DNA from: a bacterium
GTDB lineage: Bacteria; Orphanbacterota; Orphanbacteria; Orphanbacterales; Orphanbacteraceae
Reading direction: 5' to 3'
NCBI GenBank assembly: GCA_025782575.1
Contig: JALGYY010000042.1
Location: forward strand, 29,802 to 93,801
Length of the DNA stretch: 64,000 nt
Below are positions 1 to 64,000 of this stretch, piece after piece (within the stretch, counting starts at the first letter, position 1; each line of letters begins with the position of its first letter). A program made the position numbers and the translations under genes. The notes beneath the pieces were generated by a model. It was not told the origin of the DNA and did not search any database. It saw nothing but the letters and a program-made list of their open reading frames with translations.

Positions 1-180
1 AGCGGCTCTCATTTCGAGGGAAATATCTTCACCAAGAATCTTGTCATCGAAGAGGGAGTTTTCTTCGATGGTGGTTGCTGGCGCTCCATAGAGAGCAAGA
101 GTCGCCACAAATCGAGCAGCCCGCCTCGGAAACCGGAACAACTGGCGAAGACTGATCGGCAGCCGACGGTCGCTACCTGA
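1..180 (+). CDS. Bactofilin family protein, C-terminal end (partial)
   Basis: The frame beginning at base 1 is open to a TGA at 178-180 and encodes 59 residues of a gene whose start lies left of the window. The stretch GNIFTKNLVIEEGVFFDGGC is the last rung of a bactofilin beta-helix, where a 'T-x-x-L-V-I-E-E-G-x-x-F-x-G-x-C' pattern precedes a disordered basic tail. The tail here is rich in Ser, Lys, Arg and Pro, as usual in this family. Bactofilins polymerise into cytoskeletal filaments at the inner membrane and help set cell shape or localise envelope enzymes. The next gene starts 3 nt after the stop in the same frame. Identification rests on one motif only, because the rest of the protein is outside the window. 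Confidence 0.72.
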   Translation, partial: SGSHFEGNIFTKNLVIEEGVFFDGGCWRSIESKSRHKSSSPPRKPEQLAKTDRQPTVAT

Positions 181-183
181 TCC

Positions 184-675
184 ATGCCCCCTCCATTCCG
201 CGCGGTAGTCGTTACGGTCAGCGATCGCTCCTTTCGGGGCGAGAGGGAAGACCGGAGTGGCCCGGTGGCGGAATCATGGCTTGGCCTGAATGGGTTTCAG
301 CCGGTGGAACGCCGGCTCGTTCCTGATGACCGATCTCTTATCCGCAAAGAGCTGGAGTCCCTCGTAGACCGCAAGCGCCCTCTCCTGGTCATCACGACGG
401 GAGGGACAGGATTCTCGCCTCGCGATGTGACACCCGAAGCAACACTTCCTCTGCTTGAGCGATTGACTCCGGGAGTAGACGAAAAACTGAGACGCTATGG
501 GGCGCGCCACGTGGCGACTGCCGCTCTCGGCCGGGGTGTTTCCGGTATCGCAGGGATGACCTGGTTCATCAATCTTCCCGGAAGTGTGTCTGGTGTGAAG
601 CAGAGTCTGGAGGCGCTCGAGGATCTTCTGGCTCACGGGCTTCGTCTGCTCGAGGGGGAGAATCCTCACGAGTGA
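184..675 (+). CDS. MoaB/MogA family molybdenum cofactor biosynthesis protein
   Basis: 163 residues, close to the length of MoaB (about 170) and shorter than E. coli MogA. The family adenylylates molybdopterin before molybdate insertion (MPT adenylyltransferase). Diagnostic motifs are V-V-T-V-S-D-R near residue 10, ITTGGTGFSPRDVTPEA near residues 70-86, and GIAGMTWFINLPGSVSGVK near residues 120-138, which forms the nucleotide/pterin-binding loop. The ATG at 184 is the first start after the in-frame stop of the bactofilin gene, so the two are probably translationally coupled. No strong Shine-Dalgarno is visible. No other Moco gene is in the window. MoaB and MogA cannot be separated from sequence alone. 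Confidence 0.9.
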   Translation: MPPPFRAVVVTVSDRSFRGEREDRSGPVAESWLGLNGFQPVERRLVPDDRSLIRKELESLVDRKRPLLVITTGGTGFSPRDVTPEATLPLLERLTPGVDEKLRRYGARHVATAALGRGVSGIAGMTWFINLPGSVSGVKQSLEALEDLLAHGLRLLEGENPHE

Positions 676-695
676 GGAGATCCGACGGGGGGCGG

Positions 696-2012
696 TCAGG
701 CGATCGCCGTTTCGGATCCTTTAGGTACTTTGGGAAGCGTTACCGTAAACACGCTCCCCTTGCCCGGTTCTGAAGCGACGCTGATCGTTCCCGACTGCAT
801 TTCCACGATCCGTTTGGCGAGGGAAAGCCCGATTCCCGCCCCGCCATGAGTCCGTGTCTCCGAGCCGTCGACCTGGCGAAAGCTCTCGAAGATATGGTCG
901 ATCTCACTTTTGGCGATTCCGATCCCGTGATCTCTCACCGAAAATGTGACACCATCCTCGCTGATAGTCGTGCTGATCTCAACCCGGCCCTTCTTCTCTG
1001 AGAACTTGATTGCGTTGTCCAGAAGATTACGTAGGACGCGGCTCGTTCGGGGCGCATCGAACATCGTTTCCGTCATGGACGGGCTGAGCCGGAGATCGAG
1101 ATAAACCTCTTTCTCTTTGAAGTCTCGCTGGAATCCCTCGGTCACTTCATGGATCAAGTCGTTCAGATTCGCCTTCTCGGGAAGAGCAGTACTACTCTTG
1201 TTCATCAAATCCGTCAGGTCGAGCATCTGATCGATCAGATCGGATAATTTTTCGCTTTGACGGACTATGTTGTCCGCGAATTCCTGGCGCATGTCCTCGG
1301 TTACGTCCGGGTAGGCCAGGCACTGTGCGAATCCGATCACACAGGTCAGCGGCGTACGCAGTTCATGCCCCACGTTCGCGAGAAACTCGTTCTTCATCGA
1401 GTCGAGTTCCTGGAGACGGACGTTGGAATCTTCGAGCGTCTCGTTCGCCTGCCGCAGATCCTCGTAGAGTTGGACGTTGTCCATGACGAGGCCGGAGAGG
1501 TCGAGAATTGAGGCAAGCATCTCTTCGTCGAACGCGTTCATGTCTTTGGAATCGATACGCGCTCCGAGAAGCAGGATTCCTACCAGTCTTCCCTTGGCCC
1601 GGATCGGAGTGGCATGCGTGAATTTCTGATCCTTCAGGAATTGAATCGTGGATGATTCCCGTTCCGGGAGACCATCTCCGCGAATCCCCGATAACCCTGT
1701 GGAAGCTTTGAGCCTTCGGGCGAACACGCCCGATGGCCGGAGATCCATATGTTCCTTGGCGTCTTTTTCACGAATACCGCGGGCATATATGCGGAACCCA
1801 TCCTCATTCACTTCTTTGGCGAGGAGAATGGCGCGGGAAACCGAGAGAAGCCCCATCACGGTGAGGAGAATCAGGCCGTCGAGGCGCCGGGCTTCCTGCA
1901 CCGACACGAGTGACCGGCTTAATTCGAGAAGGGTTTCGAGACCGAGAATTCGCTTCCGAAGAGAGGTCGCGTCTCCGGCGTCCAATGAGGGCGAGTAATC
2001 GATTCCGGCCAT
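696..2012 (-). CDS. GAF-domain sensor histidine kinase
   Basis: 438 residues, no membrane segments, so a soluble kinase. A GAF-like domain spans roughly residues 25-185 and is followed by a coiled coil (about 185-208). The HisKA box is FLANVGHELRTPLT with phosphoacceptor His216. The HATPase domain has the N-box NLLDNAIKFS (Asn333), G1 box DHGIGIA (361-367), F-box FESFRQVDG and G2 box GGAGIGLSLAKR. All catalytic motifs are intact. It is the last gene of a minus-strand run, 10 nt behind the STAS gene, with AAAGGG as Shine-Dalgarno before the ATG. No response regulator lies beside it. The position behind an Rsb-type partner-switching set suggests it shares that circuit, but this is inferred from position only. 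Confidence 0.93.
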   Translation of the reverse strand: MAGIDYSPSLDAGDATSLRKRILGLETLLELSRSLVSVQEARRLDGLILLTVMGLLSVSRAILLAKEVNEDGFRIYARGIREKDAKEHMDLRPSGVFARRLKASTGLSGIRGDGLPERESSTIQFLKDQKFTHATPIRAKGRLVGILLLGARIDSKDMNAFDEEMLASILDLSGLVMDNVQLYEDLRQANETLEDSNVRLQELDSMKNEFLANVGHELRTPLTCVIGFAQCLAYPDVTEDMRQEFADNIVRQSEKLSDLIDQMLDLTDLMNKSSTALPEKANLNDLIHEVTEGFQRDFKEKEVYLDLRLSPSMTETMFDAPRTSRVLRNLLDNAIKFSEKKGRVEISTTISEDGVTFSVRDHGIGIAKSEIDHIFESFRQVDGSETRTHGGAGIGLSLAKRIVEMQSGTISVASEPGKGSVFTVTLPKVPKGSETAIA

Positions 2013-2022
2013 AGGGCGCCCT

Positions 2023-2412
2023 TTAGGTCTGGTTCAGTGTCTCTTCGGTCAGGAGGTGCTGAATCGCCTCCTCGCGATCGTCACGGATCTGGAGGAACTC
2101 GAGTACATTCAGCACCTCGAATATCCTCTTGATTGCATCGGGTACATTAAGAAACACGACGCCGCCACCATCCGAGTTCAACTCCTCCACGAGAGATAGA
2201 AAGATGCCGATTCCCGCCGACCCGATGAACGATACATTCTCGAGGTCAATCAGGAATCGAATCGATCCCCCTGCGCGATTCTTTTCGATCTCCGCCAGAA
2301 CCAGAGGCAAACCTTCAGCATCAAATCGCCCCTCAAGCATAAGGGCGCTGATGAGGGGATCCTGCTGGATCGTATCGGCGTGGATTTCCAGTGTTGCGGT
2401 ACTTCGGCTCAT
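2023..2412 (-). CDS. STAS-domain anti-sigma factor antagonist (RsbV/SpoIIAA type)
   Basis: 129 residues forming a single STAS domain. The conserved phosphorylation loop is FIGSAGIGIF, with Ser65 as the predicted phosphosite (family consensus D-S-x-G or G-S-x-G). In this family the unphosphorylated antagonist binds the anti-sigma kinase and releases its target, and phosphorylation by that kinase inactivates it. The start ATG overlaps the stop of the kinase gene upstream by 4 nt (2409-2412), so the two are very likely made in equal amounts. The acidic C-terminal tail of about 15 residues is longer than in the minimal family members. Confidence 0.93.
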   Translation of the reverse strand: MSRSTATLEIHADTIQQDPLISALMLEGRFDAEGLPLVLAEIEKNRAGGSIRFLIDLENVSFIGSAGIGIFLSLVEELNSDGGGVVFLNVPDAIKRIFEVLNVLEFLQIRDDREEAIQHLLTEETLNQT

Positions 2413-2978
2413 ACCACGTCTCCTCTTCGAAGTGCCAGCACACCTGCCTGCCCTTCCCGACCTCGATCGAGAATCTTGAGCAGGAACAGTTGGTTCCGGC
2501 CGTCAGCTGTTCTCCTGTAACGCATCCGATTCATCGATTTTCGGATGATCTGAAGGCCGAATCCCCGGCCTCTTCGCCTGACCCTCGGATCCCTGACATC
2601 CGGAGGAGGAATCATCTCTGGGTTGATGCCGGACCCCCTGTCGATGAACGAGAGACAGACCCGGCGTTTGGTCATGTGTATGCGAATCATGATTCGCTCC
2701 TCAGGATCAAAACCGTAAGCATGTTCGATTATGTTCAGCGCCGATTCGTATGCGGCGATCTCCACGCATTGGAGTTCTTGAATAGACAATCCATGACAAT
2801 CACCGACCATGTTCAGAAAAGCACAGAGCGGACCGACTGCTTCTATACGGGCGGGAAATTCGATCTCATACTGCGCGCCTATCGGCAGATCGAGCGGAGC
2901 CCGCTCTTCGGCCTCGTCACGAACCAGAGTGGCCGTGGCAGTCTCATCAGGCAAGTCTGTTCCCCGTTCGTCTTTCAT
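2409..2978 (-). CDS. Anti-sigma factor serine/threonine kinase (RsbW/SpoIIAB type)
   Basis: 189 residues with one HATPase_c_2 (GHKL) domain. The N-box region is AAYESALNIIEHAYG, and the ATP-lid region contains DRGSGINPEMIPPPDVRDP then RGRGFGLQIIRKSMN, the arrangement typical of SpoIIAB/RsbW kinases. The first 35 residues are a non-conserved acidic extension. It should phosphorylate the STAS protein encoded next to it and hold a sigma factor or other partner. No sigma factor gene is present in the window, so the output partner is unknown. It lies between the PP2C phosphatase gene (44 nt gap) and the STAS gene (4 nt overlap). Confidence 0.9.
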   Translation of the reverse strand: MKDERGTDLPDETATATLVRDEAEERAPLDLPIGAQYEIEFPARIEAVGPLCAFLNMVGDCHGLSIQELQCVEIAAYESALNIIEHAYGFDPEERIMIRIHMTKRRVCLSFIDRGSGINPEMIPPPDVRDPRVRRRGRGFGLQIIRKSMNRMRYRRTADGRNQLFLLKILDRGREGQAGVLALRRGDVV

Positions 2979-3022
2979 TCTCGATCCCCTATTTCCGAAT
3001 ATCGGTCGTAAACAGTGATCGC

Positions 3023-4588
3023 TTAAGCCATTACCCGGACACTTGTCTTCTCATCTGCCGTAGTTGAGGCTCTTTTGAGGACAAGCAGGGTAATATCGTC
3101 GCTTTGGGTCATTCCATCGGTAAACTGGCGAATTCTCTCAACAACGCTTTCGATCAGATCCTGTGAATTGCGGTCATACCCATTCCGAATGACATCGAGA
3201 AGCGAATCCATTCCGAATTCCTGGAGATTCTCGTTAGTCGCTTCGTTCACGCCATCCGTGTACTGGACGATTCCGTCACCCGGGCCGAGTACGATCGTCT
3301 GATCTTCGACACGATCATCGAAACGCTTGCCGGCGAAAATGCCGAGCGGAACACCGGTGGTGCGCATCAGGCTCTGGAGTCCTGACTTCGCGTTGAAGTG
3401 AATCAGCGGATTGTGTCCGGCTCCGGAGAACCGGAGAGTGCCGGACTGAAGATGGAGAATCCCGTAGAACATCGTGATGAAGGTGCCCCGGCGCATGCTC
3501 GGGCAGAGCATCCGATTCAGCGCGATCAGTGTTTCGGAAGGAGTGTCAAACCGTGGCCCGTGAGTTCGGAGGAGCGCGCTCGTCATCGCCATGACCACGA
3601 GTCCCGGAATCCCCTTGCCGGAAACATCAGCTACCGTAATTCCCACATGCTCATCGTCCAGGGGAATGACATCGTAGTAATCTCCGCCCACTTTTTGAGC
3701 GGACTGATGAAAACCGTAGGCGTCATACCCCTGGATTGCGAGATTCGGCCGGGGCAACAGGCGCTCTTCGATCTCCTGGGCGATCTCGATCTCCTTGCCG
3801 AGGCGCTCCTGCTCGACGAGCTCTTCCTGGGCGCCTTTGAGGCGTGTCGTCATCTCGTTGAACTGTCTCGCCAGGCGGCCGATTTCCGTCCTGCTCTTCA
3901 CATGAATCTTGTAATCCAGATTGCCCCGCCCGATCGCCTCCGACCCTTTGGTCAGGAGGTTGATAGGGCTGACGATTCGGGAGACGAGTATGTAGGAAAA
4001 GAGGATGCCCACCAGAGCTGCGACCGACATCACTTTGATCGTACTGTGCCTTGCCTCGTCGATCACGCTGTTGACATGGCTCTTTCTCATGCCGAGATAG
4101 ACGCTCCCGAGAACGGATCCGTCGCTGTATCGAATCGGAACGGAAACTTCCATTACCTCATCGTCATGGTGAAACGTCTCGCCATCGGAGTGGGCGAGAG
4201 TCACTTCGCGTGGGGTGAGGCCTGCTCTCTTCTTGTAGTCGGTTTCAACATCGCGAAGGTCGTCCGCGCCCCGGATCTTCCCATTCGGATCGACAACAAC
4301 GGCGTAGGCGATTTCGCTGTTTTCGCTCAAAATATCTTTGATCAGTGGAGTGAGTACGAATTCAGGAAACTCATCGAGTAGCGGCGCGGCACTCAGCGAG
4401 GCAAGACTGCGGCACTGGGCGAGCAAGCGGCGCTCCGTTTCCGCTTCCAGAAAGACCTTTTCCCTGTCGAGGATGATCTTGGCGGCGGTTCCCGTCAGGA
4501 CCGTGATGAGAGTCATGACGGAGAGGGCGAAAATCAGTTGCAGACTGAAGGTCCGTTCCTGTCGCCCCTCATTGCTAGCGTGCTCCAC
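3023..4588 (-). CDS. Membrane PP2C-type (SpoIIE/RsbU) phosphatase with periplasmic sensor and HAMP
   Basis: 521 residues. Layout: TM1 near 16-38, an extracytoplasmic sensor of about 140 residues (PAS-like/sCache size), TM2 near 182-206 (VAALVGILFSYILVSRIV), HAMP about 207-260, a short coiled coil, and a SpoIIE phosphatase domain about 285-510. Metal-binding motifs are visible: GGDYYDV, ADVSGKGIPG, YTDGVNEA and the terminal DDITLLVLK. It should dephosphorylate the STAS protein in response to an envelope signal and so switch the partner-switching circuit. The start overlaps the end of the PorV-like gene by 14 nt, tying signalling genes to the outer-membrane genes upstream. Confidence 0.93.
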   Translation of the reverse strand: MEHASNEGRQERTFSLQLIFALSVMTLITVLTGTAAKIILDREKVFLEAETERRLLAQCRSLASLSAAPLLDEFPEFVLTPLIKDILSENSEIAYAVVVDPNGKIRGADDLRDVETDYKKRAGLTPREVTLAHSDGETFHHDDEVMEVSVPIRYSDGSVLGSVYLGMRKSHVNSVIDEARHSTIKVMSVAALVGILFSYILVSRIVSPINLLTKGSEAIGRGNLDYKIHVKSRTEIGRLARQFNEMTTRLKGAQEELVEQERLGKEIEIAQEIEERLLPRPNLAIQGYDAYGFHQSAQKVGGDYYDVIPLDDEHVGITVADVSGKGIPGLVVMAMTSALLRTHGPRFDTPSETLIALNRMLCPSMRRGTFITMFYGILHLQSGTLRFSGAGHNPLIHFNAKSGLQSLMRTTGVPLGIFAGKRFDDRVEDQTIVLGPGDGIVQYTDGVNEATNENLQEFGMDSLLDVIRNGYDRNSQDLIESVVERIRQFTDGMTQSDDITLLVLKRASTTADEKTSVRVMA

Positions 4589-6599
4589 CTGTCAGTTCCT
4601 CCGCCTTCTGTATGGCAATACGAGCCCGCCTGAGATAGGTCAGCGCCTGGTCATCTTCCGGGTCGACACCCAGGATCTTTTCCCATACATCGACCGCTTC
4701 GGAGATTTCACCACTCGTGTAGTGCTCCATACCGGTGAACAGGTAAGCCTGTTTCAAGTAGGAATCCACTTTTTCGTACGTCGGAACCAGGTCGTAAACG
4801 AATTCGAAGTACCGGATAGCCTCTCGATTCCGACGTTGCCGGAACTCATCGACGCCCGCCTTGTACATCCGCTCCGCCTCACGAGCCTCTTCCACCGAAA
4901 GCACACGCGGCGCCCGGCGTACCGCCGGTTCGCTGCTTTGCCCTGCGGCCTCTTCTCCCTCGGGAGGGGCGGCGTCCAGCCGCCTGATTTCACGCCTGAG
5001 ATCATCCCGGCCGGGGCGGAGGGCGATTGCCTCGCTATAACGCTGGCGGGCCGTGGCCCGATCCTTTCGGTCCCGGTACCAGTTCGCCTCAGCCACCAGC
5101 GCATCCACGCGGCGGGCGATGAGCGAATCGGTACGAGCCAGGTATCTCTGAACATCGGCGTTGTCCGGCTCGATCTGGAGAGCGGAGCGGAATTGCTCCT
5201 GGGCGGCCGGGAATTCGGAGAGCGCCAGATACTCGATCCCCCGGGTGAGGGCATTACTCACCTCTCTACTTCGCGCTGTGGATCGATTCAATTGGACTGT
5301 GGCACTGGCGAGTTTGTCGGCAGCCTCATCGTCACTCGGATCGGCCGCGGCCGCCAGGGAGTACTCTGATACCGCTTCCAGAAGATTTCCGGTGCGGGCT
5401 TGCCTGATGCCTTCTTCCAGGTGCTTCCGAACTCTCGACTTCACATGAAATTCGTTGGCGGTTTCATTTACAGGATCCCATAGAAGGGCCCGTTCGAACG
5501 ATGCTTCCGCCAGGGCATACTCGGCCCGGTCGAAATGGACCATCCCCTCCCGAATATTCGTTTCAGCCTGAATCTTTTCGTTCCTTGCAATCTCCTCCTG
5601 CGTCCTTAGGGCAAGAGCCTCCTCATCGCGGAGTGCCCTATCGGCGAGGAGCATATCCAGACTGGAGCCGAAGCTCATGGAAAGTTCCAACCGGTGCGCG
5701 GTGCCGAGCTCCTGTGAGCCGAACGAATAGTCGAGTCGGCCGCCGAGAAGTGCGAGCCCCATTCCCGTCGACCAATCATCGGGACCCCCTCCCGCGCGGA
5801 ACGAAAGACCGTGTGGCAGGTCCATCTCTGAGCCGAATCGAGTTCGACCGCCGCTCTCTTTTCCCTGCTCGAACGCAAGCACAAGCAGGAGCCTGTCGCG
5901 GAGCGACCCGCGGAGCGGAAGGGAATACGCCAGTCCGCTCCTGATGAGTGTCGGGAGATTCTCCTCTTCGGCACGCAGAGTGAGCCGAGGTTCGAGCGCG
6001 TTTCGAATACTGATGCCGAAGGAGAGATTACTTACAGACCAGACGCTTCGATCGTGCTCACTTGATCGGAACAGGAAGCCGAGGTCAGCGCCGACCGCAG
6101 TTGCTGTTTCGTTGTCGATGGACTGCGTTTCCACTTTGATGCTCGCCCCGAATCGTGCCGGTCCGAACGGCGGCAGAGCATAGGAGAGGAGCCACTCGTT
6201 CTGGACATTCGAAAACTCGCCCAGTTCACGGCCTCCTGAGTCGAATTTGCGGATTCCGTCCACTCCGTACCGGGCATTCGCAAACGCCATGGTGCCGAGA
6301 TCAAGAAACGGGTGAACATATCCCACAAAAGTATATTGATTTCCATCTGTGAAAGGTGAGGTGTAAAAGAACGACACCTGCTTGACCTGAGTTCCCGCGA
6401 GGCCGGCCGGATTCCAGGTGGTGGCGGCCGGTCCCTCCGCGACGGCAACGTACGCACCGCCAAGGGCAAGGGCCCGCGCCCCGGCACCGAAGGCGAACGG
6501 CGACTCCGTGCCGCCACTCTCGTCTGCAGAGGGCGCACGGGCCGGCACGATTGCCAGAAGAAGGGCGCTAGTGAAGCACAGCGATCTTGTGAATCGCAT
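4575..6599 (-). CDS. PorV/UPF0164-like outer-membrane barrel fused to TPR repeats
   Basis: 674 residues from the ATG at 6599, chosen over an in-frame ATG at 6614 because GGAGGGA sits just before it and the protein then begins MRFTRSLCF with a normal signal peptide. The mature N-terminus has FGAGARALALGGAYVAVAEG followed by TTWNPAGLAG, the hallmark of PorV/PorQ and UPF0164 barrels. A beta-rich barrel runs to about residue 305. A charged helical linker and at least four TPR-like repeats fill about 345-670. PorV proteins carry type IX secretion substrates to the cell surface. The fused TPR region is not part of PorV proper and could be a periplasmic docking arm. The start overlaps the end of the giant secreted protein by 32 nt. 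Barrel assignment is firm, the transport role is inferred. Confidence 0.82.
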   Translation of the reverse strand: MRFTRSLCFTSALLLAIVPARAPSADESGGTESPFAFGAGARALALGGAYVAVAEGPAATTWNPAGLAGTQVKQVSFFYTSPFTDGNQYTFVGYVHPFLDLGTMAFANARYGVDGIRKFDSGGRELGEFSNVQNEWLLSYALPPFGPARFGASIKVETQSIDNETATAVGADLGFLFRSSEHDRSVWSVSNLSFGISIRNALEPRLTLRAEEENLPTLIRSGLAYSLPLRGSLRDRLLLVLAFEQGKESGGRTRFGSEMDLPHGLSFRAGGGPDDWSTGMGLALLGGRLDYSFGSQELGTAHRLELSMSFGSSLDMLLADRALRDEEALALRTQEEIARNEKIQAETNIREGMVHFDRAEYALAEASFERALLWDPVNETANEFHVKSRVRKHLEEGIRQARTGNLLEAVSEYSLAAAADPSDDEAADKLASATVQLNRSTARSREVSNALTRGIEYLALSEFPAAQEQFRSALQIEPDNADVQRYLARTDSLIARRVDALVAEANWYRDRKDRATARQRYSEAIALRPGRDDLRREIRRLDAAPPEGEEAAGQSSEPAVRRAPRVLSVEEAREAERMYKAGVDEFRQRRNREAIRYFEFVYDLVPTYEKVDSYLKQAYLFTGMEHYTSGEISEAVDVWEKILGVDPEDDQALTYLRRARIAIQKAEELTGGAR

Positions 6600-9500
6600 G
6601 ATCCCTCCCTCCATCGTGATACTTGAGTTCGATTGACGCCAGATAGGCGCCGCTTAAGACACGCTTTCCGTCTCCGTTCCTCCCGTCCCAGGGAAGCTCG
6701 ATCAATCCGGCTGCGCTGACATCCTGTTCAATGGAGCGGACCGGAGTGCCGAGACCGGTGTAAATGCGAATAGCGGCGTGGCACGGGCTCTTGGCGTAAA
6801 ACGCGACGATAGTTCCCCCCTCGCTCGTGGAGAACGGATTCGGATAGTTACGAACGGAAGCTTCGAATTCCTTTTTCGCGAGATGGGCCGGGGATGATGG
6901 ATTGGTACCCGGATCATTCACCGCCCGGGTGATGGCCTGGTCCGACTCGGTGAAGCTGAGTTTATCCACAGGGAATTCGAACCGGAACGACTCGACTTCG
7001 ATCTCGGTTGCAAGAGTGAGGTCGAGTGTGATTGAAAGTGTTTCTCCCGGGACTACCGCCAGCGGTGTGTCGAAGGGGAACAGGATGTGGTCGGTTTCGA
7101 GTATGCCGTCTGATGTCGTCGCGCCGTCTCCGGCAGGTGTTGCCCACGCATCGGAAAGGACAGCCGATGGCGAGAGAGGGTTCCCGTCTCCGTCCTGGAC
7201 TTCAAGGCGGATGCTTTTCAGGTGAAGGTCCGATACGCCGATCCCACCCGAGGAGAGGATGCGTATCTGTCCCACATCGTCCAGTGATGACCCGGCAACA
7301 GTCGTCGGCGGGATGTCGAGATCGACCCAGACGGTCACCCCTTCACTCTCCCGGCGGATACGAAGGGGGGTGGAACGATAAGCGCTGTTCCCGTCGATCG
7401 TAGCGGCCACGGGTGCGCCCGAATTGTTATCTGCTATGTCGATGCCGCTCTCGAAAACCACAAAGCGATAGTCTCCCGGCAGAGCCCCATCCCGAATGTC
7501 GACGGCCAGGACGAGTGTTGTGTCTTCCCCCCCCTGCAGTCGAAGAAATGATCCGGAGAAGGGAATCTCCAACGTGGCGCTCCCCTGATTCCGAGGTACG
7601 ATCGAGGCGAGCACCCGACCGTCATCCAGGACGGTTGCCCGTTCCAGAATGGATCTGATTTCAACCGAATCCCCCGCGCTGTTTTCCAGGCGAATCGAGA
7701 AACCTCGAATTCGGATATCGGCGAAGGAGTCCCCCATGGCGTGGTGGAACCGGAGCGAAAGCGCTTGTCTATCGAGAGTACCCGGCACCACTTCTGTCGT
7801 ATCGGCCGGATCGAGACCGCTGACCTCGATCGAAACGGCCGGCTTCACGATGCGGGTTACCAGCGGGATGTCACGGCTGATCCGCACTTCTGGATTGATG
7901 TCCGGTTGAAGCTGGAAGTCGCCGAAGAAAACCAGGTCGTCGAGGTCGAGCTGGACCCTCCCGACCGGAGCCGACGAGGCGACGCGGGCAATGATTTCGA
8001 TCTCCGAAGTCTCTCCGGTTCGGACCAGTATGTTGTCAGTTAACGGAAATCGAACAAGGCTCCCTTCCCGAACCCAATCGGAACCGGAGAAGAGAGGCGA
8101 CAGGCCTCGGTCGGTAATTTCTACCCAGTCAAACGGGAAGTCACCGTCAGCAAGTACGAAAGAGATCGAACCGATTCCGACCTCGGCGATAGCACCCGTT
8201 CCCTCGCTCTTGAGATCGAATGAGAGGATGGTGACCGTATCGGACCGATTGCTTTGGGAAAGGAGCGTGTCGGCTACCAGTACTGTGAGGCCCTGAGGGG
8301 GATTCACGATCGCGGTGCCGGCTGAGAATATCGGATCGTTTGATGTGACTGAGACCGGCAGGCCCGAGTTTCGATCGTAAGCCGCGACGGCGTTCGATGG
8401 TTCGATCACCGCCCGGAACGTCTCAACCGGCGAAGTGAGAGAGAGGTCGAGAGAGAGTGTGATCGTCCTTTCACTGCCGGGATCAAGAACGATGGGTACG
8501 GACAACGGGATAGAGGCGACGTCGCTATCCAGGTCGGCCACCGAAAGTGAGCCAAGCGCATCGAGCTTGAGCCGGTCGATGAAATCGGCCGGAGCGATCA
8601 GATTGCCCTGCCCATCATCGAAAGATACCCGAACACTATCCACTCGTACGGCCGCGTAAGAAGCACCCTGGTCGGGATGGGAAAAAGTGAGCCGAAGTAT
8701 GGACAGATCTCTCGCCCCCCGAATCACATCACCCTCGATCGTAGACGCACCGACGATGACCAGCCCGGTGGGAGGGGATTGGACTGTCACGAATGCTGAC
8801 TGGGTAATGAAAGTCGTATCGGGGAGACCGGTTGACCGGCGGACACCGATTGCGTTCCCCGTGAATCGATGGGTCCCTTCCTCGTCCGCCACCACGACCC
8901 AACGGAAACGCGCCTTTCCTCCGGGGGGGAGGCTGACAAGGCTATCGCCGGGTGGCTCGAGCACGATCGTCAAAGGGAATACTTCGCAGCCGAAGCTGTC
9001 CGGCCGTGCCATGTCGAGCGTGTCCGACTCGTCAACATTCTCGAGATCCATGAATACTTCATACTGCTGCCCGCGGGAAACAGGGCTATCCGGAACGGTG
9101 ATTGCCGCGAAGAGCGGAATACCTGACACGGTAATCTTCGTTGGTGAGACGACCGGCCCGTCAACCGGCCCGTCATTCGAGGAGAGCATTTCGATTCCAT
9201 TCTCAGGAATGCGCAGGCGAAGTGTGCGGGAGTCCCGGGCGGAGTCGGAAAAATCGATACGTACATTGAGTACGATCCCGCCGGGGTCCACGACGAGCCC
9301 GGGAGAAATCCAACCCCAACCGGTCCCGTTGAAGAACAGATCGCTGACGAAAGTCTCGTTCGATTCTCCGTATGTGAGATAGACGCGGTCGATATCGGTC
9401 GTATCCGCCGTGCCACTGTCGTTGTCCACGGAGAATTCGAGGAGTGCGTCTGATTCACAGGCGGCGGCGGGTAATCGGAACCGAAGCGCAAGCCGTCCGG

Positions 9501-12500
9501 CGGTGCCCGCTGTCGCGCCTCCCCCTTCAACGTCATACATGACGATCTGGGATGAAGAGAGCGAGCGGATGCGGATGGAATCAGAGGCGATAGGGAACGG
9601 ACCGATCATGAGCCGATCGGATTCAAATACGAAAGAAGATGCTTCGTGGATCGCGACCGCGGCCCAATCACCGTCGGTCAGGCAGGAGGTGCCGATGTCC
9701 AGCAGAATGGCGTACTCGACGCTTTCCCCCGGATCGAGCCCGGAGCCAAGACCTGTGAAGGTCGCCTCCCCTTCATCGAAGACCGCTTCGGCCAGGACGG
9801 CACCGCTCGCCGACTCGATCAGGCTCGCGGACCGTGCAATCGAATCCGGTGGAGCCGACGTACCGCTTGACCGGTTCGAAACAGTCAGTTCGCGAAGTTC
9901 CAATGAGATGGAATCCAGATTGCCGAGTGTAAAGCGAAGAGCTTCAACCAGGACAGAACCGGCAAATGCCGAGTCCGCTTCCCCCGGCATGACGTTGCTG
10001 ACGACGACCCCCTGGAGGTCACCGATGATCTTGATGGTCGGTGAAGTCGATCTTCTGTCGAGCGGTCCGTCGTTACTCGACGTCATATCGATTCCGCCCA
10101 CAGGGATCGAGAGTTCGACCACGCCACCGGAGGCCGGCGTTTCGGCGATGTCCACGGTGACAAAAAACCGTTCCCCACCCGGAGCTACCGGTATGCCGAG
10201 GTTCGACCAGGTCCACTCTCCGATCCAGCCGAGCAGATGGACCAGGGCGTCATCGCCGCTTCCCCCATCAAACAGACCGTTCCCCCCATCTTTCCAGAGG
10301 AGTACTTCGGTGATGTCCCCCTGCTCACCGGGGTTCCCGGAATTGATGATCGAGACCTTGTGGAGCGTGTCCGGTAGAAAGCCGTTTGAAGGGAGATCGA
10401 AGACCATCGCAAGGGAATCGTCAGCGCCGGCCGGGAGTTCAGTGGAGAAGCCCCCCGAAGTGATGATCTGAGCTGCGATCATTCCGTCGACAAACTGATT
10501 CCCCGGTGAGTCGAGCGGGAATGTGGCATCGATAGCTGTCCCCACGTTGAATTCGAAGTGATTCAGTGTACCGACCTGTACGTTGAGTTCCGCTCCATCG
10601 GGGGCTTGCAGAAGCGACAGATCACCGGTGACCAGAAGGCTGGTCGTGTCCCCCCCGGCCATGACCAATCCAAGGCCGTTCAGTGTCAGGAGCCCGTTTT
10701 CGAACGAGCCTTCACCGAGAAGGTCCTCGCCTTGATCATGCCGCCCGTTTCCATCCTCGTCGTTGATCAACCGGATGGCATTCCAGACACCGTCCCGGTC
10801 GGCCGTGCTGCCGCCCGCCTGAATCGCATTCGTCAAGGTGAGCTCCGTTAGCGTCCGGGCAGTGCTGTAAAGATTGACGAGCTCGAGACGCATCAGGCTG
10901 ATCGAATCGGCGCCGGGTTCGAGAATCAAACCGTCAACGGCGAGCGCACGAACCTGAACAAAAGGAGGGAGCACAGTAAGAGAGTTGAACTGAGTCGTCA
11001 CGGTGCCGGCAAAGATGGCCCCGTTCCCATCGAGGCCGCGCAGGCGGAGATCGAGAACGTAGTCTCCCGGATCGAAGCCTTCCGGCACATTCGCGGTGTC
11101 GAATAGAAGTGAAACTGCCTGGCTGTCCGCGGGAATCGTCGGTGCGGCCGAGATCGGAGCGACAAAGCTGTCGACACCGTCGCTGAAGAAGAGAGCGCTG
11201 GCGATATCGAGTTGGAGAGACGTTCCCCCCTCGTTCTTGACACCGATCCAGAACCCCGATGCCTGGCCGGCGACAGCCGTTGTCGGGAATAGCGAATGAA
11301 CGAGATCCTCGATGGAGGGAGGATTGCTGACAACCCATGATCCTTTGGAACCCGCCTCGAACGATCCCACACCATCGCCGAAGGCGGTCACGGCGGAAGC
11401 ATCCACATCGATTGTGACGGCCGCGCCCGTTGTAGCTTCGGTGCCGACGGTTACGTAGAAACGCAACGTATCCGTCTGGCCATCTGAGAGCGTGTCGGGT
11501 GGGGATCCGATCAGCGAATCCGAGTACTCCGCGGAAATATCCTGTCCATCGATTTCGAAGCGGAGAGAGAGGGAGATCCCGGTCAGAGATCCGCCGGTAT
11601 CATTCCGGTAGATCACATCCACCGGAATGCCGCTCTCACCCTGCGTGACGCCTTCTCTTGATTCCACGGCCGAGACGACCACAAGACCATTGTTATCAAG
11701 CACAGTGATAGTCGCTGTATCTGACACAGCGCCGGGGAGAGAGGCGACTACCGATCCGTCACCCGGTGCCGTGGTGGTCAGAAGGCCGGCAGGGCTAATT
11801 GTCCCGATGCCTCCCTGAACTGACCAGTTCACAGCGTCATTCGTGCTGTTACTGTCTCCGTCGATCGTGGAAGCGGAAAATAAAGATCGATTACCCAGAA
11901 CGACAATCGTGCTGTCCGGTGCGATGTCGATCCAACGTGTCGGGCCCGGCACGACGACGATTGTATCGCTCGCCCCTTGCACCGTCCCGGCGGAAACGCG
12001 TACCACATCTTTGCCGGTCACATCGGCTTCGAACAGGCCGGTTGCAGGGTCGATGATCCCGATCGACTGAGCGCCGCTCCATGTGAGCGGCGGAAGGCCG
12101 GCGATCGCGTTGCCGTCCGAGTCCCACCCCGCTGCCGAGAAGGAGATGGATTGTTCCGTATTGAGAAGGGCGCTCACGGGGGAAACTGTCAGCGAAGCGA
12201 GTGCTCCCACCGTGATCGTGAACGCAGCCGTATCGACAACGTCGTCGACGCCCGCCACGACTAAACCGGTCCCGGGAAGGACAGGATCGAAATAGCCTGT
12301 GGAGTCTATTACGCCTAGTCCGGTCGGTTCAGTCCAGGCAGCGGAGGGAATGTACCAGTTGAAGTCGCCGTCGACAGCGACGACAAAAAATTGAATCGTA
12401 TTGTCAGCGGCGCTGGTGATGCTGTCCGGCCCGACGATGATGTACGCCGCGCTTCCGGGGATCACCGTCAGAAAGAGGCTGTCGCTGACTCCGGATGCCG

Positions 12501-13893
12501 TTGCAATGATAAAGGCCTGTCCGACCGTGTTCGGGTCGAGGAAGCCGGTGTCCCTGTCAAGAGCGCCTACGGCGCCCGACATCGACCATGTCGGCGTTAT
12601 GGTCACAGGATTTCCGTCGGCATCCGAGCCGGTCACTGTGAACTGAATCGTAGTGTCGGTATCGACTGTGTCCACTTGCGGCAGGATCTCAATTCCCACC
12701 AGAGGGCCGATTACCGTGAGGGCGAGAGAGTTGCCGTCTCCGGCGACTCCGTTCACATCCCCTTCAGGTAGGATCTGGGGAGCGAATGTCGTCGATGTAT
12801 CATCAACGAAGGGATCGAGACTCACGTACGTGGGGACTCCCACATCCGGGATATCCACTTCCCAGGTGATTTCGAAAATGCCGTCGCTGGATATTGGCGC
12901 CGGAAACCCGATAATCAGGCTGTCGGGTGAGGAGAGGTCGGTCCAGATCGGAGTATTGCCGTTCCAGACTATTTTTGTGGCGGCCGGTTGCCTGAAATCG
13001 GCGGGGAGGGGGATGAGAAACCGGTTGACCCCCGTATCAATTCCTCTGCCCGCGAATCGCAGATCGGCAAACGTGACGAACGAGATTCGCTGGTCCCGTG
13101 CCATGATGTTCGGTTCCATCTCGGCCATCCCGGACTGGGCGGCGGGGAGCAGATTGGGGTCAGGCAGAATCAGGAAGTAGACCTTCGGTTGCTTTGTCGA
13201 ATCCGCCTGATCGGTAGCGCCGAGAATCAGATTGGTATTGATTGCCGCTGTTTTGTTATTGGTGTCGGAACCGAATTCACTGACGTCGTCTTGCCCGATA
13301 ATGCCGACGCCGGGCTGGAGTGTGTCCGGAACGACGACCACTACCTCTTTCACTGCTCGAATGAGAAGGCCGAAGTTGGAATCCGGGTTGGCGATCCAGA
13401 ACTGGACGAGAGGAGTGATCTCCCACTGAATGGAATCGTCGGAAGAAGAAACGGTAGCGACCGATATGGCCGACCCGTCGTATGCGGCGCCCGCTTTACT
13501 CCAGACTGTGCCGGGGGATCGTTCGTTCCAGGTCGTCCCATTGCCTGGTGAGGAGTCCCAGGATTCCAGGACACGATGCAGGCTGTAGTTCAGCACGGTG
13601 CCGTCCAATCCGCCGAAGCGGGTCAGAGCAACTGTGAGAACGGACGAGTCGATCGTGGCGCCCGGCAGGAGGGGGGGCATCGCAAACTGCAAAAGTGCCC
13701 GCCGCACCTTGCCCTTGTTTCCGACAATGAGGCTGTCCGCTGAGCCATACTCGAGTGTGGGAAACTTCTGGGAGATATAGGTATCCGAGGCGAAGGTGCT
13801 GTCCAGATGCCAGACCAGATCCACAGGTGTCGCCTGCAGAATCGACGGACAGCAAAGTAATGCCATAAAGATATATGAACGAGCAATTCGCAC
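6568..13893 (-). CDS. Giant secreted repeat protein with C-terminal type IX/FlgD-like sorting domain
   Basis: About 2441 residues from a GTG at 13893, preceded by GGGAGAAG. This gives VRIARSYIFMALLCCPSILQ as signal peptide. An ATG at 13965 is also possible but adds 24 basic residues. Domains: a DNRLRE/CBM96-like domain (about 30-220), a spacer, four Ig-like (BIG2-type) repeats (about 395-735), then long beta-rich modules about 290 residues apart marked by recurring 'S-N-D-G-P' or 'N-N-S-G' segments near residues 1275, 1570, 1850 and 2160. The C-terminus holds NYPNPFSTSEGG and SGAYLASIEL, a FlgD/T9SS type A sorting domain. It is almost certainly exported and surface-attached. Function is not recognisable, and adhesin or stalk-like roles are guesses. 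It is followed directly by the PorV-like gene. Confidence 0.88.
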   Translation of the reverse strand: MRIARSYIFMALLCCPSILQATPVDLVWHLDSTFASDTYISQKFPTLEYGSADSLIVGNKGKVRRALLQFAMPPLLPGATIDSSVLTVALTRFGGLDGTVLNYSLHRVLESWDSSPGNGTTWNERSPGTVWSKAGAAYDGSAISVATVSSSDDSIQWEITPLVQFWIANPDSNFGLLIRAVKEVVVVVPDTLQPGVGIIGQDDVSEFGSDTNNKTAAINTNLILGATDQADSTKQPKVYFLILPDPNLLPAAQSGMAEMEPNIMARDQRISFVTFADLRFAGRGIDTGVNRFLIPLPADFRQPAATKIVWNGNTPIWTDLSSPDSLIIGFPAPISSDGIFEITWEVDIPDVGVPTYVSLDPFVDDTSTTFAPQILPEGDVNGVAGDGNSLALTVIGPLVGIEILPQVDTVDTDTTIQFTVTGSDADGNPVTITPTWSMSGAVGALDRDTGFLDPNTVGQAFIIATASGVSDSLFLTVIPGSAAYIIVGPDSITSAADNTIQFFVVAVDGDFNWYIPSAAWTEPTGLGVIDSTGYFDPVLPGTGLVVAGVDDVVDTAAFTITVGALASLTVSPVSALLNTEQSISFSAAGWDSDGNAIAGLPPLTWSGAQSIGIIDPATGLFEADVTGKDVVRVSAGTVQGASDTIVVVPGPTRWIDIAPDSTIVVLGNRSLFSASTIDGDSNSTNDAVNWSVQGGIGTISPAGLLTTTAPGDGSVVASLPGAVSDTATITVLDNNGLVVVSAVESREGVTQGESGIPVDVIYRNDTGGSLTGISLSLRFEIDGQDISAEYSDSLIGSPPDTLSDGQTDTLRFYVTVGTEATTGAAVTIDVDASAVTAFGDGVGSFEAGSKGSWVVSNPPSIEDLVHSLFPTTAVAGQASGFWIGVKNEGGTSLQLDIASALFFSDGVDSFVAPISAAPTIPADSQAVSLLFDTANVPEGFDPGDYVLDLRLRGLDGNGAIFAGTVTTQFNSLTVLPPFVQVRALAVDGLILEPGADSISLMRLELVNLYSTARTLTELTLTNAIQAGGSTADRDGVWNAIRLINDEDGNGRHDQGEDLLGEGSFENGLLTLNGLGLVMAGGDTTSLLVTGDLSLLQAPDGAELNVQVGTLNHFEFNVGTAIDATFPLDSPGNQFVDGMIAAQIITSGGFSTELPAGADDSLAMVFDLPSNGFLPDTLHKVSIINSGNPGEQGDITEVLLWKDGGNGLFDGGSGDDALVHLLGWIGEWTWSNLGIPVAPGGERFFVTVDIAETPASGGVVELSIPVGGIDMTSSNDGPLDRRSTSPTIKIIGDLQGVVVSNVMPGEADSAFAGSVLVEALRFTLGNLDSISLELRELTVSNRSSGTSAPPDSIARSASLIESASGAVLAEAVFDEGEATFTGLGSGLDPGESVEYAILLDIGTSCLTDGDWAAVAIHEASSFVFESDRLMIGPFPIASDSIRIRSLSSSQIVMYDVEGGGATAGTAGRLALRFRLPAAACESDALLEFSVDNDSGTADTTDIDRVYLTYGESNETFVSDLFFNGTGWGWISPGLVVDPGGIVLNVRIDFSDSARDSRTLRLRIPENGIEMLSSNDGPVDGPVVSPTKITVSGIPLFAAITVPDSPVSRGQQYEVFMDLENVDESDTLDMARPDSFGCEVFPLTIVLEPPGDSLVSLPPGGKARFRWVVVADEEGTHRFTGNAIGVRRSTGLPDTTFITQSAFVTVQSPPTGLVIVGASTIEGDVIRGARDLSILRLTFSHPDQGASYAAVRVDSVRVSFDDGQGNLIAPADFIDRLKLDALGSLSVADLDSDVASIPLSVPIVLDPGSERTITLSLDLSLTSPVETFRAVIEPSNAVAAYDRNSGLPVSVTSNDPIFSAGTAIVNPPQGLTVLVADTLLSQSNRSDTVTILSFDLKSEGTGAIAEVGIGSISFVLADGDFPFDWVEITDRGLSPLFSGSDWVREGSLVRFPLTDNILVRTGETSEIEIIARVASSAPVGRVQLDLDDLVFFGDFQLQPDINPEVRISRDIPLVTRIVKPAVSIEVSGLDPADTTEVVPGTLDRQALSLRFHHAMGDSFADIRIRGFSIRLENSAGDSVEIRSILERATVLDDGRVLASIVPRNQGSATLEIPFSGSFLRLQGGEDTTLVLAVDIRDGALPGDYRFVVFESGIDIADNNSGAPVAATIDGNSAYRSTPLRIRRESEGVTVWVDLDIPPTTVAGSSLDDVGQIRILSSGGIGVSDLHLKSIRLEVQDGDGNPLSPSAVLSDAWATPAGDGATTSDGILETDHILFPFDTPLAVVPGETLSITLDLTLATEIEVESFRFEFPVDKLSFTESDQAITRAVNDPGTNPSSPAHLAKKEFEASVRNYPNPFSTSEGGTIVAFYAKSPCHAAIRIYTGLGTPVRSIEQDVSAAGLIELPWDGRNGDGKRVLSGAYLASIELKYHDGGRDHAIHKIAVLH

Positions 13894-13990
13894 AGACTTC
13901 TCCCTTGGAACCCTCCGGGGGAAGAGGGCGTTCCTTCTGTCAAAAAGTCGGCGCATTCTGGCCATTCCTTGAGACCCGGGTATCCGGCCC

Positions 13991-14007
13991 TGCTCGATAT
14001 TCGAGCA
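13991..14007. promoter_or_regulatory. Inverted repeat upstream of the giant protein gene
   Basis: TGCTCGA-TAT-TCGAGCA, a perfect 7 bp inverted repeat with a 3 nt centre, about 100 nt upstream of the GTG at 13893. It could be a dimeric operator or a hairpin in the 5' leader of the minus-strand transcript. The surrounding 280 nt gap (13894-14173) has no convincing -35/-10 pair and no gene. A shorter imperfect inverted repeat (AGGCC/GGCCT, 14089-14105) is the only other structure noticed there. Confidence 0.3.
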
Positions 14008-14173
14008 TCCTGTTCAAAGACACGACGGCACTTGCCTGTTGGATCGATTTACCAATAGGCCGTTGTAACGGGAATGGGAGTCCCTCTGAGGCCTTTGGGG
14101 GGCCTGGAGGTACAAACCGCCATGACTCCATACATGCAGGAGCTGTGCCGGAATTGGGGCGAGAAGCCGTAGT

Positions 14174-15907
14174 TTAGCGGCCTGAGATGTATCCGAGGGC
14201 GCGAAGCCGTTCTCGCTCATCGTCGGAGAGATCGATCGGTTCACCGGTCAGGTGGGCGCCTTCATACTGGATCAAAAAAGTGCGGGGGGGATGATCGGGC
14301 GACTCGGGCAGAATGAGCGAGCCCTCGGGGCTGTTACCTGGATCGATTCCGAACCGCCCGTCCGGCGGATGAAAACCGTCACGGCCGATCCGGACGAGCT
14401 GGGGGTCTTCATCACCGTTGATCGTGAGGCGAAACGTAACAGGTGAATCGGGTGGGGAGGTCCGGAATCGGATTCCCCCGGCCCGGCCTTCCGCTCGGAA
14501 GCGGAAAAGGCGATTCCCTGAAGCTTCAACCGAAACGACATCCGGCGCACTCGGGAGGACTTCCTGGAGAAATCCTTGCGCCCTGATTTCTCCTTCGTAG
14601 ATCAAGGAATCCGCGCCGGCGGGCCAGCTCACCGTCCATCCGGAACCTGTGGTTTCATTTCTCAACTGGTTAAAGAGAACGGCCGCCTGTTGTTTGTGGG
14701 CGGCGATAACGTCGCATTGTTCGGCCGGGTCGGTCTCTCTGTCGAACAGCTGCGTCCCACTACCCCCCCAGATCAGCTTGAGCCTCGCCTTCATTACCGC
14801 CATTCCGTATCGACCCTCCCGTGAGGTGGCGGCAAAAAAGGAACGCCCCCGTGGAGCATCCGTCTCCCCGGTCAGCAGGGGGCTGCCCCGCAGGCCGGGG
14901 GGGAGGGGAAGTCCTGCTCGCCTCAAAAGTGTGGGGTAAACATCGATGATCCCGACAGGAGTGGGAATCGGGAAGAGGGATGGCTTTCGTGCCGGGTCGC
15001 GCACGATCATCGGCACCCTTATGACCTCATCGTAGAACGTGAAAGAGTGTCCCATCGATCGGTGGTCCTGGAATTCTTCCCCATGATCGGCAGTAAGCAG
15101 AACAATCGTGCTGTCCGCCATCCCACCCTCTTCCAGGCCATGGAGCAGCGAGTCGATCCAGGAATCGACATAGCGCACTTCGCCGTCATAGAGGGCGACG
15201 AGCTCGGCGAGATCATCCTCGTTCATGAGCGAGTCAACGGGCATGTACCTCGAAATCGTTTCATAATCGCCGACCAGGGACGACTCCCGGTTCGGCACAT
15301 ATCGATTTCGATAATCCCCCGGCGCTCCGTACTCCCAGTGGGGATCGAAAAGATGGACGAGAAGGAAAAGCGGCTTACGCCTATTTCTCTCCTTCATCCA
15401 ATCGACGGCGGCTCGTACGACCGTTTCGGCGACCGGTTCGTTCCCCTCGTCGAAACGGTAGTTCTCACCAATGCCGAAGTCCTCAAAATGGTTGAAATCA
15501 GAATCGAATCGATAGCTCGACGAAGTATAGATGTGGCTGACGAACGCGGCAGTCTCGTATCCCCCTTTTCGAAATTGACCGGCGAGTGTAGGGAGATCGG
15601 ATCGTATGGAGAGATAGTCATTTCCTGCGCCATGCTCCCATGGATAGCGGGATGTCAGCAGTGATGCGAACGCAGGCAATGTCCAGGGGGCTGTACTGAA
15701 CGCCGATGTGAAAACTACTCCCTCATCCGCCAGCCGGTCGATCGCCGGGGAGGTCTCGAACTCGTAACCGTAGCAGCCGAGGTGATCGGCACGCATGGTA
15801 TCGATGACGATGAGAAGAAAATGAGGGCCTTGGGCGGGCCGGCCGCACGACAGAATCAAAGTCGTGAGGAGCATGAGGAACATCGCAGGAATGGCGTACC
15901 GGTTCAT
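14174..15907 (-). CDS. Sulfatase-fold (alkaline phosphatase superfamily) lipoprotein with Thr nucleophile
   Basis: 577 residues. The N-terminus has a lipoprotein signal ending LILSC, with Cys21 as lipidation site. The fold is shown by LLIVIDTMRADHLGCYGYE (metal-binding Asp) and LLTADHGEEFQDH (second metal site). In the active-site segment APWTLPAFASLLTSRYPWEHG, the position of the Cys/Ser that becomes formylglycine in true sulfatases is Thr76. The enzyme is therefore more likely a phosphotransferase or phosphodiesterase-like member than a sulfatase. A beta-rich C-terminal domain ends in RERLRALGYISGR. The GNAT gene ends 4 nt upstream. Substrate is unknown. Confidence 0.87.
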   Translation of the reverse strand: MNRYAIPAMFLMLLTTLILSCGRPAQGPHFLLIVIDTMRADHLGCYGYEFETSPAIDRLADEGVVFTSAFSTAPWTLPAFASLLTSRYPWEHGAGNDYLSIRSDLPTLAGQFRKGGYETAAFVSHIYTSSSYRFDSDFNHFEDFGIGENYRFDEGNEPVAETVVRAAVDWMKERNRRKPLFLLVHLFDPHWEYGAPGDYRNRYVPNRESSLVGDYETISRYMPVDSLMNEDDLAELVALYDGEVRYVDSWIDSLLHGLEEGGMADSTIVLLTADHGEEFQDHRSMGHSFTFYDEVIRVPMIVRDPARKPSLFPIPTPVGIIDVYPTLLRRAGLPLPPGLRGSPLLTGETDAPRGRSFFAATSREGRYGMAVMKARLKLIWGGSGTQLFDRETDPAEQCDVIAAHKQQAAVLFNQLRNETTGSGWTVSWPAGADSLIYEGEIRAQGFLQEVLPSAPDVVSVEASGNRLFRFRAEGRAGGIRFRTSPPDSPVTFRLTINGDEDPQLVRIGRDGFHPPDGRFGIDPGNSPEGSLILPESPDHPPRTFLIQYEGAHLTGEPIDLSDDERERLRALGYISGR

Positions 15908-15911
15908 GACC

Positions 15912-16421
15912 CTAATCCCGGTCGAGGATGATCTGCATGATGGTTACGTCCAGAATACGGCCGAATTTTTCGCCAGCCGATTTCATGACACCGATGGTTC
16001 GAAACCCGGCACGCTCGTGCATATGAATGCTCACCGTGTTCCCCTCGGCAATGCGGGCCATGAGAGTCAGAAGGTTCCGGGAACGGCCTTCTTCGATCAG
16101 TTGCGCGAGAAGTTTCGAGCCGATCCCGCCCCCCCACAAATCCTTTCTTACATAGACCGAAATCTCGGCCGATCGCGCATAGGCCGGCTTGGGAGACCAG
16201 GGGCTGAGCGCAGCCCACCCTCCGATCTCGCCCCCGCGAAGAGCCACGATCACGGGGTAACGGGGTACATGTGCCTCGAACCATGCCCGGCGTTCGCCGA
16301 GCGTTTCCGGCTCCGTATCGAACGTCGCGGTCGTTTCGAGGACGGCGTCGTTGTAGATCGAAGCGATCCCTTCAAGATGTTCGAGTCCCGCCTCAATGAT
16401 TTTCAATCGGTCTTCTTTCAT
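15912..16421 (-). CDS. GNAT acetyltransferase, phosphinothricin N-acetyltransferase-like
   Basis: 169 residues from the ATG at 16421. The same frame is open far upstream, but that extension is antisense to the decarboxylase gene and lacks protein character, so the short form is chosen. It matches the PAT/YwnH subgroup of GNAT enzymes: ASIYNDAVLETTATFDTEP near the start, the acetyl-CoA loop VRKDLWGGGIGSKLL (R-x-x-G-x-G pattern) and HERAGFRTIGVM near the end. Members acetylate amino groups of small molecules such as methionine sulfoximine or phosphinothricin. The true substrate cannot be told. It is followed by the sulfatase-fold gene and is divergent from the PLP decarboxylase gene, sharing a gap of about 105 nt. 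Confidence 0.9.
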   Translation of the reverse strand: MKEDRLKIIEAGLEHLEGIASIYNDAVLETTATFDTEPETLGERRAWFEAHVPRYPVIVALRGGEIGGWAALSPWSPKPAYARSAEISVYVRKDLWGGGIGSKLLAQLIEEGRSRNLLTLMARIAEGNTVSIHMHERAGFRTIGVMKSAGEKFGRILDVTIMQIILDRD

Positions 16422-16526
16422 CCCCAGGTACCTTCCCGGAAGTGAGCCGACTATACCATGTTTCGATCGTCGCTCTCGATGGCCTGGATGGGATATACTC
16501 GCACCAAGAGCGACGGAAGGAAGGGA

Positions 16527-17960
16527 ATGGAAAAGCCGCACGACATCCCCTCGGAGGAATTCGTTTCGGCCGGAATGCGTGCGATCGATTGGATCGCCCG
16601 CTATCTGGAAGAGGCGGGCCGCTCGCCGGTAGTACCGCCGGGAAAAGAAGGGAGCCTTATCAGCCGGCTCCCCGCATCCATGCCCGAGGTCGGGGAGCGT
16701 TTCGAGGAAATCGAAAAGGATTTTGTTGATCTCGTCCTTCCCCATGTAACCCACTGGAATCATCCTCGATTCCTCGCTTACTTTTCCATAAGCGGCTCGG
16801 CGCCCGGAATACTCGGCGAGCTGTACAGTGCGGCGCTGAATACGAACGGCATGAAATGGAGCACCAACCCGGCATCGGCCGAGCTGGAGTCGCTCACTCT
16901 GCAGTGGCTTCGTGACGCGCTCGGCCTTCCGGGAGCCTTCTCCGGAATACTGGCCGATCTGGCGTCGACGGCCACACTGCTCTCTCTTGCAGTGGCGCGA
17001 GAGAAGGCGACAGACTATCGGTCCCGAAACGAAGGACTTGGCCGATGGGCTGACAGCCTCGTGCTCTACGCTTCTGAAGAGGCCCATATTTCCGTACAGA
17101 AAGCGGCTCTCGTGCTGGGACTCGGTGTGCAGGCGGTGCGGACTGTTCCGACGGATGAGCGCTTTCGTCTTCGGTCCGATGAGTTACGGCCGATGATCGA
17201 GGCGGATCGGGCCGCCGGGAAGAACCCTTTTGCTGTGGTAGCGACGCTCGGAACCACAGCAACGACAAGCGTGGATCCGATCGATGAGATTGCGACAATC
17301 GCGGAGAAGGAAAATCTCTGGCTTCACGTCGATGCCGCCTATGCCGGACCGGCCGCGATCCTGAAGGAGAAGCGTCCGATGTTCGCCGGGTGGGAGCGGG
17401 CCGACTCTATCGTCGTGAATCCCCACAAATGGCTGTTTGTTCCGATCGACGCAAGCGCGCTCTTCTTCCGTGATCCGGCCGCCTATCGTCATACATTTTC
17501 AATCGTGCCCGCCTATCTGGAATCGACCGATCGGGCGGACGATCCGATGGATTATGGTTTCCAGCTTGGCAGGCGATTCCGCTCCCTCAAACTCTGGTTC
17601 GTATTTCGGGCGTTCGGTAGATCTGGGCTGGAGAAGCGCATCCGGTATCACATCGACATGGCCGGTCACTTCGTGGAACTGCTTGATGGGTCGAGTAAAT
17701 GGGAAATACTGGCACCCGTACCGTTTTCGACGATCTGTTTCCGCTATTGCGGAGAGGGAGGGGCGAGCGACGATCAATTGGACCAGTGGAACGCGGCAAT
17801 CCTGGAGGAAGTGAATCGAGGAGGGGATGCGTTCTTATCTCATGCCGTACTGAAAGGGCGCTATGCCATCAGGCTCACGATAGGAAATATCCGTACTACG
17901 GAAAGTGATATCGATCTTGTGTGGGAGAGACTGCGAGAGGCAGCGGCAGAATGCCGATGA
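16527..17960 (+). CDS. Pyridoxal-dependent aromatic amino acid decarboxylase family protein
   Basis: 477 residues from the ATG at 16527, preceded by GGAAGGAAGGGA. An upstream in-frame ATG at 16458 is rejected for lack of such a site. It belongs to group II PLP decarboxylases (aromatic L-amino acid, tyrosine, histidine or glutamate decarboxylases). PLP-site features: HVDAAYAGPAAI (Asp pairing with the pyridine ring) and NPHKWLFVPID, whose Lys forms the Schiff base. The N-terminal segment THWNHPRFLAYF and the length match aromatic-L-amino-acid decarboxylases, which make amines such as tryptamine or tyramine. It is a single gene, convergent with the next one (10 nt between stops). The precise substrate is not determinable by eye. 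Confidence 0.92.
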   Translation: MEKPHDIPSEEFVSAGMRAIDWIARYLEEAGRSPVVPPGKEGSLISRLPASMPEVGERFEEIEKDFVDLVLPHVTHWNHPRFLAYFSISGSAPGILGELYSAALNTNGMKWSTNPASAELESLTLQWLRDALGLPGAFSGILADLASTATLLSLAVAREKATDYRSRNEGLGRWADSLVLYASEEAHISVQKAALVLGLGVQAVRTVPTDERFRLRSDELRPMIEADRAAGKNPFAVVATLGTTATTSVDPIDEIATIAEKENLWLHVDAAYAGPAAILKEKRPMFAGWERADSIVVNPHKWLFVPIDASALFFRDPAAYRHTFSIVPAYLESTDRADDPMDYGFQLGRRFRSLKLWFVFRAFGRSGLEKRIRYHIDMAGHFVELLDGSSKWEILAPVPFSTICFRYCGEGGASDDQLDQWNAAILEEVNRGGDAFLSHAVLKGRYAIRLTIGNIRTTESDIDLVWERLREAAAECR

Positions 17961-17970
17961 GCAATCCGGG

Positions 17971-19920
17971 TTAGCGTTCGGCCGCCGCATGACGGGCGTT
18001 CTCCAATCGTTCTGCGTACGAGGCGTTTTCCGGGTCGAGTTCCACTGCTCTCCCGAGTGGGATAAGCGCCTGTTCCGGCTCACCCGCTCGGTACAGTGCC
18101 AGGCCGTAGGTATCGAAAAAGTCCGCTCTCTCAGGTGACCCTTCCGATGCGCGCCGCGCCCAGCCGACCGCTACTTCGGTATCTATCCCCTCTTCGAGCA
18201 GAATCCAGGCGAGCAGATTCATTGCCTGGAAATTAGTCCAGTCCAATGCGATGGCCTTTTCGAGCCACTCGATCGCCTCGGTGGCTTCGCCGGCTTCGTG
18301 AGAGATGAGGGCCGCCTGATAACAGAGTGTCGCGGGTTGAACCACATGGATCAAGCCTTCCCTTAAGAGATCAACGGCGCTCTCGAGATCCCCCCGGTCA
18401 GTCCGGAGCTCCGCGAGATTCAGGTAGGGTTCGACTTCGGCCGGCCGGAACCGGATCGCCGCCTCCAAGCTGGTTTCAGCATCCCCATAAAGGCCCCGGC
18501 TTCGCTGAACGGAAGCGAGCGCAAGATGGGCACCGCTCCGCGTGGAATCAAGTGTGAGAATCTCCTCAAACAGCCTGCTCGCTTCCGCCTTCCGACCATC
18601 CCGCATGGCCCGGTACCCGTCGATCATCCGCCTGGCCAAGGGCATTTCGACCCGGGGCGCCGATCCGACAGTGGGATCGAGTTCCTGCTCTCCCGTCTTC
18701 CCCGTCACATATCCAAGGGCGAGCAGCTTTTTCCGCGCGGCGTCGTCCGGATCATAGGATTCGCCGAACCGTGCCTTTCGGGTGCCCGTCCGGTCGAGAG
18801 CTTCCCGCGCTTCCCGAGGCCATTCTCCACCCAGATCTCCCGTCTCTCCCGGGTCCGATTCAAGATCGTAGTTTTCGGGTGCGGCGGTCAGGATGTACTT
18901 TCTGTTGTTCCAGATGACCCCCTGGATACCGCTCCACCCATAGCTGAACCGGGAGTGGAACGATTCGAGGTAGACGGGGCGATCCGGGATCGGCCCGAGG
19001 AGGGAGACTCCTTCGATCCAGTCGGGGCCGCTGATCCCGGTCCATTCGAGGATCGTCGGCGCAATATCGATCAGTCCGACCCGATCGGGGGAGAGGCCGG
19101 GCTCGATCCCCGCCCCGATGATGATGAGCGGAACTCGCATGGTGGTTTCGTAAATGAAGACGCCGTGGCTCTTCTCGTCATGTCTCCCGAGACCTTCGCC
19201 ATGATCGGCGGTTATGATGGTCAGACGGTCGGCACCGCCGAACTCCCGGTGTGCGGCATCGAGAAGTCGGCCGATTTCATTGTCGGCATAGGCGATCTCT
19301 CCATCGTACGGGGAGTTTCGAAAACGGGTCGCCCAGGGTTCGGGTGGTGCGTAGGCGCCGTGTGGATCGAAATAGTGAACCCATAAGAAGAGCCTGCCCT
19401 CACGGCGCCCCTTAAGATATTGAATCGCCTGATCGGTAACCTCTCCGGCCGTTCTCTGATCGTAGAGCGTGAATTCGGGATTATGAATGTTCTCGGTGGT
19501 CCGAATGCCGCCATCCCAGAAGTGAAAGCCCTGGGAGAGACCGAATTCTTCGGCGAGCGGGTAGGCGCTGATGAACGCAGCTGTTTCGTAGCCTCCGTCG
19601 GCGAGTAGTTCGGCGAGTGTCACAGCATTTTCTGCGAGGCGAAACGTACCGTTATCCCTGACGCCGTGAACGGGGGGCGTCAGGCCGGTCATTATGGATG
19701 TGTGGGCGGGCAGTGTCACGGGTACCGGAGTCCAGGCCCTGGCGAACTGGAGCCCTTTGCCGGCTACGCGATCGAGATGGGGGGTGATCGCATCCCGGGA
19801 GCCGTAACATCCGATCCGATCCGCCCTTGTCGTATCGAGCGTGATCAATAGGACGAGCTTTTCCGGCTGGCTTCCGCAGGAGAGCGAGAGACCGATCAGT
19901 ATGAGAATCCATTTTCGCAT
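17971..19920 (-). CDS. Sulfatase-fold lipoprotein with C-terminal TPR repeats
   Basis: 649 residues from the ATG at 19920, which gives MRKWILILIGLSLSC, a compact lipoprotein signal. The upstream in-frame ATG at 20010 is rejected because it buries this signal. The alkaline-phosphatase-superfamily core (about 20-400) has LLITLDTTRADRIGCYG and IITADHGEGLGRHDEKSHG. The active-site segment VTLPAHTSIMTG has Thr69 where sulfatases have Cys/Ser. The core ends with KKLLALGYVTGKTG, and residues about 430-640 are TPR repeats ending in LELDP-type helices. The TPR part may bind partner proteins in the periplasm. It is a single transcription unit, convergent with the decarboxylase. Substrate unknown. Confidence 0.88.
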   Translation of the reverse strand: MRKWILILIGLSLSCGSQPEKLVLLITLDTTRADRIGCYGSRDAITPHLDRVAGKGLQFARAWTPVPVTLPAHTSIMTGLTPPVHGVRDNGTFRLAENAVTLAELLADGGYETAAFISAYPLAEEFGLSQGFHFWDGGIRTTENIHNPEFTLYDQRTAGEVTDQAIQYLKGRREGRLFLWVHYFDPHGAYAPPEPWATRFRNSPYDGEIAYADNEIGRLLDAAHREFGGADRLTIITADHGEGLGRHDEKSHGVFIYETTMRVPLIIIGAGIEPGLSPDRVGLIDIAPTILEWTGISGPDWIEGVSLLGPIPDRPVYLESFHSRFSYGWSGIQGVIWNNRKYILTAAPENYDLESDPGETGDLGGEWPREAREALDRTGTRKARFGESYDPDDAARKKLLALGYVTGKTGEQELDPTVGSAPRVEMPLARRMIDGYRAMRDGRKAEASRLFEEILTLDSTRSGAHLALASVQRSRGLYGDAETSLEAAIRFRPAEVEPYLNLAELRTDRGDLESAVDLLREGLIHVVQPATLCYQAALISHEAGEATEAIEWLEKAIALDWTNFQAMNLLAWILLEEGIDTEVAVGWARRASEGSPERADFFDTYGLALYRAGEPEQALIPLGRAVELDPENASYAERLENARHAAAER

Positions 19921-19977
19921 GCCGGTATTATAGAGGATGATCGAATGGATCGGGAGACGGCGTTCACGCCGGCTTCC

Positions 19978-20007
19978 TTGACGGTCATCAATCGAACCTG
20001 CTACGGT
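19978..20007 (+). promoter_or_regulatory. Weak sigma70-like promoter upstream of the VanZ-hisS-aspS genes
   Basis: TTGACG (19978-19983) is followed after 18 bp by TACGGT (20002-20007). The -35 matches five of six consensus bases and the -10 only three, so this is a modest candidate. It lies about 105 nt before the VanZ start and in the only gap upstream of the hisS-aspS genes. Confidence 0.3.
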
Positions 20008-20111
20008 CACTCACTTCCATCCGAGCTATTCGGAGGGTGCAGAGAAGCGGGCCCGGCGCTCACCGAGCGTGACCAGATCCAATTCTGTGCGTCCTACCAG
20101 GAGGATGACCC

Positions 20112-20513
20112 GTGAGCCGGACGAAAATGCGTAACTGGCGGCTGGCGGCGGCGATCGGCTGGACGGTTCTGATCTTTATCGGATCGTCGATCCCATCGAC
20201 CTCTCGCCAGATCGTCCCTTGGTTGCATTACGATAAAATCATTCACATCATCGAGTATGGCGTGTTCTCCTGGCTGTGGGGCCTTGTGCTCAGATCATCC
20301 AGGAACCCGACGGTAAGTACCCGAGCATGGATGATCGTCATTCCGGTCGGCCTCGTCTGGGCAGCGGGCGACGAGATATACCAGGGAACGGTAGGCCGGA
20401 GCAAGGACATCTTCGATTTCTATGCAGACGGGATCGGCCTTGCACTGGCCCAGTTGATTCAGACGCGTCGGTTCCGACGCAAAAAGGGAGTGGAAGAAGT
20501 TGGCGCGGTATAA
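20112..20513 (+). CDS. VanZ-like family membrane protein
   Basis: 133 residues from a GTG at 20112, preceded at a good distance by AGGAGG (20099-20104). Four hydrophobic segments are visible. The VanZ-like signature is present: DKIIHIIEYGVFSWLW near residue 40, and DEIYQGTVGRSKDIFDFYAD near residues 88-107, the acidic 'E-x-x-Q...G-R...D...D...A-D' pattern of the family. VanZ contributes to low-level teicoplanin resistance in enterococci, but most homologues have no known function. The end overlaps hisS by 14 nt, so it is probably the first gene of a vanZ-like/hisS/aspS operon. Confidence 0.88.
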   Translation: MSRTKMRNWRLAAAIGWTVLIFIGSSIPSTSRQIVPWLHYDKIIHIIEYGVFSWLWGLVLRSSRNPTVSTRAWMIVIPVGLVWAAGDEIYQGTVGRSKDIFDFYADGIGLALAQLIQTRRFRRKKGVEEVGAV

Positions 20514-21795
20514 GGTCCCACGCGGGACGAAAGACATTCTTCCTGCCGACATCCGGAGGTGGCGATTTCTGGAGCGGACGGTAAGAACCGTGATGGATCG
20601 ATTCGGATACGAAGAGATTCGCACACCGGTCTTTGAAACGACGGAACTGTTCACGCGGTCGATCGGCACCGATACCGACATTGTCAAAAAGGAAATGTAT
20701 ACCTTCGAGGATTTGAAGGGGCGAAGTCTCACACTTCGGCCGGAGGGAACGGCACCGGTGGCTCGTGCCTTCATCGAGAGCAACATGGCTCGAGAAAAAC
20801 CTCTCGCCAAACTTTTCTATATCGGTCCGATGTTTCGGCGTGAGCGCCCCCAGAAAGGGCGGTACAGGCAGTTTCATCAATTCGGCACGGAGGCAATCGG
20901 CTCACCTGAATCCTACGTGGACGCGGAGTCGATCGAGATTTTCTATGAAATCCTGCGGAGCCTCGGTCTTGATGGGCTCTCGGTCCGGCTCGGCTCTGTG
21001 GGGGACGGGAATTGCCGCCCCGGCTACGTCGACTCCCTGAGAGAGTATCTCCGGGAGCACGAAAGTGTGATGACCGATGATCAGCGGGAGCGGGCGGAGC
21101 GAAATCCCCTCCGCATTCTCGATAGCAATGATGAGAACCTCGCGCCGGTGATTGCGGGGGCGCCGTCAATTCTCGATGCACTCTGTGACGATTGCGCCGC
21201 CCATCTCGCAAAGGTGAAGCACTATCTGAATCAGGTTTCAATTCCCTTCACGCAGGAGTCGAGTGTGGTGCGGGGCCTCGATTACTACACCCGGACGGTA
21301 TTCGAGATACATCACGATCAACTGGGCGCCCAGAGCGCACTCGGTGGCGGTGGCCGCTATGATCGACTCGTGAGTGATCTCGGCGGTCGCGAAACCCCGG
21401 GGGTCGGATTCGCCGCCGGTATGGAGCGAATTATCACAGTTGCCGAAGAACTCGGTATCCCGTGGGAGGAGCGGGCGGGGGTTCGCCTGTTCGTGGCCCC
21501 GGTCGATTCCGAGGCGGAACCCGGGATTTTCCCGATCCTCAGCACCCTCCGGAAGCGGTGGTTCGCTGATGGCAACTACCAGACGAAGAATCTGAAGACT
21601 GTATTGAAGCACGCCAATCGTGCGCGCGCCGACCTGCTGCTTCTTGTGGAAGGTAGTGCCGGCGGGGAATGCGCGGTTAGCGTGAAGAATATGAAATCCG
21701 GGGAGCAGACGACAGTCTCTCTCGAAAACATCATCGACGAGCTCGAGCCGTTGGCGGAACAAGCGCTTGCCGAGGCCGGGCGGGAGGAAAACTGA
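20500..21795 (+). CDS. hisS: Histidyl-tRNA synthetase
   Basis: 431 residues, normal for bacterial HisRS. It charges tRNA-His. Class II motifs: RGTKDILP at the N-terminus, RPEGTAPVARAF (motif 2 region), FRRERPQKGRYRQFHQFGTEAIG, the histidine-specific RGLDYYTRTVFEI, GGGRYDRL and GVGFAAGMERI (motif 3). The C-terminal anticodon-binding domain covers about 335-425. The start is a TTG at 20500 giving MARYKVPRGTKD, which matches family N-termini and has a GGGAGTGGAAG purine-rich site in front. It overlaps the VanZ gene by 14 nt and is followed 2 nt later by aspS. Confidence 0.97.
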   Translation: MARYKVPRGTKDILPADIRRWRFLERTVRTVMDRFGYEEIRTPVFETTELFTRSIGTDTDIVKKEMYTFEDLKGRSLTLRPEGTAPVARAFIESNMAREKPLAKLFYIGPMFRRERPQKGRYRQFHQFGTEAIGSPESYVDAESIEIFYEILRSLGLDGLSVRLGSVGDGNCRPGYVDSLREYLREHESVMTDDQRERAERNPLRILDSNDENLAPVIAGAPSILDALCDDCAAHLAKVKHYLNQVSIPFTQESSVVRGLDYYTRTVFEIHHDQLGAQSALGGGGRYDRLVSDLGGRETPGVGFAAGMERIITVAEELGIPWEERAGVRLFVAPVDSEAEPGIFPILSTLRKRWFADGNYQTKNLKTVLKHANRARADLLLLVEGSAGGECAVSVKNMKSGEQTTVSLENIIDELEPLAEQALAEAGREEN

Positions 21796-21797
21796 AG

Positions 21798-23552
21798 ATG
21801 GAGTGGATCCGCACTCACACTTGCGGTGAGCTTCGCAACACAGACTCGGGCGGCGATACAATACTCATGGGATGGGTGCACCGGGTGCGCGACCAGGGGG
21901 GGATCCTGTTTATCGATCTACGTGATCGATTCGGCATGACCCAGGTTCTTGTCGAACCTGACGGCCCCGTATCGTTTGAAGAAGCGAGGGAGCTGAAGCG
22001 TGAGTATGTTGCCGCCGTGCGTGGTACCGTTCGGACCCGGCCGGGCGAGATGGCGAATCAGAATCTGCCGACGGGCGAAATCGAGGTGGTGGCGCGGGAG
22101 CTGCGAATTCTGAACAAATGCGAGACTCCTCCGTTCGTAGTGGAAGATGTGACTGATGCTTCGGAAGATGTGCGTCTTCAGTACCGGTTCATCGATCTGC
22201 GCCGGCCGGTGATGCAGAAGAGGATCGGTCTCCGCCATTCGGCGATGCAGTCAGCCCGCGAGTATCTGTCATCAAAGAGCTTTCTTGAAATCGAAACCCC
22301 CCTTCTCGTTCGTAACTCGCCCGAGGGGGCACGCGATTTTCTCGTGCCGAGCCGCGCAGCCGGGGGGCGGTTCTACTCGCTTCCCCAGTCACCTCAGATC
22401 TATAAACAGATCCTGATGGTCTCCGGGTGTGATCGATACTTCCAGATCGCCAAGTGTCTCCGGGATGAGGACCTTCGTGCCGATCGCCAGCCGGAGTTCA
22501 CACAGATCGATATCGAACTCTCCTTCACCACGGAGAAACAGATCTTCAGTATTATGGAAGGGCTGATGAACGCCATCTGGAAAGGAACCGTCGACCGAGA
22601 GATTGAAACACCGTTCCCCGTACTTCCTTACAACGAGGCTATGGAGCGGTACGGGAGTGACAAGCCGGACACTCGATTCCATCTGGAGCTCGATGATGTG
22701 GGCGAGATGGCGGGGCGCTCGGAATTTCGAGCGTTTCGCTCTGTCATCGATGGTGGCGGCACCGTAAGAGCGATCACCGTTCCAGGCGGGGCGGCGTTCT
22801 CCAGAAAAGAGATCGATTCTCTGGAAGGGACCGCCAAAACATACGGCGCGGCAGGCCTGGCCTGGACCCGTATTAAAAAAGGAAAGCTGGACGGGGGAGT
22901 CGGCCGTTTCTTCGACTATGATGATTTCGTCCGGGCGGCGGATGCGAACGAGGGTGATCTCGTCGTTCTTGTCGCAGCCGATTGGAAGGTCGCCCTTACC
23001 GCGCTCGGGCAGGTCAGACTTGTACTCGGGAAGAGACTTGATCTCATCGATCCTGATCAGTTGAATTTTTTATGGGTCAATCGATTCCCGCTGTTCGAAT
23101 GGGACGTAGACGGCAAGCGGTGGGAGCCGGCACATCATATGTTCACCATGCCGTACTCGGAGAGCATTCCTCTCCTGGAATCCGATCCGTCAAAAGTACA
23201 TGCCCAATTATATGACACAGTTCTGAACGGAGTCGAGATCGCTTCCGGTTCCATCAGGTGCCATAATCCGGAGATTCAGCGTCGAATCATGGCGGTCGTC
23301 GGCATCGAAGGGGAAGAGGCGGATCGTCGCTTCGGGTTTCTGCTGAAGGCGCTCAGTTATGGGGCGCCTCCCCATGGCGGAATCGCATTCGGTCTCGATC
23401 GCCTGATCGCGCTCCTGGCGGGGGTTGACTCGATTCGCGAAGTGATTCCGTTTCCGAAAACCACCAGCGGCCTCTCGCTCATGGACGGATCTCCGTCGAA
23501 CATCGATCCGTTACTTCTGAAAGAACTCGGCCTGAAGATCATCGAAGATTGA
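21798..23552 (+). CDS. aspS: Aspartyl-tRNA synthetase (bacterial type)
   Basis: 584 residues, the size of bacterial AspRS with an inserted GAD domain. It has an N-terminal OB-fold anticodon domain (1-110), motif 2 FQIAKCLRDEDLRADRQPEF, the loop FLVPSRAAGGRFYSLPQSPQ, a GAD insertion (about 300-410) and motif 3 GAPPHGGIAFGLDRLIALL. Start ATG at 21798 is preceded by GGGAGGAAAA. Whether the enzyme is discriminating or also makes Asp-tRNA-Asn cannot be decided here, and no gatCAB genes are in the window. It is cotranscribed with hisS and ends 26 nt before the convergent DUF255 gene. Confidence 0.97.
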   Translation: MEWIRTHTCGELRNTDSGGDTILMGWVHRVRDQGGILFIDLRDRFGMTQVLVEPDGPVSFEEARELKREYVAAVRGTVRTRPGEMANQNLPTGEIEVVARELRILNKCETPPFVVEDVTDASEDVRLQYRFIDLRRPVMQKRIGLRHSAMQSAREYLSSKSFLEIETPLLVRNSPEGARDFLVPSRAAGGRFYSLPQSPQIYKQILMVSGCDRYFQIAKCLRDEDLRADRQPEFTQIDIELSFTTEKQIFSIMEGLMNAIWKGTVDREIETPFPVLPYNEAMERYGSDKPDTRFHLELDDVGEMAGRSEFRAFRSVIDGGGTVRAITVPGGAAFSRKEIDSLEGTAKTYGAAGLAWTRIKKGKLDGGVGRFFDYDDFVRAADANEGDLVVLVAADWKVALTALGQVRLVLGKRLDLIDPDQLNFLWVNRFPLFEWDVDGKRWEPAHHMFTMPYSESIPLLESDPSKVHAQLYDTVLNGVEIASGSIRCHNPEIQRRIMAVVGIEGEEADRRFGFLLKALSYGAPPHGGIAFGLDRLIALLAGVDSIREVIPFPKTTSGLSLMDGSPSNIDPLLLKELGLKIIED

Positions 23553-23578
23553 TGGCTAACTTGTAGGCAGGCATACGA

Positions 23579-25630
<2,052 letters not shown>

Positions 25631-25644
25631 GGAGTACCCACTGA

Positions 25645-28083
25645 CTAGCGAATCAGGGTCAGTTTCTGAGTGTCCACGGATTCGCCGGAACGGAGACGAT
25701 AGAAATATACTCCACTCGGCGCGGGACCGCCCGCATCGTTATTCCCATTCCAGGTGACTTCATGGCTCCCGCCCTCCCGCACACCGGAAACCAGAGTTCG
25801 TACCAGGCGCCCCGCGATGTCGTAGAGTTCAAGGGTCACTCTGCTGCGCTCCGCGATCTGAAAGCGGATCGAGGTTGACGGGTTGAAGGGGTTCGGCCGG
25901 TTGCCCATGAGAACGGTGCGGACGGGCGTCACGCTCCCGTTCGAGACGTCGCCCGAAGCTACGCTCGTAAATGTCGGCGGACCTTCGTAGACCGAGAAGT
26001 CGTCCACACCCGATTCCACAATCGAGTCATCTCCCTGGTCGGTGATGACGAATTTAACGAGGAACGTGGAAGTAAGTGGAACGAAGTCATTCACGGTGAA
26101 TTCATGATTACGCCACTGGGCGCCCAGATGGATGAGATTGGTCGTCAGCGAGTCAACTGTCGTCCAGCTGGATCCGCCGTCCGATGAAGCCTTTACTACA
26201 AAAGCGTCACCATTGAAAGGGAACGGCCCAGCGTTTACGGAATGGAAACGCCAGTAGGATACGACAGGGTTGTCAGTTCCCGTAAGGTCGATGATAGGCG
26301 AGAGTAGGGATGTCGTGCCGTTCACCTCGTTCAGATCGACCGATTCGAAGAGATCGCCCCGCTCCGTGAAGAACGCATCTGTTCCGCTCCCGGGCGTATG
26401 ATCGAACGAGGGGACGACCCGCCCGCTCTCTTTGCCCAGAATGAGGGTCCGTTCCCAGATTCCATCGGTGGCGTTATCGCCCGGTGCGCCGATGGTCCAA
26501 CCGTTATCCGCTTCGAAGTCGTCCGAAAAGATCGCCGCTGTGAGAAAGAAATCGGTAGTTGTGGTCCCGCCATCAGAAACGACCGCCGGTTCCACCCCCG
26601 GGGTCCTTCCTAATACAGTTGCACGAACTTCCCAGCCCCCAATCGGAGAAGAGGGGAGTGAGTAGTTTCCGGAACCGTCCGTCGTGTCTGAGTATTCCTG
26701 AATGGGGACGATCGCCGGCCCGATCAGTTCGACGAATGCACCGGCAATGGGGGTGCCGCCGGTCGTCTTGACCGTACCGCTGATCGTTCCGGTCGGAAGA
26801 GGCGTCATGGCGACGGAGATCGTCGTATCCAGACCGGTCGTAAACGTAGTCGGAACGATCTCAGTCGCGTAGCCATGTCGTTCGAAGCGAATCGAGTGAC
26901 TGCCGGGCGTTTCGTGAATACTGAACAGTCCGTCGTCGAAACTGCGTTGGCTGAAGCCGACAGACGCGATCGAAATGCTCACATCGGCGAGGGGGGTTGC
27001 ATCAAGGCTGGAGGAGACATCTCCCGACACGTTGCCGAACGATTCGTCATAAAAAATAGTGAAGAGGCCGTTCCGAATATCGCTCCCGTAAACCGCACCT
27101 GACGGAGCGTACGGGTAGATTCCCCAGCAGCCTTTGAAGCCGGTTGCCGTTGCGAGAAACGTGTCGTCAAAGCCGATTTCTACCGGGGCGGTCGGATCGG
27201 AAACATCGAGAAGCCGCATTCCCTCGGTGTAGTAGGAGATGAAGGCGACGTCTCCTCTGACGTGTACGTTGTGGATAATCGAACCGCTCGGTCCCGTTCG
27301 ATAGGACGCCACTTCCGAGATATTCTGCAGATTGGTTACGTCATAGATACGAAGATCACCGTTTGCGGTTTCGTCGGTTGTCAGCACATACTGGCCGTTG
27401 TCGGTCGGCCAGACATTGTGAGTCGAACCACCCGGAGTACTTCTTGCGCCAATCGGCACCGGGTTCGAGGGAGTGGATACGTCCCACATACGCAATTGTC
27501 CCGAGCCGATAGCGCCTCCATAAAGGACGCCGTCACGCGCCATGATATCGTGCAGGTATGGACTCGAAATCAGTCCGACTTCCACCGGGTTGACCGGATC
27601 GGAAAGATCGAGAATATGAGTGCCGCCTGATGCGCCGCAAACATAGGCGTGACCGGCAGCCGTGTCGATATAGACATTGTGGGCAGACGTGAAAGTCGCT
27701 GTATACGTGCTGACAAGTGTCGGATTATCCGGGTCTGACAGATCGATTATCTGGAGTCCCTCTCCCGTACCGCCACCCTCGGTCGTGACATAGCAGTAGT
27801 CCCGATAGACTTTGGCGTCCCGCCAGGACGACTTGGGTCCGCCGACGAAGCCGGTGTACCGAGGGGAAGACGGAATAGTCATGTCGTAGAACGCCGTGCC
27901 CCATTTGGTGCCGATAATGCAGTACTCGTCTCCTCCCGGGGCGGTGTAGCCCCAGATGTCCGCGTACGCGATGAATTGGTTGGTGCGCGACTCGAGTCGC
28001 ACATTCTTCAAGTCGTAAGCATCTACACTTGCTCCTGAGAGCAATACCAATCCGAGGACCGCATACTTTATCGATCGACGCAT
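25645..28083 (-). CDS. Secreted LVIVD-repeat (choice-of-anchor B) protein with type IX-like sorting domain
   Basis: 812 residues from the ATG at 28083, chosen over a TTG at 28098 because AAAGGGAG precedes it. A signal peptide ([19 protein letters not shown]) is followed by a beta-propeller-like region of LVIVD repeats (about 25-365) with units such as [16 protein letters not shown] and [16 protein letters not shown], as in choice-of-anchor B proteins. Two carboxypeptidase-regulatory-like domains follow (about 365-540), then a MAM/jelly-roll-like domain starting [14 protein letters not shown] (about 540-720). The C-terminus [16 protein letters not shown]...SGVYFYRL is a classic FlgD/T9SS type A sorting domain. 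It is exported, substrate or ligand unknown. The DUF255 gene follows 14 nt downstream. Confidence 0.9.
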
Positions 28084-28241
28084 GAATCTCCCTTTCAAAG
28101 GTCAGCAATATAGTCTGTTCTCGGGAATCCGTAATCGGAACGGAGAGAAACGGGGGAGGATACTCCATCCACATCCGTCGCTATTCTAACAAATTATGGT
28201 GATCAGGGCAAGTGAGGGAGTGGCCTCACCCCATAAGCGCC

Positions 28242-28958
28242 CTATGGGCCGCCGGTCAGCCGAAGTCGCCCGATCGTGCTCAGGATCTTCCAGCCTGCGA
28301 GGACTGTACCCTTGAACGTCCCGCTAATTTTTGAGGTGCCGATGCGCTTACGGTACGTTACCGGAATCTCCACCACCTGCAGTCCGCATTGGATGGCCCT
28401 TACCTGCATCTCAACGGTCCAGCCGTAATCCCTGTCTTTCATTCCTATTTTCGCGAGCGCTTCGCTGCGGACCGCACGAAACGGCCCGAGATCGGTGGTG
28501 TGATGTCCCCAGAGTGACCGGATGAGCATGGCGGCAAGCCAGTTCCCGAAGCGTTGCGGCGGGGTGAGTGCTCCCTTTTCCGCATGGCCGAGAACTCGCG
28601 ACCCGATGACGAGATCGGCCCCCCCCGCAATGCGATCAAGAAGTGCGTATGCTTCATCGGGTTGATCGGATCGATCGGCATCGGCGAATAAGATGACGTC
28701 CACATCTTCGAGGGCACTGAGCGCAGCGAGACAGGCGGCGCCGTAGCCGCGCTCCGGTTCCGGAACGACCCGTGCGCCTGAGCTCTCGGCGACGTTGGCC
28801 GTGTCGTCGGTCGAGGCGTTATCACAGACTACGAGATCGTCCAGCAGGGGGGAGTCGTGATCGCCGCGGAGCCCCAGGAAATCCGAGACTACAAGCCCCA
28901 CGGACCGCTCTTCGTTCAGCGCGGGAATCACTCCGCCGATGCGATATCCTTGATACAT
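28242..28958 (-). CDS. GT2 family glycosyltransferase (polyprenyl-phosphate sugar synthase-like)
   Basis: 238 residues, a GT-A fold without membrane helices. Motifs: GGVIPALNEERSVG at the N-terminus, DNASTDDTANVA (nucleotide-sugar loop), ADADRSDQPDE (the D-x-D metal site) and DLGPFRAVRSEAL. It resembles the DPM1/GtrB group that loads a sugar onto a polyprenyl phosphate, but it lacks the C-terminal membrane anchor of GtrB. Its ATG overlaps the stop of the multi-pass GT87-like gene by 3 nt, so the two likely act in sequence: lipid-linked sugar made inside, transferred outside. Confidence 0.88.
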   Translation of the reverse strand: MYQGYRIGGVIPALNEERSVGLVVSDFLGLRGDHDSPLLDDLVVCDNASTDDTANVAESSGARVVPEPERGYGAACLAALSALEDVDVILFADADRSDQPDEAYALLDRIAGGADLVIGSRVLGHAEKGALTPPQRFGNWLAAMLIRSLWGHHTTDLGPFRAVRSEALAKIGMKDRDYGWTVEMQVRAIQCGLQVVEIPVTYRKRIGTSKISGTFKGTVLAGWKILSTIGRLRLTGGP

Positions 28959-30373
28959 CAGACGGGAGCTCGATCGGTCAGATCATCATCTTCTGCTGTG
29001 GAAGGATCCACTACCGCAACGCCGAAGTCATGCCGGCGGAGATCCCAGAGCATGAAAAACAGGACAGGAAGAATAGAGGCGAGCTGGAGCGCCTGATTTT
29101 CGATCCAGCCCTGGCCGATTCGTTCGGCGATTAGGATTTCATATGTAAATGGAATTGTGGCGGTCCATAGCAGGAATGCCCTTGCGTACCTTACGGCAAG
29201 GAGCGGGAGAAGCCAGGTGAGATACCACGGGTGAATCGTCGGTTGGACCAGGAGAAATGCACCGAGTGTCCAGAGAGTAACGGCCGATGGGGCGGCCCCG
29301 CTCAGGATTGCGGCCAGACCACCTCCCAAAACGATAAGGGTGATAATCAGCCTGCCCCGGCGTTTTTCGAGAACCGTGCCGGGATCGAACAGTCGATTCC
29401 ATTCCTCCCGTTCGATTCGATCCGGTGCGGCGGCCCACGCGTCCACGTGCAGAAGGCGGTGAATGACGCCGTTAAATTCCCATTCCGCCTGATAGAGCGT
29501 CAGAGATTCGATAGCGGAGCGCCCGGAGGATGAATAGGGAACACAGAGAACGATTGCGGTTAACGTTGCGGCCAGGACTCTCTTCCATTTACCTCGCAGG
29601 GCGATAAACCCGATCGCCACCGGCAGGGCGACCAGTTTTGTAAGGACGGCTGCGGCAAATGCGATGCCTGACGCGGCTCGTCGGTGAAGCAGAATAAATC
29701 CCGATGTAGCGGCCAGCAATCCGACTCCTGCCGCATCGACATGTCCTGATCCGTAAAACTCGACGACGGCGAGCGGCGACCAGCCGTAGACCAGAAATGC
29801 AGCCCCTCTGCCCTTTTTGTAGAGAGCATAGGCAAGCACGGCGGCACCGGCCAGTTCGACCAGTAGAAGTGTGAGTTTCCAGGGGAGAACGGGGTGGGAA
29901 TTCTCCGGATCGATCACGAGACCGAGTCGATTGGAAGCGAGGGCGAGGATCTGCGAAGCGGGTGGGTAGATCGTCTTCAGATCGGGGTGGTTTATTTTCG
30001 GCCATACATGTTCATCGACAAGTCCGGATACTTCCGGTGCGGTGGGGGCGTAAATATAGGGATTCAGGCCGGCCGCCTGAACGCGACCGTCCCAAATGCT
30101 TCGGTAAGCATCATCGGATAGGCTCGGAATCAGGGGAAGCATGGTCAGACGAAAGACCACCGCAATCAGGAATATCGCTACCATTTCAGCGCGACGGGGG
30201 TGGATCCATTTGCGGATTGCATGGTGGGCGATAAAAAAGTGAATCGTGCCCCCTGCTACCAGAATCCACATCCAGCGAAACGCGTCGAGTGCCGGTGAGA
30301 GCTCGAAGTATCCGCAGAGAAGAGCCAGCTCGAGGGCGATTGCCCCCAGCCATATGAAGATGCCGCTTTTCAT
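28958..30373 (-). CDS. Multi-pass membrane glycosyltransferase, GT87/DUF2029-like
   Basis: 471 residues from the ATG at 30373, placed just before the first membrane helix. The frame stays open to 30523, but those 50 residues are not protein-like. Neither start has a clear Shine-Dalgarno, so the start is uncertain. About ten to twelve hydrophobic helices are visible. The first loop carries SLSDDAYRSIWDGRVQAAGLN, the acidic catalytic-type loop of GT-C mannosyltransferases, and NHPDLKTIYPPASQ follows, as in DUF2029/GT87 proteins. PTIHPWYLTWLLPL near the C-terminus is another family feature. It should transfer a sugar from a polyprenyl carrier at the outer face of the membrane. It is coupled to the GT2 gene that follows. 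Acceptor unknown. Confidence 0.83.
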   Translation of the reverse strand: MKSGIFIWLGAIALELALLCGYFELSPALDAFRWMWILVAGGTIHFFIAHHAIRKWIHPRRAEMVAIFLIAVVFRLTMLPLIPSLSDDAYRSIWDGRVQAAGLNPYIYAPTAPEVSGLVDEHVWPKINHPDLKTIYPPASQILALASNRLGLVIDPENSHPVLPWKLTLLLVELAGAAVLAYALYKKGRGAAFLVYGWSPLAVVEFYGSGHVDAAGVGLLAATSGFILLHRRAASGIAFAAAVLTKLVALPVAIGFIALRGKWKRVLAATLTAIVLCVPYSSSGRSAIESLTLYQAEWEFNGVIHRLLHVDAWAAAPDRIEREEWNRLFDPGTVLEKRRGRLIITLIVLGGGLAAILSGAAPSAVTLWTLGAFLLVQPTIHPWYLTWLLPLLAVRYARAFLLWTATIPFTYEILIAERIGQGWIENQALQLASILPVLFFMLWDLRRHDFGVAVVDPSTAEDDDLTDRAPV

Positions 30374-30886
30374 GAAGGAGAATCCTCGACTGATTGTTCC
30401 CGGTTCGATGCCATTCTCGGTGAAGCCTCCCATCCACGCAAGCCGATTCGGCGACCAGACAGATCGGCCTGACCGCCAGATATTTGCTGCCAGTGAGTGA
30501 AAGATATAGGCGGTCTTCGACACTCATTCCTGTACAGTTCGAATTTAGTGGTGGCGAGCTTACTCGCGAGGCTTGCCTCGCATTCACCCTTTCGCTAGAC
30601 TCTGCCGGGATCAGGATGCACTTCCCCGAGTGGGAGAGCAGCCGGGCCTTCTGCAGCGCGCAGCCCGCCCGAGATTTGGGTTCGCCCCCGTTTCCGGCCA
30701 TTACCGGTAGCGGGAGGAACGAGGAGGCTTGACCCCTGGTGAGATTAATCGAGAAGGCAATACAGAGGCGCATCCATCGCGATGATTGGCAGATGATATC
30801 GGCGCAACTACCAGCAGAATATAGGGTTCGGGTACCCGGACCATTTCGGAAATTAACCGGACGTCTCGATTCGAAGGCCCGCGCAA
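30374..30886. other. Divergent intergenic region without a supported gene
   Basis: About 513 nt separate the minus-strand GT87-like gene from the plus-strand processive GT2 gene. Short frames exist but none has family-like sequence or a convincing start. No -35/-10 pair was found that I would defend. The clearest structure is the hairpin pair at 30554-30581, listed separately. GAAGG at about 30871-30875 may serve as the ribosome site for the gene at 30887. Confidence 0.6.
30554..30581. repeat. Two overlapping hairpins with near-identical stems
   Basis: GCGAG-CTTA-CTCGC (30554-30567) overlaps GCGAGG-CTTG-CCTCGC (30566-30581). The four stem arms are interchangeable, so alternative pairings (first with second, third with fourth, or first with fourth) are possible. 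There is no U tract on either side, so it is not a standard terminator. It could be a REP-like palindromic unit or a leader structure upstream of the GT87-like gene. Confidence 0.4.
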
Positions 30887-32338
30887 ATGGATAGCTGGGG
30901 TTCGCTCATCGCCGGAGTTTATGCTGCATCGCTTTTTCTCCTTGCCGCATTCGGTGTTCATCGTTATCTGCTACTCGCTCTCTATATTAAGCACCGCCGA
31001 AACAATTCGCGACAGGAGTGGAACGACGACTTCACTCCCCCTGTCACGATCCAGCTCCCGATTTACAATGAGAAATACGTGGTCGAGCGACTCTTGGAAT
31101 CAGTCGCTCTGATTCGCTACCCGGCCGGGAAAATGGAAATCCAGGTTCTTGACGATTCCACCGATGAGACTGCCCAGCGTCTGGAGGAGATTGTAGAACG
31201 ACTCCAGGGGAAGGGGCATGACATCAAGTACATCCATCGATCCGATCGCCAGGGGTACAAGGCAGGGGCATTGCAGGCCGGTCTGGAAACCGCCAGCGGA
31301 GAATTAGTGGCCGTTTTTGACGCCGATTTCACGCCTGATCCGAGTTTTCTCGAAGACGTGGTCCCGCAGTTTCAGAATGAAGATGTAGGCATGGTGCAGA
31401 CGAGATGGTCCCACATCAATCGGAATCATTCTCTTCTCACCCGGATTCAGTCAATCCTGTTGGATGGTCACTTCATAATCGAGCACAGCGCTCGAAGCAG
31501 GTCGGGACGATTCTTCAATTTCAACGGCACGGCGGGCATCTGGAGGAAAGAGGCGATACAGTCGGCGGGGGGATGGCAGGCGGATACGCTGACCGAGGAT
31601 CTTGACCTCAGCTACCGGGCCCAGCTGAAGGGGTGGAAGTTCATCTATCTGGAGGATGTGACGTCTCCGGCTGAACTCCCGGTCGAGATGAACGCTTACA
31701 AGAGTCAGCAGCACCGGTGGGCAAAAGGCTCGATCCAAACCGCACTCAAGTTGTTGCCGACGATCTGGAGGAGCCCGCTACCGTTCAAGGTGAAGGCAGA
31801 AGCGACGGTTCATTTATCTAATAATATCGCTTACGCGATCATGGTTGTTCCTGCGTTCCTGATGCTTCCCATGCTTATGCTGCACGCATCCAACGAAGTT
31901 TTTCGTGTGTTCTTCATCTATTCGCTCGTCTGGTTTGCATCGACGATTTCTGTTGTAGTATTTTATCTGTCAGCCGAATGGCGTGCCACGGGCCAGATTC
32001 GACGCCATCTTGCCATGCTTCCCTGTCTGATGTCGCTCGGGATCGGCATGTCGCTGAACAACGCCCGCGCTGTGTTCGAGGCGCTGGCTAGAAAGCATAC
32101 GCCCTTTCTAAGGACTCCGAAGTACGCGGTCGTCGAGAGTGGCTCGGGGTGGAAGAGAAAAAGCTATCGCGGCCGGTTTTCGGTACTATCCCTTCTCGAG
32201 GTGGCGCTCGCCTTGTACTTCATGGTTTCTGTGGTTTATGCGTTCTACTGGCATCTCTATCTTGCTGTGCCGATTCTACTACTCTTCCTCTTCGGATTTT
32301 CCTACGTGGGGGGATTGTCGATTTTTCAACGCGCCTGA
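30887..32338 (+). CDS. Processive GT2 glycosyltransferase, cellulose-synthase-like
   Basis: 483 residues. A leading membrane helix (about 5-28) is followed by a GT2 domain: IQLPIYNEKYVVERLL, VLDDSTDETA, FDADFTPDPSFL (D-x-D site), TEDLDLSYRAQLKGW (catalytic Asp of the T-E-D motif) and QQHRWAKGS (the Q-x-x-R-W motif of processive enzymes). Three to five C-terminal helices follow. All motifs of inverting, processive beta-glycan synthases are present, as in cellulose, glucomannan and cyclic glucan synthases. It lacks a PilZ domain and stands without a BcsB-like subunit, so the polymer cannot be named. It is probably a single-gene unit; the sugar dehydrogenase starts 116 nt later. Confidence 0.92.
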   Translation: MDSWGSLIAGVYAASLFLLAAFGVHRYLLLALYIKHRRNNSRQEWNDDFTPPVTIQLPIYNEKYVVERLLESVALIRYPAGKMEIQVLDDSTDETAQRLEEIVERLQGKGHDIKYIHRSDRQGYKAGALQAGLETASGELVAVFDADFTPDPSFLEDVVPQFQNEDVGMVQTRWSHINRNHSLLTRIQSILLDGHFIIEHSARSRSGRFFNFNGTAGIWRKEAIQSAGGWQADTLTEDLDLSYRAQLKGWKFIYLEDVTSPAELPVEMNAYKSQQHRWAKGSIQTALKLLPTIWRSPLPFKVKAEATVHLSNNIAYAIMVVPAFLMLPMLMLHASNEVFRVFFIYSLVWFASTISVVVFYLSAEWRATGQIRRHLAMLPCLMSLGIGMSLNNARAVFEALARKHTPFLRTPKYAVVESGSGWKRKSYRGRFSVLSLLEVALALYFMVSVVYAFYWHLYLAVPILLLFLFGFSYVGGLSIFQRA

Positions 32339-32454
32339 ACAGCGATGGCGAATTTGTCATCGGGACCGCCTTGGGTTACAGTCACACCTGATCGAATGTC
32401 TGCTCCCCTCAAAACCTCTCCATCGCCTGGCCGATTGAGCTGGAGATCGTCACT

Positions 32455-33330
32455 ATGCGTAAACGGATTCCCTCTGCTCTCGGCGTGGTGCTTCTTTTGA
32501 CTTTCGCCGGCTTTACGGAAGCTCCGGCGGATGTCACGTCCGAACTGATCGTGTCCGGCCTGAATCGTCCGATCTACGTTACAGCCCCTCCAGGAGATGG
32601 ACGCCTGTTCATTGTCGAGCAGCGGGGACAGATTCTGATCTACGAAAGCGGTGCTCTGCTGACCGAACCGTTTCTCGATATCGATTCCATTACACACAAC
32701 ATATCCAGCTTAAGCGAGCAAGGTCTGCTCGGGCTCGCGTTCGATCCTGATTTTTCGAACAATCGATTCTTCTATGTTCACTACTCAGCGAATTCGGGAC
32801 TGACAACAATCGCCCGCTATGAAGTTCTCGGTACGGACGCGAACAAGGCGGACCACTCCTCTGCCCAAATCATCTTCACCCAGTTTCAGCCATTTGCGAA
32901 TCACAATGGAGGTTGGATCGATTTCGGTCCCGACGGGTACCTCTACGTCGGCCTTGGTGACGGGGGATCAGGGAGCGATCCGGGAAATCGGGGACAAAAC
33001 GGGGCGACGCTGCTCGGGAAGATGCTCCGACTTGATGCATCGACCGTCCCGGCCTCGATTCCGGCGAGCAATCCATTCGTCGGTAACGGTAACGTGCTCG
33101 ATGAAATCTGGGCGCTCGGTCTCCGCAATCCCTGGCGGTGCAGCTTCGATCGATTGACGGGCGATTTCTGGATCGGCGATGTGGGCCAGAATGAATTCGA
33201 AGAAGTCGACTTTCAGCTCGCTTCCAGTGCGGGGGGGGGAGAATTACGGCTGGCGAAAGATGGAGGGTTTCCATTGCTTCATTCCATCGATCAACTGCGG
33301 GGCCGATACGCTCGACCTGCCTGTGCATGA
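32455..33330 (+). CDS. Glucose/sorbosone-type (PQQ-dependent) sugar dehydrogenase, N-terminal part; frameshifted
   Basis: The first 259 or so residues form the beta-propeller of an aldose sugar dehydrogenase. There is a signal peptide (SALGVVLLLTFAG), FIVEQRGQILIY, the catalytic-His segment ANHNGGWIDFGPDGYLYVG, LRNPWRCSFD and GDVGQNEFEEVDFQ. After a run of nine G at 33231-33239 the frame loses similarity (ELRLAKDGG...) and stops at 33330, while the expected continuation GGENYGWRKMEG appears in the +1-shifted frame. With eight G the whole gene would read as one protein from 32455 to 33940. The family oxidises aldoses in the periplasm using PQQ. The ATG has GGAG upstream at a normal distance. 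Confidence 0.85.
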   Translation: MRKRIPSALGVVLLLTFAGFTEAPADVTSELIVSGLNRPIYVTAPPGDGRLFIVEQRGQILIYESGALLTEPFLDIDSITHNISSLSEQGLLGLAFDPDFSNNRFFYVHYSANSGLTTIARYEVLGTDANKADHSSAQIIFTQFQPFANHNGGWIDFGPDGYLYVGLGDGGSGSDPGNRGQNGATLLGKMLRLDASTVPASIPASNPFVGNGNVLDEIWALGLRNPWRCSFDRLTGDFWIGDVGQNEFEEVDFQLASSAGGGELRLAKDGGFPLLHSIDQLRGRYARPACA

Positions 33331-33940
33331 GTATGATCACGGCGATGGCTGCTCGATCACAGGGGGGTATGTTTATCGGGGGGCCGAGATCCCCGAGCTC
33401 TACGGTCATTACCTGTTTGCCGATTATTGCAGCGGTCGGATCTGGTCACTCGAACATGATGGCGACACGGTGACGAGTTTCACCGAATGGACCGATCAGA
33501 TCAATCCAAGCTGGCCCGACACGATCGGTGCGCCGGCCTCATTCGGCGAAGATGGTTTCGGCGAGCTGTATGTTGTCGATCGGGGAGGGGGCACGAGTGG
33601 GGGCGAGATATGGAAGATCATTGCAGATCCGACAGGGATAAGCGGCACCGGGACGGCCCGGCCCTCATTCCGACTCGGCCACGTCGCGCCCAACCCCGTC
33701 ACACGACACGCCCGCTTTGAGATTACTCTCGACCGGCCGGGCATCGTCTCTATCAGTGTGTTCGATGTGACAGGCCGACTTGTTCGGAACATATCGAGCG
33801 AGAGCCGCGGAGCCGGGATTCATATTGCAGAATGGGACGGTCGCGACGCTTCCGGAGCGGAGGTCTCATCCGGTGCCTACTTCCTACGAGCCGAACTGGA
33901 CGGCCGGCGACTCACAAGAAGAATCAGCGTACTTCGGTAG
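33179..33940 (+). CDS. Sugar dehydrogenase, C-terminal part with type IX-like sorting domain; frameshifted
   Basis: This frame carries the rest of the propeller and the C-terminal tail of the dehydrogenase above. True similarity starts at about 33240 with GGENYGWRKMEG. The ATG at 33179 lies inside the overlapping N-terminal part and is probably not used. Visible family features are CSITGGYVYRG, LYGHYLFADYCSGRIWSL and FGEDGFGELYVVD. The last 90 residues form a FlgD/T9SS-type sorting domain (HVAPNPVTRHARFEI, WDGRDASGAEVSSGAYFLRA), so the intact protein would be exported by the same route as the giant and LVIVD proteins. It is either the second half of a real frameshift or an artefact of a one-base error. 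Confidence 0.82.
   Translation: MWARMNSKKSTFSSLPVRGGENYGWRKMEGFHCFIPSINCGADTLDLPVHEYDHGDGCSITGGYVYRGAEIPELYGHYLFADYCSGRIWSLEHDGDTVTSFTEWTDQINPSWPDTIGAPASFGEDGFGELYVVDRGGGTSGGEIWKIIADPTGISGTGTARPSFRLGHVAPNPVTRHARFEITLDRPGIVSISVFDVTGRLVRNISSESRGAGIHIAEWDGRDASGAEVSSGAYFLRAELDGRRLTRRISVLR
33231..33239. repeat. Run of nine G at the sugar-dehydrogenase frameshift
   Basis: Removing one G joins the two halves as ...SSAGGENYGW..., restoring a family motif. The run could be an assembly error, a genuine null allele or a slippage-prone phase-variation tract. Confidence 0.9.
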
Positions 33941-34042
33941 CGGAAAGCTCCTCGAACCAGGCGAGGAGACCTCCAGGACCCAGGGAGACAAAACAGCAAA
34001 AAAACGCGCAAATTTTCGCCTTCCCTGCCGAAAAGGGGAGAA

Positions 34043-34069
34043 GTGGAAGAAGTTCCGGTGTTCTTCCAC
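34043..34069 (+). terminator. Long hairpin after the sugar-dehydrogenase gene
   Basis: GTGGAAGAA and TTCTTCCAC form a perfect 9 bp stem around a 9 nt loop, 100 nt past the dehydrogenase stop. No U run follows on the plus strand, so it would be an atypical terminator or an mRNA 3' stabiliser. Confidence 0.35.
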
Positions 34070-34105
34070 AGATTGAGGCCGGTCCCCCTCGAGGAGGCAG
34101 AGCCG

Positions 34106-34134
34106 TTGACACACCACTGGAACTGTCGTAAGTT
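34106..34134 (+). promoter_or_regulatory. Candidate sigma70 promoter for the phoH operon
   Basis: A perfect TTGACA (34106-34111) is followed after 17 bp by TAAGTT (34129-34134), a poor -10. It lies 60-90 nt before phoH and just after the hairpin at 34043-34069, the position expected for the head of the long plus-strand operon. Confidence 0.38.
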
Positions 34135-34196
34135 GAGACAGATCAACAAATCAGGTCACTTCTTCAGGAGGTCGTTCGGCTCCCAGTGAGCACCGC

Positions 34197-35207
34197 ATGA
34201 ACGCCAAAGCCGTCAAGAGGTTTCGCCTCGTCGAGGTCGATCCGCTACTCGTTTTCGGCGAGAACGACCGATTCCTACGCCATATTCAGGACAGCTTTCC
34301 CGACGTCCAGGTGGTCGCCCGTGGGGGAGACATCTATCTGGCAGGGAAGCAGGCTGATGTCGACCTTGTCGAAAGGCTGTTCCTGGATCTCGTCGCTGCG
34401 ATCAAGCAGGGAAAAGAACTCCAGGACAGCGATATCCGGTACTTCACCTCCATGGCCATTGACGATAACGGAGGGGAAATCTCCCGTCTCTATGCCCCGA
34501 CAAAGGACTACTTCCACCTCAAAAAGCTGGTCGAGCCCAAGACGCTCGGTCAGGAGGAATATGTCCAGGCGCTCGAAAAATACGAAGTTGTCTTCGCTAT
34601 CGGCCCCGCCGGAACCGGAAAGACCTATCTGGCCGTTGCGGCTGCCGTGTCGGCTCTTCGGCGGCGGGAGAAAGGCCGGATCGTACTTGTGAGACCTGCC
34701 GTGGAGGCGGGGGAGAGCCTCGGATTCCTGCCGGGCGATTTCCAGGAAAAAGTTGATCCGTACCTTCGCCCGCTGTATGATGCCCTTCACGATTTGCTGG
34801 GCGCGGATCGCATCCGGCAATCGTTGGATATGGGCCTTGTCGAGGTGGCCCCCTTGGCTTACATGAGAGGACGGACGTTGAACGATGCGTTTGTCATTCT
34901 CGACGAGGCTCAGAATACGACAATCGGGCAGATGAAGATGTTTCTGACCAGACTCGGCAGCAATTCCCGGGCGGTTATTACCGGAGACGTCACGCAGGTT
35001 GATCTGCCGGAACCTTCCCACTCCGGTCTCGTCCGAATTCAGCCGATTCTTCAGGACGTCCCCGAAATCAAGTTTGTCTATCTGGGCCATCGAGACGTCA
35101 TGAGACATCGCCTTGTCCAGAGGATTATCCGCGCGTTCGATAACCACGCCAGTGGTTCGGTAAATCGGGTGGATCCGATCGTGGAAGAGTCCGGAACATC
35201 GGAGTGA
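34197..35207 (+). CDS. PhoH family ATPase (YbeZ-type)
   Basis: 336 residues. The Walker A motif is GPAGTGKTYLAVAAA near 136, the Walker B region is AFVILDEAQNTTIGQMKMF, and SRAVITGDVTQVDLP is the conserved sensor segment. The N-terminal 110 residues contain the KH-like/PhoH_N region with QADVDLVERLF. PhoH/YbeZ ATPases associate with YbeY in rRNA maturation. The synteny phoH-pgpH-ybeY-corC is widespread in bacteria and supports the call. The ATG at 34197 is the only in-frame start nearby. AGGAGG at 34166-34171 is too far away to serve it, so initiation may be weak. pgpH starts 4 nt after the stop. Confidence 0.95.
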   Translation: MNAKAVKRFRLVEVDPLLVFGENDRFLRHIQDSFPDVQVVARGGDIYLAGKQADVDLVERLFLDLVAAIKQGKELQDSDIRYFTSMAIDDNGGEISRLYAPTKDYFHLKKLVEPKTLGQEEYVQALEKYEVVFAIGPAGTGKTYLAVAAAVSALRRREKGRIVLVRPAVEAGESLGFLPGDFQEKVDPYLRPLYDALHDLLGADRIRQSLDMGLVEVAPLAYMRGRTLNDAFVILDEAQNTTIGQMKMFLTRLGSNSRAVITGDVTQVDLPEPSHSGLVRIQPILQDVPEIKFVYLGHRDVMRHRLVQRIIRAFDNHASGSVNRVDPIVEESGTSE

Positions 35208-35211
35208 TGAA

Positions 35212-37506
35212 GTGAAGATCTTCCCGTTCCGTAACGACATCGGCCGGAATCGCCCGAAACCGGGCGAGAAGAAAAAGGCCAAACCGGGCAACCACCGCTT
35301 TCGTGCCTGGCTCCGCCTGTATGGCCGGACGATCCGCCGGCTCGCTATCGCCGCAAGTGCGGTCTTCCTGATTCTCCTACTCTACATCCCCACCCGTTCG
35401 GTCAAGGGGATCGGCCTGACGGAAGGGCAGATCGCCAAAGAGAATATCATCGCCCCGTTTGATTTTCCCGTGATGAAGGATCAGGAGGCGCTCGAACAGG
35501 AACAGGAGATCGAAGCGCGTAAAATCCTGCCGGTGGTGCGCGTGAGTGAGGAGCAGACCGAGGCGCTGAAAGGGGCTGTGCGGGACTTCTTCTACGATGT
35601 GGAAAGCATTCTCGATACCGAGGAGGAAGTGACCGAGCAGCATCGGATGATCAGCGAGCTCGACGTCCCCTTTACAGAAACAGCCCGGAACGTACTTCTC
35701 GATCTTGCAAGCGAGACCCGGCTTCGCCAGGAAGTGAGCGTCTTTTTTGATGAGATCCTGAACTCAGGGGTCCTTAGCGACGCTGAATACTTTTCGGAGT
35801 CAGGCTACGACAGGCTCTCCGTCGTTCGCGACGGTGAAGAGTTCGCCCTCGCTCTCGACCAGTTCTACGATCTCGAAGAAATCCATCTGATCGCTACGGA
35901 GCGGGGCCGCCAGGTCTTTGATGAAAATCACGCGCTCCTCACCACGTTTTATGAAGTGGTGAATCATTTTGTTGCGCCCAACATGACATACGATGTGACC
36001 GCCACCGCAACGCGGAGGGACACTCGCAGAATGAGCGTTTCCCCGTTTACGGAACTTTACTTGAAGGATCAGAAGATTGTCGGCGCCCATGAGCGGGTCA
36101 CGAAGAAGGATATGCTTGTTCTACGATCTCTCGAGGCCAAGCTGGTCGAAGAGCAGATCGCGACAAGCCCCTGGCGCCGTCTCTACCCGGTTGTCGGGCG
36201 ATTTCTTGTGGTGGTCACCGTCATCACGCTGTTCGCCACGTTTCTCAGAAAGAGCAGGCCGAAGATCTATGAGAGGGACATGCACCTCATTCTATTGGCC
36301 GTAATCGGCGTTCTGGGAATCGGATTCTCCGCCACGCTCGATGCGTTCGACCTGTCCATGTATCTGCTCCCTATCGCTCTGGTCGGAATGCTTGCGTCTC
36401 TTCTCTTCGACGAGCGTGTCGGCATGGGGGTCGTTGGCGCCTATCTGGTGGTGATCGGTCTTCTCGGAGGGTTGCCGCTCCCGCTCCTTTTCACTCTCTC
36501 CGTAACCGGGTCCACCGCTGCTTACGGCGTTGCCGGAATCCGGAACAGGGGGAGCTTCTGGAAGTCACTCTCCTATCTGGCGGCTGCTTATATCGTGTCC
36601 ATTGCCGCCGCCGACTTCCTTCATCTGACCCCGAGCATGGATACCCTTCGAAAAATCGGGTTCGGTCTCCTGAGTGCGTTCGCGAGTGCCGGAATCACCA
36701 TGATCACATTGCCTCTGTTTGAGAATATCTTCAAAGTAACCACCAATATCACTCTCCTTGAACTTTCAGATCTCAATCGACCACTCCTGAAGAATCTATC
36801 CCTGTTCGCTCCCGGAACCTACCACCACTCCATTATGGTGGGGAATCTGGCCGAGGCTGCATGCGAGCAGATCGGAGCCAATTCGCTCCTTGGTCGCGTG
36901 GGCGGGTATTATCACGACATCGGCAAGATGTCGAAGCCCGAGTACTTTGTTGAGAACCAGATCGGAGGAGAAAACAAACACGACAAGCTGTCGCCCAAAT
37001 TGAGCGCGCTGATTCTCGTCTCCCATGTGCGCGAGGGTGTCGAGATGGCTCGGAGAGCCAGGCTCCCCAAGGAGATCATCGATGCGATCAAGGAGCACCA
37101 TGGTACGGCGTGTATGGCGTTTTTCTATGACAAGGCGCAGCGTTCCGCGCCGGGCTATGAGGTACCGGAGGGGGATTTCCGGTATCCGGGGCCCAAGCCG
37201 CGTACGCGCGTCAATGGCGTGATGATGCTTGCCGATGTCTCGGAAGCGGCTGTACGAGCTTTGGACGAACCGACACCGACACGAATTCGAACGCGAATCC
37301 TGAAGGTTACAAATGCGAAATTCGAACAGGGGCAGCTGGACGATTGCGATCTCACTTTTCGGGAGCTCCGCCTCATACAGGAGAGTTTCGTTCCGATTTT
37401 GACCAGCTCCATGCATTCCCGAATCCGATATCCCGATGAGTTGAAGCGGGAGGAGAGGCAGATCGCCGTTGGAGATCTATTCCGAAAATCTCCTCGAAAG
37501 CTTTGA
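35212..37506 (+). CDS. 7TM-HD domain phosphodiesterase (PgpH/YqfF family)
   Basis: 764 residues from a GTG at 35212. A basic cytoplasmic start is followed by TM1 (about 44-60), an extracytoplasmic 7TMR-HDED domain (about 70-310), seven helices (about 320-505) and a cytoplasmic HD domain (about 520-690) with YHHSIMVGNLAEAA, YYHDIGKMSKPEYF and HHGTACMAFFY. In Gram-positives the homologue PgpH hydrolyses cyclic di-AMP. The metal-binding His and Asp residues are present here, so hydrolase activity is likely. Its end overlaps ybeY by 38 nt. Confidence 0.93.
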   Translation: MKIFPFRNDIGRNRPKPGEKKKAKPGNHRFRAWLRLYGRTIRRLAIAASAVFLILLLYIPTRSVKGIGLTEGQIAKENIIAPFDFPVMKDQEALEQEQEIEARKILPVVRVSEEQTEALKGAVRDFFYDVESILDTEEEVTEQHRMISELDVPFTETARNVLLDLASETRLRQEVSVFFDEILNSGVLSDAEYFSESGYDRLSVVRDGEEFALALDQFYDLEEIHLIATERGRQVFDENHALLTTFYEVVNHFVAPNMTYDVTATATRRDTRRMSVSPFTELYLKDQKIVGAHERVTKKDMLVLRSLEAKLVEEQIATSPWRRLYPVVGRFLVVVTVITLFATFLRKSRPKIYERDMHLILLAVIGVLGIGFSATLDAFDLSMYLLPIALVGMLASLLFDERVGMGVVGAYLVVIGLLGGLPLPLLFTLSVTGSTAAYGVAGIRNRGSFWKSLSYLAAAYIVSIAAADFLHLTPSMDTLRKIGFGLLSAFASAGITMITLPLFENIFKVTTNITLLELSDLNRPLLKNLSLFAPGTYHHSIMVGNLAEAACEQIGANSLLGRVGGYYHDIGKMSKPEYFVENQIGGENKHDKLSPKLSALILVSHVREGVEMARRARLPKEIIDAIKEHHGTACMAFFYDKAQRSAPGYEVPEGDFRYPGPKPRTRVNGVMMLADVSEAAVRALDEPTPTRIRTRILKVTNAKFEQGQLDDCDLTFRELRLIQESFVPILTSSMHSRIRYPDELKREERQIAVGDLFRKSPRKL

Positions 37507-37918
37507 CATCGATACGAAGGCGTTCGCACGGATTGCCGGCGAGATTCTCTCGGATCTCCTGGGGGCGGATGGCGAGGCGAGCGTTATTTTTGTGTCGGAT
37601 AAGAAGATCCATGAGTTGAACAGAACATACAGGCATGTTGACCGGCCGACCGACGTGCTCTCATTCGGCTTTCTCGACGACGAGATGAGTCACGGAATGA
37701 TCGGCGACGTTTACATTTCCCTCGACACGGCGAAGCGACAGGCGGAAGAACGCGGAGCACCGCTGAACGATGAGCTCCTGCGGCTCATGGTTCACGGCCT
37801 TCTCCATCTGGCCGGGCACACCCACGACGGGGAAGAAGACACGAGCAAAATGAAGACGATCGAAGATAGATTGTTCCTGACGCACTATCCGATTTCGGGA
37901 GGAACTAACTCAGAATGA
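37469..37918 (+). CDS. ybeY: rRNA maturation RNase YbeY
   Basis: 149 residues. The zinc-binding signature H-G-x-x-H-L-x-G-x-x-H appears as HGLLHLAGHTHDGEED; the usual Y-D before the last His is H-T here. NRTYRHVDRPTDVLSF and IGDVYISLDTAKRQA are the other family blocks. YbeY is an endoribonuclease for 16S rRNA 3' maturation and ribosome quality control. The start is a TTG at 37469 inside the end of pgpH, with GGAGAGG about 10 nt before it. The stop overlaps the next gene by 4 nt (ATGA). Confidence 0.95.
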   Translation: MEIYSENLLESFDIDTKAFARIAGEILSDLLGADGEASVIFVSDKKIHELNRTYRHVDRPTDVLSFGFLDDEMSHGMIGDVYISLDTAKRQAEERGAPLNDELLRLMVHGLLHLAGHTHDGEEDTSKMKTIEDRLFLTHYPISGGTNSE

Positions 37919-40797
37919 AGCGCAACGGCGGCGTTCCGGCAATTATACTGCTCTGCTTTTTTCTGTCCGGTGTTGCGGGCCTGGCGTATGAAGTCGTCTG
38001 GATCCGGCAACTCTCACTCATATTCGGCACGACCTCTTTTGCGGTAGCCACCGTTCTTGCGGCGTTCATGGGGGGGCTCGCCCTCGGCGGGTTTGTGTTC
38101 GGACGAGTGGCCGACAGGCGAAAGGACCATCTCAAGCTCTACGCCTATCTCGAAATCGGCATCGCGATCTACTGCGTCCTCCTTCCCCTCCTTTTCAAAG
38201 GGATTACCGGGATCTACGTCCAGGCCTATCAGGCGGCAGGGGCGAGCTTCTACGTGATGAGCCTCGTTCGGTTTTTCCTTTGCGCACTGGTGCTCCTGCT
38301 TCCGACCACATTCATGGGTGCGACCCTTCCCATTCTTTCTCGCTACGTGGTGAAGAATATCGAAAGATTCGGTTCGGGATTCGGCAGGCTATACGGAATC
38401 AACACGCTCGGCGCCGTGATCGGGTGTTTTGTTACCGGCTACTTCCTGATCGGTTCGGTGGGTGTATGGAAGACGATTCTGTTTGCCGCGGCGATCAACC
38501 TGATCGTAGCGCTCCTGGCCTGGCGGCTTCACGCGTCTGAGGGAGATGCGGTACCGAGCGCCGATGAAGAAGCTACGGATGCAGAACCTGCGGCCGCCGC
38601 CGCTTCCTCGGCGATTTCTGATCGAGTTCTTCTTCTCGGTGTTGCCCTGGCCGGGTTTTCCTCACTCGTATATGAGGTCGCGTGGACCAGGCTTCTCGCA
38701 TTGGTACTAGGCAGTTCGGTCTACGCGTTTACCGCAATGTTGACCACGTTTCTTCTCGGAATCGCCCTTGGAAGTATGGTGATTTCCTACCTCGCCGACC
38801 GAATCCGTAATCCTTTTCGAGGGTTCGTTCTCGCCCAGGTACTTGTCGCCGTCAGCACCATGATACTGACACCACAGTTCGATCGATTGCCGCGAATGTT
38901 CCTGGTGCTTTACGACAAGGTGGGGGGCGACTGGTGGAGCTTCCAGCTCGTGCAATTCACCTGCACCCTGATCGTTATGCTCCTCCCGACGATTTTCATC
39001 GGTGCGGCTCTCCCGCTTGCGGCGAAAGCCTATACCCACAGGGTACGGGGGCTCGGTCGCAGCGTAGGGACGATTTATGCGTCGAATACGGTCGGTGCGA
39101 TCGTCGGTTCGTTTATGGGGGGCTTTGTACTTCTTCCCCTGCTTGGTACTCAGAATACGATTGTCGCCGCCTCGGCCGTCAACATGGGGATCGCGATTCT
39201 CGTTTTCCTTGTGGCCCCCCGGTCGAAAATCGTAACGAAGATCGCCGGCGCGGCGGCAGTCATCCTGCTGTTCAGTGTGCTGCAATTCACCGCTTCACCG
39301 TGGGATCGATATCTCTTGAATGCGGGACTGTTCGACAGCCCCCGATTTTCGCTTCACGGCATCGCAAAAGAGGGATTTACTGACTTTATCTATTCCTATG
39401 ACATTCGCTCTTTCGAAGAAGGAACGTATGCCAATGTTGCGGTCAGCGAGGAGGATGGAAGCCTCTTCCTCCAGATCAACGGTCGGACGGAAGCCTCTAC
39501 GACAGGCGATATGGCGAATCAGATCCTCGTATCCCAGATTCCCATGCTTCTCCATCCTGATCCGAAAGACGTACTCGTTATCGGTCTCGGAAGCGGAATT
39601 ACTTTCGGTTCAGTTCTCACCCATCCGGTCGATGAAGCTGACTGCGTAGAGATTTCCCCGGCCGTGGTCCGGGCTGCTGTCTACTTCAAGGATTGGCATG
39701 GCGACGTCACGCGCAATCCCCGTGCGCATATCGTTATGGACGATGGTCGGAATTACCTGCTCTCGACCCGCAAGAAATACGACGTGATCATCTCCGAGCC
39801 GTCGAAGCCGTGGATCAGCGGAGTGTCGAATATGTTCACGCGAGAGACATACGAACTCGCGAAGGGTCGTCTGAAAGAAAAGGGCCTGATCTGCCAGTGG
39901 TTTCACTACTACAGCATGGATCCTGAAGATTTCAAAACGGCGGTTCGTACTTTCCTGGATGTGTTCCCCTATGCCCAGCTCTGGAACGCGGACAACAATG
40001 TCTTCATGGTCGGATCGAATGAGCCGATCGAGATTGATTGCAGCCGGCTGCGATCCCGCATGGATGAGCCGAAAATCGGCTTCGATCTGAAACGTGTCGG
40101 CGTGCTGAGCCCTTACAATCTGCTGGGCTACTTTCTGTTCGCCGAAATAGAGGCGCGTGAGTTTGTCGGAACGGGCCGGATCAACACGGACGATCTGCCG
40201 ATCATCGAGTTTTCCGCTCCCCGCCACAGGAACTCATTTAGACATGAGGAAATATTGGATTCCATGTTGCGGGCCTACCCCAAGTACAATCGATATCCGC
40301 TCACCGGCCACATCAGTCATGAAAACGGGGTGGTCGAGTACACTCTCGCATCGTTCCGGCTCCGCTCGCCTGTCGAATGGCAGGGGGGAGTGGCCACTAT
40401 GGTAAGGAACACCATCGACGCTTCCCGCCTTGATGAAGATGAGAAGGGTGTGATTGTCGCTTATAGAGCGGAGGCTCAGATGACCGGCCCGGGGGGAGAA
40501 GAACTCGGTATTACGGCATTTTCGAGGGGAGGCTTCACGGACGAAAAACTGGAGCTGACGATCCAGCGGCTCGCGTCGGGAATAGCGGAGTCCGGCGCCG
40601 CGACGGTTCACGGTCATAGCGCGCGCTGGGGAATCTATGCGGGCGGCCCCAGGCCCATGGTGGGTCTAACCTGGTACTGTGAAGAAAACAGCAGGCAGTA
40701 TCTCATACGTGAAGTTGCCGCCGGGGATCGGAATCCCCGCCAGATTCTGGACGATCTCCTTGAAGGATCGCTTTGCATTCATGAGCAGCAAGGGTAA
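37915..40797 (+). CDS. Large membrane protein: duplicated MFS-like half-domains fused to a spermidine-synthase-like domain
   Basis: 960 residues. Two hydrophobic halves begin with the same motif, FFLSGVAGLAYEVVWIRQL (about 16-34) and LAGFSSLVYEVAWTRLLAL (about 242-260), each followed by an 'A-x-x-x-G-x-A-L-G-S/G' helix, so the membrane part looks like an internal duplication. An acidic linker of Ala/Glu separates them (about 205-235). A spermidine-synthase-like Rossmann domain occupies about 500-720 with VLVIGLGSGITFG, DCVEISPAVV, MDDGRNYLLS and ISEPSKPWISG. The last 240 residues are unassigned. Members of this fused family are common in environmental bacteria but none has a settled function, and polyamine synthesis should not be assumed. 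It sits unusually between ybeY and corC. Confidence 0.88.
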   Translation: MKRNGGVPAIILLCFFLSGVAGLAYEVVWIRQLSLIFGTTSFAVATVLAAFMGGLALGGFVFGRVADRRKDHLKLYAYLEIGIAIYCVLLPLLFKGITGIYVQAYQAAGASFYVMSLVRFFLCALVLLLPTTFMGATLPILSRYVVKNIERFGSGFGRLYGINTLGAVIGCFVTGYFLIGSVGVWKTILFAAAINLIVALLAWRLHASEGDAVPSADEEATDAEPAAAAASSAISDRVLLLGVALAGFSSLVYEVAWTRLLALVLGSSVYAFTAMLTTFLLGIALGSMVISYLADRIRNPFRGFVLAQVLVAVSTMILTPQFDRLPRMFLVLYDKVGGDWWSFQLVQFTCTLIVMLLPTIFIGAALPLAAKAYTHRVRGLGRSVGTIYASNTVGAIVGSFMGGFVLLPLLGTQNTIVAASAVNMGIAILVFLVAPRSKIVTKIAGAAAVILLFSVLQFTASPWDRYLLNAGLFDSPRFSLHGIAKEGFTDFIYSYDIRSFEEGTYANVAVSEEDGSLFLQINGRTEASTTGDMANQILVSQIPMLLHPDPKDVLVIGLGSGITFGSVLTHPVDEADCVEISPAVVRAAVYFKDWHGDVTRNPRAHIVMDDGRNYLLSTRKKYDVIISEPSKPWISGVSNMFTRETYELAKGRLKEKGLICQWFHYYSMDPEDFKTAVRTFLDVFPYAQLWNADNNVFMVGSNEPIEIDCSRLRSRMDEPKIGFDLKRVGVLSPYNLLGYFLFAEIEAREFVGTGRINTDDLPIIEFSAPRHRNSFRHEEILDSMLRAYPKYNRYPLTGHISHENGVVEYTLASFRLRSPVEWQGGVATMVRNTIDASRLDEDEKGVIVAYRAEAQMTGPGGEELGITAFSRGGFTDEKLELTIQRLASGIAESGAATVHGHSARWGIYAGGPRPMVGLTWYCEENSRQYLIREVAAGDRNPRQILDDLLEGSLCIHEQQG

Positions 40798-40802
40798 AAG
40801 AG

Positions 40803-42107
40803 TTGATTGAGTTCTTAGGCGGATTAACTGCACTAATTGTTCTCTTCGCATTGAACGTCTATCTTGCAGCGGTTCAGAGTGCTTATTATTGTTTTCCCAA
40901 GCCCACGCTGGAAGAACTCGGAGACTTGCGGGACCGTGATGTACGGACGGATCGACTCGTTCGTCTCCTGGAACGCCCCCGCCGGGTCGACATCATCCTC
41001 CGGTTCGCCAATATGTGTGTGCGAATCCTGTTCCTCGCGCTTCTGCTGCTTCTGCTGCTTCGCGCAGGTGACGGCATTCCGCTTATTCTCGTTCTGATAG
41101 CTGATCTTCTTCTCGCTTCAATACTGCTCGGCCCGGGGGAGCTTTTTTCCCGGTCGTATGGAATCCAGAACGCTGAGTCATTCGCCCTAAGCGCCGTGCC
41201 GATCACCCGGTTTCTGGTGAACTCGATCGGACCACCCCTTACCGGAATTCTCGACTCATTGAAGGCCGTGACCGATCGTTTCGGAATCCGACGGATCATC
41301 CCCTACCTGACTGTTGAAGAGCTGATCGCGGTAGTGGAAGCGGGTGAGAAAGAAGGACAGATCGAGGAAGATGAGCGTGAGATGATGCATTCGATTTTTG
41401 AACTGGGAGATACGGCTGTACGTGAGGTAATGGTGCCGCGCGTCGACATGGTCACAGTCGATCAGAGTGCGACTCTCCACGACGCACTCGAAAAGATACG
41501 CCTCGGGGGGCATTCTAGAATTCCGGTTTTCGAGGATACGATTGACACGATTGTGGGAGTGGTCTACGCGAAAGACCTGCTTCGGGGGGCCGAGAAGGCT
41601 GACTGGAAGATGCCCGTGGCCGGCATCATGCGAGAGGCCTCATTTGTGACCGAAGGCAAGAAAGTCGATGAGCTGCTTCGCGAGTTTCGTGAGAAAAAGG
41701 TGCATCTTGCCGTTGTGGTCGATGAATACGGTGGTACGGCCGGCCTGATTACTCTCGAAGACGTGATCGAGGAAATTGTCGGCGAGATCGAAGACGAGCA
41801 CGATCCCGAAAGCCAGCTCTTCCGGGAAGTGAGCGAGCTGACGGCGGTGGTAGTCGCGAAAATCGCTATTGACGATCTGAACAAACTCTTTAGAATCAAT
41901 ATTCCAGCGGATCGTCACGACACTCTCGGCGGGTACCTTTACGACCTTGTGGATCGCGTGCCCTCGGAAGGCGAGACCATCAGTGAGGGCGGCCTTGTAT
42001 TCACTGTCGAATCGGTCGTCCGGCAGCGCATCACACGTGTAAGGATTACTAAGTCCCCTTCGGCCGGGTCGCTCGATGGGGAGGGACGATCCGACCAGGA
42101 AAGCTGA
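40803..42107 (+). CDS. Hemolysin C/CorC (CNNM) family transporter with CBS domains
   Basis: 434 residues from a TTG at 40803. The N-terminal DUF21/CNNM region has four helices (about 1-150). A CBS pair follows at about 205-325 (REVMVPRVDMVTVDQSATL and IPVFEDTIDTIVGVVYAKDLL), and a C-terminal CorC_HlyC domain (about 345-420) has DDLNKLFRINIP. The linker DEREMMHSIFELGDTAVREVMVPR contains the family's signature. CorC/CNNM proteins export magnesium or cobalt or sense their levels. The presence of mgtE two genes later points to magnesium homeostasis. Start overlaps nothing but lies only 5 nt after the upstream stop. Confidence 0.93.
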   Translation: MIEFLGGLTALIVLFALNVYLAAVQSAYYCFPKPTLEELGDLRDRDVRTDRLVRLLERPRRVDIILRFANMCVRILFLALLLLLLLRAGDGIPLILVLIADLLLASILLGPGELFSRSYGIQNAESFALSAVPITRFLVNSIGPPLTGILDSLKAVTDRFGIRRIIPYLTVEELIAVVEAGEKEGQIEEDEREMMHSIFELGDTAVREVMVPRVDMVTVDQSATLHDALEKIRLGGHSRIPVFEDTIDTIVGVVYAKDLLRGAEKADWKMPVAGIMREASFVTEGKKVDELLREFREKKVHLAVVVDEYGGTAGLITLEDVIEEIVGEIEDEHDPESQLFREVSELTAVVVAKIAIDDLNKLFRINIPADRHDTLGGYLYDLVDRVPSEGETISEGGLVFTVESVVRQRITRVRITKSPSAGSLDGEGRSDQES

Positions 42108-42129
42108 ACTCCCACACAACAGGCGCATC

Positions 42130-42744
42130 ATGGTTGTAGCGAAGCTTCGAAATTATTTTGTAACCGGCTTGGTCATTCTCCTGCCGGTAGTGGTGACGTT
42201 CACCATATTCTGGAACATCTTTCTCAAAGTCGACAGCTTCCTGGGCGGCCTGATTACCCGGTACACCGGCTACGAGATTCCCGGTCTTGGATTCGTCGCG
42301 ATGGTAATCGTGATCAGTTTCGTGGGGCTCTTCGCCTCGAACCTGATCGGTCGGCGGCTGATCTCTCTCGGTGAGTGGATCCTTGTAAAGATCCCCCTGG
42401 TCAACAAGATGTACGTGGGTGTGAAGCAGATCGCATCGGTGCTGCTCGCCAAAAAGAGAACGGTATTCCAGAGGGCCGTTCTGCTCGAATACCCCCGGCC
42501 TGGCGTATACTCGGTAGCATTCGTCACCAATGAGGGGGACGGACCCTATCCGGTTGGCGATGGAAAGAAACTGATCACCCTGTTTCTCCCAACAACGCCG
42601 AATCCCACTTCGGGCTTTCTTCTCATATTGCCGCTAGAAGACACGGTCCCGCTCAACATGACGGTGGAAGACGCCATCAAGCTCGTGATTTCGGGCGGCT
42701 CCGTCCTGCCGAAGGAAATCGCTCCGGAGTCGACCGGCTCCTGA
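42130..42744 (+). CDS. DUF502 family membrane protein
   Basis: 204 residues from the ATG at 42130; a longer frame starting inside the CorC gene is not protein-like. Two strong helices (about 8-30 and 52-75) frame the conserved FWNIFLKVDSFLGGLI loop. A soluble beta-rich C-terminal domain has KKRTVFQRAVLLEYPRPGVYSVAFVT and FLPTTPNPTSGFLLILP, the DUF502 signature. Function is unknown; plant relatives (LCV, COV) affect vascular patterning. It sits between corC and mgtE. Confidence 0.92.
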   Translation: MVVAKLRNYFVTGLVILLPVVVTFTIFWNIFLKVDSFLGGLITRYTGYEIPGLGFVAMVIVISFVGLFASNLIGRRLISLGEWILVKIPLVNKMYVGVKQIASVLLAKKRTVFQRAVLLEYPRPGVYSVAFVTNEGDGPYPVGDGKKLITLFLPTTPNPTSGFLLILPLEDTVPLNMTVEDAIKLVISGGSVLPKEIAPESTGS

Positions 42745-42759
42745 CCGGGGATACTGATC

Positions 42760-44109
42760 TTGGACTATTCACTTTCTGAACTGACTAAAGAAGTACTTGC
42801 TCGGGCCGAGTCCGGGGAGGATGAGCGGATTCGCGAGCTCTTCCTCGATGAGCATCCGGGTGATATCGCCGAAGTCATCAACGTACTCGATGAAGATGAC
42901 AAGGCGCGAATTTTCAGGCTCATTCCGGACGAAAGCGCTCCCGAAGTACTTTCCAATGTCCACGATTCCACATTGACCGCTCTGCTCGCCGGGCTCACCG
43001 ACAAGGAGATCTCCCGGGCGGTCGACGAGCTTCCCACCGATGATGCGGTCGATATCATGGGACAGCTTCCGGAAGAGAGTGCGACAAGGGTTCTTGATCT
43101 ACTCGAAGAAGAAGACAAAGAGAGTCTACGGGAGCTCCTCCAGTATCCGGAAGAGAGCGCCGGCGGTCTGATGGAGAGCGAGTATGTCGCCGTCCCCGAA
43201 GGGGTGACGGTCGGCGAGGCGGTGCAGGAGCTTCGAAATCGAGCGGAAGATGTAGAGCAGGTGCAGAACGTCTATGCGGTAGACGGAGAGGGAAAGCTCG
43301 TCGGCATACTCGAACTCTGGCGGCTCACGATTTCCCGGGACGATCAAATGGTCGGCCCCCTGATCGACAGAGACTTCCGTTCGGTGCAGGTTGACCTCGA
43401 CCAGGAGGAGGTGGCTGCGATCGTCATGCGCTACGACCTTGTCGAGGTTCCCGTCGTGGACGAGGATGAGCGACTGGTCGGGCGGATCACCATCGATGAT
43501 GTCCTCGATGTGCTGGAAGAGGAGGCGACAGAGGATATCTCCAAGATGGCCGGTACGGGGGAGGACGACTTCCATGAAGAATCGGTTCTGCGAATTACGG
43601 TTCTACGATTTCCATGGCTGCTTGGGGGGCTCCTTGGAGGAATCGCTTCCGCGGTCCTCATGAGCACCTACGAGGTCCAGCTGAGCAGCGTGATCGCGCT
43701 CGCATTCTTCGTCCCTGTCATCATGGCGATGGGAGGGAACGTCGGCATTCAATGCTCCGCGGTCGTTGTGCGCTCCCTCGCGCTGGGTGAACTGGAAGTT
43801 TATCGCATGGGGAAACGCCTTACCCGGGAATTGACCGTCGCTCTTTTGAACGGGGTCGCCCTCTCGCTGATCATCGCCGTCGCGACATTTATCTGGCATG
43901 GGGACGGCCGACTCGGCTTTGTGGTCGGAATCGCCATGTTTCTTTCCGTCATCGTAGCAGCAACGGTCGGGACGGTGACTCCCATGGTCCTGAAGCGTAT
44001 CGGCTTCGACCCGGCGCTTGCCACCGGCCCCTTTATCACCACAACAAACGACCTCCTCAATTTGTTTATCTACTTTTCTGTCGCTACAATCCTGTTGGTC
44101 CGGAGCTGA
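42760..44109 (+). CDS. mgtE: Magnesium transporter MgtE
   Basis: 449 residues, standard length. The cytoplasmic MgtE_N domain (about 20-130) has LFLDEHPGDIAEVINVLDEDDK and LLEEEDKESLRELLQYPEESAGGLMESEYV. The CBS pair (about 135-255) acts as a Mg2+ sensor in this family. Five helices follow (about 285-449) with the pore segment VIMAMGGNVGIQCSAVVVRSLALGE and FITTTNDLLNLFIYF. It imports Mg2+ and closes when the cytoplasmic domain is loaded. Start is a TTG at 42760, 15 nt after DUF502. recO follows 3 nt later. Confidence 0.96.
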   Translation: MDYSLSELTKEVLARAESGEDERIRELFLDEHPGDIAEVINVLDEDDKARIFRLIPDESAPEVLSNVHDSTLTALLAGLTDKEISRAVDELPTDDAVDIMGQLPEESATRVLDLLEEEDKESLRELLQYPEESAGGLMESEYVAVPEGVTVGEAVQELRNRAEDVEQVQNVYAVDGEGKLVGILELWRLTISRDDQMVGPLIDRDFRSVQVDLDQEEVAAIVMRYDLVEVPVVDEDERLVGRITIDDVLDVLEEEATEDISKMAGTGEDDFHEESVLRITVLRFPWLLGGLLGGIASAVLMSTYEVQLSSVIALAFFVPVIMAMGGNVGIQCSAVVVRSLALGELEVYRMGKRLTRELTVALLNGVALSLIIAVATFIWHGDGRLGFVVGIAMFLSVIVAATVGTVTPMVLKRIGFDPALATGPFITTTNDLLNLFIYFSVATILLVRS

Positions 44110-44112
44110 AAA

Positions 44113-44871
44113 TTGGCGATCGTAAAAGACGATGCGCTCGTACTCGGCCGTCGCCGATTCGGGGAAACCAGTCTCATTGTCTCCCTGTTCACTCCCACTA
44201 AAGGGCCCGTCCGGGTGATCGCCAAGGGGGCACGCCGGGCGCGGAGCAAGTTCGGCAGCGCGCTCGAGCCGACGAACGTGCTGCGCATTGTTTACTACGC
44301 CAAAGAGAACCGTGATCTCCATCTCCTCTCTCAGGCTGACCCCATTCAGACGTTTTCCGTGCTCAGGGAGTCGCTCTTGCGGCTCGCATACGCCTATGCC
44401 ATAATCGATTGCCTTATCGGCCTGAAGCGGGATGAGAGCGTGGCCGGCCCCCTTTTCGGGATGGCGAGAGCAGCGTTGGAGCACATCGATCGAGTGCCGG
44501 ACGAGGATCTGGAAGGGTCGCTCTGGTCATTCCTGTTGGGGGCGCTGGAAGATGCCGGCTTTCGTCCCGAACTCGATCGATGCCTCGAATGCGGCAGGGA
44601 TGCCGGAAGCGAAGCATTGTCGTTCCATGCCCGATCGGGTGGGATCCTCTGTCGGCGACACGGGATCGGCGGATTGTCGATCGGGGAAGAGACGCGGTCC
44701 GTACTCGGCCGCTGCGCCAGGGGTGAAGCGGGGATCGGGATCATGTCCCCTCGGATCATTGCGGAAGGTCGTGAAGTTTTACGGGGGTTCATTCGAGAGC
44801 ACGGCCTCGGCCGCCAACCATTTCGAGCGTTGGAAGAGTTGATCAGAGGCCCGAAGGGGATAGATAGTTGA
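44113..44871 (+). CDS. recO: DNA repair protein RecO
   Basis: 252 residues. The N-terminal OB-fold has [21 protein letters not shown] and [24 protein letters not shown] helical domain follows, with the zinc-binding set CLECG and later LCRRHGIGG near residues 157-181. RecO loads RecA on SSB-coated gaps together with RecR in the RecFOR pathway. Start is TTG at 44113. The stop overlaps the start of glyQ by 4 nt (TTGA). recO next to glyQ/glyS is a familiar gene order in several phyla. Confidence 0.93.
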
Positions 44872-45746
44872 CGTTCCAAGAAATGGTGATGGCGCTTGAG
44901 AAGTTCTGGTCTGACCGGGGCTGCGTGATCGCCACTCCTTATAATTCCGAAGTCGGAGCAGGTACGTTCAACCCGGCCACCTTTCTCCGTGTACTTGGTC
45001 CGGAACCCTGGAAAACGGCGTACGTCGAATTCTCGAAACGGCCGAAGGACGGTCGCTACGCGGAAAATCCGAACCGCGTGCAGGGGTTTCACCAGTACCA
45101 GGTCGTTCTGAAGCCTTCCCCCCCCGATGTGCAGGAGACCTATATCGAATCACTTCGCGCCATCGGAATCAATCTGGCAAAGCACGATCTCCGGTTCGTG
45201 GAAGATGACTGGGAATCGCCCACGCTCGGGGCATGGGGCCTCGGCTGGGAAGTCTGGCTCGACGGCATGGAGGTTACGCAGTTTACCTATTTTCAGCAGA
45301 CCGGAAGCATCGACCTCGCTCCGATTTCAGCCGAAATCACTTACGGACTCGAGAGACTCGCGATGTTCATTCAGGGAGTTGATTCTATTTTTGAGATTCA
45401 GTGGAACCAGGACCTGACCTGGGGAGACATACTTCGAACCTCCGAGATCGATTATTGCGCGCTTAATTTCAAAGAAGCCGATATCGATTTCCATCTCAAT
45501 CTGTTTCAGTTTTATGAGAAAGAGGCGATTCGCCTTCTCGAGCTCGGCCATATCTTTCCCGGTTATGATTGCGTCGTAAAATGCTCTCATGCGTTCAACA
45601 TGCTTGAAGCGCGTGGAGCGATCAGCGTCACGGAAAGAACAGGCTACATCACCCGGATCAGAAAAATGGCGAGGCGAGCTGCTGTTCAGTATGTGAAAAG
45701 CCGGGAAGCGCAGGAGTTCCCTCTCCTCCGGGGGGCGAACCGATGA
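44868..45746 (+). CDS. glyQ: Glycyl-tRNA synthetase alpha subunit
   Basis: 292 residues, the normal size of the catalytic alpha subunit of the heterotetrameric bacterial GlyRS. Family blocks: [61 protein letters not shown] and [15 protein letters not shown]. The start is TTG at 44868 overlapping recO, and the stop overlaps glyS by 4 nt (ATGA). Confidence 0.98.
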
Positions 45747-47836
45747 GCCCGTCCGACTTCCTCATTGAAATCGGCACGGAAGAGATCCCCGCCGGCTATG
45801 TGCCGCCCGCGCTCGAGAGTTTTGCCGAAAAGCTACCACTGGTGCTTCGGGAAATGAGAATCGAGTGTGGCGATGTCACGCCGTTCGGCACGCCCCGCAG
45901 ACTGGCGCTCCGACTGGCCGATGTAGCCGAGATGCAGGCTGATGATGAAAGGGAAGTTACCGGTCCGCCCAGTCGTATCGCCTTCGACGGCGAGGGCAAC
46001 CCCACGAAGGCGGCCATCGGTTTCGCGAAGACCAACGGTGTGAAGGTCGAAGAACTTCGGAGGGTGAAGACGGAAAAGGGTGAGTACATCACCGCTACCG
46101 TCTTCGAAAAGGGCAGGCCCACAGGCGAAATACTTAGTGATATCCTGCCCGGTATTGTCGGCGGACTTCCGTTCCCGAAGACCATGCGATGGGATGACAG
46201 CGGATTCCTGTTCGCCCGGCCCGTGCGCTGGATCGTGGCGCTCCATGGAGAGCGGGTTGTGCCTGTCAGGATTGGCGATGTGGAAAGCGGTCGGAAAAGC
46301 CGGGGGCACCGAGTTCTTCATCCTGAACCTGTATTGATCGAATCGCCCGAGTCCTATGAGGAGTCTCTCCGCGCGGCGTACGTAATCGTTTCTCCGGAGG
46401 AACGGCAAAAGAAGATTGAAGAGCAGATCGCAGATATCGCGACGGATGAAGGGGGGCGGATCCTCGACGATCGGTCTCTGGTGGCCCAGGTCAATTACCT
46501 GGTGGAGTATCCCCACGCGATCCGCGGAGCCTTCGACTCCCGCTATCTCAGCTTGCCCGAGCGAGTGATTATTACGGCCATGCGTTCCCATCAGCGCTAT
46601 TTTTCCGTTGTCGACGAGCAGGGAGCGCTCCTTCCCTATTTCGTGACGATCGCCAATGGGGATGGGGCGAATGAGGACCATGTGCGGGCGGGCAATGAAC
46701 GAGTTCTGGCTGCCAGGCTGGCCGACGCCGAGTTCTACTGGAACGAGGACCGGTCCGTGCCGCTGGACGAACGCGTCCTGATGCTCGATCGCGTTCTCTG
46801 GCAGGAAGGTATGGGATCGCTCCTTGACAAGACGGAGCGAATCGAAAAACTGGTGGCCGGGATTCTCGATGAAACGGGGACGGCCGACAGGGATACCCCC
46901 CTCCGTGCCGCCAGGCTTTCAAAGGCGGACCTTACGACGGAGATGATCCGGGATGGAAAAGAGTTCACCGCCCTTCAGGGGTACATGGGCATGGAATACG
47001 CCCGCGTGTCCGGGGAGCCTGAACAGGTTGCACGGACGATATTCGAGCAATATCTTCCGCGGTTCTCCGGGGACGAGCTTCCCGGCTCGTTCTCGGGGGC
47101 TGTGCTCTCTCTTGCGGACCGTGTTGACACGATGCTCGGATGCATCGGTCTCGGCCAGATGCCCACAGGGTCCCAGGACCCCTATGCGCTTCGACGGCAC
47201 GCCCGCGCGGTGCTTCGCATTCTCGGAGAGGGGGGGGTGGCGATCACGCTCCCCCGCCTGCTTCGGCTCGGCGTCGAAGCGTTCGGCGATCGACTCCAGG
47301 ACCCTGAAGCGGTTTATACCAGTACGATCGTATTCCTGCACGACCGTATGAAGAACCTGTTGACCGAGAGAGGTTACCCCTATGACATTGTCGACGCCGT
47401 GCTTGCATCTGGCCTCGAGAACCCGGCGGATTCAGAGAGATGCGTAGAGGCGATCAGGGACTTCCGCAAAAAAGAATCGTTCGAAAAGCTTGTGTTCGGA
47501 TTCAAGCGAGTAGTCAACATCCTGAAGGGAGCCGGGGATGGTAACGAAGTCGACCCGTCTCTCTTTCAAGAAGATGCGGAGAAGGGGCTTCACAAGGCGG
47601 TCGAGAGTATGCGAGCGGGTTACGAGACCGCTCTTACCGGTCATGACTACAGTAAGGCGATGGACGAATTGATTGAGCTCCGGAGCCCGATTGACCGTTT
47701 CTTCGATGAAGTGCTCGTGATGGACAAGGATGAGCGAATCCGAGCTAACCGGGTCTCTCTCCTTTCCGTGGTGGCTCATCTCTTTCGTAAATTGGCCGAT
47801 CTTTCTCAGGTAGTACTGGAAGGAGAATCCCGATAG
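45743..47836 (+). CDS. glyS: Glycyl-tRNA synthetase beta subunit
   Basis: 697 residues, normal for the beta subunit that recognises tRNA-Gly. It begins [20 protein letters not shown]. Further blocks are [54 protein letters not shown] and [17 protein letters not shown], ending in an anticodon-binding-like domain with [21 protein letters not shown] run of eight G at 47230-47237 is in frame. The next gene, a glycosyltransferase, starts 2 nt after the stop, linking tRNA charging to the envelope island. Confidence 0.97.
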
Positions 47837-47838
47837 CT

Positions 47839-48549
47839 ATGGTCAGCGAAATCAGCATTATATTTCCCGCCTACAACGAGGAAGAAAGTGTCGATGAAGC
47901 GGCGCGGCGCGCCGTGGAGGCGGTGGAACTCAGTGGTATTGACGACTATGAGGTAATCTTCGTCGATGACGGCAGTTCGGACGGCACCGCGGCTAAAGTC
48001 GAAGCTCTCTCCGCTTCGAATCCCAGAATAAAGCTCATCAAGCATGACGGCAACAAAGGTTACGCGGAGGCACTCAAAACGGGATTCACTTCGGCGACAA
48101 AGAAATATCTTTTTTATTCGGACGCCGATAATCAATTCGATCTGAAAGAGCTGAAGAACCTGCTGCCTGCGATCGAAGATTATGACATGGTTTGCGGTTT
48201 CCGGATCTATCGGTTCGATCCCCTTTCCCGCCTGTTTCTTTCCTGGGGGTATAACCTGATTGTCAGAGTGATGTTCCGGATTCGAATTCGTGACATCGAT
48301 TGCGCATTCAAGCTTTTCCGGAAAGAGGTATTCGACGTCATCAAGATCGAGTCCAGGAAGTTCTTTGTAGATACGGAAATCCTCGCCAAGGCGCGAAAGT
48401 ACGGACTGAGAGTAACGGAGATCGGAGTGAGACATTACCCCCGGGAAGCGGGGAGTTCCACAGTCCGGCCCAGTCATGTCATTTCGACAATTGCGGAACT
48501 CCTCGAGATGTGGTGGAAGATTATGGTCAGACCCGGAAGCAGGGAATGA
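47839..48549 (+). CDS. GT2 family glycosyltransferase (dolichol-phosphate mannosyltransferase-like)
   Basis: 236 residues, soluble GT-A fold. IIFPAYNEEESVDEAA, VDDGSSDGTAAKVEAL, KGYAEALKTGF, FYSDADNQFDLKEL (metal site) and DIDCAFKLFRKEVF are the DPM1/Alg5-type motifs. It lacks C-terminal membrane helices. It most likely charges a polyprenyl phosphate with a sugar used by the GT-C proteins encoded downstream. GGAAGGAG lies about 12 nt before the ATG. The stop overlaps the first YfhO-type gene (ATGA). Confidence 0.92.
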   Translation: MVSEISIIFPAYNEEESVDEAARRAVEAVELSGIDDYEVIFVDDGSSDGTAAKVEALSASNPRIKLIKHDGNKGYAEALKTGFTSATKKYLFYSDADNQFDLKELKNLLPAIEDYDMVCGFRIYRFDPLSRLFLSWGYNLIVRVMFRIRIRDIDCAFKLFRKEVFDVIKIESRKFFVDTEILAKARKYGLRVTEIGVRHYPREAGSSTVRPSHVISTIAELLEMWWKIMVRPGSRE

Positions 48550-50975
48550 TCCGACTGTTTCGCGCCTCTGCTTTTCTGTTGATCCCAGCCGCTCTCATTA
48601 TTCTGTTTCCCATGGATTTCGACAGCGCCCGTCCGCTCATTACATTTCCAGCCAGTCAATTCGAACCGTGGTTCCAGAAAGCGACAGGTCCGGCTTTCAA
48701 TCCCGATTGCCTGCAGTCGTACTACCCACGGCGCGTCTTTGCCGCGAACGCGCTTCGGGAGGGCCGCCTTCCGCTCTGGGATCCCTATTCATTCTGCGGC
48801 CAGCCCTTTCTCGCCAACTTCCAGGCGGGTGTCTTCTACCCTGTCAATCTCCTGCTGACCCCCTTTTCACCCGAAAGGCAGATGGGGCTGTTCGTCTGGC
48901 TGCACTTGCTGATCGCCGGTCTGGGGGGCGCCGTTTTCATGCGTAGCCTTGGGGTCTCCACCGGAGCGGCTGTAGTTGGTGGCCTTCTCTTCGCGACGAG
49001 CGGGTCACTCGCCGTCCGCACCGGTCAGAGCACGATGCTGGCGAGCGCTGCCTGGTTTCCGCTACTACTCTTTCTGGCAGGAAGGGCGGTGGAACGGAAA
49101 TCCTGGGTGCTGTCCGGCGTCGGTTTCGCCTGCTTTATCCTCTCCGGTTTTCCCCCCATCGTAGCGTGGGGAGCTCTTTTGGCGGTGGCATGGGGAATCT
49201 GGCTCTGGATCCCGATCCGGAAAGAGTCTGGGGTCGCCCCCCTCGTTTGCCTCATCGGTAGCTTTCTTCTCGGTACCGCGCTCGCAGCAATCCAGCTCAT
49301 GCCCACAGCCGAATTCATCATGCAGACCGACCGCATTCGATTTCCCTACTCGACACTTCTGTCGAGTAGTTGGCATCCGGTCGCCCTGCTCCGCCAGCTC
49401 ATCCCCGACTATTTCGGCACACCATTTACGGGTGGCGACTGGCTTCACCTTTTGAAGCGGGGAGACGGCCACTATTATCAGTCATTCATTTCCACCGCAG
49501 CCTATGTGGGGATCGGGGGCCTTCTCCTTTTCACGATCGGTGCCGGCCGCTGGAGAGATCACCGGGCGATCCCCTTCTTCCTGGTCACCGGCGGAGTTTC
49601 CCTTCTTCTGCTATTAGGGACTCCGGTTCTGCGCATCGTCTCAGCCATGCCCGGTCTCGGTGGCGCTCGTGTTGACCGTGTGATTCACATCCCTGTTCTC
49701 GCGCTCTGCGTAATAGCGGCGTTCGGGCTCGACCGGCTGGGAAGGGGAGGTCGTGGCCGGATAACGGGCCAGGTGTTCCCGCTCTTCCTTGGCATAGTCG
49801 TCCTGGTCGCCTACCTGCTTCGACGCAAACTGGCGTTCGCTCTGGTCGGCCCCTCAGCGATTGACCTGGTCGCTCCGATAGGCCTTTCTGTGATGCTCTC
49901 CGGCGTGATGCTCGTCGCTTTTCTGGCAATTTTCCGGTGGGCGCCCTTTCTGAAACGGGCCGGCCTGTTGATCCCGGCAATCGGGCTGCTTCTCATCGCG
50001 GATACGGGGCTTCAGGCCCGCAGGTGCCATGTGACTGCGGGAGAAAACGGTCTCCCTCACGAAACGGATGAAATCCGGTTTCTTACCGGCCGGGCGCAGG
50101 GGGAGGGGGGGGGAGAGGAGGGGCGAATTGTCCGATTCAAGGACGAGATCCTTCCACCCAATCTTCCGGGCATTTTCGGCATTCGGGACGTGGCAGGCTA
50201 CAACGCGCTCAGCATCAAATGGTACAGGCGTTACTTCGCGAACATGGCGGGGAGCGCGGTCAAGGAAAGGCGGATCAACCCGGTCACCGCTCTCCTCTCG
50301 ATCAACTCGCCCCTCCTCGACAGGCTCGGTGCCCGTTTCATCCTGACCGGCACCGACGATTACGGGCTTGATCGGCCGGTCCTCTATAATGGCCGGGTGC
50401 GGATCCTCGACAATCCGACAGCCTACCCCCGTGCCTATCTGACGTATCAGGTCGTCAATCTCGAAAAGCCCGCTCAGGCCTATGCCATTCTCTCCCATCC
50501 TCAGACCCCCAGATTCACAGCGACAATCGAGAGGCGGGAGATCGTCCTCGAACCGGATGACAAGTCGCTGCTTCGGATCAAGGATTGGATCGCCCCGGAG
50601 GGTTCCCCGGTACCTGCCACTTCATTCGGGCCGGAGGAATCGATCGGCGATGACGTCCGATTCATGGTAGACGAACCGGAGCGGATCACTATCGATTGCG
50701 CGTCACAGGGAGGGAGGTTGCTCGTTCTCTCCGACACGTGGTATCCGGGGTGGAAAGCATGGGTGGACGGCGTGGAGTCACCACTCTACCGGGTCAATCG
50801 GATCTTTCGGGGGGTCGTCCTGCCTCGTGGCGTTCATCGGGTCGAGTTCCGTTACCTCCCCCGCTCATTCGCCGCCGGAAGACTGATTTCGGGGATCGCA
50901 TTGGTAATTACTCTGGTCGGAGCGGCTCTCTCCTTGCTCACTCGGAGGAGTCGGGGTAGCATCCGCACAGTATGA
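48546..50975 (+). CDS. YfhO-type multi-pass membrane protein, copy 1
   Basis: 809 residues from the ATG at 48546, which overlaps the stop of the GT2 gene. The same frame is open upstream inside the GT2 gene, but that part is not protein-like. About twelve helices lie in the first 600 residues. The first periplasmic loop has ALREGRLPLWDPYSFCGQPF and VFYPVNLLL, the YfhO signature. The C-terminal 200 residues form a soluble beta domain with LVLSDTWYPGWKAWVDG and RGVVLPRGVHRVEFRY. B. subtilis YfhO glycosylates teichoic acid using a polyprenyl-phosphate sugar; here the acceptor is unknown. It contains an in-frame run of nine G (50105-50113). Confidence 0.88.
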   Translation: MIRLFRASAFLLIPAALIILFPMDFDSARPLITFPASQFEPWFQKATGPAFNPDCLQSYYPRRVFAANALREGRLPLWDPYSFCGQPFLANFQAGVFYPVNLLLTPFSPERQMGLFVWLHLLIAGLGGAVFMRSLGVSTGAAVVGGLLFATSGSLAVRTGQSTMLASAAWFPLLLFLAGRAVERKSWVLSGVGFACFILSGFPPIVAWGALLAVAWGIWLWIPIRKESGVAPLVCLIGSFLLGTALAAIQLMPTAEFIMQTDRIRFPYSTLLSSSWHPVALLRQLIPDYFGTPFTGGDWLHLLKRGDGHYYQSFISTAAYVGIGGLLLFTIGAGRWRDHRAIPFFLVTGGVSLLLLLGTPVLRIVSAMPGLGGARVDRVIHIPVLALCVIAAFGLDRLGRGGRGRITGQVFPLFLGIVVLVAYLLRRKLAFALVGPSAIDLVAPIGLSVMLSGVMLVAFLAIFRWAPFLKRAGLLIPAIGLLLIADTGLQARRCHVTAGENGLPHETDEIRFLTGRAQGEGGGEEGRIVRFKDEILPPNLPGIFGIRDVAGYNALSIKWYRRYFANMAGSAVKERRINPVTALLSINSPLLDRLGARFILTGTDDYGLDRPVLYNGRVRILDNPTAYPRAYLTYQVVNLEKPAQAYAILSHPQTPRFTATIERREIVLEPDDKSLLRIKDWIAPEGSPVPATSFGPEESIGDDVRFMVDEPERITIDCASQGGRLLVLSDTWYPGWKAWVDGVESPLYRVNRIFRGVVLPRGVHRVEFRYLPRSFAAGRLISGIALVITLVGAALSLLTRRSRGSIRTV
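50105..50113. repeat. In-frame run of nine G inside YfhO-type copy 1
   Basis: The run encodes part of QGEGGGEEG in a charged loop. A one-base slip here would stop the protein before its C-terminal domain. It equals in length the run that breaks the sugar dehydrogenase. Confidence 0.9.
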
Positions 50976-53290
50976 CCGGCCGCGCTTTCATTCCACTTCT
51001 CTTTGTCGCCGTTGCCTTGCTGTTCTTTCGAGGCGCGGCGTTTCAGGGGAAGGTCGAGATTCCGTGCAATCCCAATCAGTGGGAGCCGTGGAGTCTTCAT
51101 GCGACTCCGGACGAAAAAGCCCCGCCCGCGATCAACACCGATTGTGCTCTCGCCTACTACCCCCGGCGGGTCATCGCTACCAGGAGCATTCGCCAGGGTG
51201 ATCTCCCCCTCTGGGATCCCTATTCATTCACAGGGCAACCATTTCTGGCCAACTATCAGTCCTCTCTCCTCTACCCGGTCAATCTACTGACCTATCTGCT
51301 CGATCCCTTGAAGGCGATGGGGTGGTTTCTCATCATTCACATGGCTCTCGCCGGCATTTTCGCTTATGTGTGTGCCCGGGGTTTCGGTATGACCACGGCC
51401 GGTGCAGCTGCGGCGGGTCTCGCGTTTCAACTGAACGCGTTCTTCCTGACCAGGGTGGGCCACCCGACCTTTCTCGCCACAGGTGTCTGGGCGCCGCTTG
51501 TTCTCTTCGCGGCCGTTCGTTTGGCGCGCCGTCCCGGTCGACGTTCGGCTGTGTGGCTTGCCGCCGCGCTCGCCCTTTGCGCCTGGGCGGGTTTCCCACA
51601 GACCGCGATCCATGTTTTCGCCATGGTCGCGTGGTTTCTTGTAGTTGCCTGCCTGCCCGGCGGAGTCGGGGGGAGGTCAGGCGCGGGGCGCGTCGCGGTC
51701 TTCGGGGCAGTTGCGATCACTCTCGCGTGCGGCCTGGCGGCTGTTCAGTTGCTTCCTACGGCAGAGCTCCTCAGAGAGTCCACGCGGGAACAGGTCTCGC
51801 TCGATACGTTTTACTCCGGCACTCATCATCCGGCCATGTTGATGCGAATGATTATCCCCGACTTCTTCGGCAATCCGGTTCAAGGCAATCTCTGGTCGAC
51901 GCTGTTTGAAAGGGGAAACGGGTACTATCGCCAGAATTATGTTTCGACCATAAATTACTTTGGGCTGGTGCCGTTGATTGTCGGTGTTTACGGGATCCTG
52001 ACCTGTCGCCGACGTCTGTTCTTCGGCGGACTCTTCCTGTTGCCCTTGCTCGTTGTCCTCGGTACTCCCCTAGCCGCATTGGCCTGGAAGATCCCGGGGC
52101 TCACCCTTTCACGGCCTGACCGGCTTATTCTGCTTCCCTTCCTGGCAAGCTCTCTCGGCCTCGGCTTTGGAATCGATCGACTGACAGCGGCGCGAGGTGA
52201 GGGAGGAGGGCCGCGTAAGATACTGGGAACCCTGTTCGTTCTCATTGCGCTCTTCGCGGGTGGAGTGGCGCTCTACTACGCGCCTCTTGTTGAACGGCTC
52301 TCCCTCGGCAGGATTCCACACGCCTACGCCGCGACGACGATCATTCCATCCGCATGGACGGCGATCGTGATCGCGCTTGTCGCGGCCGGTATTCTTTTCG
52401 CGAAACGGGGAATCGGAAACCGCGCATTTCCCTGGGCGCTCGGTCTCCTTGCCGCTGCGGATCTCTTCCTGTTCGGCAGCCGGTTCCATCTCGATCTTCC
52501 GGAGCGAAGCACATTTCTGGAAGTGCCTGAAATCAAGAGGATTCGGGACGAAATCGGCCCGTATGGGCGTTTCGTACGATACGGGTCCGGAGGGGCCGAT
52601 CTCCTTCCCCCCGGGACTCCCGCGATATACGGGATTCATGATGTGGCCGGCATTAACGCGCTGAACCCGGTACGATTCCGCGATCTCATGAACGCCCTGG
52701 AACCGGGCCTTTATGAGAAGCGCCGGTATCTCCCGCTCCGCCGGCCCGCCAGTCTGGAGTCGCCGATTCTCCAGCTGCTGGGCGCTACCCCCTACACGAT
52801 TGACCGTTCGGGGCGGCTCATACGACATGACGGTCCCACCCCTCTCCCCCGGGCGACCCTTCACTATCGCTGGGAATCAACCACGCCTGACAATATTCTG
52901 GAGAAGCTTCAGAGGCCTGATTTCAATCCGGCCGATCTCCTCCTTCTTGAAGGAGAGACGCCCTCCCCGCCGCTCGCGCCGGGAGCCGGAGTGGCCGATA
53001 TCACTGTATATGAGCCGGATCGCGTGGTAATAGAAACGGTGACGGATTCGGCGGCGTTTCTGCTTCTAACGGACGCCTGGTTCCCCGGGTGGGAAGCCCG
53101 GGTGAATGGGGAGCGGGTAAAGGTCCATCGCGCTGATTACGCGTTCCGGGCCGTCAGTTTGTCTGCCGGGAAACATGTGATAGAGTTTTCCTACCGGCCA
53201 TTCCCCTTCCGGGCGGGGATGATTCTATCGGGTGGTGCTGTCTTGCTCCTGTTCCTGCTTCTCGGAAAAGACAAAAGGATGAAAGAATGA
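50972..53290 (+). CDS. YfhO-type multi-pass membrane protein, copy 2
   Basis: 772 residues, a paralogue of the preceding protein. Shared blocks include RQGDLPLWDPYSFTGQPFLA, LLYPVNLLTYLL, LPTAEL in mid-protein, IYGIHDVAGINALNP and LLTDAWFPGWEARVNG near the end. Copy 1 has VAGYNALS and SDTWYPGWKAWVDG at the matching places. The N-terminal helix is an uncleaved signal anchor. The start overlaps copy 1 by 4 nt and the end overlaps the next gene by 4 nt, so the pair is tightly coupled. Likely role: transfer of sugars from lipid carriers to an envelope acceptor; acceptor unknown. Confidence 0.88.
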   Translation: MTGRAFIPLLFVAVALLFFRGAAFQGKVEIPCNPNQWEPWSLHATPDEKAPPAINTDCALAYYPRRVIATRSIRQGDLPLWDPYSFTGQPFLANYQSSLLYPVNLLTYLLDPLKAMGWFLIIHMALAGIFAYVCARGFGMTTAGAAAAGLAFQLNAFFLTRVGHPTFLATGVWAPLVLFAAVRLARRPGRRSAVWLAAALALCAWAGFPQTAIHVFAMVAWFLVVACLPGGVGGRSGAGRVAVFGAVAITLACGLAAVQLLPTAELLRESTREQVSLDTFYSGTHHPAMLMRMIIPDFFGNPVQGNLWSTLFERGNGYYRQNYVSTINYFGLVPLIVGVYGILTCRRRLFFGGLFLLPLLVVLGTPLAALAWKIPGLTLSRPDRLILLPFLASSLGLGFGIDRLTAARGEGGGPRKILGTLFVLIALFAGGVALYYAPLVERLSLGRIPHAYAATTIIPSAWTAIVIALVAAGILFAKRGIGNRAFPWALGLLAAADLFLFGSRFHLDLPERSTFLEVPEIKRIRDEIGPYGRFVRYGSGGADLLPPGTPAIYGIHDVAGINALNPVRFRDLMNALEPGLYEKRRYLPLRRPASLESPILQLLGATPYTIDRSGRLIRHDGPTPLPRATLHYRWESTTPDNILEKLQRPDFNPADLLLLEGETPSPPLAPGAGVADITVYEPDRVVIETVTDSAAFLLLTDAWFPGWEARVNGERVKVHRADYAFRAVSLSAGKHVIEFSYRPFPFRAGMILSGGAVLLLFLLLGKDKRMKE

Positions 53291-54957
53291 GTCGCGTTCT
53301 CGTAATCGGCCTTGACGGAGTAACTTTCGATACATTCGATCCATGGATGAGTCAGGGGGTCCTCCCGTACCTGTCTCAGTTCATGAAAAAGGGCGTTCAC
53401 TCGTCTCTCGACTCGGTCTTTCCCCCGATCACGTCTACCGCCTGGTCATCAATCATGACGGGGATGAACCCGGGGAAGACGGGGATTTTCGAATTCCTCT
53501 ACTCGAACAGCAACAGCTTCGACCTGACGCCCGTAAACGCCACGGTCCGTGACGGTGTCCCTCTCTGGGAAATCCTCTCCCGGGAAGGGAAGAAGGTAAT
53601 CGCCATCAGCGTGCCGGTCACCTATCCGCCGGCTGAAGTGAACGGCATAGTGATCAGCGGATTTCTGACTCCCCCCGGGGTGAGAGACTTTACCCATCCG
53701 CCGGAGCTTGTCGATGAGATCGAATCCAGATGGGGACCATATCCGCTCTACCATAAAGAGGTTTATCAAAAGGGGAAGGTCGATCTGGTAATCGATGAGG
53801 CGTTCCATCACCTCCGCTATCGGCGTGATATGACGCTGGCACTGCTCAAGGAAAAAGAGTGGGATTTCTGCATCAGTTACTTCGAAGGGACTGACCGCAT
53901 GCAACACGAGGTATGGCATATCCACGACGAAAGCCATCCCCATTCGAGTCCGAAGGAGATCGCGAAGTATGGCGAAAGGGTGCTGGACTATTATCGAGAA
54001 GTGGACGAAACGGTCCGTCTCCTCACGGAAGCGGTGGCAGACGAAGATACGACCGTAATGGTGATGTCCGATCATGGTTTCGGACCCATCCACTACTATA
54101 TGAACTTCAACGTATGGCTTCTCGAAGAGGGGCTCCTGGTTCTCAAGAGGGATGCATTTACCCTCTTGAAGAGACTGATATTCGCCGCGGGCCTGACTCC
54201 GGCGTTCGGATATCGCATGGCCATGCGTCTCGGCCTGGCTGGTCTTCGCCTCTCCCAGGGAGTGGGAGGTCGATCCAGGCTCTTCGATCTCATTAACAAT
54301 ATTTTTCTATCTCTTGAGAACATCGACTGGAAACGAACTCGGGCCTATTCCAAGGGGAACTACGGGCAGATCTATGTGAATCTGAAAGGCCGGGAACCCG
54401 AAGGTTCTGTCGATCCGGCGGAATACGATTCCACGGTCGCCGAGATTGTCGACAGGGTAGGAAAGATCCCCCATCCCGATACCGGGGAACCTCTCATGCA
54501 GAGCGTGTTTACCCGTGAAGAAATATACGAGGGTCCGTACGTCGAGCGGATGGCGGATGTGATGTTCAAGCCGGCGGACATGCGGTTCAAGGCGCTCGGC
54601 ATTGTTGATTTCACAACCAAGCGTTTCATCGAACCGACGTTCGGAAATTCGGGTGACCATAGAATGAACGGTCTCTTCGCGGCATGCGGCGGTCCGATCC
54701 GGGTTTCGCCCGAACGTCTGGCCGAGCATTCCATCTGCGATGTCACGCCTACCGTTCTTCATCTTTTCGGGCTCCCGGTACCGACCGATATGGACGGCCG
54801 AGTGATGGAGGCTGTGTTCGACCAGGAGTGGCTCCGCAAAAATCCGGTTAAGACGCGCGAGCCGTATGAGCGGCAGAAGCAAGAGGAACTCGATCTTACT
54901 GATGACGAACGGCGGGAGATCATCGAACGTCTGAAGGGCATGGGGTATGTCGGGTAA
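53287..54957 (+). CDS. Alkaline phosphatase superfamily phosphodiesterase/phosphotransferase
   Basis: 556 residues without signal peptide or membrane helix, so probably cytoplasmic or membrane-associated. The type I phosphodiesterase/nucleotide pyrophosphatase fold is shown by VLVIGLDGVTFDTFDPW (metal Asp), PPITSTAWSSIMTGMNPGKT (Thr49 in the nucleophile position), TDRMQHEVWHIHD and VMVMSDHGFGPIHYY. It ends DERREIIERLKGMGYVG, like the two sulfatase-fold lipoproteins of this window. Relatives with this layout occur in polysaccharide and lipid loci of many bacteria, but the substrate is unknown. Its end overlaps the broken GT-C gene by 11 nt. Confidence 0.9.
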   Translation: MSRVLVIGLDGVTFDTFDPWMSQGVLPYLSQFMKKGVHSSLDSVFPPITSTAWSSIMTGMNPGKTGIFEFLYSNSNSFDLTPVNATVRDGVPLWEILSREGKKVIAISVPVTYPPAEVNGIVISGFLTPPGVRDFTHPPELVDEIESRWGPYPLYHKEVYQKGKVDLVIDEAFHHLRYRRDMTLALLKEKEWDFCISYFEGTDRMQHEVWHIHDESHPHSSPKEIAKYGERVLDYYREVDETVRLLTEAVADEDTTVMVMSDHGFGPIHYYMNFNVWLLEEGLLVLKRDAFTLLKRLIFAAGLTPAFGYRMAMRLGLAGLRLSQGVGGRSRLFDLINNIFLSLENIDWKRTRAYSKGNYGQIYVNLKGREPEGSVDPAEYDSTVAEIVDRVGKIPHPDTGEPLMQSVFTREEIYEGPYVERMADVMFKPADMRFKALGIVDFTTKRFIEPTFGNSGDHRMNGLFAACGGPIRVSPERLAEHSICDVTPTVLHLFGLPVPTDMDGRVMEAVFDQEWLRKNPVKTREPYERQKQEELDLTDDERREIIERLKGMGYVG

Positions 54958-55591
54958 CGGTTCTCGCCGCCGCGACGGGCTTATACTCGGGTCGCTCGCG
55001 CTGCTGTCTCTCGTGATTTTTTCTCTCTACTGGAACCATGGCCTGAACGACGACGAAGGCTACCTGCTCGGCGGCGTTACCCGGATACTGGACGGCCAGG
55101 TACCGTACAGGGACTTCCATCACACCTATGCACCCGGCCGCTTCTATCTGATCGCCGGCCTCTTTCGCCTGTTCGGCGAGAACCTGCTGGTCGTTCGACT
55201 GCTCTGGGTCGTCATGCGGATAGGAGTGGTCCTTCTCGGATACGGCGCCGCACGGACCATACTGTCACGCCCATCATCGATCGCTCTTGCTCTTATTCTG
55301 CTGGTGGCGCCGGGACCATGGCACAAGTCGTTCTTCCATCTGTTCCTTCTCGCTAACATGCTCGCCCTCGCCCGCCTCCGGCCGGGGAGGGAAGACAAGT
55401 ACGCCCTGATGACCGCAGGCATGGTAGCCGGTGTGACGATGCTGTTTCGTCAGGACCTCGGTCTGTTCGCATTGGCGTCTTACGGGATGATCGCCGTTCT
55501 TTGCCGATGGACCGGGGAGTCCTGGCGCCGGGCTTCGGTTTTTTTTTATCCGCCCTCGTTCCGGTTGTTCCTTTCATCATCTACTTCCTGA
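54947..55591 (+). CDS. GT39/ArnT-like (GT-C) glycosyltransferase, N-terminal part; frameshifted
   Basis: The first 200 residues are the N-terminal half of a GT-C protein. A first helix (about 13-30) is followed by NHGLNDDEGYLLGGVTRILD, with the catalytic-type acidic pair, then GQVPYRDFHHTYAPGRFYL and several helices. After a run of nine T at 55539-55547 the frame turns to a Ser-rich tail and stops at 55591, while hydrophobic family-like sequence continues in the -1 frame. A ten-T or seven-T run would give one protein from 54947 to 56541. It is therefore a frameshift, a sequencing indel or a slippage site. Confidence 0.85.
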   Translation: MSGNGSRRRDGLILGSLALLSLVIFSLYWNHGLNDDEGYLLGGVTRILDGQVPYRDFHHTYAPGRFYLIAGLFRLFGENLLVVRLLWVVMRIGVVLLGYGAARTILSRPSSIALALILLVAPGPWHKSFFHLFLLANMLALARLRPGREDKYALMTAGMVAGVTMLFRQDLGLFALASYGMIAVLCRWTGESWRRASVFFYPPSFRLFLSSSTS

Positions 55592-56541
55592 TTCAGGGAG
55601 CTCTTCCCGAAGCGGCGGATAAGATCTTTCTTGCCGGAATGCGAGACAACCGGACGAACACCATTCCCTTTCCCCCTCTCTTTCATCCTGTTTCCGGCGG
55701 GACGGCGGGCGTGTCGTTCTTTCTGCTTCGGATCCTCTATTACTTGCCGGTCCCGCTTTACGGCCTGACGGCTGTCTACGGCCTGACCCGTCTTTTAAAG
55801 GGAAACGGGGAGGGGAGGGTCCTGCTTCTCTTCTCCGCCCTGGGATTCCTCGCTTTCAATCAGACCATCTGGCGGAGTGATCTGGCCCATCTCTTTCAGT
55901 CCCTCCCGCCGTTCTATCTACTCATTCTCGTGCTGTTCGAACGAATGGGGAGACGATGGAGCGGAGTGCACAGGGTCCTCGTTTTCGGAATACCGATCGC
56001 CCTCCTCCTGATCCTCCATCAATACACCCTGGTCTATCGATCACCTGCCGGTCCGGCCCGGATCGCGGCGGAGGGATTTCAGCCCGTTCCCCCCTATTAC
56101 ACCGGGTCGGTTGTGCAGCTAGGAGAAATGACAGTCCCCCTTCCCCTTGAGAGGGCCCGCGTCCTCGTTTCGCCGGGCCAGGCCGCTTTCATGGCCGCTC
56201 TCCAGAGGACGATCGACGAGTATTCCCGGCCGGGGGACTACATCCTGACTGTCCCCGGACTGCAACTCAGCTACTTCCTGTTCGACCGGAAGAACCCGAC
56301 CGGGTACATTCATCTGAGACGATCGCTCGATTCGAGAGAAGAGGAGGCACGGTACATCAGCGACATTCTCGACCACGACACGCGGCTGGTTCTTCTCCGG
56401 GACCTCGCGATCGACGGAAGGCCGGAACGGCGGTTCCGTGTTTTTGCGGCTGCACCGACGGCCGCAATCGAATCGTCATTTGATATGGTTGATCAGATCG
56501 GGGACATCAACGTCTTCGTCCGCAGAGGGAGTGGGATTTGA
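55501..56541 (+). CDS. GT39/ArnT-like (GT-C) glycosyltransferase, C-terminal part; frameshifted
   Basis: This frame carries the rest of the GT-C protein: four to six helices (FFLSALVPVVPFIIYFLIQG, RILYYLPVPLYGLTAVYGL, GVHRVLVFGIPIALLLIL), then a soluble C-terminal domain of about 150 residues. The ATG at 55501 overlaps the N-terminal half and is probably not a genuine start; real continuation begins at the T run. The last 4 nt overlap the LPG-synthase-type gene, so the operon arrangement stays intact across the break. This argues against long-standing decay. Confidence 0.82.
   Translation: MPMDRGVLAPGFGFFLSALVPVVPFIIYFLIQGALPEAADKIFLAGMRDNRTNTIPFPPLFHPVSGGTAGVSFFLLRILYYLPVPLYGLTAVYGLTRLLKGNGEGRVLLLFSALGFLAFNQTIWRSDLAHLFQSLPPFYLLILVLFERMGRRWSGVHRVLVFGIPIALLLILHQYTLVYRSPAGPARIAAEGFQPVPPYYTGSVVQLGEMTVPLPLERARVLVSPGQAAFMAALQRTIDEYSRPGDYILTVPGLQLSYFLFDRKNPTGYIHLRRSLDSREEEARYISDILDHDTRLVLLRDLAIDGRPERRFRVFAAAPTAAIESSFDMVDQIGDINVFVRRGSGI
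55539..55547 (+). repeat. Run of nine T at the GT-C frameshift; possible -1 slippery site
   Basis: In the upstream frame the codons are GTT TTT TTT TAT. The heptamer T-TTT-TTT fits the X-XXY-YYZ pattern of -1 ribosomal frameshift sites, and a -1 shift gives ...VFFLSALVP..., continuing into the downstream frame. Confidence 0.85.
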
Positions 56542-57512
56542 AAGGCAATCTGATTCGCCTCTTCGTTACCGGGGCTCTGCTTTACCTGATCGTAACGAGG
56601 GTCGACTGGACGGAGTTTCGGACGATCGGGGCTGAGGTTCGGCTCGGCCATATTTTCGTCGCCTATCTGCTGAATCTCCTGATGGTGGCGCTCAATACGG
56701 TTCGCTGGCAGGTGCTCGTGGCGGCACTCGGAACGAGAGTCGCCATTCTGCCTCTCACCGGGTACTACTTCGTCTGCATGTTCTTTAATAACTTCATGCC
56801 TACATCAATTGGCGGCGACGTCATGCGCGTCCTCGATCTCGCCGGGCATACAGGGAAGAAGTCGTCCGCCATGGCCTCGATTCTAGTGGAGCGGCTGCTC
56901 GGTTTGTACGCGCTCATGCCGATCAGTGTGATCGCATTCATCCTGCTCTATTCATCACTCCCCAAGAGGGGAATCTTCCTTGTCGCCGAATCGGGGATGG
57001 CTGTTCTCTTTCTTGTCGGGACCATTCTGATCCGCCGGACCACGCTCCGGAAGTTGCAGCCGCTCTTCCGTCCCTTCGAAAAGTGGATCGCTAAAATGGG
57101 GATAAGGGAAAAGGGAGGACGTCTCTATGATCATCTCGATCTCTACAAAGGACGGATGGGTGTCGTTCTAGCCGCTTTCGTCTTCTCGATTCTCTCGAGA
57201 GTAGTCTGGATCGTGGCCTGCTGGATTTTCGGGCGGGCCATCGGCCTCGATCTTCCGCCGGCGGTTTTCTTTCTGCTCATGCCGTTGGTGGAAGTGGGAC
57301 GGATGCTCCCGATCTCACTCGGCGGTGTGGGGATCCGTGAGGGGATGTTTGTCATAATACTGGGACTATTCGGAGTGGGGCCGACAGCGGCGGTATTCGT
57401 CTCGATCCTGGTTTACGGAGTGTTCATCCTGAACGGCTTGATCGGCGGCGTCATCTATGGCTTGCGCGGATTTTTCTCGAACCCTGAAGGATCCGCCGGA
57501 GAGAACGTGTGA
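56538..57512 (+). CDS. Lysylphosphatidylglycerol synthase-type (UPF0104) flippase-like membrane protein
   Basis: 324 residues with about eight helices and no soluble synthase domain. The LPG_synthase_TM signature is clear: VDWTEFRTIG at the N-terminus, CMFFNNFMPTSIGGDVMRVL near residue 90-110, and EVGRMLPISLGGVGIREGMF near residue 255-275. Members act as flippases for LPG or are paired with glycosyltransferases (AglD2-like). In this island a lipid-linked sugar flipping or transfer role is plausible. The start is TTG at 56538 overlapping the GT-C stop; the end overlaps the next gene by 4 nt (GTGA). Confidence 0.9.
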   Translation: MKGNLIRLFVTGALLYLIVTRVDWTEFRTIGAEVRLGHIFVAYLLNLLMVALNTVRWQVLVAALGTRVAILPLTGYYFVCMFFNNFMPTSIGGDVMRVLDLAGHTGKKSSAMASILVERLLGLYALMPISVIAFILLYSSLPKRGIFLVAESGMAVLFLVGTILIRRTTLRKLQPLFRPFEKWIAKMGIREKGGRLYDHLDLYKGRMGVVLAAFVFSILSRVVWIVACWIFGRAIGLDLPPAVFFLLMPLVEVGRMLPISLGGVGIREGMFVIILGLFGVGPTAAVFVSILVYGVFILNGLIGGVIYGLRGFFSNPEGSAGENV

Positions 57513-59770
57513 CGCTGATTCCCCGCCAGCGCATCACCTTACTTCTATTCGCCGCCGGTCTTATTTTCCGGCTCCTCTATCTTTTTGAATCGGGCGACAA
57601 TCCCTTTTTCCAGGGTCTCGGTCTTGATGCCCGCTACTATGACATACGTGCAGAGGAGATTCTGAACGAGGGATTGATCGGCAACGAAGCCTACTTCATG
57701 GGGCCTCTCTACCCTCATCTTCTCGCCGCACTCTACGGAATCGCCGGACGCAATCTGCTGCTCGTTCGACTTCTTCAGGCGATCGCATCGGCCCTGGTCC
57801 CCGTGCTGCTCTACCGGCTGGGGGTTCGTCTGTTCCGTCCCACCGCGGCGCTTCTTGCTGCGATCATCGCCGTCCTGTACGGCCCCTTCATTTTCTATAT
57901 CGGTTCGATTCTCTACACGACCGTGGCGGTAACACTTCTAATCTGGATTCTGGATCGACTGTTCGAAAACCCACGGAAGCGGCCGTACCGTCAAAGGTTC
58001 CTGACAGGTCTTCTGTTCGGGCTCGCCACGGTGGGGAAAGGAAACATTCTGCTCTTTCTCCCGTTTGCCGCATGGATCATTGTGCGAGGAACAGAAAACC
58101 GGCCGGTCGGGCGATGGAAACAGGCAGCCGTTTTCATCGCAGGATTCGGTCTGGTCATCGGTCTTGTGACCGCCAGGAACTTCGCTGCCGGCGGTGACTT
58201 CGTCCCGCTCACATCGAATGGAGGAATCAACTTCTACATAGGGAACGGGCCGGAGTCGTCCGGTGCCTATGAGAAGCCGAAAGGGCTCGACGTAGATAAT
58301 GACCCGACCGGCAAGGGAATGCTCGAGAAGCGCCTCGGCAGGCCTCTGGCCCCCGACGAAGTTTCACGGATCTGGCGCGACAGGGCTCTTGATTTCATCC
58401 GCGCCAACCCGGGAGCCGAGGCTGCACTGATGGCCAGAAAGACCGTCTTCTTCTTTTCAACATTCGAGATTCCGCAGATCGAAAGCTATCATTTCCAGAA
58501 GAGATACAGCATGTTGCTGCGGGCGCTGTTCATTCCGTTCGGCCTGCTCATGCCGCTCGCCATGGGGGCACTGGTTATTCACCGATCGGCACGAACGTAC
58601 GGTTTGGCATTTTTCGTTTTTGCATACGCGGCATCGATCATTCTCTTTTTCGTTCTCACTCGATATCGACTTCCTCTTCTCCCCGTTATCATTCTGCTCG
58701 CTTCCGTTTCCATCGTGAGGCTGGTCGAGGCCTTCAGAGGGGGAGGAGTCAAGGGAGGCGCGGCCATTCTATTCGTTGCCGCACCGGTATTCATTTTCTG
58801 CAATACCAATTTCTACAATGTCTCGCCAAGTACGGGCAATGCGCAGTCACACTACCGGCTCGGAATCATCTACGGCAGGGAGGGTAGGGCCGAAGAGGCG
58901 ATCACCGAGTATCGAAGATCGGTCGAACTCGATCCGGCATATGAGAAGGCAAGACTGAACCTCGGAGAACTGCTCGCAGTCCGGGGGAGACCCGAAGAGG
59001 CGGAAGCTCAGTTTCGTGCGGCAATCAATCTGGATCCTGATTATTCCAAGGCCCATCTGAATCTGGGGGCGCTTCTGTATCGCTCCGGCTCCACCGATGG
59101 CCGGGTCCATCTGGAGCGGGCCGTGGCGCTTAACCCGGAATACGGAAAGGCCTGGCTCCACCTTGCCGCGGCATCATTGCTCGATGGGAAGGGTGGCGCC
59201 GGCGAGGCGGCCGCACGAGCCGTCAGCCTTCTGCCCGCTTCCGATCCCGCCCGTGGAGCAGCGGTGCTGCTCGAGGTGCGCATCGAAGAGATCATGGGGA
59301 TCGACCGTTGGCGCCGTAGTTCCGGATACGGAGGTGCCCTCCCGATGGAAACGAAAGAAGCGACCGTCCGGGAAATCCTGCGGGATCGGGAGAACATCGA
59401 GGGGCTCTATCGGTCGGCTGCCTCCACCGGCGATCCAGGTGCGCTCTATCTATTTGGTGCATATCTCTTTCGCCGGGAGGGATACGCGGAAGCGGGGGCG
59501 TTCTTCAACCGGGCAGCTGACGTCGCTCCCGATCTCCCCTACCTGCGCTTCGCACTCGGATTAATTTACCTGCGAAGTAATGATCCCGGCCTGGCGCTGG
59601 CGCAATTCATTCTGGAGACCGAAAACAACCCGAGCAATGTGAACGCCTGGAAAAACGGCGCCCTTCTTTCCGCGCAAATCGGTCAGGAGCGGGAAGCCAG
59701 GCGTCTTGCGGAAGAGTACATCCGCCTTGGCGGCCAACCGGACGAGTCGATCCGATCCATTCTTTTTTAG
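57509..59770 (+). CDS. GT-C (GT39-like) membrane glycosyltransferase fused to TPR repeats
   Basis: 753 residues from a GTG at 57509. The membrane part (about 1-430) has ten or so helices. LGLDARYYDIRAEEILNEG in the first loop carries the acidic residues of the GT-C active site, and MGPLYPHLLAALYG matches ArnT-like proteins. From residue 443 there are TPR repeats (HYRLGIIYGREGRAEEAITE, ARLNLGELLAVRGRPEEAE, AHLNLGALLYRSG), with more near 640-750. Similar O-GlcNAc-transferase-like TPR/GT-C fusions are annotated in many environmental bacteria. The TPR part may recruit a protein acceptor on the outer face of the membrane. It is the last gene of the long operon and its stop overlaps the convergent gene's stop. 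Confidence 0.87.
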   Translation: MTLIPRQRITLLLFAAGLIFRLLYLFESGDNPFFQGLGLDARYYDIRAEEILNEGLIGNEAYFMGPLYPHLLAALYGIAGRNLLLVRLLQAIASALVPVLLYRLGVRLFRPTAALLAAIIAVLYGPFIFYIGSILYTTVAVTLLIWILDRLFENPRKRPYRQRFLTGLLFGLATVGKGNILLFLPFAAWIIVRGTENRPVGRWKQAAVFIAGFGLVIGLVTARNFAAGGDFVPLTSNGGINFYIGNGPESSGAYEKPKGLDVDNDPTGKGMLEKRLGRPLAPDEVSRIWRDRALDFIRANPGAEAALMARKTVFFFSTFEIPQIESYHFQKRYSMLLRALFIPFGLLMPLAMGALVIHRSARTYGLAFFVFAYAASIILFFVLTRYRLPLLPVIILLASVSIVRLVEAFRGGGVKGGAAILFVAAPVFIFCNTNFYNVSPSTGNAQSHYRLGIIYGREGRAEEAITEYRRSVELDPAYEKARLNLGELLAVRGRPEEAEAQFRAAINLDPDYSKAHLNLGALLYRSGSTDGRVHLERAVALNPEYGKAWLHLAAASLLDGKGGAGEAAARAVSLLPASDPARGAAVLLEVRIEEIMGIDRWRRSSGYGGALPMETKEATVREILRDRENIEGLYRSAASTGDPGALYLFGAYLFRREGYAEAGAFFNRAADVAPDLPYLRFALGLIYLRSNDPGLALAQFILETENNPSNVNAWKNGALLSAQIGQEREARRLAEEYIRLGGQPDESIRSILF

Positions 59771-61821
59771 CCCGGAAGCCGATAGAGTTCGATACCTTTC
59801 CATGAGGCGATCAGCACGCACCGGCTCCACGTATCGTCCAGGATCTCGATCGATTCGGACGGATACCCTTTCGCAAACACTCGCTGAAGAGGGCGGTTCA
59901 CGATCACCCAGTCGAAACCCTCCTGCTTGAGACGGGCAATGAGATTCCCCGCAGTTTTTTCTTTCTCCGCCAGCCGAACGACCTGGGACGCCTCAAAAAA
60001 GCTGTCAGCAAAGTAGGGTCGACTCGAATAGTATACCCGGTTCTCGAACACCATGAAAACGCGCTCCCCCTCCAGTACATATTCCGCGATGCCCCTCAGG
60101 GCGTCGTACGATTGCACTTTTCGTGATAGATAGGATTTCCTCGATTCGCTTCCCGTGACGACCGGTAGCGTGTCGAGAAGAGTTTCGCGGCCATAGGGGA
60201 AAATCGTCGCCGCCGCGACGAGTGTGAGCAGGATGGGGACGACCGGGGGGAGCCAGCGGGGACGGTAGCCCTTCCGCATGCAGGCCCCTCCTGCGAGCGC
60301 CGACGCGAGCAGGACGACAGGCGCCAGGAACCGGAGCTGCTGGGAGCCGATCCCCCAGATCATGATACCGGCCCAGGTCATGAGCAGGAGAGTGCGGCTC
60401 CTGCGATGGGCGGCGACAATCAGGGGGACGGCGGCGATCAGGGCGGGTGAGAGGATCCCGTCGAAAAAACGGTACCCCTGCTGACCCTGCATGACGATTC
60501 GCCATGGGAGGAGAAGCCAGTCGATAGGGGTCCGCCCGGGTCCCATTCCGAACTGCCATGCGTGTAGTCTTCCGTGAGATGTCAGGTCCCATGACGCTCC
60601 GTTTGCGGCCACGAAAATGGCAGGGAACAGGGGAGAGCCGCTTTCAATCCAACCCTTGATCAGCCAGGGGAGAAGGACGGCATGGGAGATGAGAATGAAG
60701 AGGACCAGAGATCGTACGCGTTCGGCCGGTGAATCGATTCTCCCCCCACCGATCGATTCTGATCGGGGTAGAAAAATTGCGGCGAGCAGAAGGGGCCAGG
60801 TCAGGTAAGCGCTCAGCTTAATGGTGAGTAACCCACCGCCGAGCAGGGCGGCTGCAGCTACGCTCCGCCCCGGTCGGCTACTCGGTCTGCCGTCGATCAG
60901 GAGCAGAAGGGCGGTGCCGAAGAGATAGGAGGCAATAAGGTCCACGTTGCCAACGGTACGGGGGTCGAGAAAGAGAGGAAGCGAGGCGGTGATCAGCGCG
61001 CCTCCCGCGCAGACGGCTCCGGAATCCGGCCCGTTTCGACCTTGGTCCCTCCCCGGTCGGGTATAGATCGATCGAGCCAATGCGCCGCCCAACAATACGT
61101 TACCGATGAAAAGCAGAAGGTGGAGGGTGAGCGCGGCCCCCTCGCCCCCGAAAAGGACTCCTGCTGCGTAGAAGAGGTCCCCCCCATGAGGCATCCGCCC
61201 GTAGATCGACTCGGGGGGGGCGTGAAAACGCCCGGTCGCCGCATACTCGGCGGCCAGAGTCTGATGGTAGACCAGGGAATCGTTCGATGTGAGAGGCGCG
61301 AAAGAACGGATACCCACCGTGGCAATGGCGAGTGCAATGACTGCCATCAGCAGAAGGGTGATTCGATTCGTCGGGAGAGCGGGGCGGCGGAGCCAGCTAG
61401 GCCTGAACGTCTTCTCGCTGATCTTCCTGAATGCCGGAAGGCCGGGGAAGAGGAGGCAACCGAGAAGGATGAGTGGCCGAAACCACCCGGCGGCGAGAAG
61501 AAGGAACGATACCGTCATCCCATAGACGAGCCCCATTCCGATCAGGAGAAGTGGGGAAGGGCGTTCCAATCGGAAGAGACGACTCGCCGTCAGACCGCTC
61601 GGAATAAGCGCAAGAACGAGCCCGGTCCCGGCCGCGAGTGATCTTAGATAGGTACCCCACTGACTCGCGTGTGACGGAGTGTAGGAAGGGTTTCCGAAGA
61701 GGGGTCGGGCGGGGTGAGACAGGAACCAGAGCGCCAGAACGGTCCCGGCAAACAGGAGCCCCCCTGCAGTCCGAAACGTGGAAGATCCCACCACTTTTGC
61801 GATCGGAAATCCTCTTGACAC
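59767..61821 (-). CDS. Multi-pass membrane protein, GT-C/GT39-like
   Basis: 684 residues from a GTG at 61821, with a first helix at about 19-35 (GGLLFAGTVLALWFLS). About twelve helices are visible. The loop FAPLTSNDSLVYHQTLAAEY has an N-D-S/H pattern typical of GT-C proteins that use a polyprenyl-linked donor, and a C-terminal soluble domain (about 560-684) has DWVIVNRPLQRVF. I cannot name a closer family. Its stop overlaps the stop of the convergent GT-C-TPR gene by 2 nt. A plus-strand promoter element lies over its start codon. It may serve the same pathway as the island but is transcribed separately. Confidence 0.78.
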   Translation of the reverse strand: MSRGFPIAKVVGSSTFRTAGGLLFAGTVLALWFLSHPARPLFGNPSYTPSHASQWGTYLRSLAAGTGLVLALIPSGLTASRLFRLERPSPLLLIGMGLVYGMTVSFLLLAAGWFRPLILLGCLLFPGLPAFRKISEKTFRPSWLRRPALPTNRITLLLMAVIALAIATVGIRSFAPLTSNDSLVYHQTLAAEYAATGRFHAPPESIYGRMPHGGDLFYAAGVLFGGEGAALTLHLLLFIGNVLLGGALARSIYTRPGRDQGRNGPDSGAVCAGGALITASLPLFLDPRTVGNVDLIASYLFGTALLLLIDGRPSSRPGRSVAAAALLGGGLLTIKLSAYLTWPLLLAAIFLPRSESIGGGRIDSPAERVRSLVLFILISHAVLLPWLIKGWIESGSPLFPAIFVAANGASWDLTSHGRLHAWQFGMGPGRTPIDWLLLPWRIVMQGQQGYRFFDGILSPALIAAVPLIVAAHRRSRTLLLMTWAGIMIWGIGSQQLRFLAPVVLLASALAGGACMRKGYRPRWLPPVVPILLTLVAAATIFPYGRETLLDTLPVVTGSESRKSYLSRKVQSYDALRGIAEYVLEGERVFMVFENRVYYSSRPYFADSFFEASQVVRLAEKEKTAGNLIARLKQEGFDWVIVNRPLQRVFAKGYPSESIEILDDTWSRCVLIASWKGIELYRLPG

Positions 61822-61843
61822 TCTTCTACCCTTTCAGTATAGT
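61815..61843 (+). promoter_or_regulatory. Near-consensus sigma70 promoter for the PD40 lipoprotein gene
   Basis: TTGACA (61815-61820), 17 bp spacer, TATAGT (61838-61843). All six -35 bases and five of six -10 bases match. The expected start of RNA is near 61850, leaving about 70 nt of leader before the ATG at 61919. The -35 hexamer covers the start codon of the divergent GT-C-like gene. Confidence 0.72.
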
Positions 61844-61918
61844 CCGGTTGCTTTAACTTCAAGAATTGTAATGCATATGGCCCATTCTTCCGAGTCGTTT
61901 CCCGGTGCGAAGGAGTCG

Positions 61919-63649
61919 ATGATTTTGCGAAACGGTAGGCGGCGGGGAAGCCCCTCTCGGCTAACCTCATTTATCCTAATTCCGATCTCGATTCTCTTCG
62001 TGTTCGGATGTGGGGATGACAACGGTAGCAATCCCGATTTTGAGTGCGAACACTGCGAACACTGGACAGTATTGACTCCGGATCATCGCGGCAGCTTTCC
62101 AGACTATCATCCCGGCTCTCTTCCATCCGAGCGACTTCTTGCCTTCAGCTCCGATCTTGGTACGGACAATGTCGAGAATATCTGGGTCCAGCGCTGGGTT
62201 CAGGCGACTGATGAGACGACCCTGTTTCCGATCACCAATTCGGAGCGTGACGAGTTCGATCCGGCCTGGTCACCGGATGGCAACTGGCTCGCGTTTACGC
62301 GCTCCGCAGACGAGCGGTTCGACATCTATGTGATCAATGTGGAAGATCTGTCCAACCCTGGAGACGAGGTTCGCCTGACGAGTGAGACTCCGATCCCGGG
62401 CGATCCGACCGAACTCCCTTTCCGGCCGAGCGGGCCCGTCTGGCTGGACGAGGATGAGATTCTCTTCTCCAATGGTGTCGACGTTTTTGCGGTGACGCTC
62501 GGCCCTGACATGACTCCTGTTGCGATTGAAAAAGTGATCGACGATCCATCGGATTACATCTTTTCCAACGTGGACGACTTTAAGGAGAATCAGGTCTCCG
62601 CCTATCGGGATGGGGCGGGGGAAGATCACATATTCTTTGTTTCCGATACCCGGGTTCCCCTCGGATCGATCTTTATCCGGGCGATCGACGTGGAGACAGG
62701 CGAGAATATCCAGGCGGAAATCTTTTTAGAGGGCTCCCCGACAATGGTGGAAACGCCCCGTGTTGTCGGCGGCCGGCCGGCGGGACGAACGGGAACACGT
62801 TACCGGGTCGGTGCCAGAGTAACGAATCAGGATGCGGAGAACACTTTCTGCGACACGCTTATCTCGGAGGAGATTACCGTGTTTCAAAATGACACATCTG
62901 TAGTGGAGCTCGAATTCGAGGAGGATCGAGGCACGATTCTCCTGATTACGGAATCGAATGCGGCCAAGCTCTTCTACGACGGGAACAAGCTGTCGTCGAT
63001 CAGTGCGGATACCACCGTGATCGATTGCGTCTTTCCCGGCGTGGATCACGTGGTGAAAATCGAATCGATCACCCGCTTCTTCCCGGGGGGCAACAAGCCG
63101 GTCGTCGATTCAGCCTGTGTCAGGCTCGATCCTGAAGGTACGGCAGTTGTCCGGTTGAACGCGACAGACCTCGATTCTCTCGGGATGAGCGACTCAGCCT
63201 GTGTCGGGTTTACCGCCAAGCCTCGGAACAGGGGTCAAAACAAGATGTCCGGTGTCCAGGATCATCTCCCCATCATGTGGCAATATGACAGTGAAAACGG
63301 CTCCTACACTGCGCTCGTCGGGCATGGCCTGGATGAGACCGGTATCGATATTGATGCTACCCCTTCGTTCCCCTCCGTCAGCCCTGACGGTCGCTACGTT
63401 GCTCTGATCCTGGAATTCAGCGCTCTGATTGTTCTGGACCTCGATTCAGGTGGAGGCTGGCTCATCAACCTCCCGGGCGAGGCCGGTATCAATATCTGCG
63501 ACCGGGAGATCGCCTATCCCACATGGTCGCCGGATGGAACCAGAATCGCCGTTTCCATGTCCCCCTGTGTCGATCAGCCGTCATCAGATGGGAATTCTGC
63601 GGAATTCCGTGTCTGGGAAGTTAATTGGGAATCAGCCAGGACGCAGTGA
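61919..63649 (+). CDS. PD40/WD40-like beta-propeller lipoprotein
   Basis: 576 residues from the ATG at 61919; AAGGAG lies 3 nt before it, which is close, and a TTG two codons later would be better spaced. The signal SFILIPISILFVFGC ends in a lipobox Cys. PD40 (TolB-like) blades are visible as DEFDPAWSPDGNWLAFTR, FPSVSPDGRYVALIL and YPTWSPDGTRIAVS. A PEGA-like/Ig-like insert separates the early and late blades (about 230-430), including GTILLITESNAAKLFYDG. A Cys pair C-E-H-C-E-H follows the signal. Exposed on a membrane surface, it probably binds a protein or glycan; ligand unknown. It has its own strong promoter. Confidence 0.87.
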   Translation: MILRNGRRRGSPSRLTSFILIPISILFVFGCGDDNGSNPDFECEHCEHWTVLTPDHRGSFPDYHPGSLPSERLLAFSSDLGTDNVENIWVQRWVQATDETTLFPITNSERDEFDPAWSPDGNWLAFTRSADERFDIYVINVEDLSNPGDEVRLTSETPIPGDPTELPFRPSGPVWLDEDEILFSNGVDVFAVTLGPDMTPVAIEKVIDDPSDYIFSNVDDFKENQVSAYRDGAGEDHIFFVSDTRVPLGSIFIRAIDVETGENIQAEIFLEGSPTMVETPRVVGGRPAGRTGTRYRVGARVTNQDAENTFCDTLISEEITVFQNDTSVVELEFEEDRGTILLITESNAAKLFYDGNKLSSISADTTVIDCVFPGVDHVVKIESITRFFPGGNKPVVDSACVRLDPEGTAVVRLNATDLDSLGMSDSACVGFTAKPRNRGQNKMSGVQDHLPIMWQYDSENGSYTALVGHGLDETGIDIDATPSFPSVSPDGRYVALILEFSALIVLDLDSGGGWLINLPGEAGINICDREIAYPTWSPDGTRIAVSMSPCVDQPSSDGNSAEFRVWEVNWESARTQ

Positions 63650-63686
63650 CCGGTTTTCCGGATGCTTGAAATCACCCTCTCCCATC

Positions 63687-63716
63687 TTGACATTAGACCG
63701 GACGTTTTGGTATAAT
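63687..63716 (+). promoter_or_regulatory. Consensus sigma70 promoter at the right edge
   Basis: TTGACA (63687-63692), 18 bp spacer, TATAAT (63711-63716). Both hexamers are perfect. RNA would start near 63723. The next 165 nt contain AGGAGG at 63848-63853 but no complete gene. The strength suggests a highly expressed or structural RNA, or a major protein whose body lies beyond the window. Confidence 0.75.
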
Positions 63717-63890
63717 CGCCAACGGTATCAGCAATTAACGGTATGTCACCAAAAACCTCGAAACAGGATAAGCCACATTCTAGAAGCCGCATTTGACGTG
63801 ATTTGAGCGGTCCTGGCGGTGGTTTGCCCTGTTCTGTCTTTCAGTTATAGGAGGTGGTGGGAGAAGAGAGACTGTTCTAGGACCGGCCTC

Positions 63891-64000
63891 ATGGCCTGTT
63901 TCGCGGATCGGCGGTCGATCGAGTCGATCGAGGCTGGTCACTTACCACGGCTAAATTTCGCGGGGTTCAAAGCCGACCCATTCGACGGGGATTCCCGCGG
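63891..64000 (+). CDS. Possible N-terminus of an unidentified protein (runs off the window)
   Basis: An ATG at 63891 opens a frame that stays open for 36 codons to the edge, reading MACFADRRSIESIEAGHLPR then LNFAGFKADPFDGDSR. A weak TAGGA lies 8 nt upstream. The frame is too short to identify and could be chance, because the end of the same stretch also resembles a tmRNA 5' motif. No family recognised. Confidence 0.25.
   Translation, partial: MACFADRRSIESIEAGHLPRLNFAGFKADPFDGDSR

Follow-up and report, generated by a model that had tools for sequence, protein, structure and literature searches.

Results

Gene content of the locus

The window, a stretch of 64,000 nucleotides, is part of a 4.9 Mb metagenome assembly (G000). 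ORF analysis combined with Pfam and NCBIfam profile searches revealed seven genes, A to G, between positions 47839 and 59770, all on the plus strand and overlapping head to tail (Table 1). The overlaps are 4 bp long at A/B, B/C, C/D, E/F and F/G and 11 bp long at D/E. The seven families that the preliminary description had listed as an overlapping series are therefore present, at the coordinates it gave. An Rfam search of positions 40000 to 64000 matched no RNA element, Pfam profiles revealed no polysaccharide-pathway polymerase, ABC exporter or ligase in the block, and neither ORFs nor Pfam matches pointed to an epimerase between 47839 and 61821.

Table 1. Features of the locus, with positions in the window and profile matches.
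Feature	Positions	Strand	Match
recO-glyQ-glyS, housekeeping genes directly upstream of A; positional landmark outside the system	44113..47836	+	
A, GT2 of the polyprenyl-phosphate sugar synthase type (ArnC/DPMS/GtrB/CsbB-like)	47839..48549	+	PF00535 8e-32
B, YfhO-family GT-C	48546..50975	+	PF09586 2e-16; alignment
C, second YfhO-family GT-C	50972..53290	+	PF09586 6e-17
D, NPP-type alkaline-phosphatase-superfamily phosphodiesterase	53287..54957	+	PF01663 1e-45, 157 bits (cut-off 23)
E, first frame: PMT_2 GT-C, N-terminal half, with NDDEGYLLGGVTRIL motif	54947..55591	+	PF13231 4e-6
T9 run at the frame junction of E	55539..55547	+	
E, second frame: remaining, C-terminal GT-C part, truly beginning at the frame change near 55540	55501..56541	+	
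F, PF03706 (LPG_synthase_TM) / TIGR00374 flippase-like membrane protein	56538..57512	+	Pfam 5e-38, NCBIfam 4e-17
G, PMT/ArnT-like GT-C with C-terminal TPR domain (from about residue 440)	57509..59770	+	PMT_2 9e-10 and TPR
H, GT-C-like membrane protein in convergent orientation; may be an eighth component	59767..61821	-	

The nearest solved relatives of A by sequence are ArnC (1e-22) and dolichol-phosphate mannose synthase (DPMS, 1e-18). A is 72-79% identical to its counterparts in six relatives, both aspartates of its DXD motif (D95-x-D97) are invariant in seven sequences, and a TM scan found no TM helix. For B, 13 TM helices are predicted, with an outer loop of 295 residues before the last one; a simple scan gave 11 TM helices for C, with a loop of 242 residues at the same place. 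C could be aligned in 23 sequences, including some from other phyla, and a sequence search returned no relevant match among solved structures. Both proteins match NCBIfam models of the Pgf system weakly (B matches PgfM2, C matches PgfM1 and PgfM2). In the block as a whole, scores stayed far short of the curated NCBIfam cut-offs for PgfS (64 vs 500 bits), PgfM1 (25 vs 1400) and PgfM2 (19-29 vs 1500). For F, whose orthologues could be aligned, a simple scan indicated eight TM helices. A sequence search detected no relevant solved relative, so that the flipping role proposed for F is taken from its family name. GtrA/GtcA (PF04138) is absent from the block; PF04138 matches occur elsewhere in the genomes of G000, G003, G004 and G006, and nowhere in G001, G002 and G005, the last of which is only 82% complete.

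The phosphodiesterase D and the GT-C/TPR protein G

D shares 68-73% identity within the phylum of the window. D10, T49, D203, H207, D262, H263 and H458 are invariant in 17 D orthologues from three phyla and from genome G123; from motif positions, T49 is the presumed nucleophile and the others are the presumed metal ligands. The structural model of D (pLDDT 86) has NPP/ENPP phosphodiesterases as its nearest solved folds, with Z of about 27 over about 350-360 residues for NPP1/3 and Xac NPP. TM scan, sequence and model indicated neither a TM helix nor a signal peptide, and the N-terminus (MSRVLVIGLDG) forms the first catalytic strand. Lacking export signals, D is probably cytosolic. It also has none of the membrane anchors or export signals of a surface enzyme of the phosphoglycerol-transferase or LtaS type. 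We therefore rejected surface transfer of phosphate esters by D, and the earlier suggestion that such esters are perhaps added to a surface polymer or protein finds no support in an enzyme with this fold and without TM helix or signal peptide. Since these genomes carry many paralogues of the D family, the substrate of D cannot be read from homology.

The model of G (pLDDT 86) comprises 11 membrane helices followed by the TPR domain. In fold alignments, residues 1-445 match Pmt4, Pmt2, OST and ArnT (Z 20.8-23.7), and the part from residue 440 onward matches the TPR of O-GlcNAc transferase (OGT). With 11 helices and the N-terminus inside, the TPR domain is predicted to lie outside. No TMTC structure was among the listed structural matches of G, which does not speak against a TMTC relation. 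DUF1736 (PF08409) did not match at E <= 0.01, and the DD motif is absent from the first outer loop, which carries one invariant aspartate, D40, followed by A or S. H, next to G, occupies the same convergent position in the phylum of the window and in G140 and G241, and its homologue in L149 matches PMT_2 (4e-11).

A T9 run divides E into two frames

The preliminary description needs one correction: the GT-C enzyme E, although of the family listed, is not one ORF. One frame is open to 55591 and another to 56541, and they meet at a T9 run. The second frame shows 54% identity to orthologues, which are full-length and in frame in G002, G003, G004 and G006. G001 has a T9 at the same place and an E split in the same direction, G006 has the T9 with E in frame, and G002, G003 and G004 lack the run. 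T9/A9 runs are rare in these genomes, with five tracts in the 4.9 Mb of G000 (one of them a T11) and two each in the 3.8 Mb and 3.3 Mb of G001 and G006, and in each of the three genomes one tract lies within E. Adding one nucleotide at the T9 lets the E proteins of both split genomes align there without gaps to the intact orthologues. Constraint is similar on both sides of the run (dN 0.38 before and 0.43 after; dS 1.7-2.1, near saturation). No special hairpin beyond those of shuffled sequences precedes the T9. E has the sequence arrangement expected of programmed slippage, in which nine or more consecutive T link two overlapping frames and the downstream frame is conserved. The grouping of G000 with G001 as sisters, under which the T9 split would count as a single event common to both, has a tree support of 0.07.

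Conservation across genomes

In our collection, the phylum of the window is represented by seven genomes, all of one family. The order recO-glyQ-glyS-A-B-C-D-E-F-G-H(-)-PD40 is kept in 7/7 of them as far as the contigs reach. When 241 genomes were surveyed, clusters of strong A, D and YfhO matches also appeared in unrelated families. Two other small phyla, those of G140 (eight genomes) and G072 (five genomes), carry a reshuffled core of D, A, YfhO and G, usually just behind glyQS; with them the three phylum-level groups amount to 20 genomes. At the G140 locus the order is recO-glyQ-glyS-D-A-YfhO-E-F-YfhO-G, reshuffled yet together. D was found in every genome of both phyla (8/8 and 5/5). D and A occur together in 19 of the 20 genomes, the contig of the 20th ending inside D, and G is present on every contig of the three phyla that is long enough to reach its position. 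E, F and the second YfhO are the variable parts, with E and F absent or substituted in certain lineages: G247 has D-A-F-YfhO-G without E, and in the G072 phylum the order is D-A-GT-C-YfhO-D''-G, with no F. A gene set found in 20 genomes of three phylum-level groups is not a product of chance. Conservation as a unit in relatives, on which the preliminary description had staked its proposal, is hence seen throughout the phylum of the window and, for the core, in two more phyla. The other outcome that would have spoken against it, a match to a characterised capsule or teichoic-like locus, was not found for the block.

The neighborhood is conserved as well. The phylum of the window and that of G140 share a wider synteny, with PhoH, CNNM, recO and glyQS on one side of the block and H and the PD40 gene on the other. 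For these two phyla, staying together is therefore weaker evidence of working together. The flanking synteny of G140 was not seen in the G072 phylum, yet the block persists there. Moreover, a trio of a D-type gene, a GT2 and YfhO occurs without glyQS in G123, and in three genomes of the window's phylum a trio of an alkaline-phosphatase (AP)-superfamily sulfatase with a lipoprotein-like signal, a GT2 and YfhO lies at a second place. Shuffled order with kept membership, persistence in the G072 phylum without the wider synteny and the trio in G123 together argue for a functional unit. We also considered a horizontally acquired capsule or O-antigen island and rejected it, because the block lies within conserved housekeeping synteny and its base composition is unremarkable.

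Discussion

Our analysis revealed a stable, probably housekeeping locus of uncultured phyla. Judging from family membership, we consider it fairly probable that the block is a variant of the multi-component transmembrane glycosylation design known from CsbB-GtcA-YfhO and Pgf. In such a pathway, A would load polyprenyl phosphate at the cytoplasmic leaflet with a sugar taken from a nucleotide-sugar, and F would flip the lipid-P-sugar outward, replacing the usual GtrA/GtcA protein. Sugar transfer outside would then fall to B, C, E and G, and perhaps H. The YfhO enzymes B and C could build or decorate a chain or a surface acceptor. G, a Pmt-like enzyme with an outward TPR superhelix, would probably glycosylate exported proteins, as TMTC enzymes do. 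The scheme of charging, flipping and transferring sugars that had been proposed for this locus is well supported by the family content, namely an ArnC/DPMS-like A with its DXD motif, a PF03706 protein and several YfhO and other GT-C enzymes. The gene content, overlaps, conservation, intact catalytic residues and folds are observations; the individual activities, the sugar, the acceptor and the substrate of D are what we infer.

D lies beside A, has an NPP fold and carries no export signals, which suggests that this probably cytosolic enzyme hydrolyses a phosphodiester of the donor pathway, probably a polyprenyl-P-sugar or a nucleotide-sugar. D would thereby release the carrier or limit flux, in a role like that of UshA for CsbB-YfhO in Bacillus. 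Because D has neither signal peptide nor TM helix and an NPP-like fold, recycling of carrier or donor is favoured over decoration with phosphate esters. To our knowledge, a regulatory-looking enzyme of this kind is not known from such glycosylation systems. Nucleotide-sugars are among the substrates of NPP enzymes, and phosphomutases also belong to the AP superfamily. D could thus also be a phosphomutase or a nucleotide-sugar pyrophosphatase which prepares or controls the sugar donor instead of freeing the lipid carrier, and the NPP/ENPP folds nearest to its model include NPP3 solved with UDP-GlcNAc. However, its neighbors are lipid-carrier enzymes of the GT2 and YfhO families and not nucleotide-sugar synthesis genes, and a lipid substrate fits at least equally well; we regard action on the donor as rather unlikely, if worth keeping in mind. 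The acceptor allows a similar choice. The same lipid-carrier chemistry could serve a glycan or lipid such as LPS core, O-antigen or exopolysaccharide, with the TPR of G binding a partner in the assembly machine. YfhO enzymes decorate teichoic acids in Bacillus and Listeria (PMC5836110), the closest phage relatives of A are GtrB-type GT2 enzymes of O-antigen conversion, and ArnT, a lipid A modifier, is among the structural neighbors of G. This is nevertheless a minority reading for us, as the best structural neighbors of G are protein O-mannosyltransferases and OST, a GT-C joined to TPR is the architecture of the protein-modifying TMTCs (PMC7801869), and the block contains no polysaccharide polymerase, ABC exporter or ligase. 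Since G resembles Pmt and TMTC enzymes, a protein acceptor is plausible. The earlier proposal that the TPR domain recruits a protein is likewise plausible, since the model of G shows a Pmt/ArnT-like GT-C whose TPR points outward. Finally, genes A to G could be neighbors by inheritance only and form no single pathway, given that the surrounding housekeeping synteny is likewise conserved between two phyla. We hold this to be very unlikely in view of the shuffled internal order with kept membership, the G072 phylum, where the block stands without the wider G140 synteny, and the two kinds of GT2-YfhO trio, with a D-type gene apart from glyQS in G123 and with a sulfatase in the window's own phylum.

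The split of E calls for a separate explanation. Full-length E seems to arise in the genome of the window only through a -1 shift at the T9, and G001 likewise appears to need -1. Either one U added by transcriptional slippage or -1 ribosomal slipping would give this shift. Tracts of nine A or T are prone to slippage, and in many bacteria selection acts against them; in Shigella mxiE, transcriptional slippage at a T run joins two frames (PMC1088944). With the T9 out of frame in two genera, recoding as in mxiE, phase variation and assembly error come into question, the latter two being retained because both affected genomes are metagenome assemblies. The split may come from faulty assembly or from a recent mutation that inactivated E, and the T9 may be without function: besides the metagenomic origin of both sequences, in-frame copies of E do without the run in three other genomes. 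We give this explanation a real but lesser chance, since three genomes otherwise poor in such runs share the position of the T9, and the frame of E is displaced the same way in two genera, with similar dN on both sides. That T9 runs are a general habit of these assemblies was rejected, as there are few further T9/A9 runs and inspection by eye revealed no other split frame among them. As in mxiE, two overlapping frames of E meet at a T run and one extra nucleotide in the mRNA would yield the long product. Unlike mxiE, E is a putative glycosyltransferase gene, and some of its orthologues lack the run.

Should the T9 site prove real, a glycosyltransferase would join the few cellular genes in which slippage is used. 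Furthermore, the locus links carrier-lipid glycosylation with an NPP-type phosphodiesterase, puts PF03706 forward as a candidate flippase of lipid-P-sugars, presents G as a candidate bacterial counterpart of the GT-C/TPR enzymes and places the GT2-flippase-YfhO design, characterised in Firmicutes, in uncultured phyla with extra parts. It is improbable that all elements hold jointly, that is, an ancient glycosylation machine of three phyla with its own cytosolic NPP-type carrier-recycling enzyme, a PF03706 flippase, TMTC-like glycosylation of exported proteins and, in some genera, one transferase produced only through T9 slippage, by which the dose is set or the glycan switched.

Comparison with known systems

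CsbB-GtcA-YfhO systems have been described in Bacillus and Listeria (PMC5836110, PMC7389260, PMC8035078). In Bacillus, the GT2, the flippase and YfhO together make and use a UndP-sugar: CsbB makes UndP-GlcNAc, GtcA flips it and YfhO transfers the sugar to LTA (PMC5836110, PMC11898649). The block resembles these systems in that a cytoplasmic GT2 with DXD, a flippase candidate and YfhO GT-C enzymes are encoded together. B and C, with their 13 and 11 TM helices and a large loop before the last, recall B. subtilis YfhO with 13 TM helices and a large outer loop (PMC5836110). In contrast to CsbB-GtcA-YfhO, the flippase candidate belongs to PF03706 instead of GtcA/PF04138, A has no C-terminal TM helices, the block encodes several GT-C enzymes as well as an extra AP-fold enzyme and a GT-C/TPR fusion, and the host is not a Firmicute. 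In Streptococcus mutans, PgfS and two YfhO-like PgfM proteins modify surface proteins, and the PgfS-PgfM1-PgfE-PgfM2 operon shares with the block one GT2 and two YfhO-like membrane proteins (PMC5856776). The block differs from Pgf in lacking the PgfE epimerase and in its additional PF03706, D, E and G genes.

UshA is a UndP-sugar hydrolase of the SigM regulon which is needed in Bacillus when UndP-sugars accumulate (PMC11898649). By analogy, the proposed role of D would be a cytosolic release of the carrier lipid from UndP-sugar in a GT2-YfhO pathway; unlike UshA, an alpha/beta hydrolase, D is an NPP-type phosphodiesterase and is encoded inside the operon. In human TMTCs the TPR domain lies outside, after an 11-TM GT-C half (PMC7801869). 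G is predicted to follow the same plan as the O-mannosyltransferases TMTC1-4, an 11-TM GT-C half and then a non-cytosolic TPR, but is bacterial, lacks the DUF1736 loop and the first-loop DD motif, and is homologous to them only at the level of the fold. Among the papers searched, we found no published system of YfhO, TPR and AP-fold enzymes, nor one for Eisenbacteria. The core design itself is published (PMC5836110, PMC8035078, PMC5856776), so that of the earlier claim of an undescribed system only the combination of genes deserves that term.

Related loci and further features

A trio consisting of a phosphodiesterase like that of the operon (D-type), a GT2 and YfhO was found apart from glyQS in genome G123. 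A second trio, in which a sulfatase-type enzyme represents the alkaline phosphatase (AP) superfamily, adjoins tilS-ftsH-folP in the window's own genome (G000), where this enzyme carries a lipoprotein-like signal, and is also present at two further loci (L121 and L122). In G154 (contig C155), from another family, a GT2 like that of the operon (A-type) and a more distant D-type phosphodiesterase lie at most about 4 kb apart; in G104, likewise from another family, such a pair is immediately adjacent. Several additional PF01663-type proteins are clustered in G000, and such proteins are likewise clustered in the relatives G001–G006 and other genomes; they represent an expanded AP family.

At the operon end, H is kept in two phyla and may be an eighth component of the system. 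The T9 run in the GT-C gene E breaks the frame in two genera (G000 and G001) and is in frame in a third (G006); it is possibly a recoding or phase-variation site. The window also holds another glycosyltransferase group (28242-32338), kept in G001 and G002.

Coordinates of the features (window positions unless a genome or locus is named)
Feature	Position	Strand
Several additional PF01663-type proteins, clustered (open frames 446-849 aa)	G000:C2:948568-970965	
H, convergent GT-C-like gene, weak LIC_10190 family match	59767-61821	-
A-type GT2 immediately adjoining more distant D-type phosphodiesterase	G104:C132:1529-3996	
Second trio (sulfatase-type AP-superfamily, GT2, YfhO)	L120:8323-13096 (G000:C2 about 764.3-769.1 kb)	
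Consecutive TPR protein, GT2, D-type phosphodiesterase, YfhO; then carbamoyltransferase	L119:83-7676 (G123)	
T9 run in E	55539-55547; G001:C4:67265-67273; G006:C19:17112-17120	
Other glycosyltransferase group, GT2	28242-28958	-
Other glycosyltransferase group, unassigned middle gene	28958-30523	-
Other glycosyltransferase group, cellulose-synthase-like GT2	30887-32338	+
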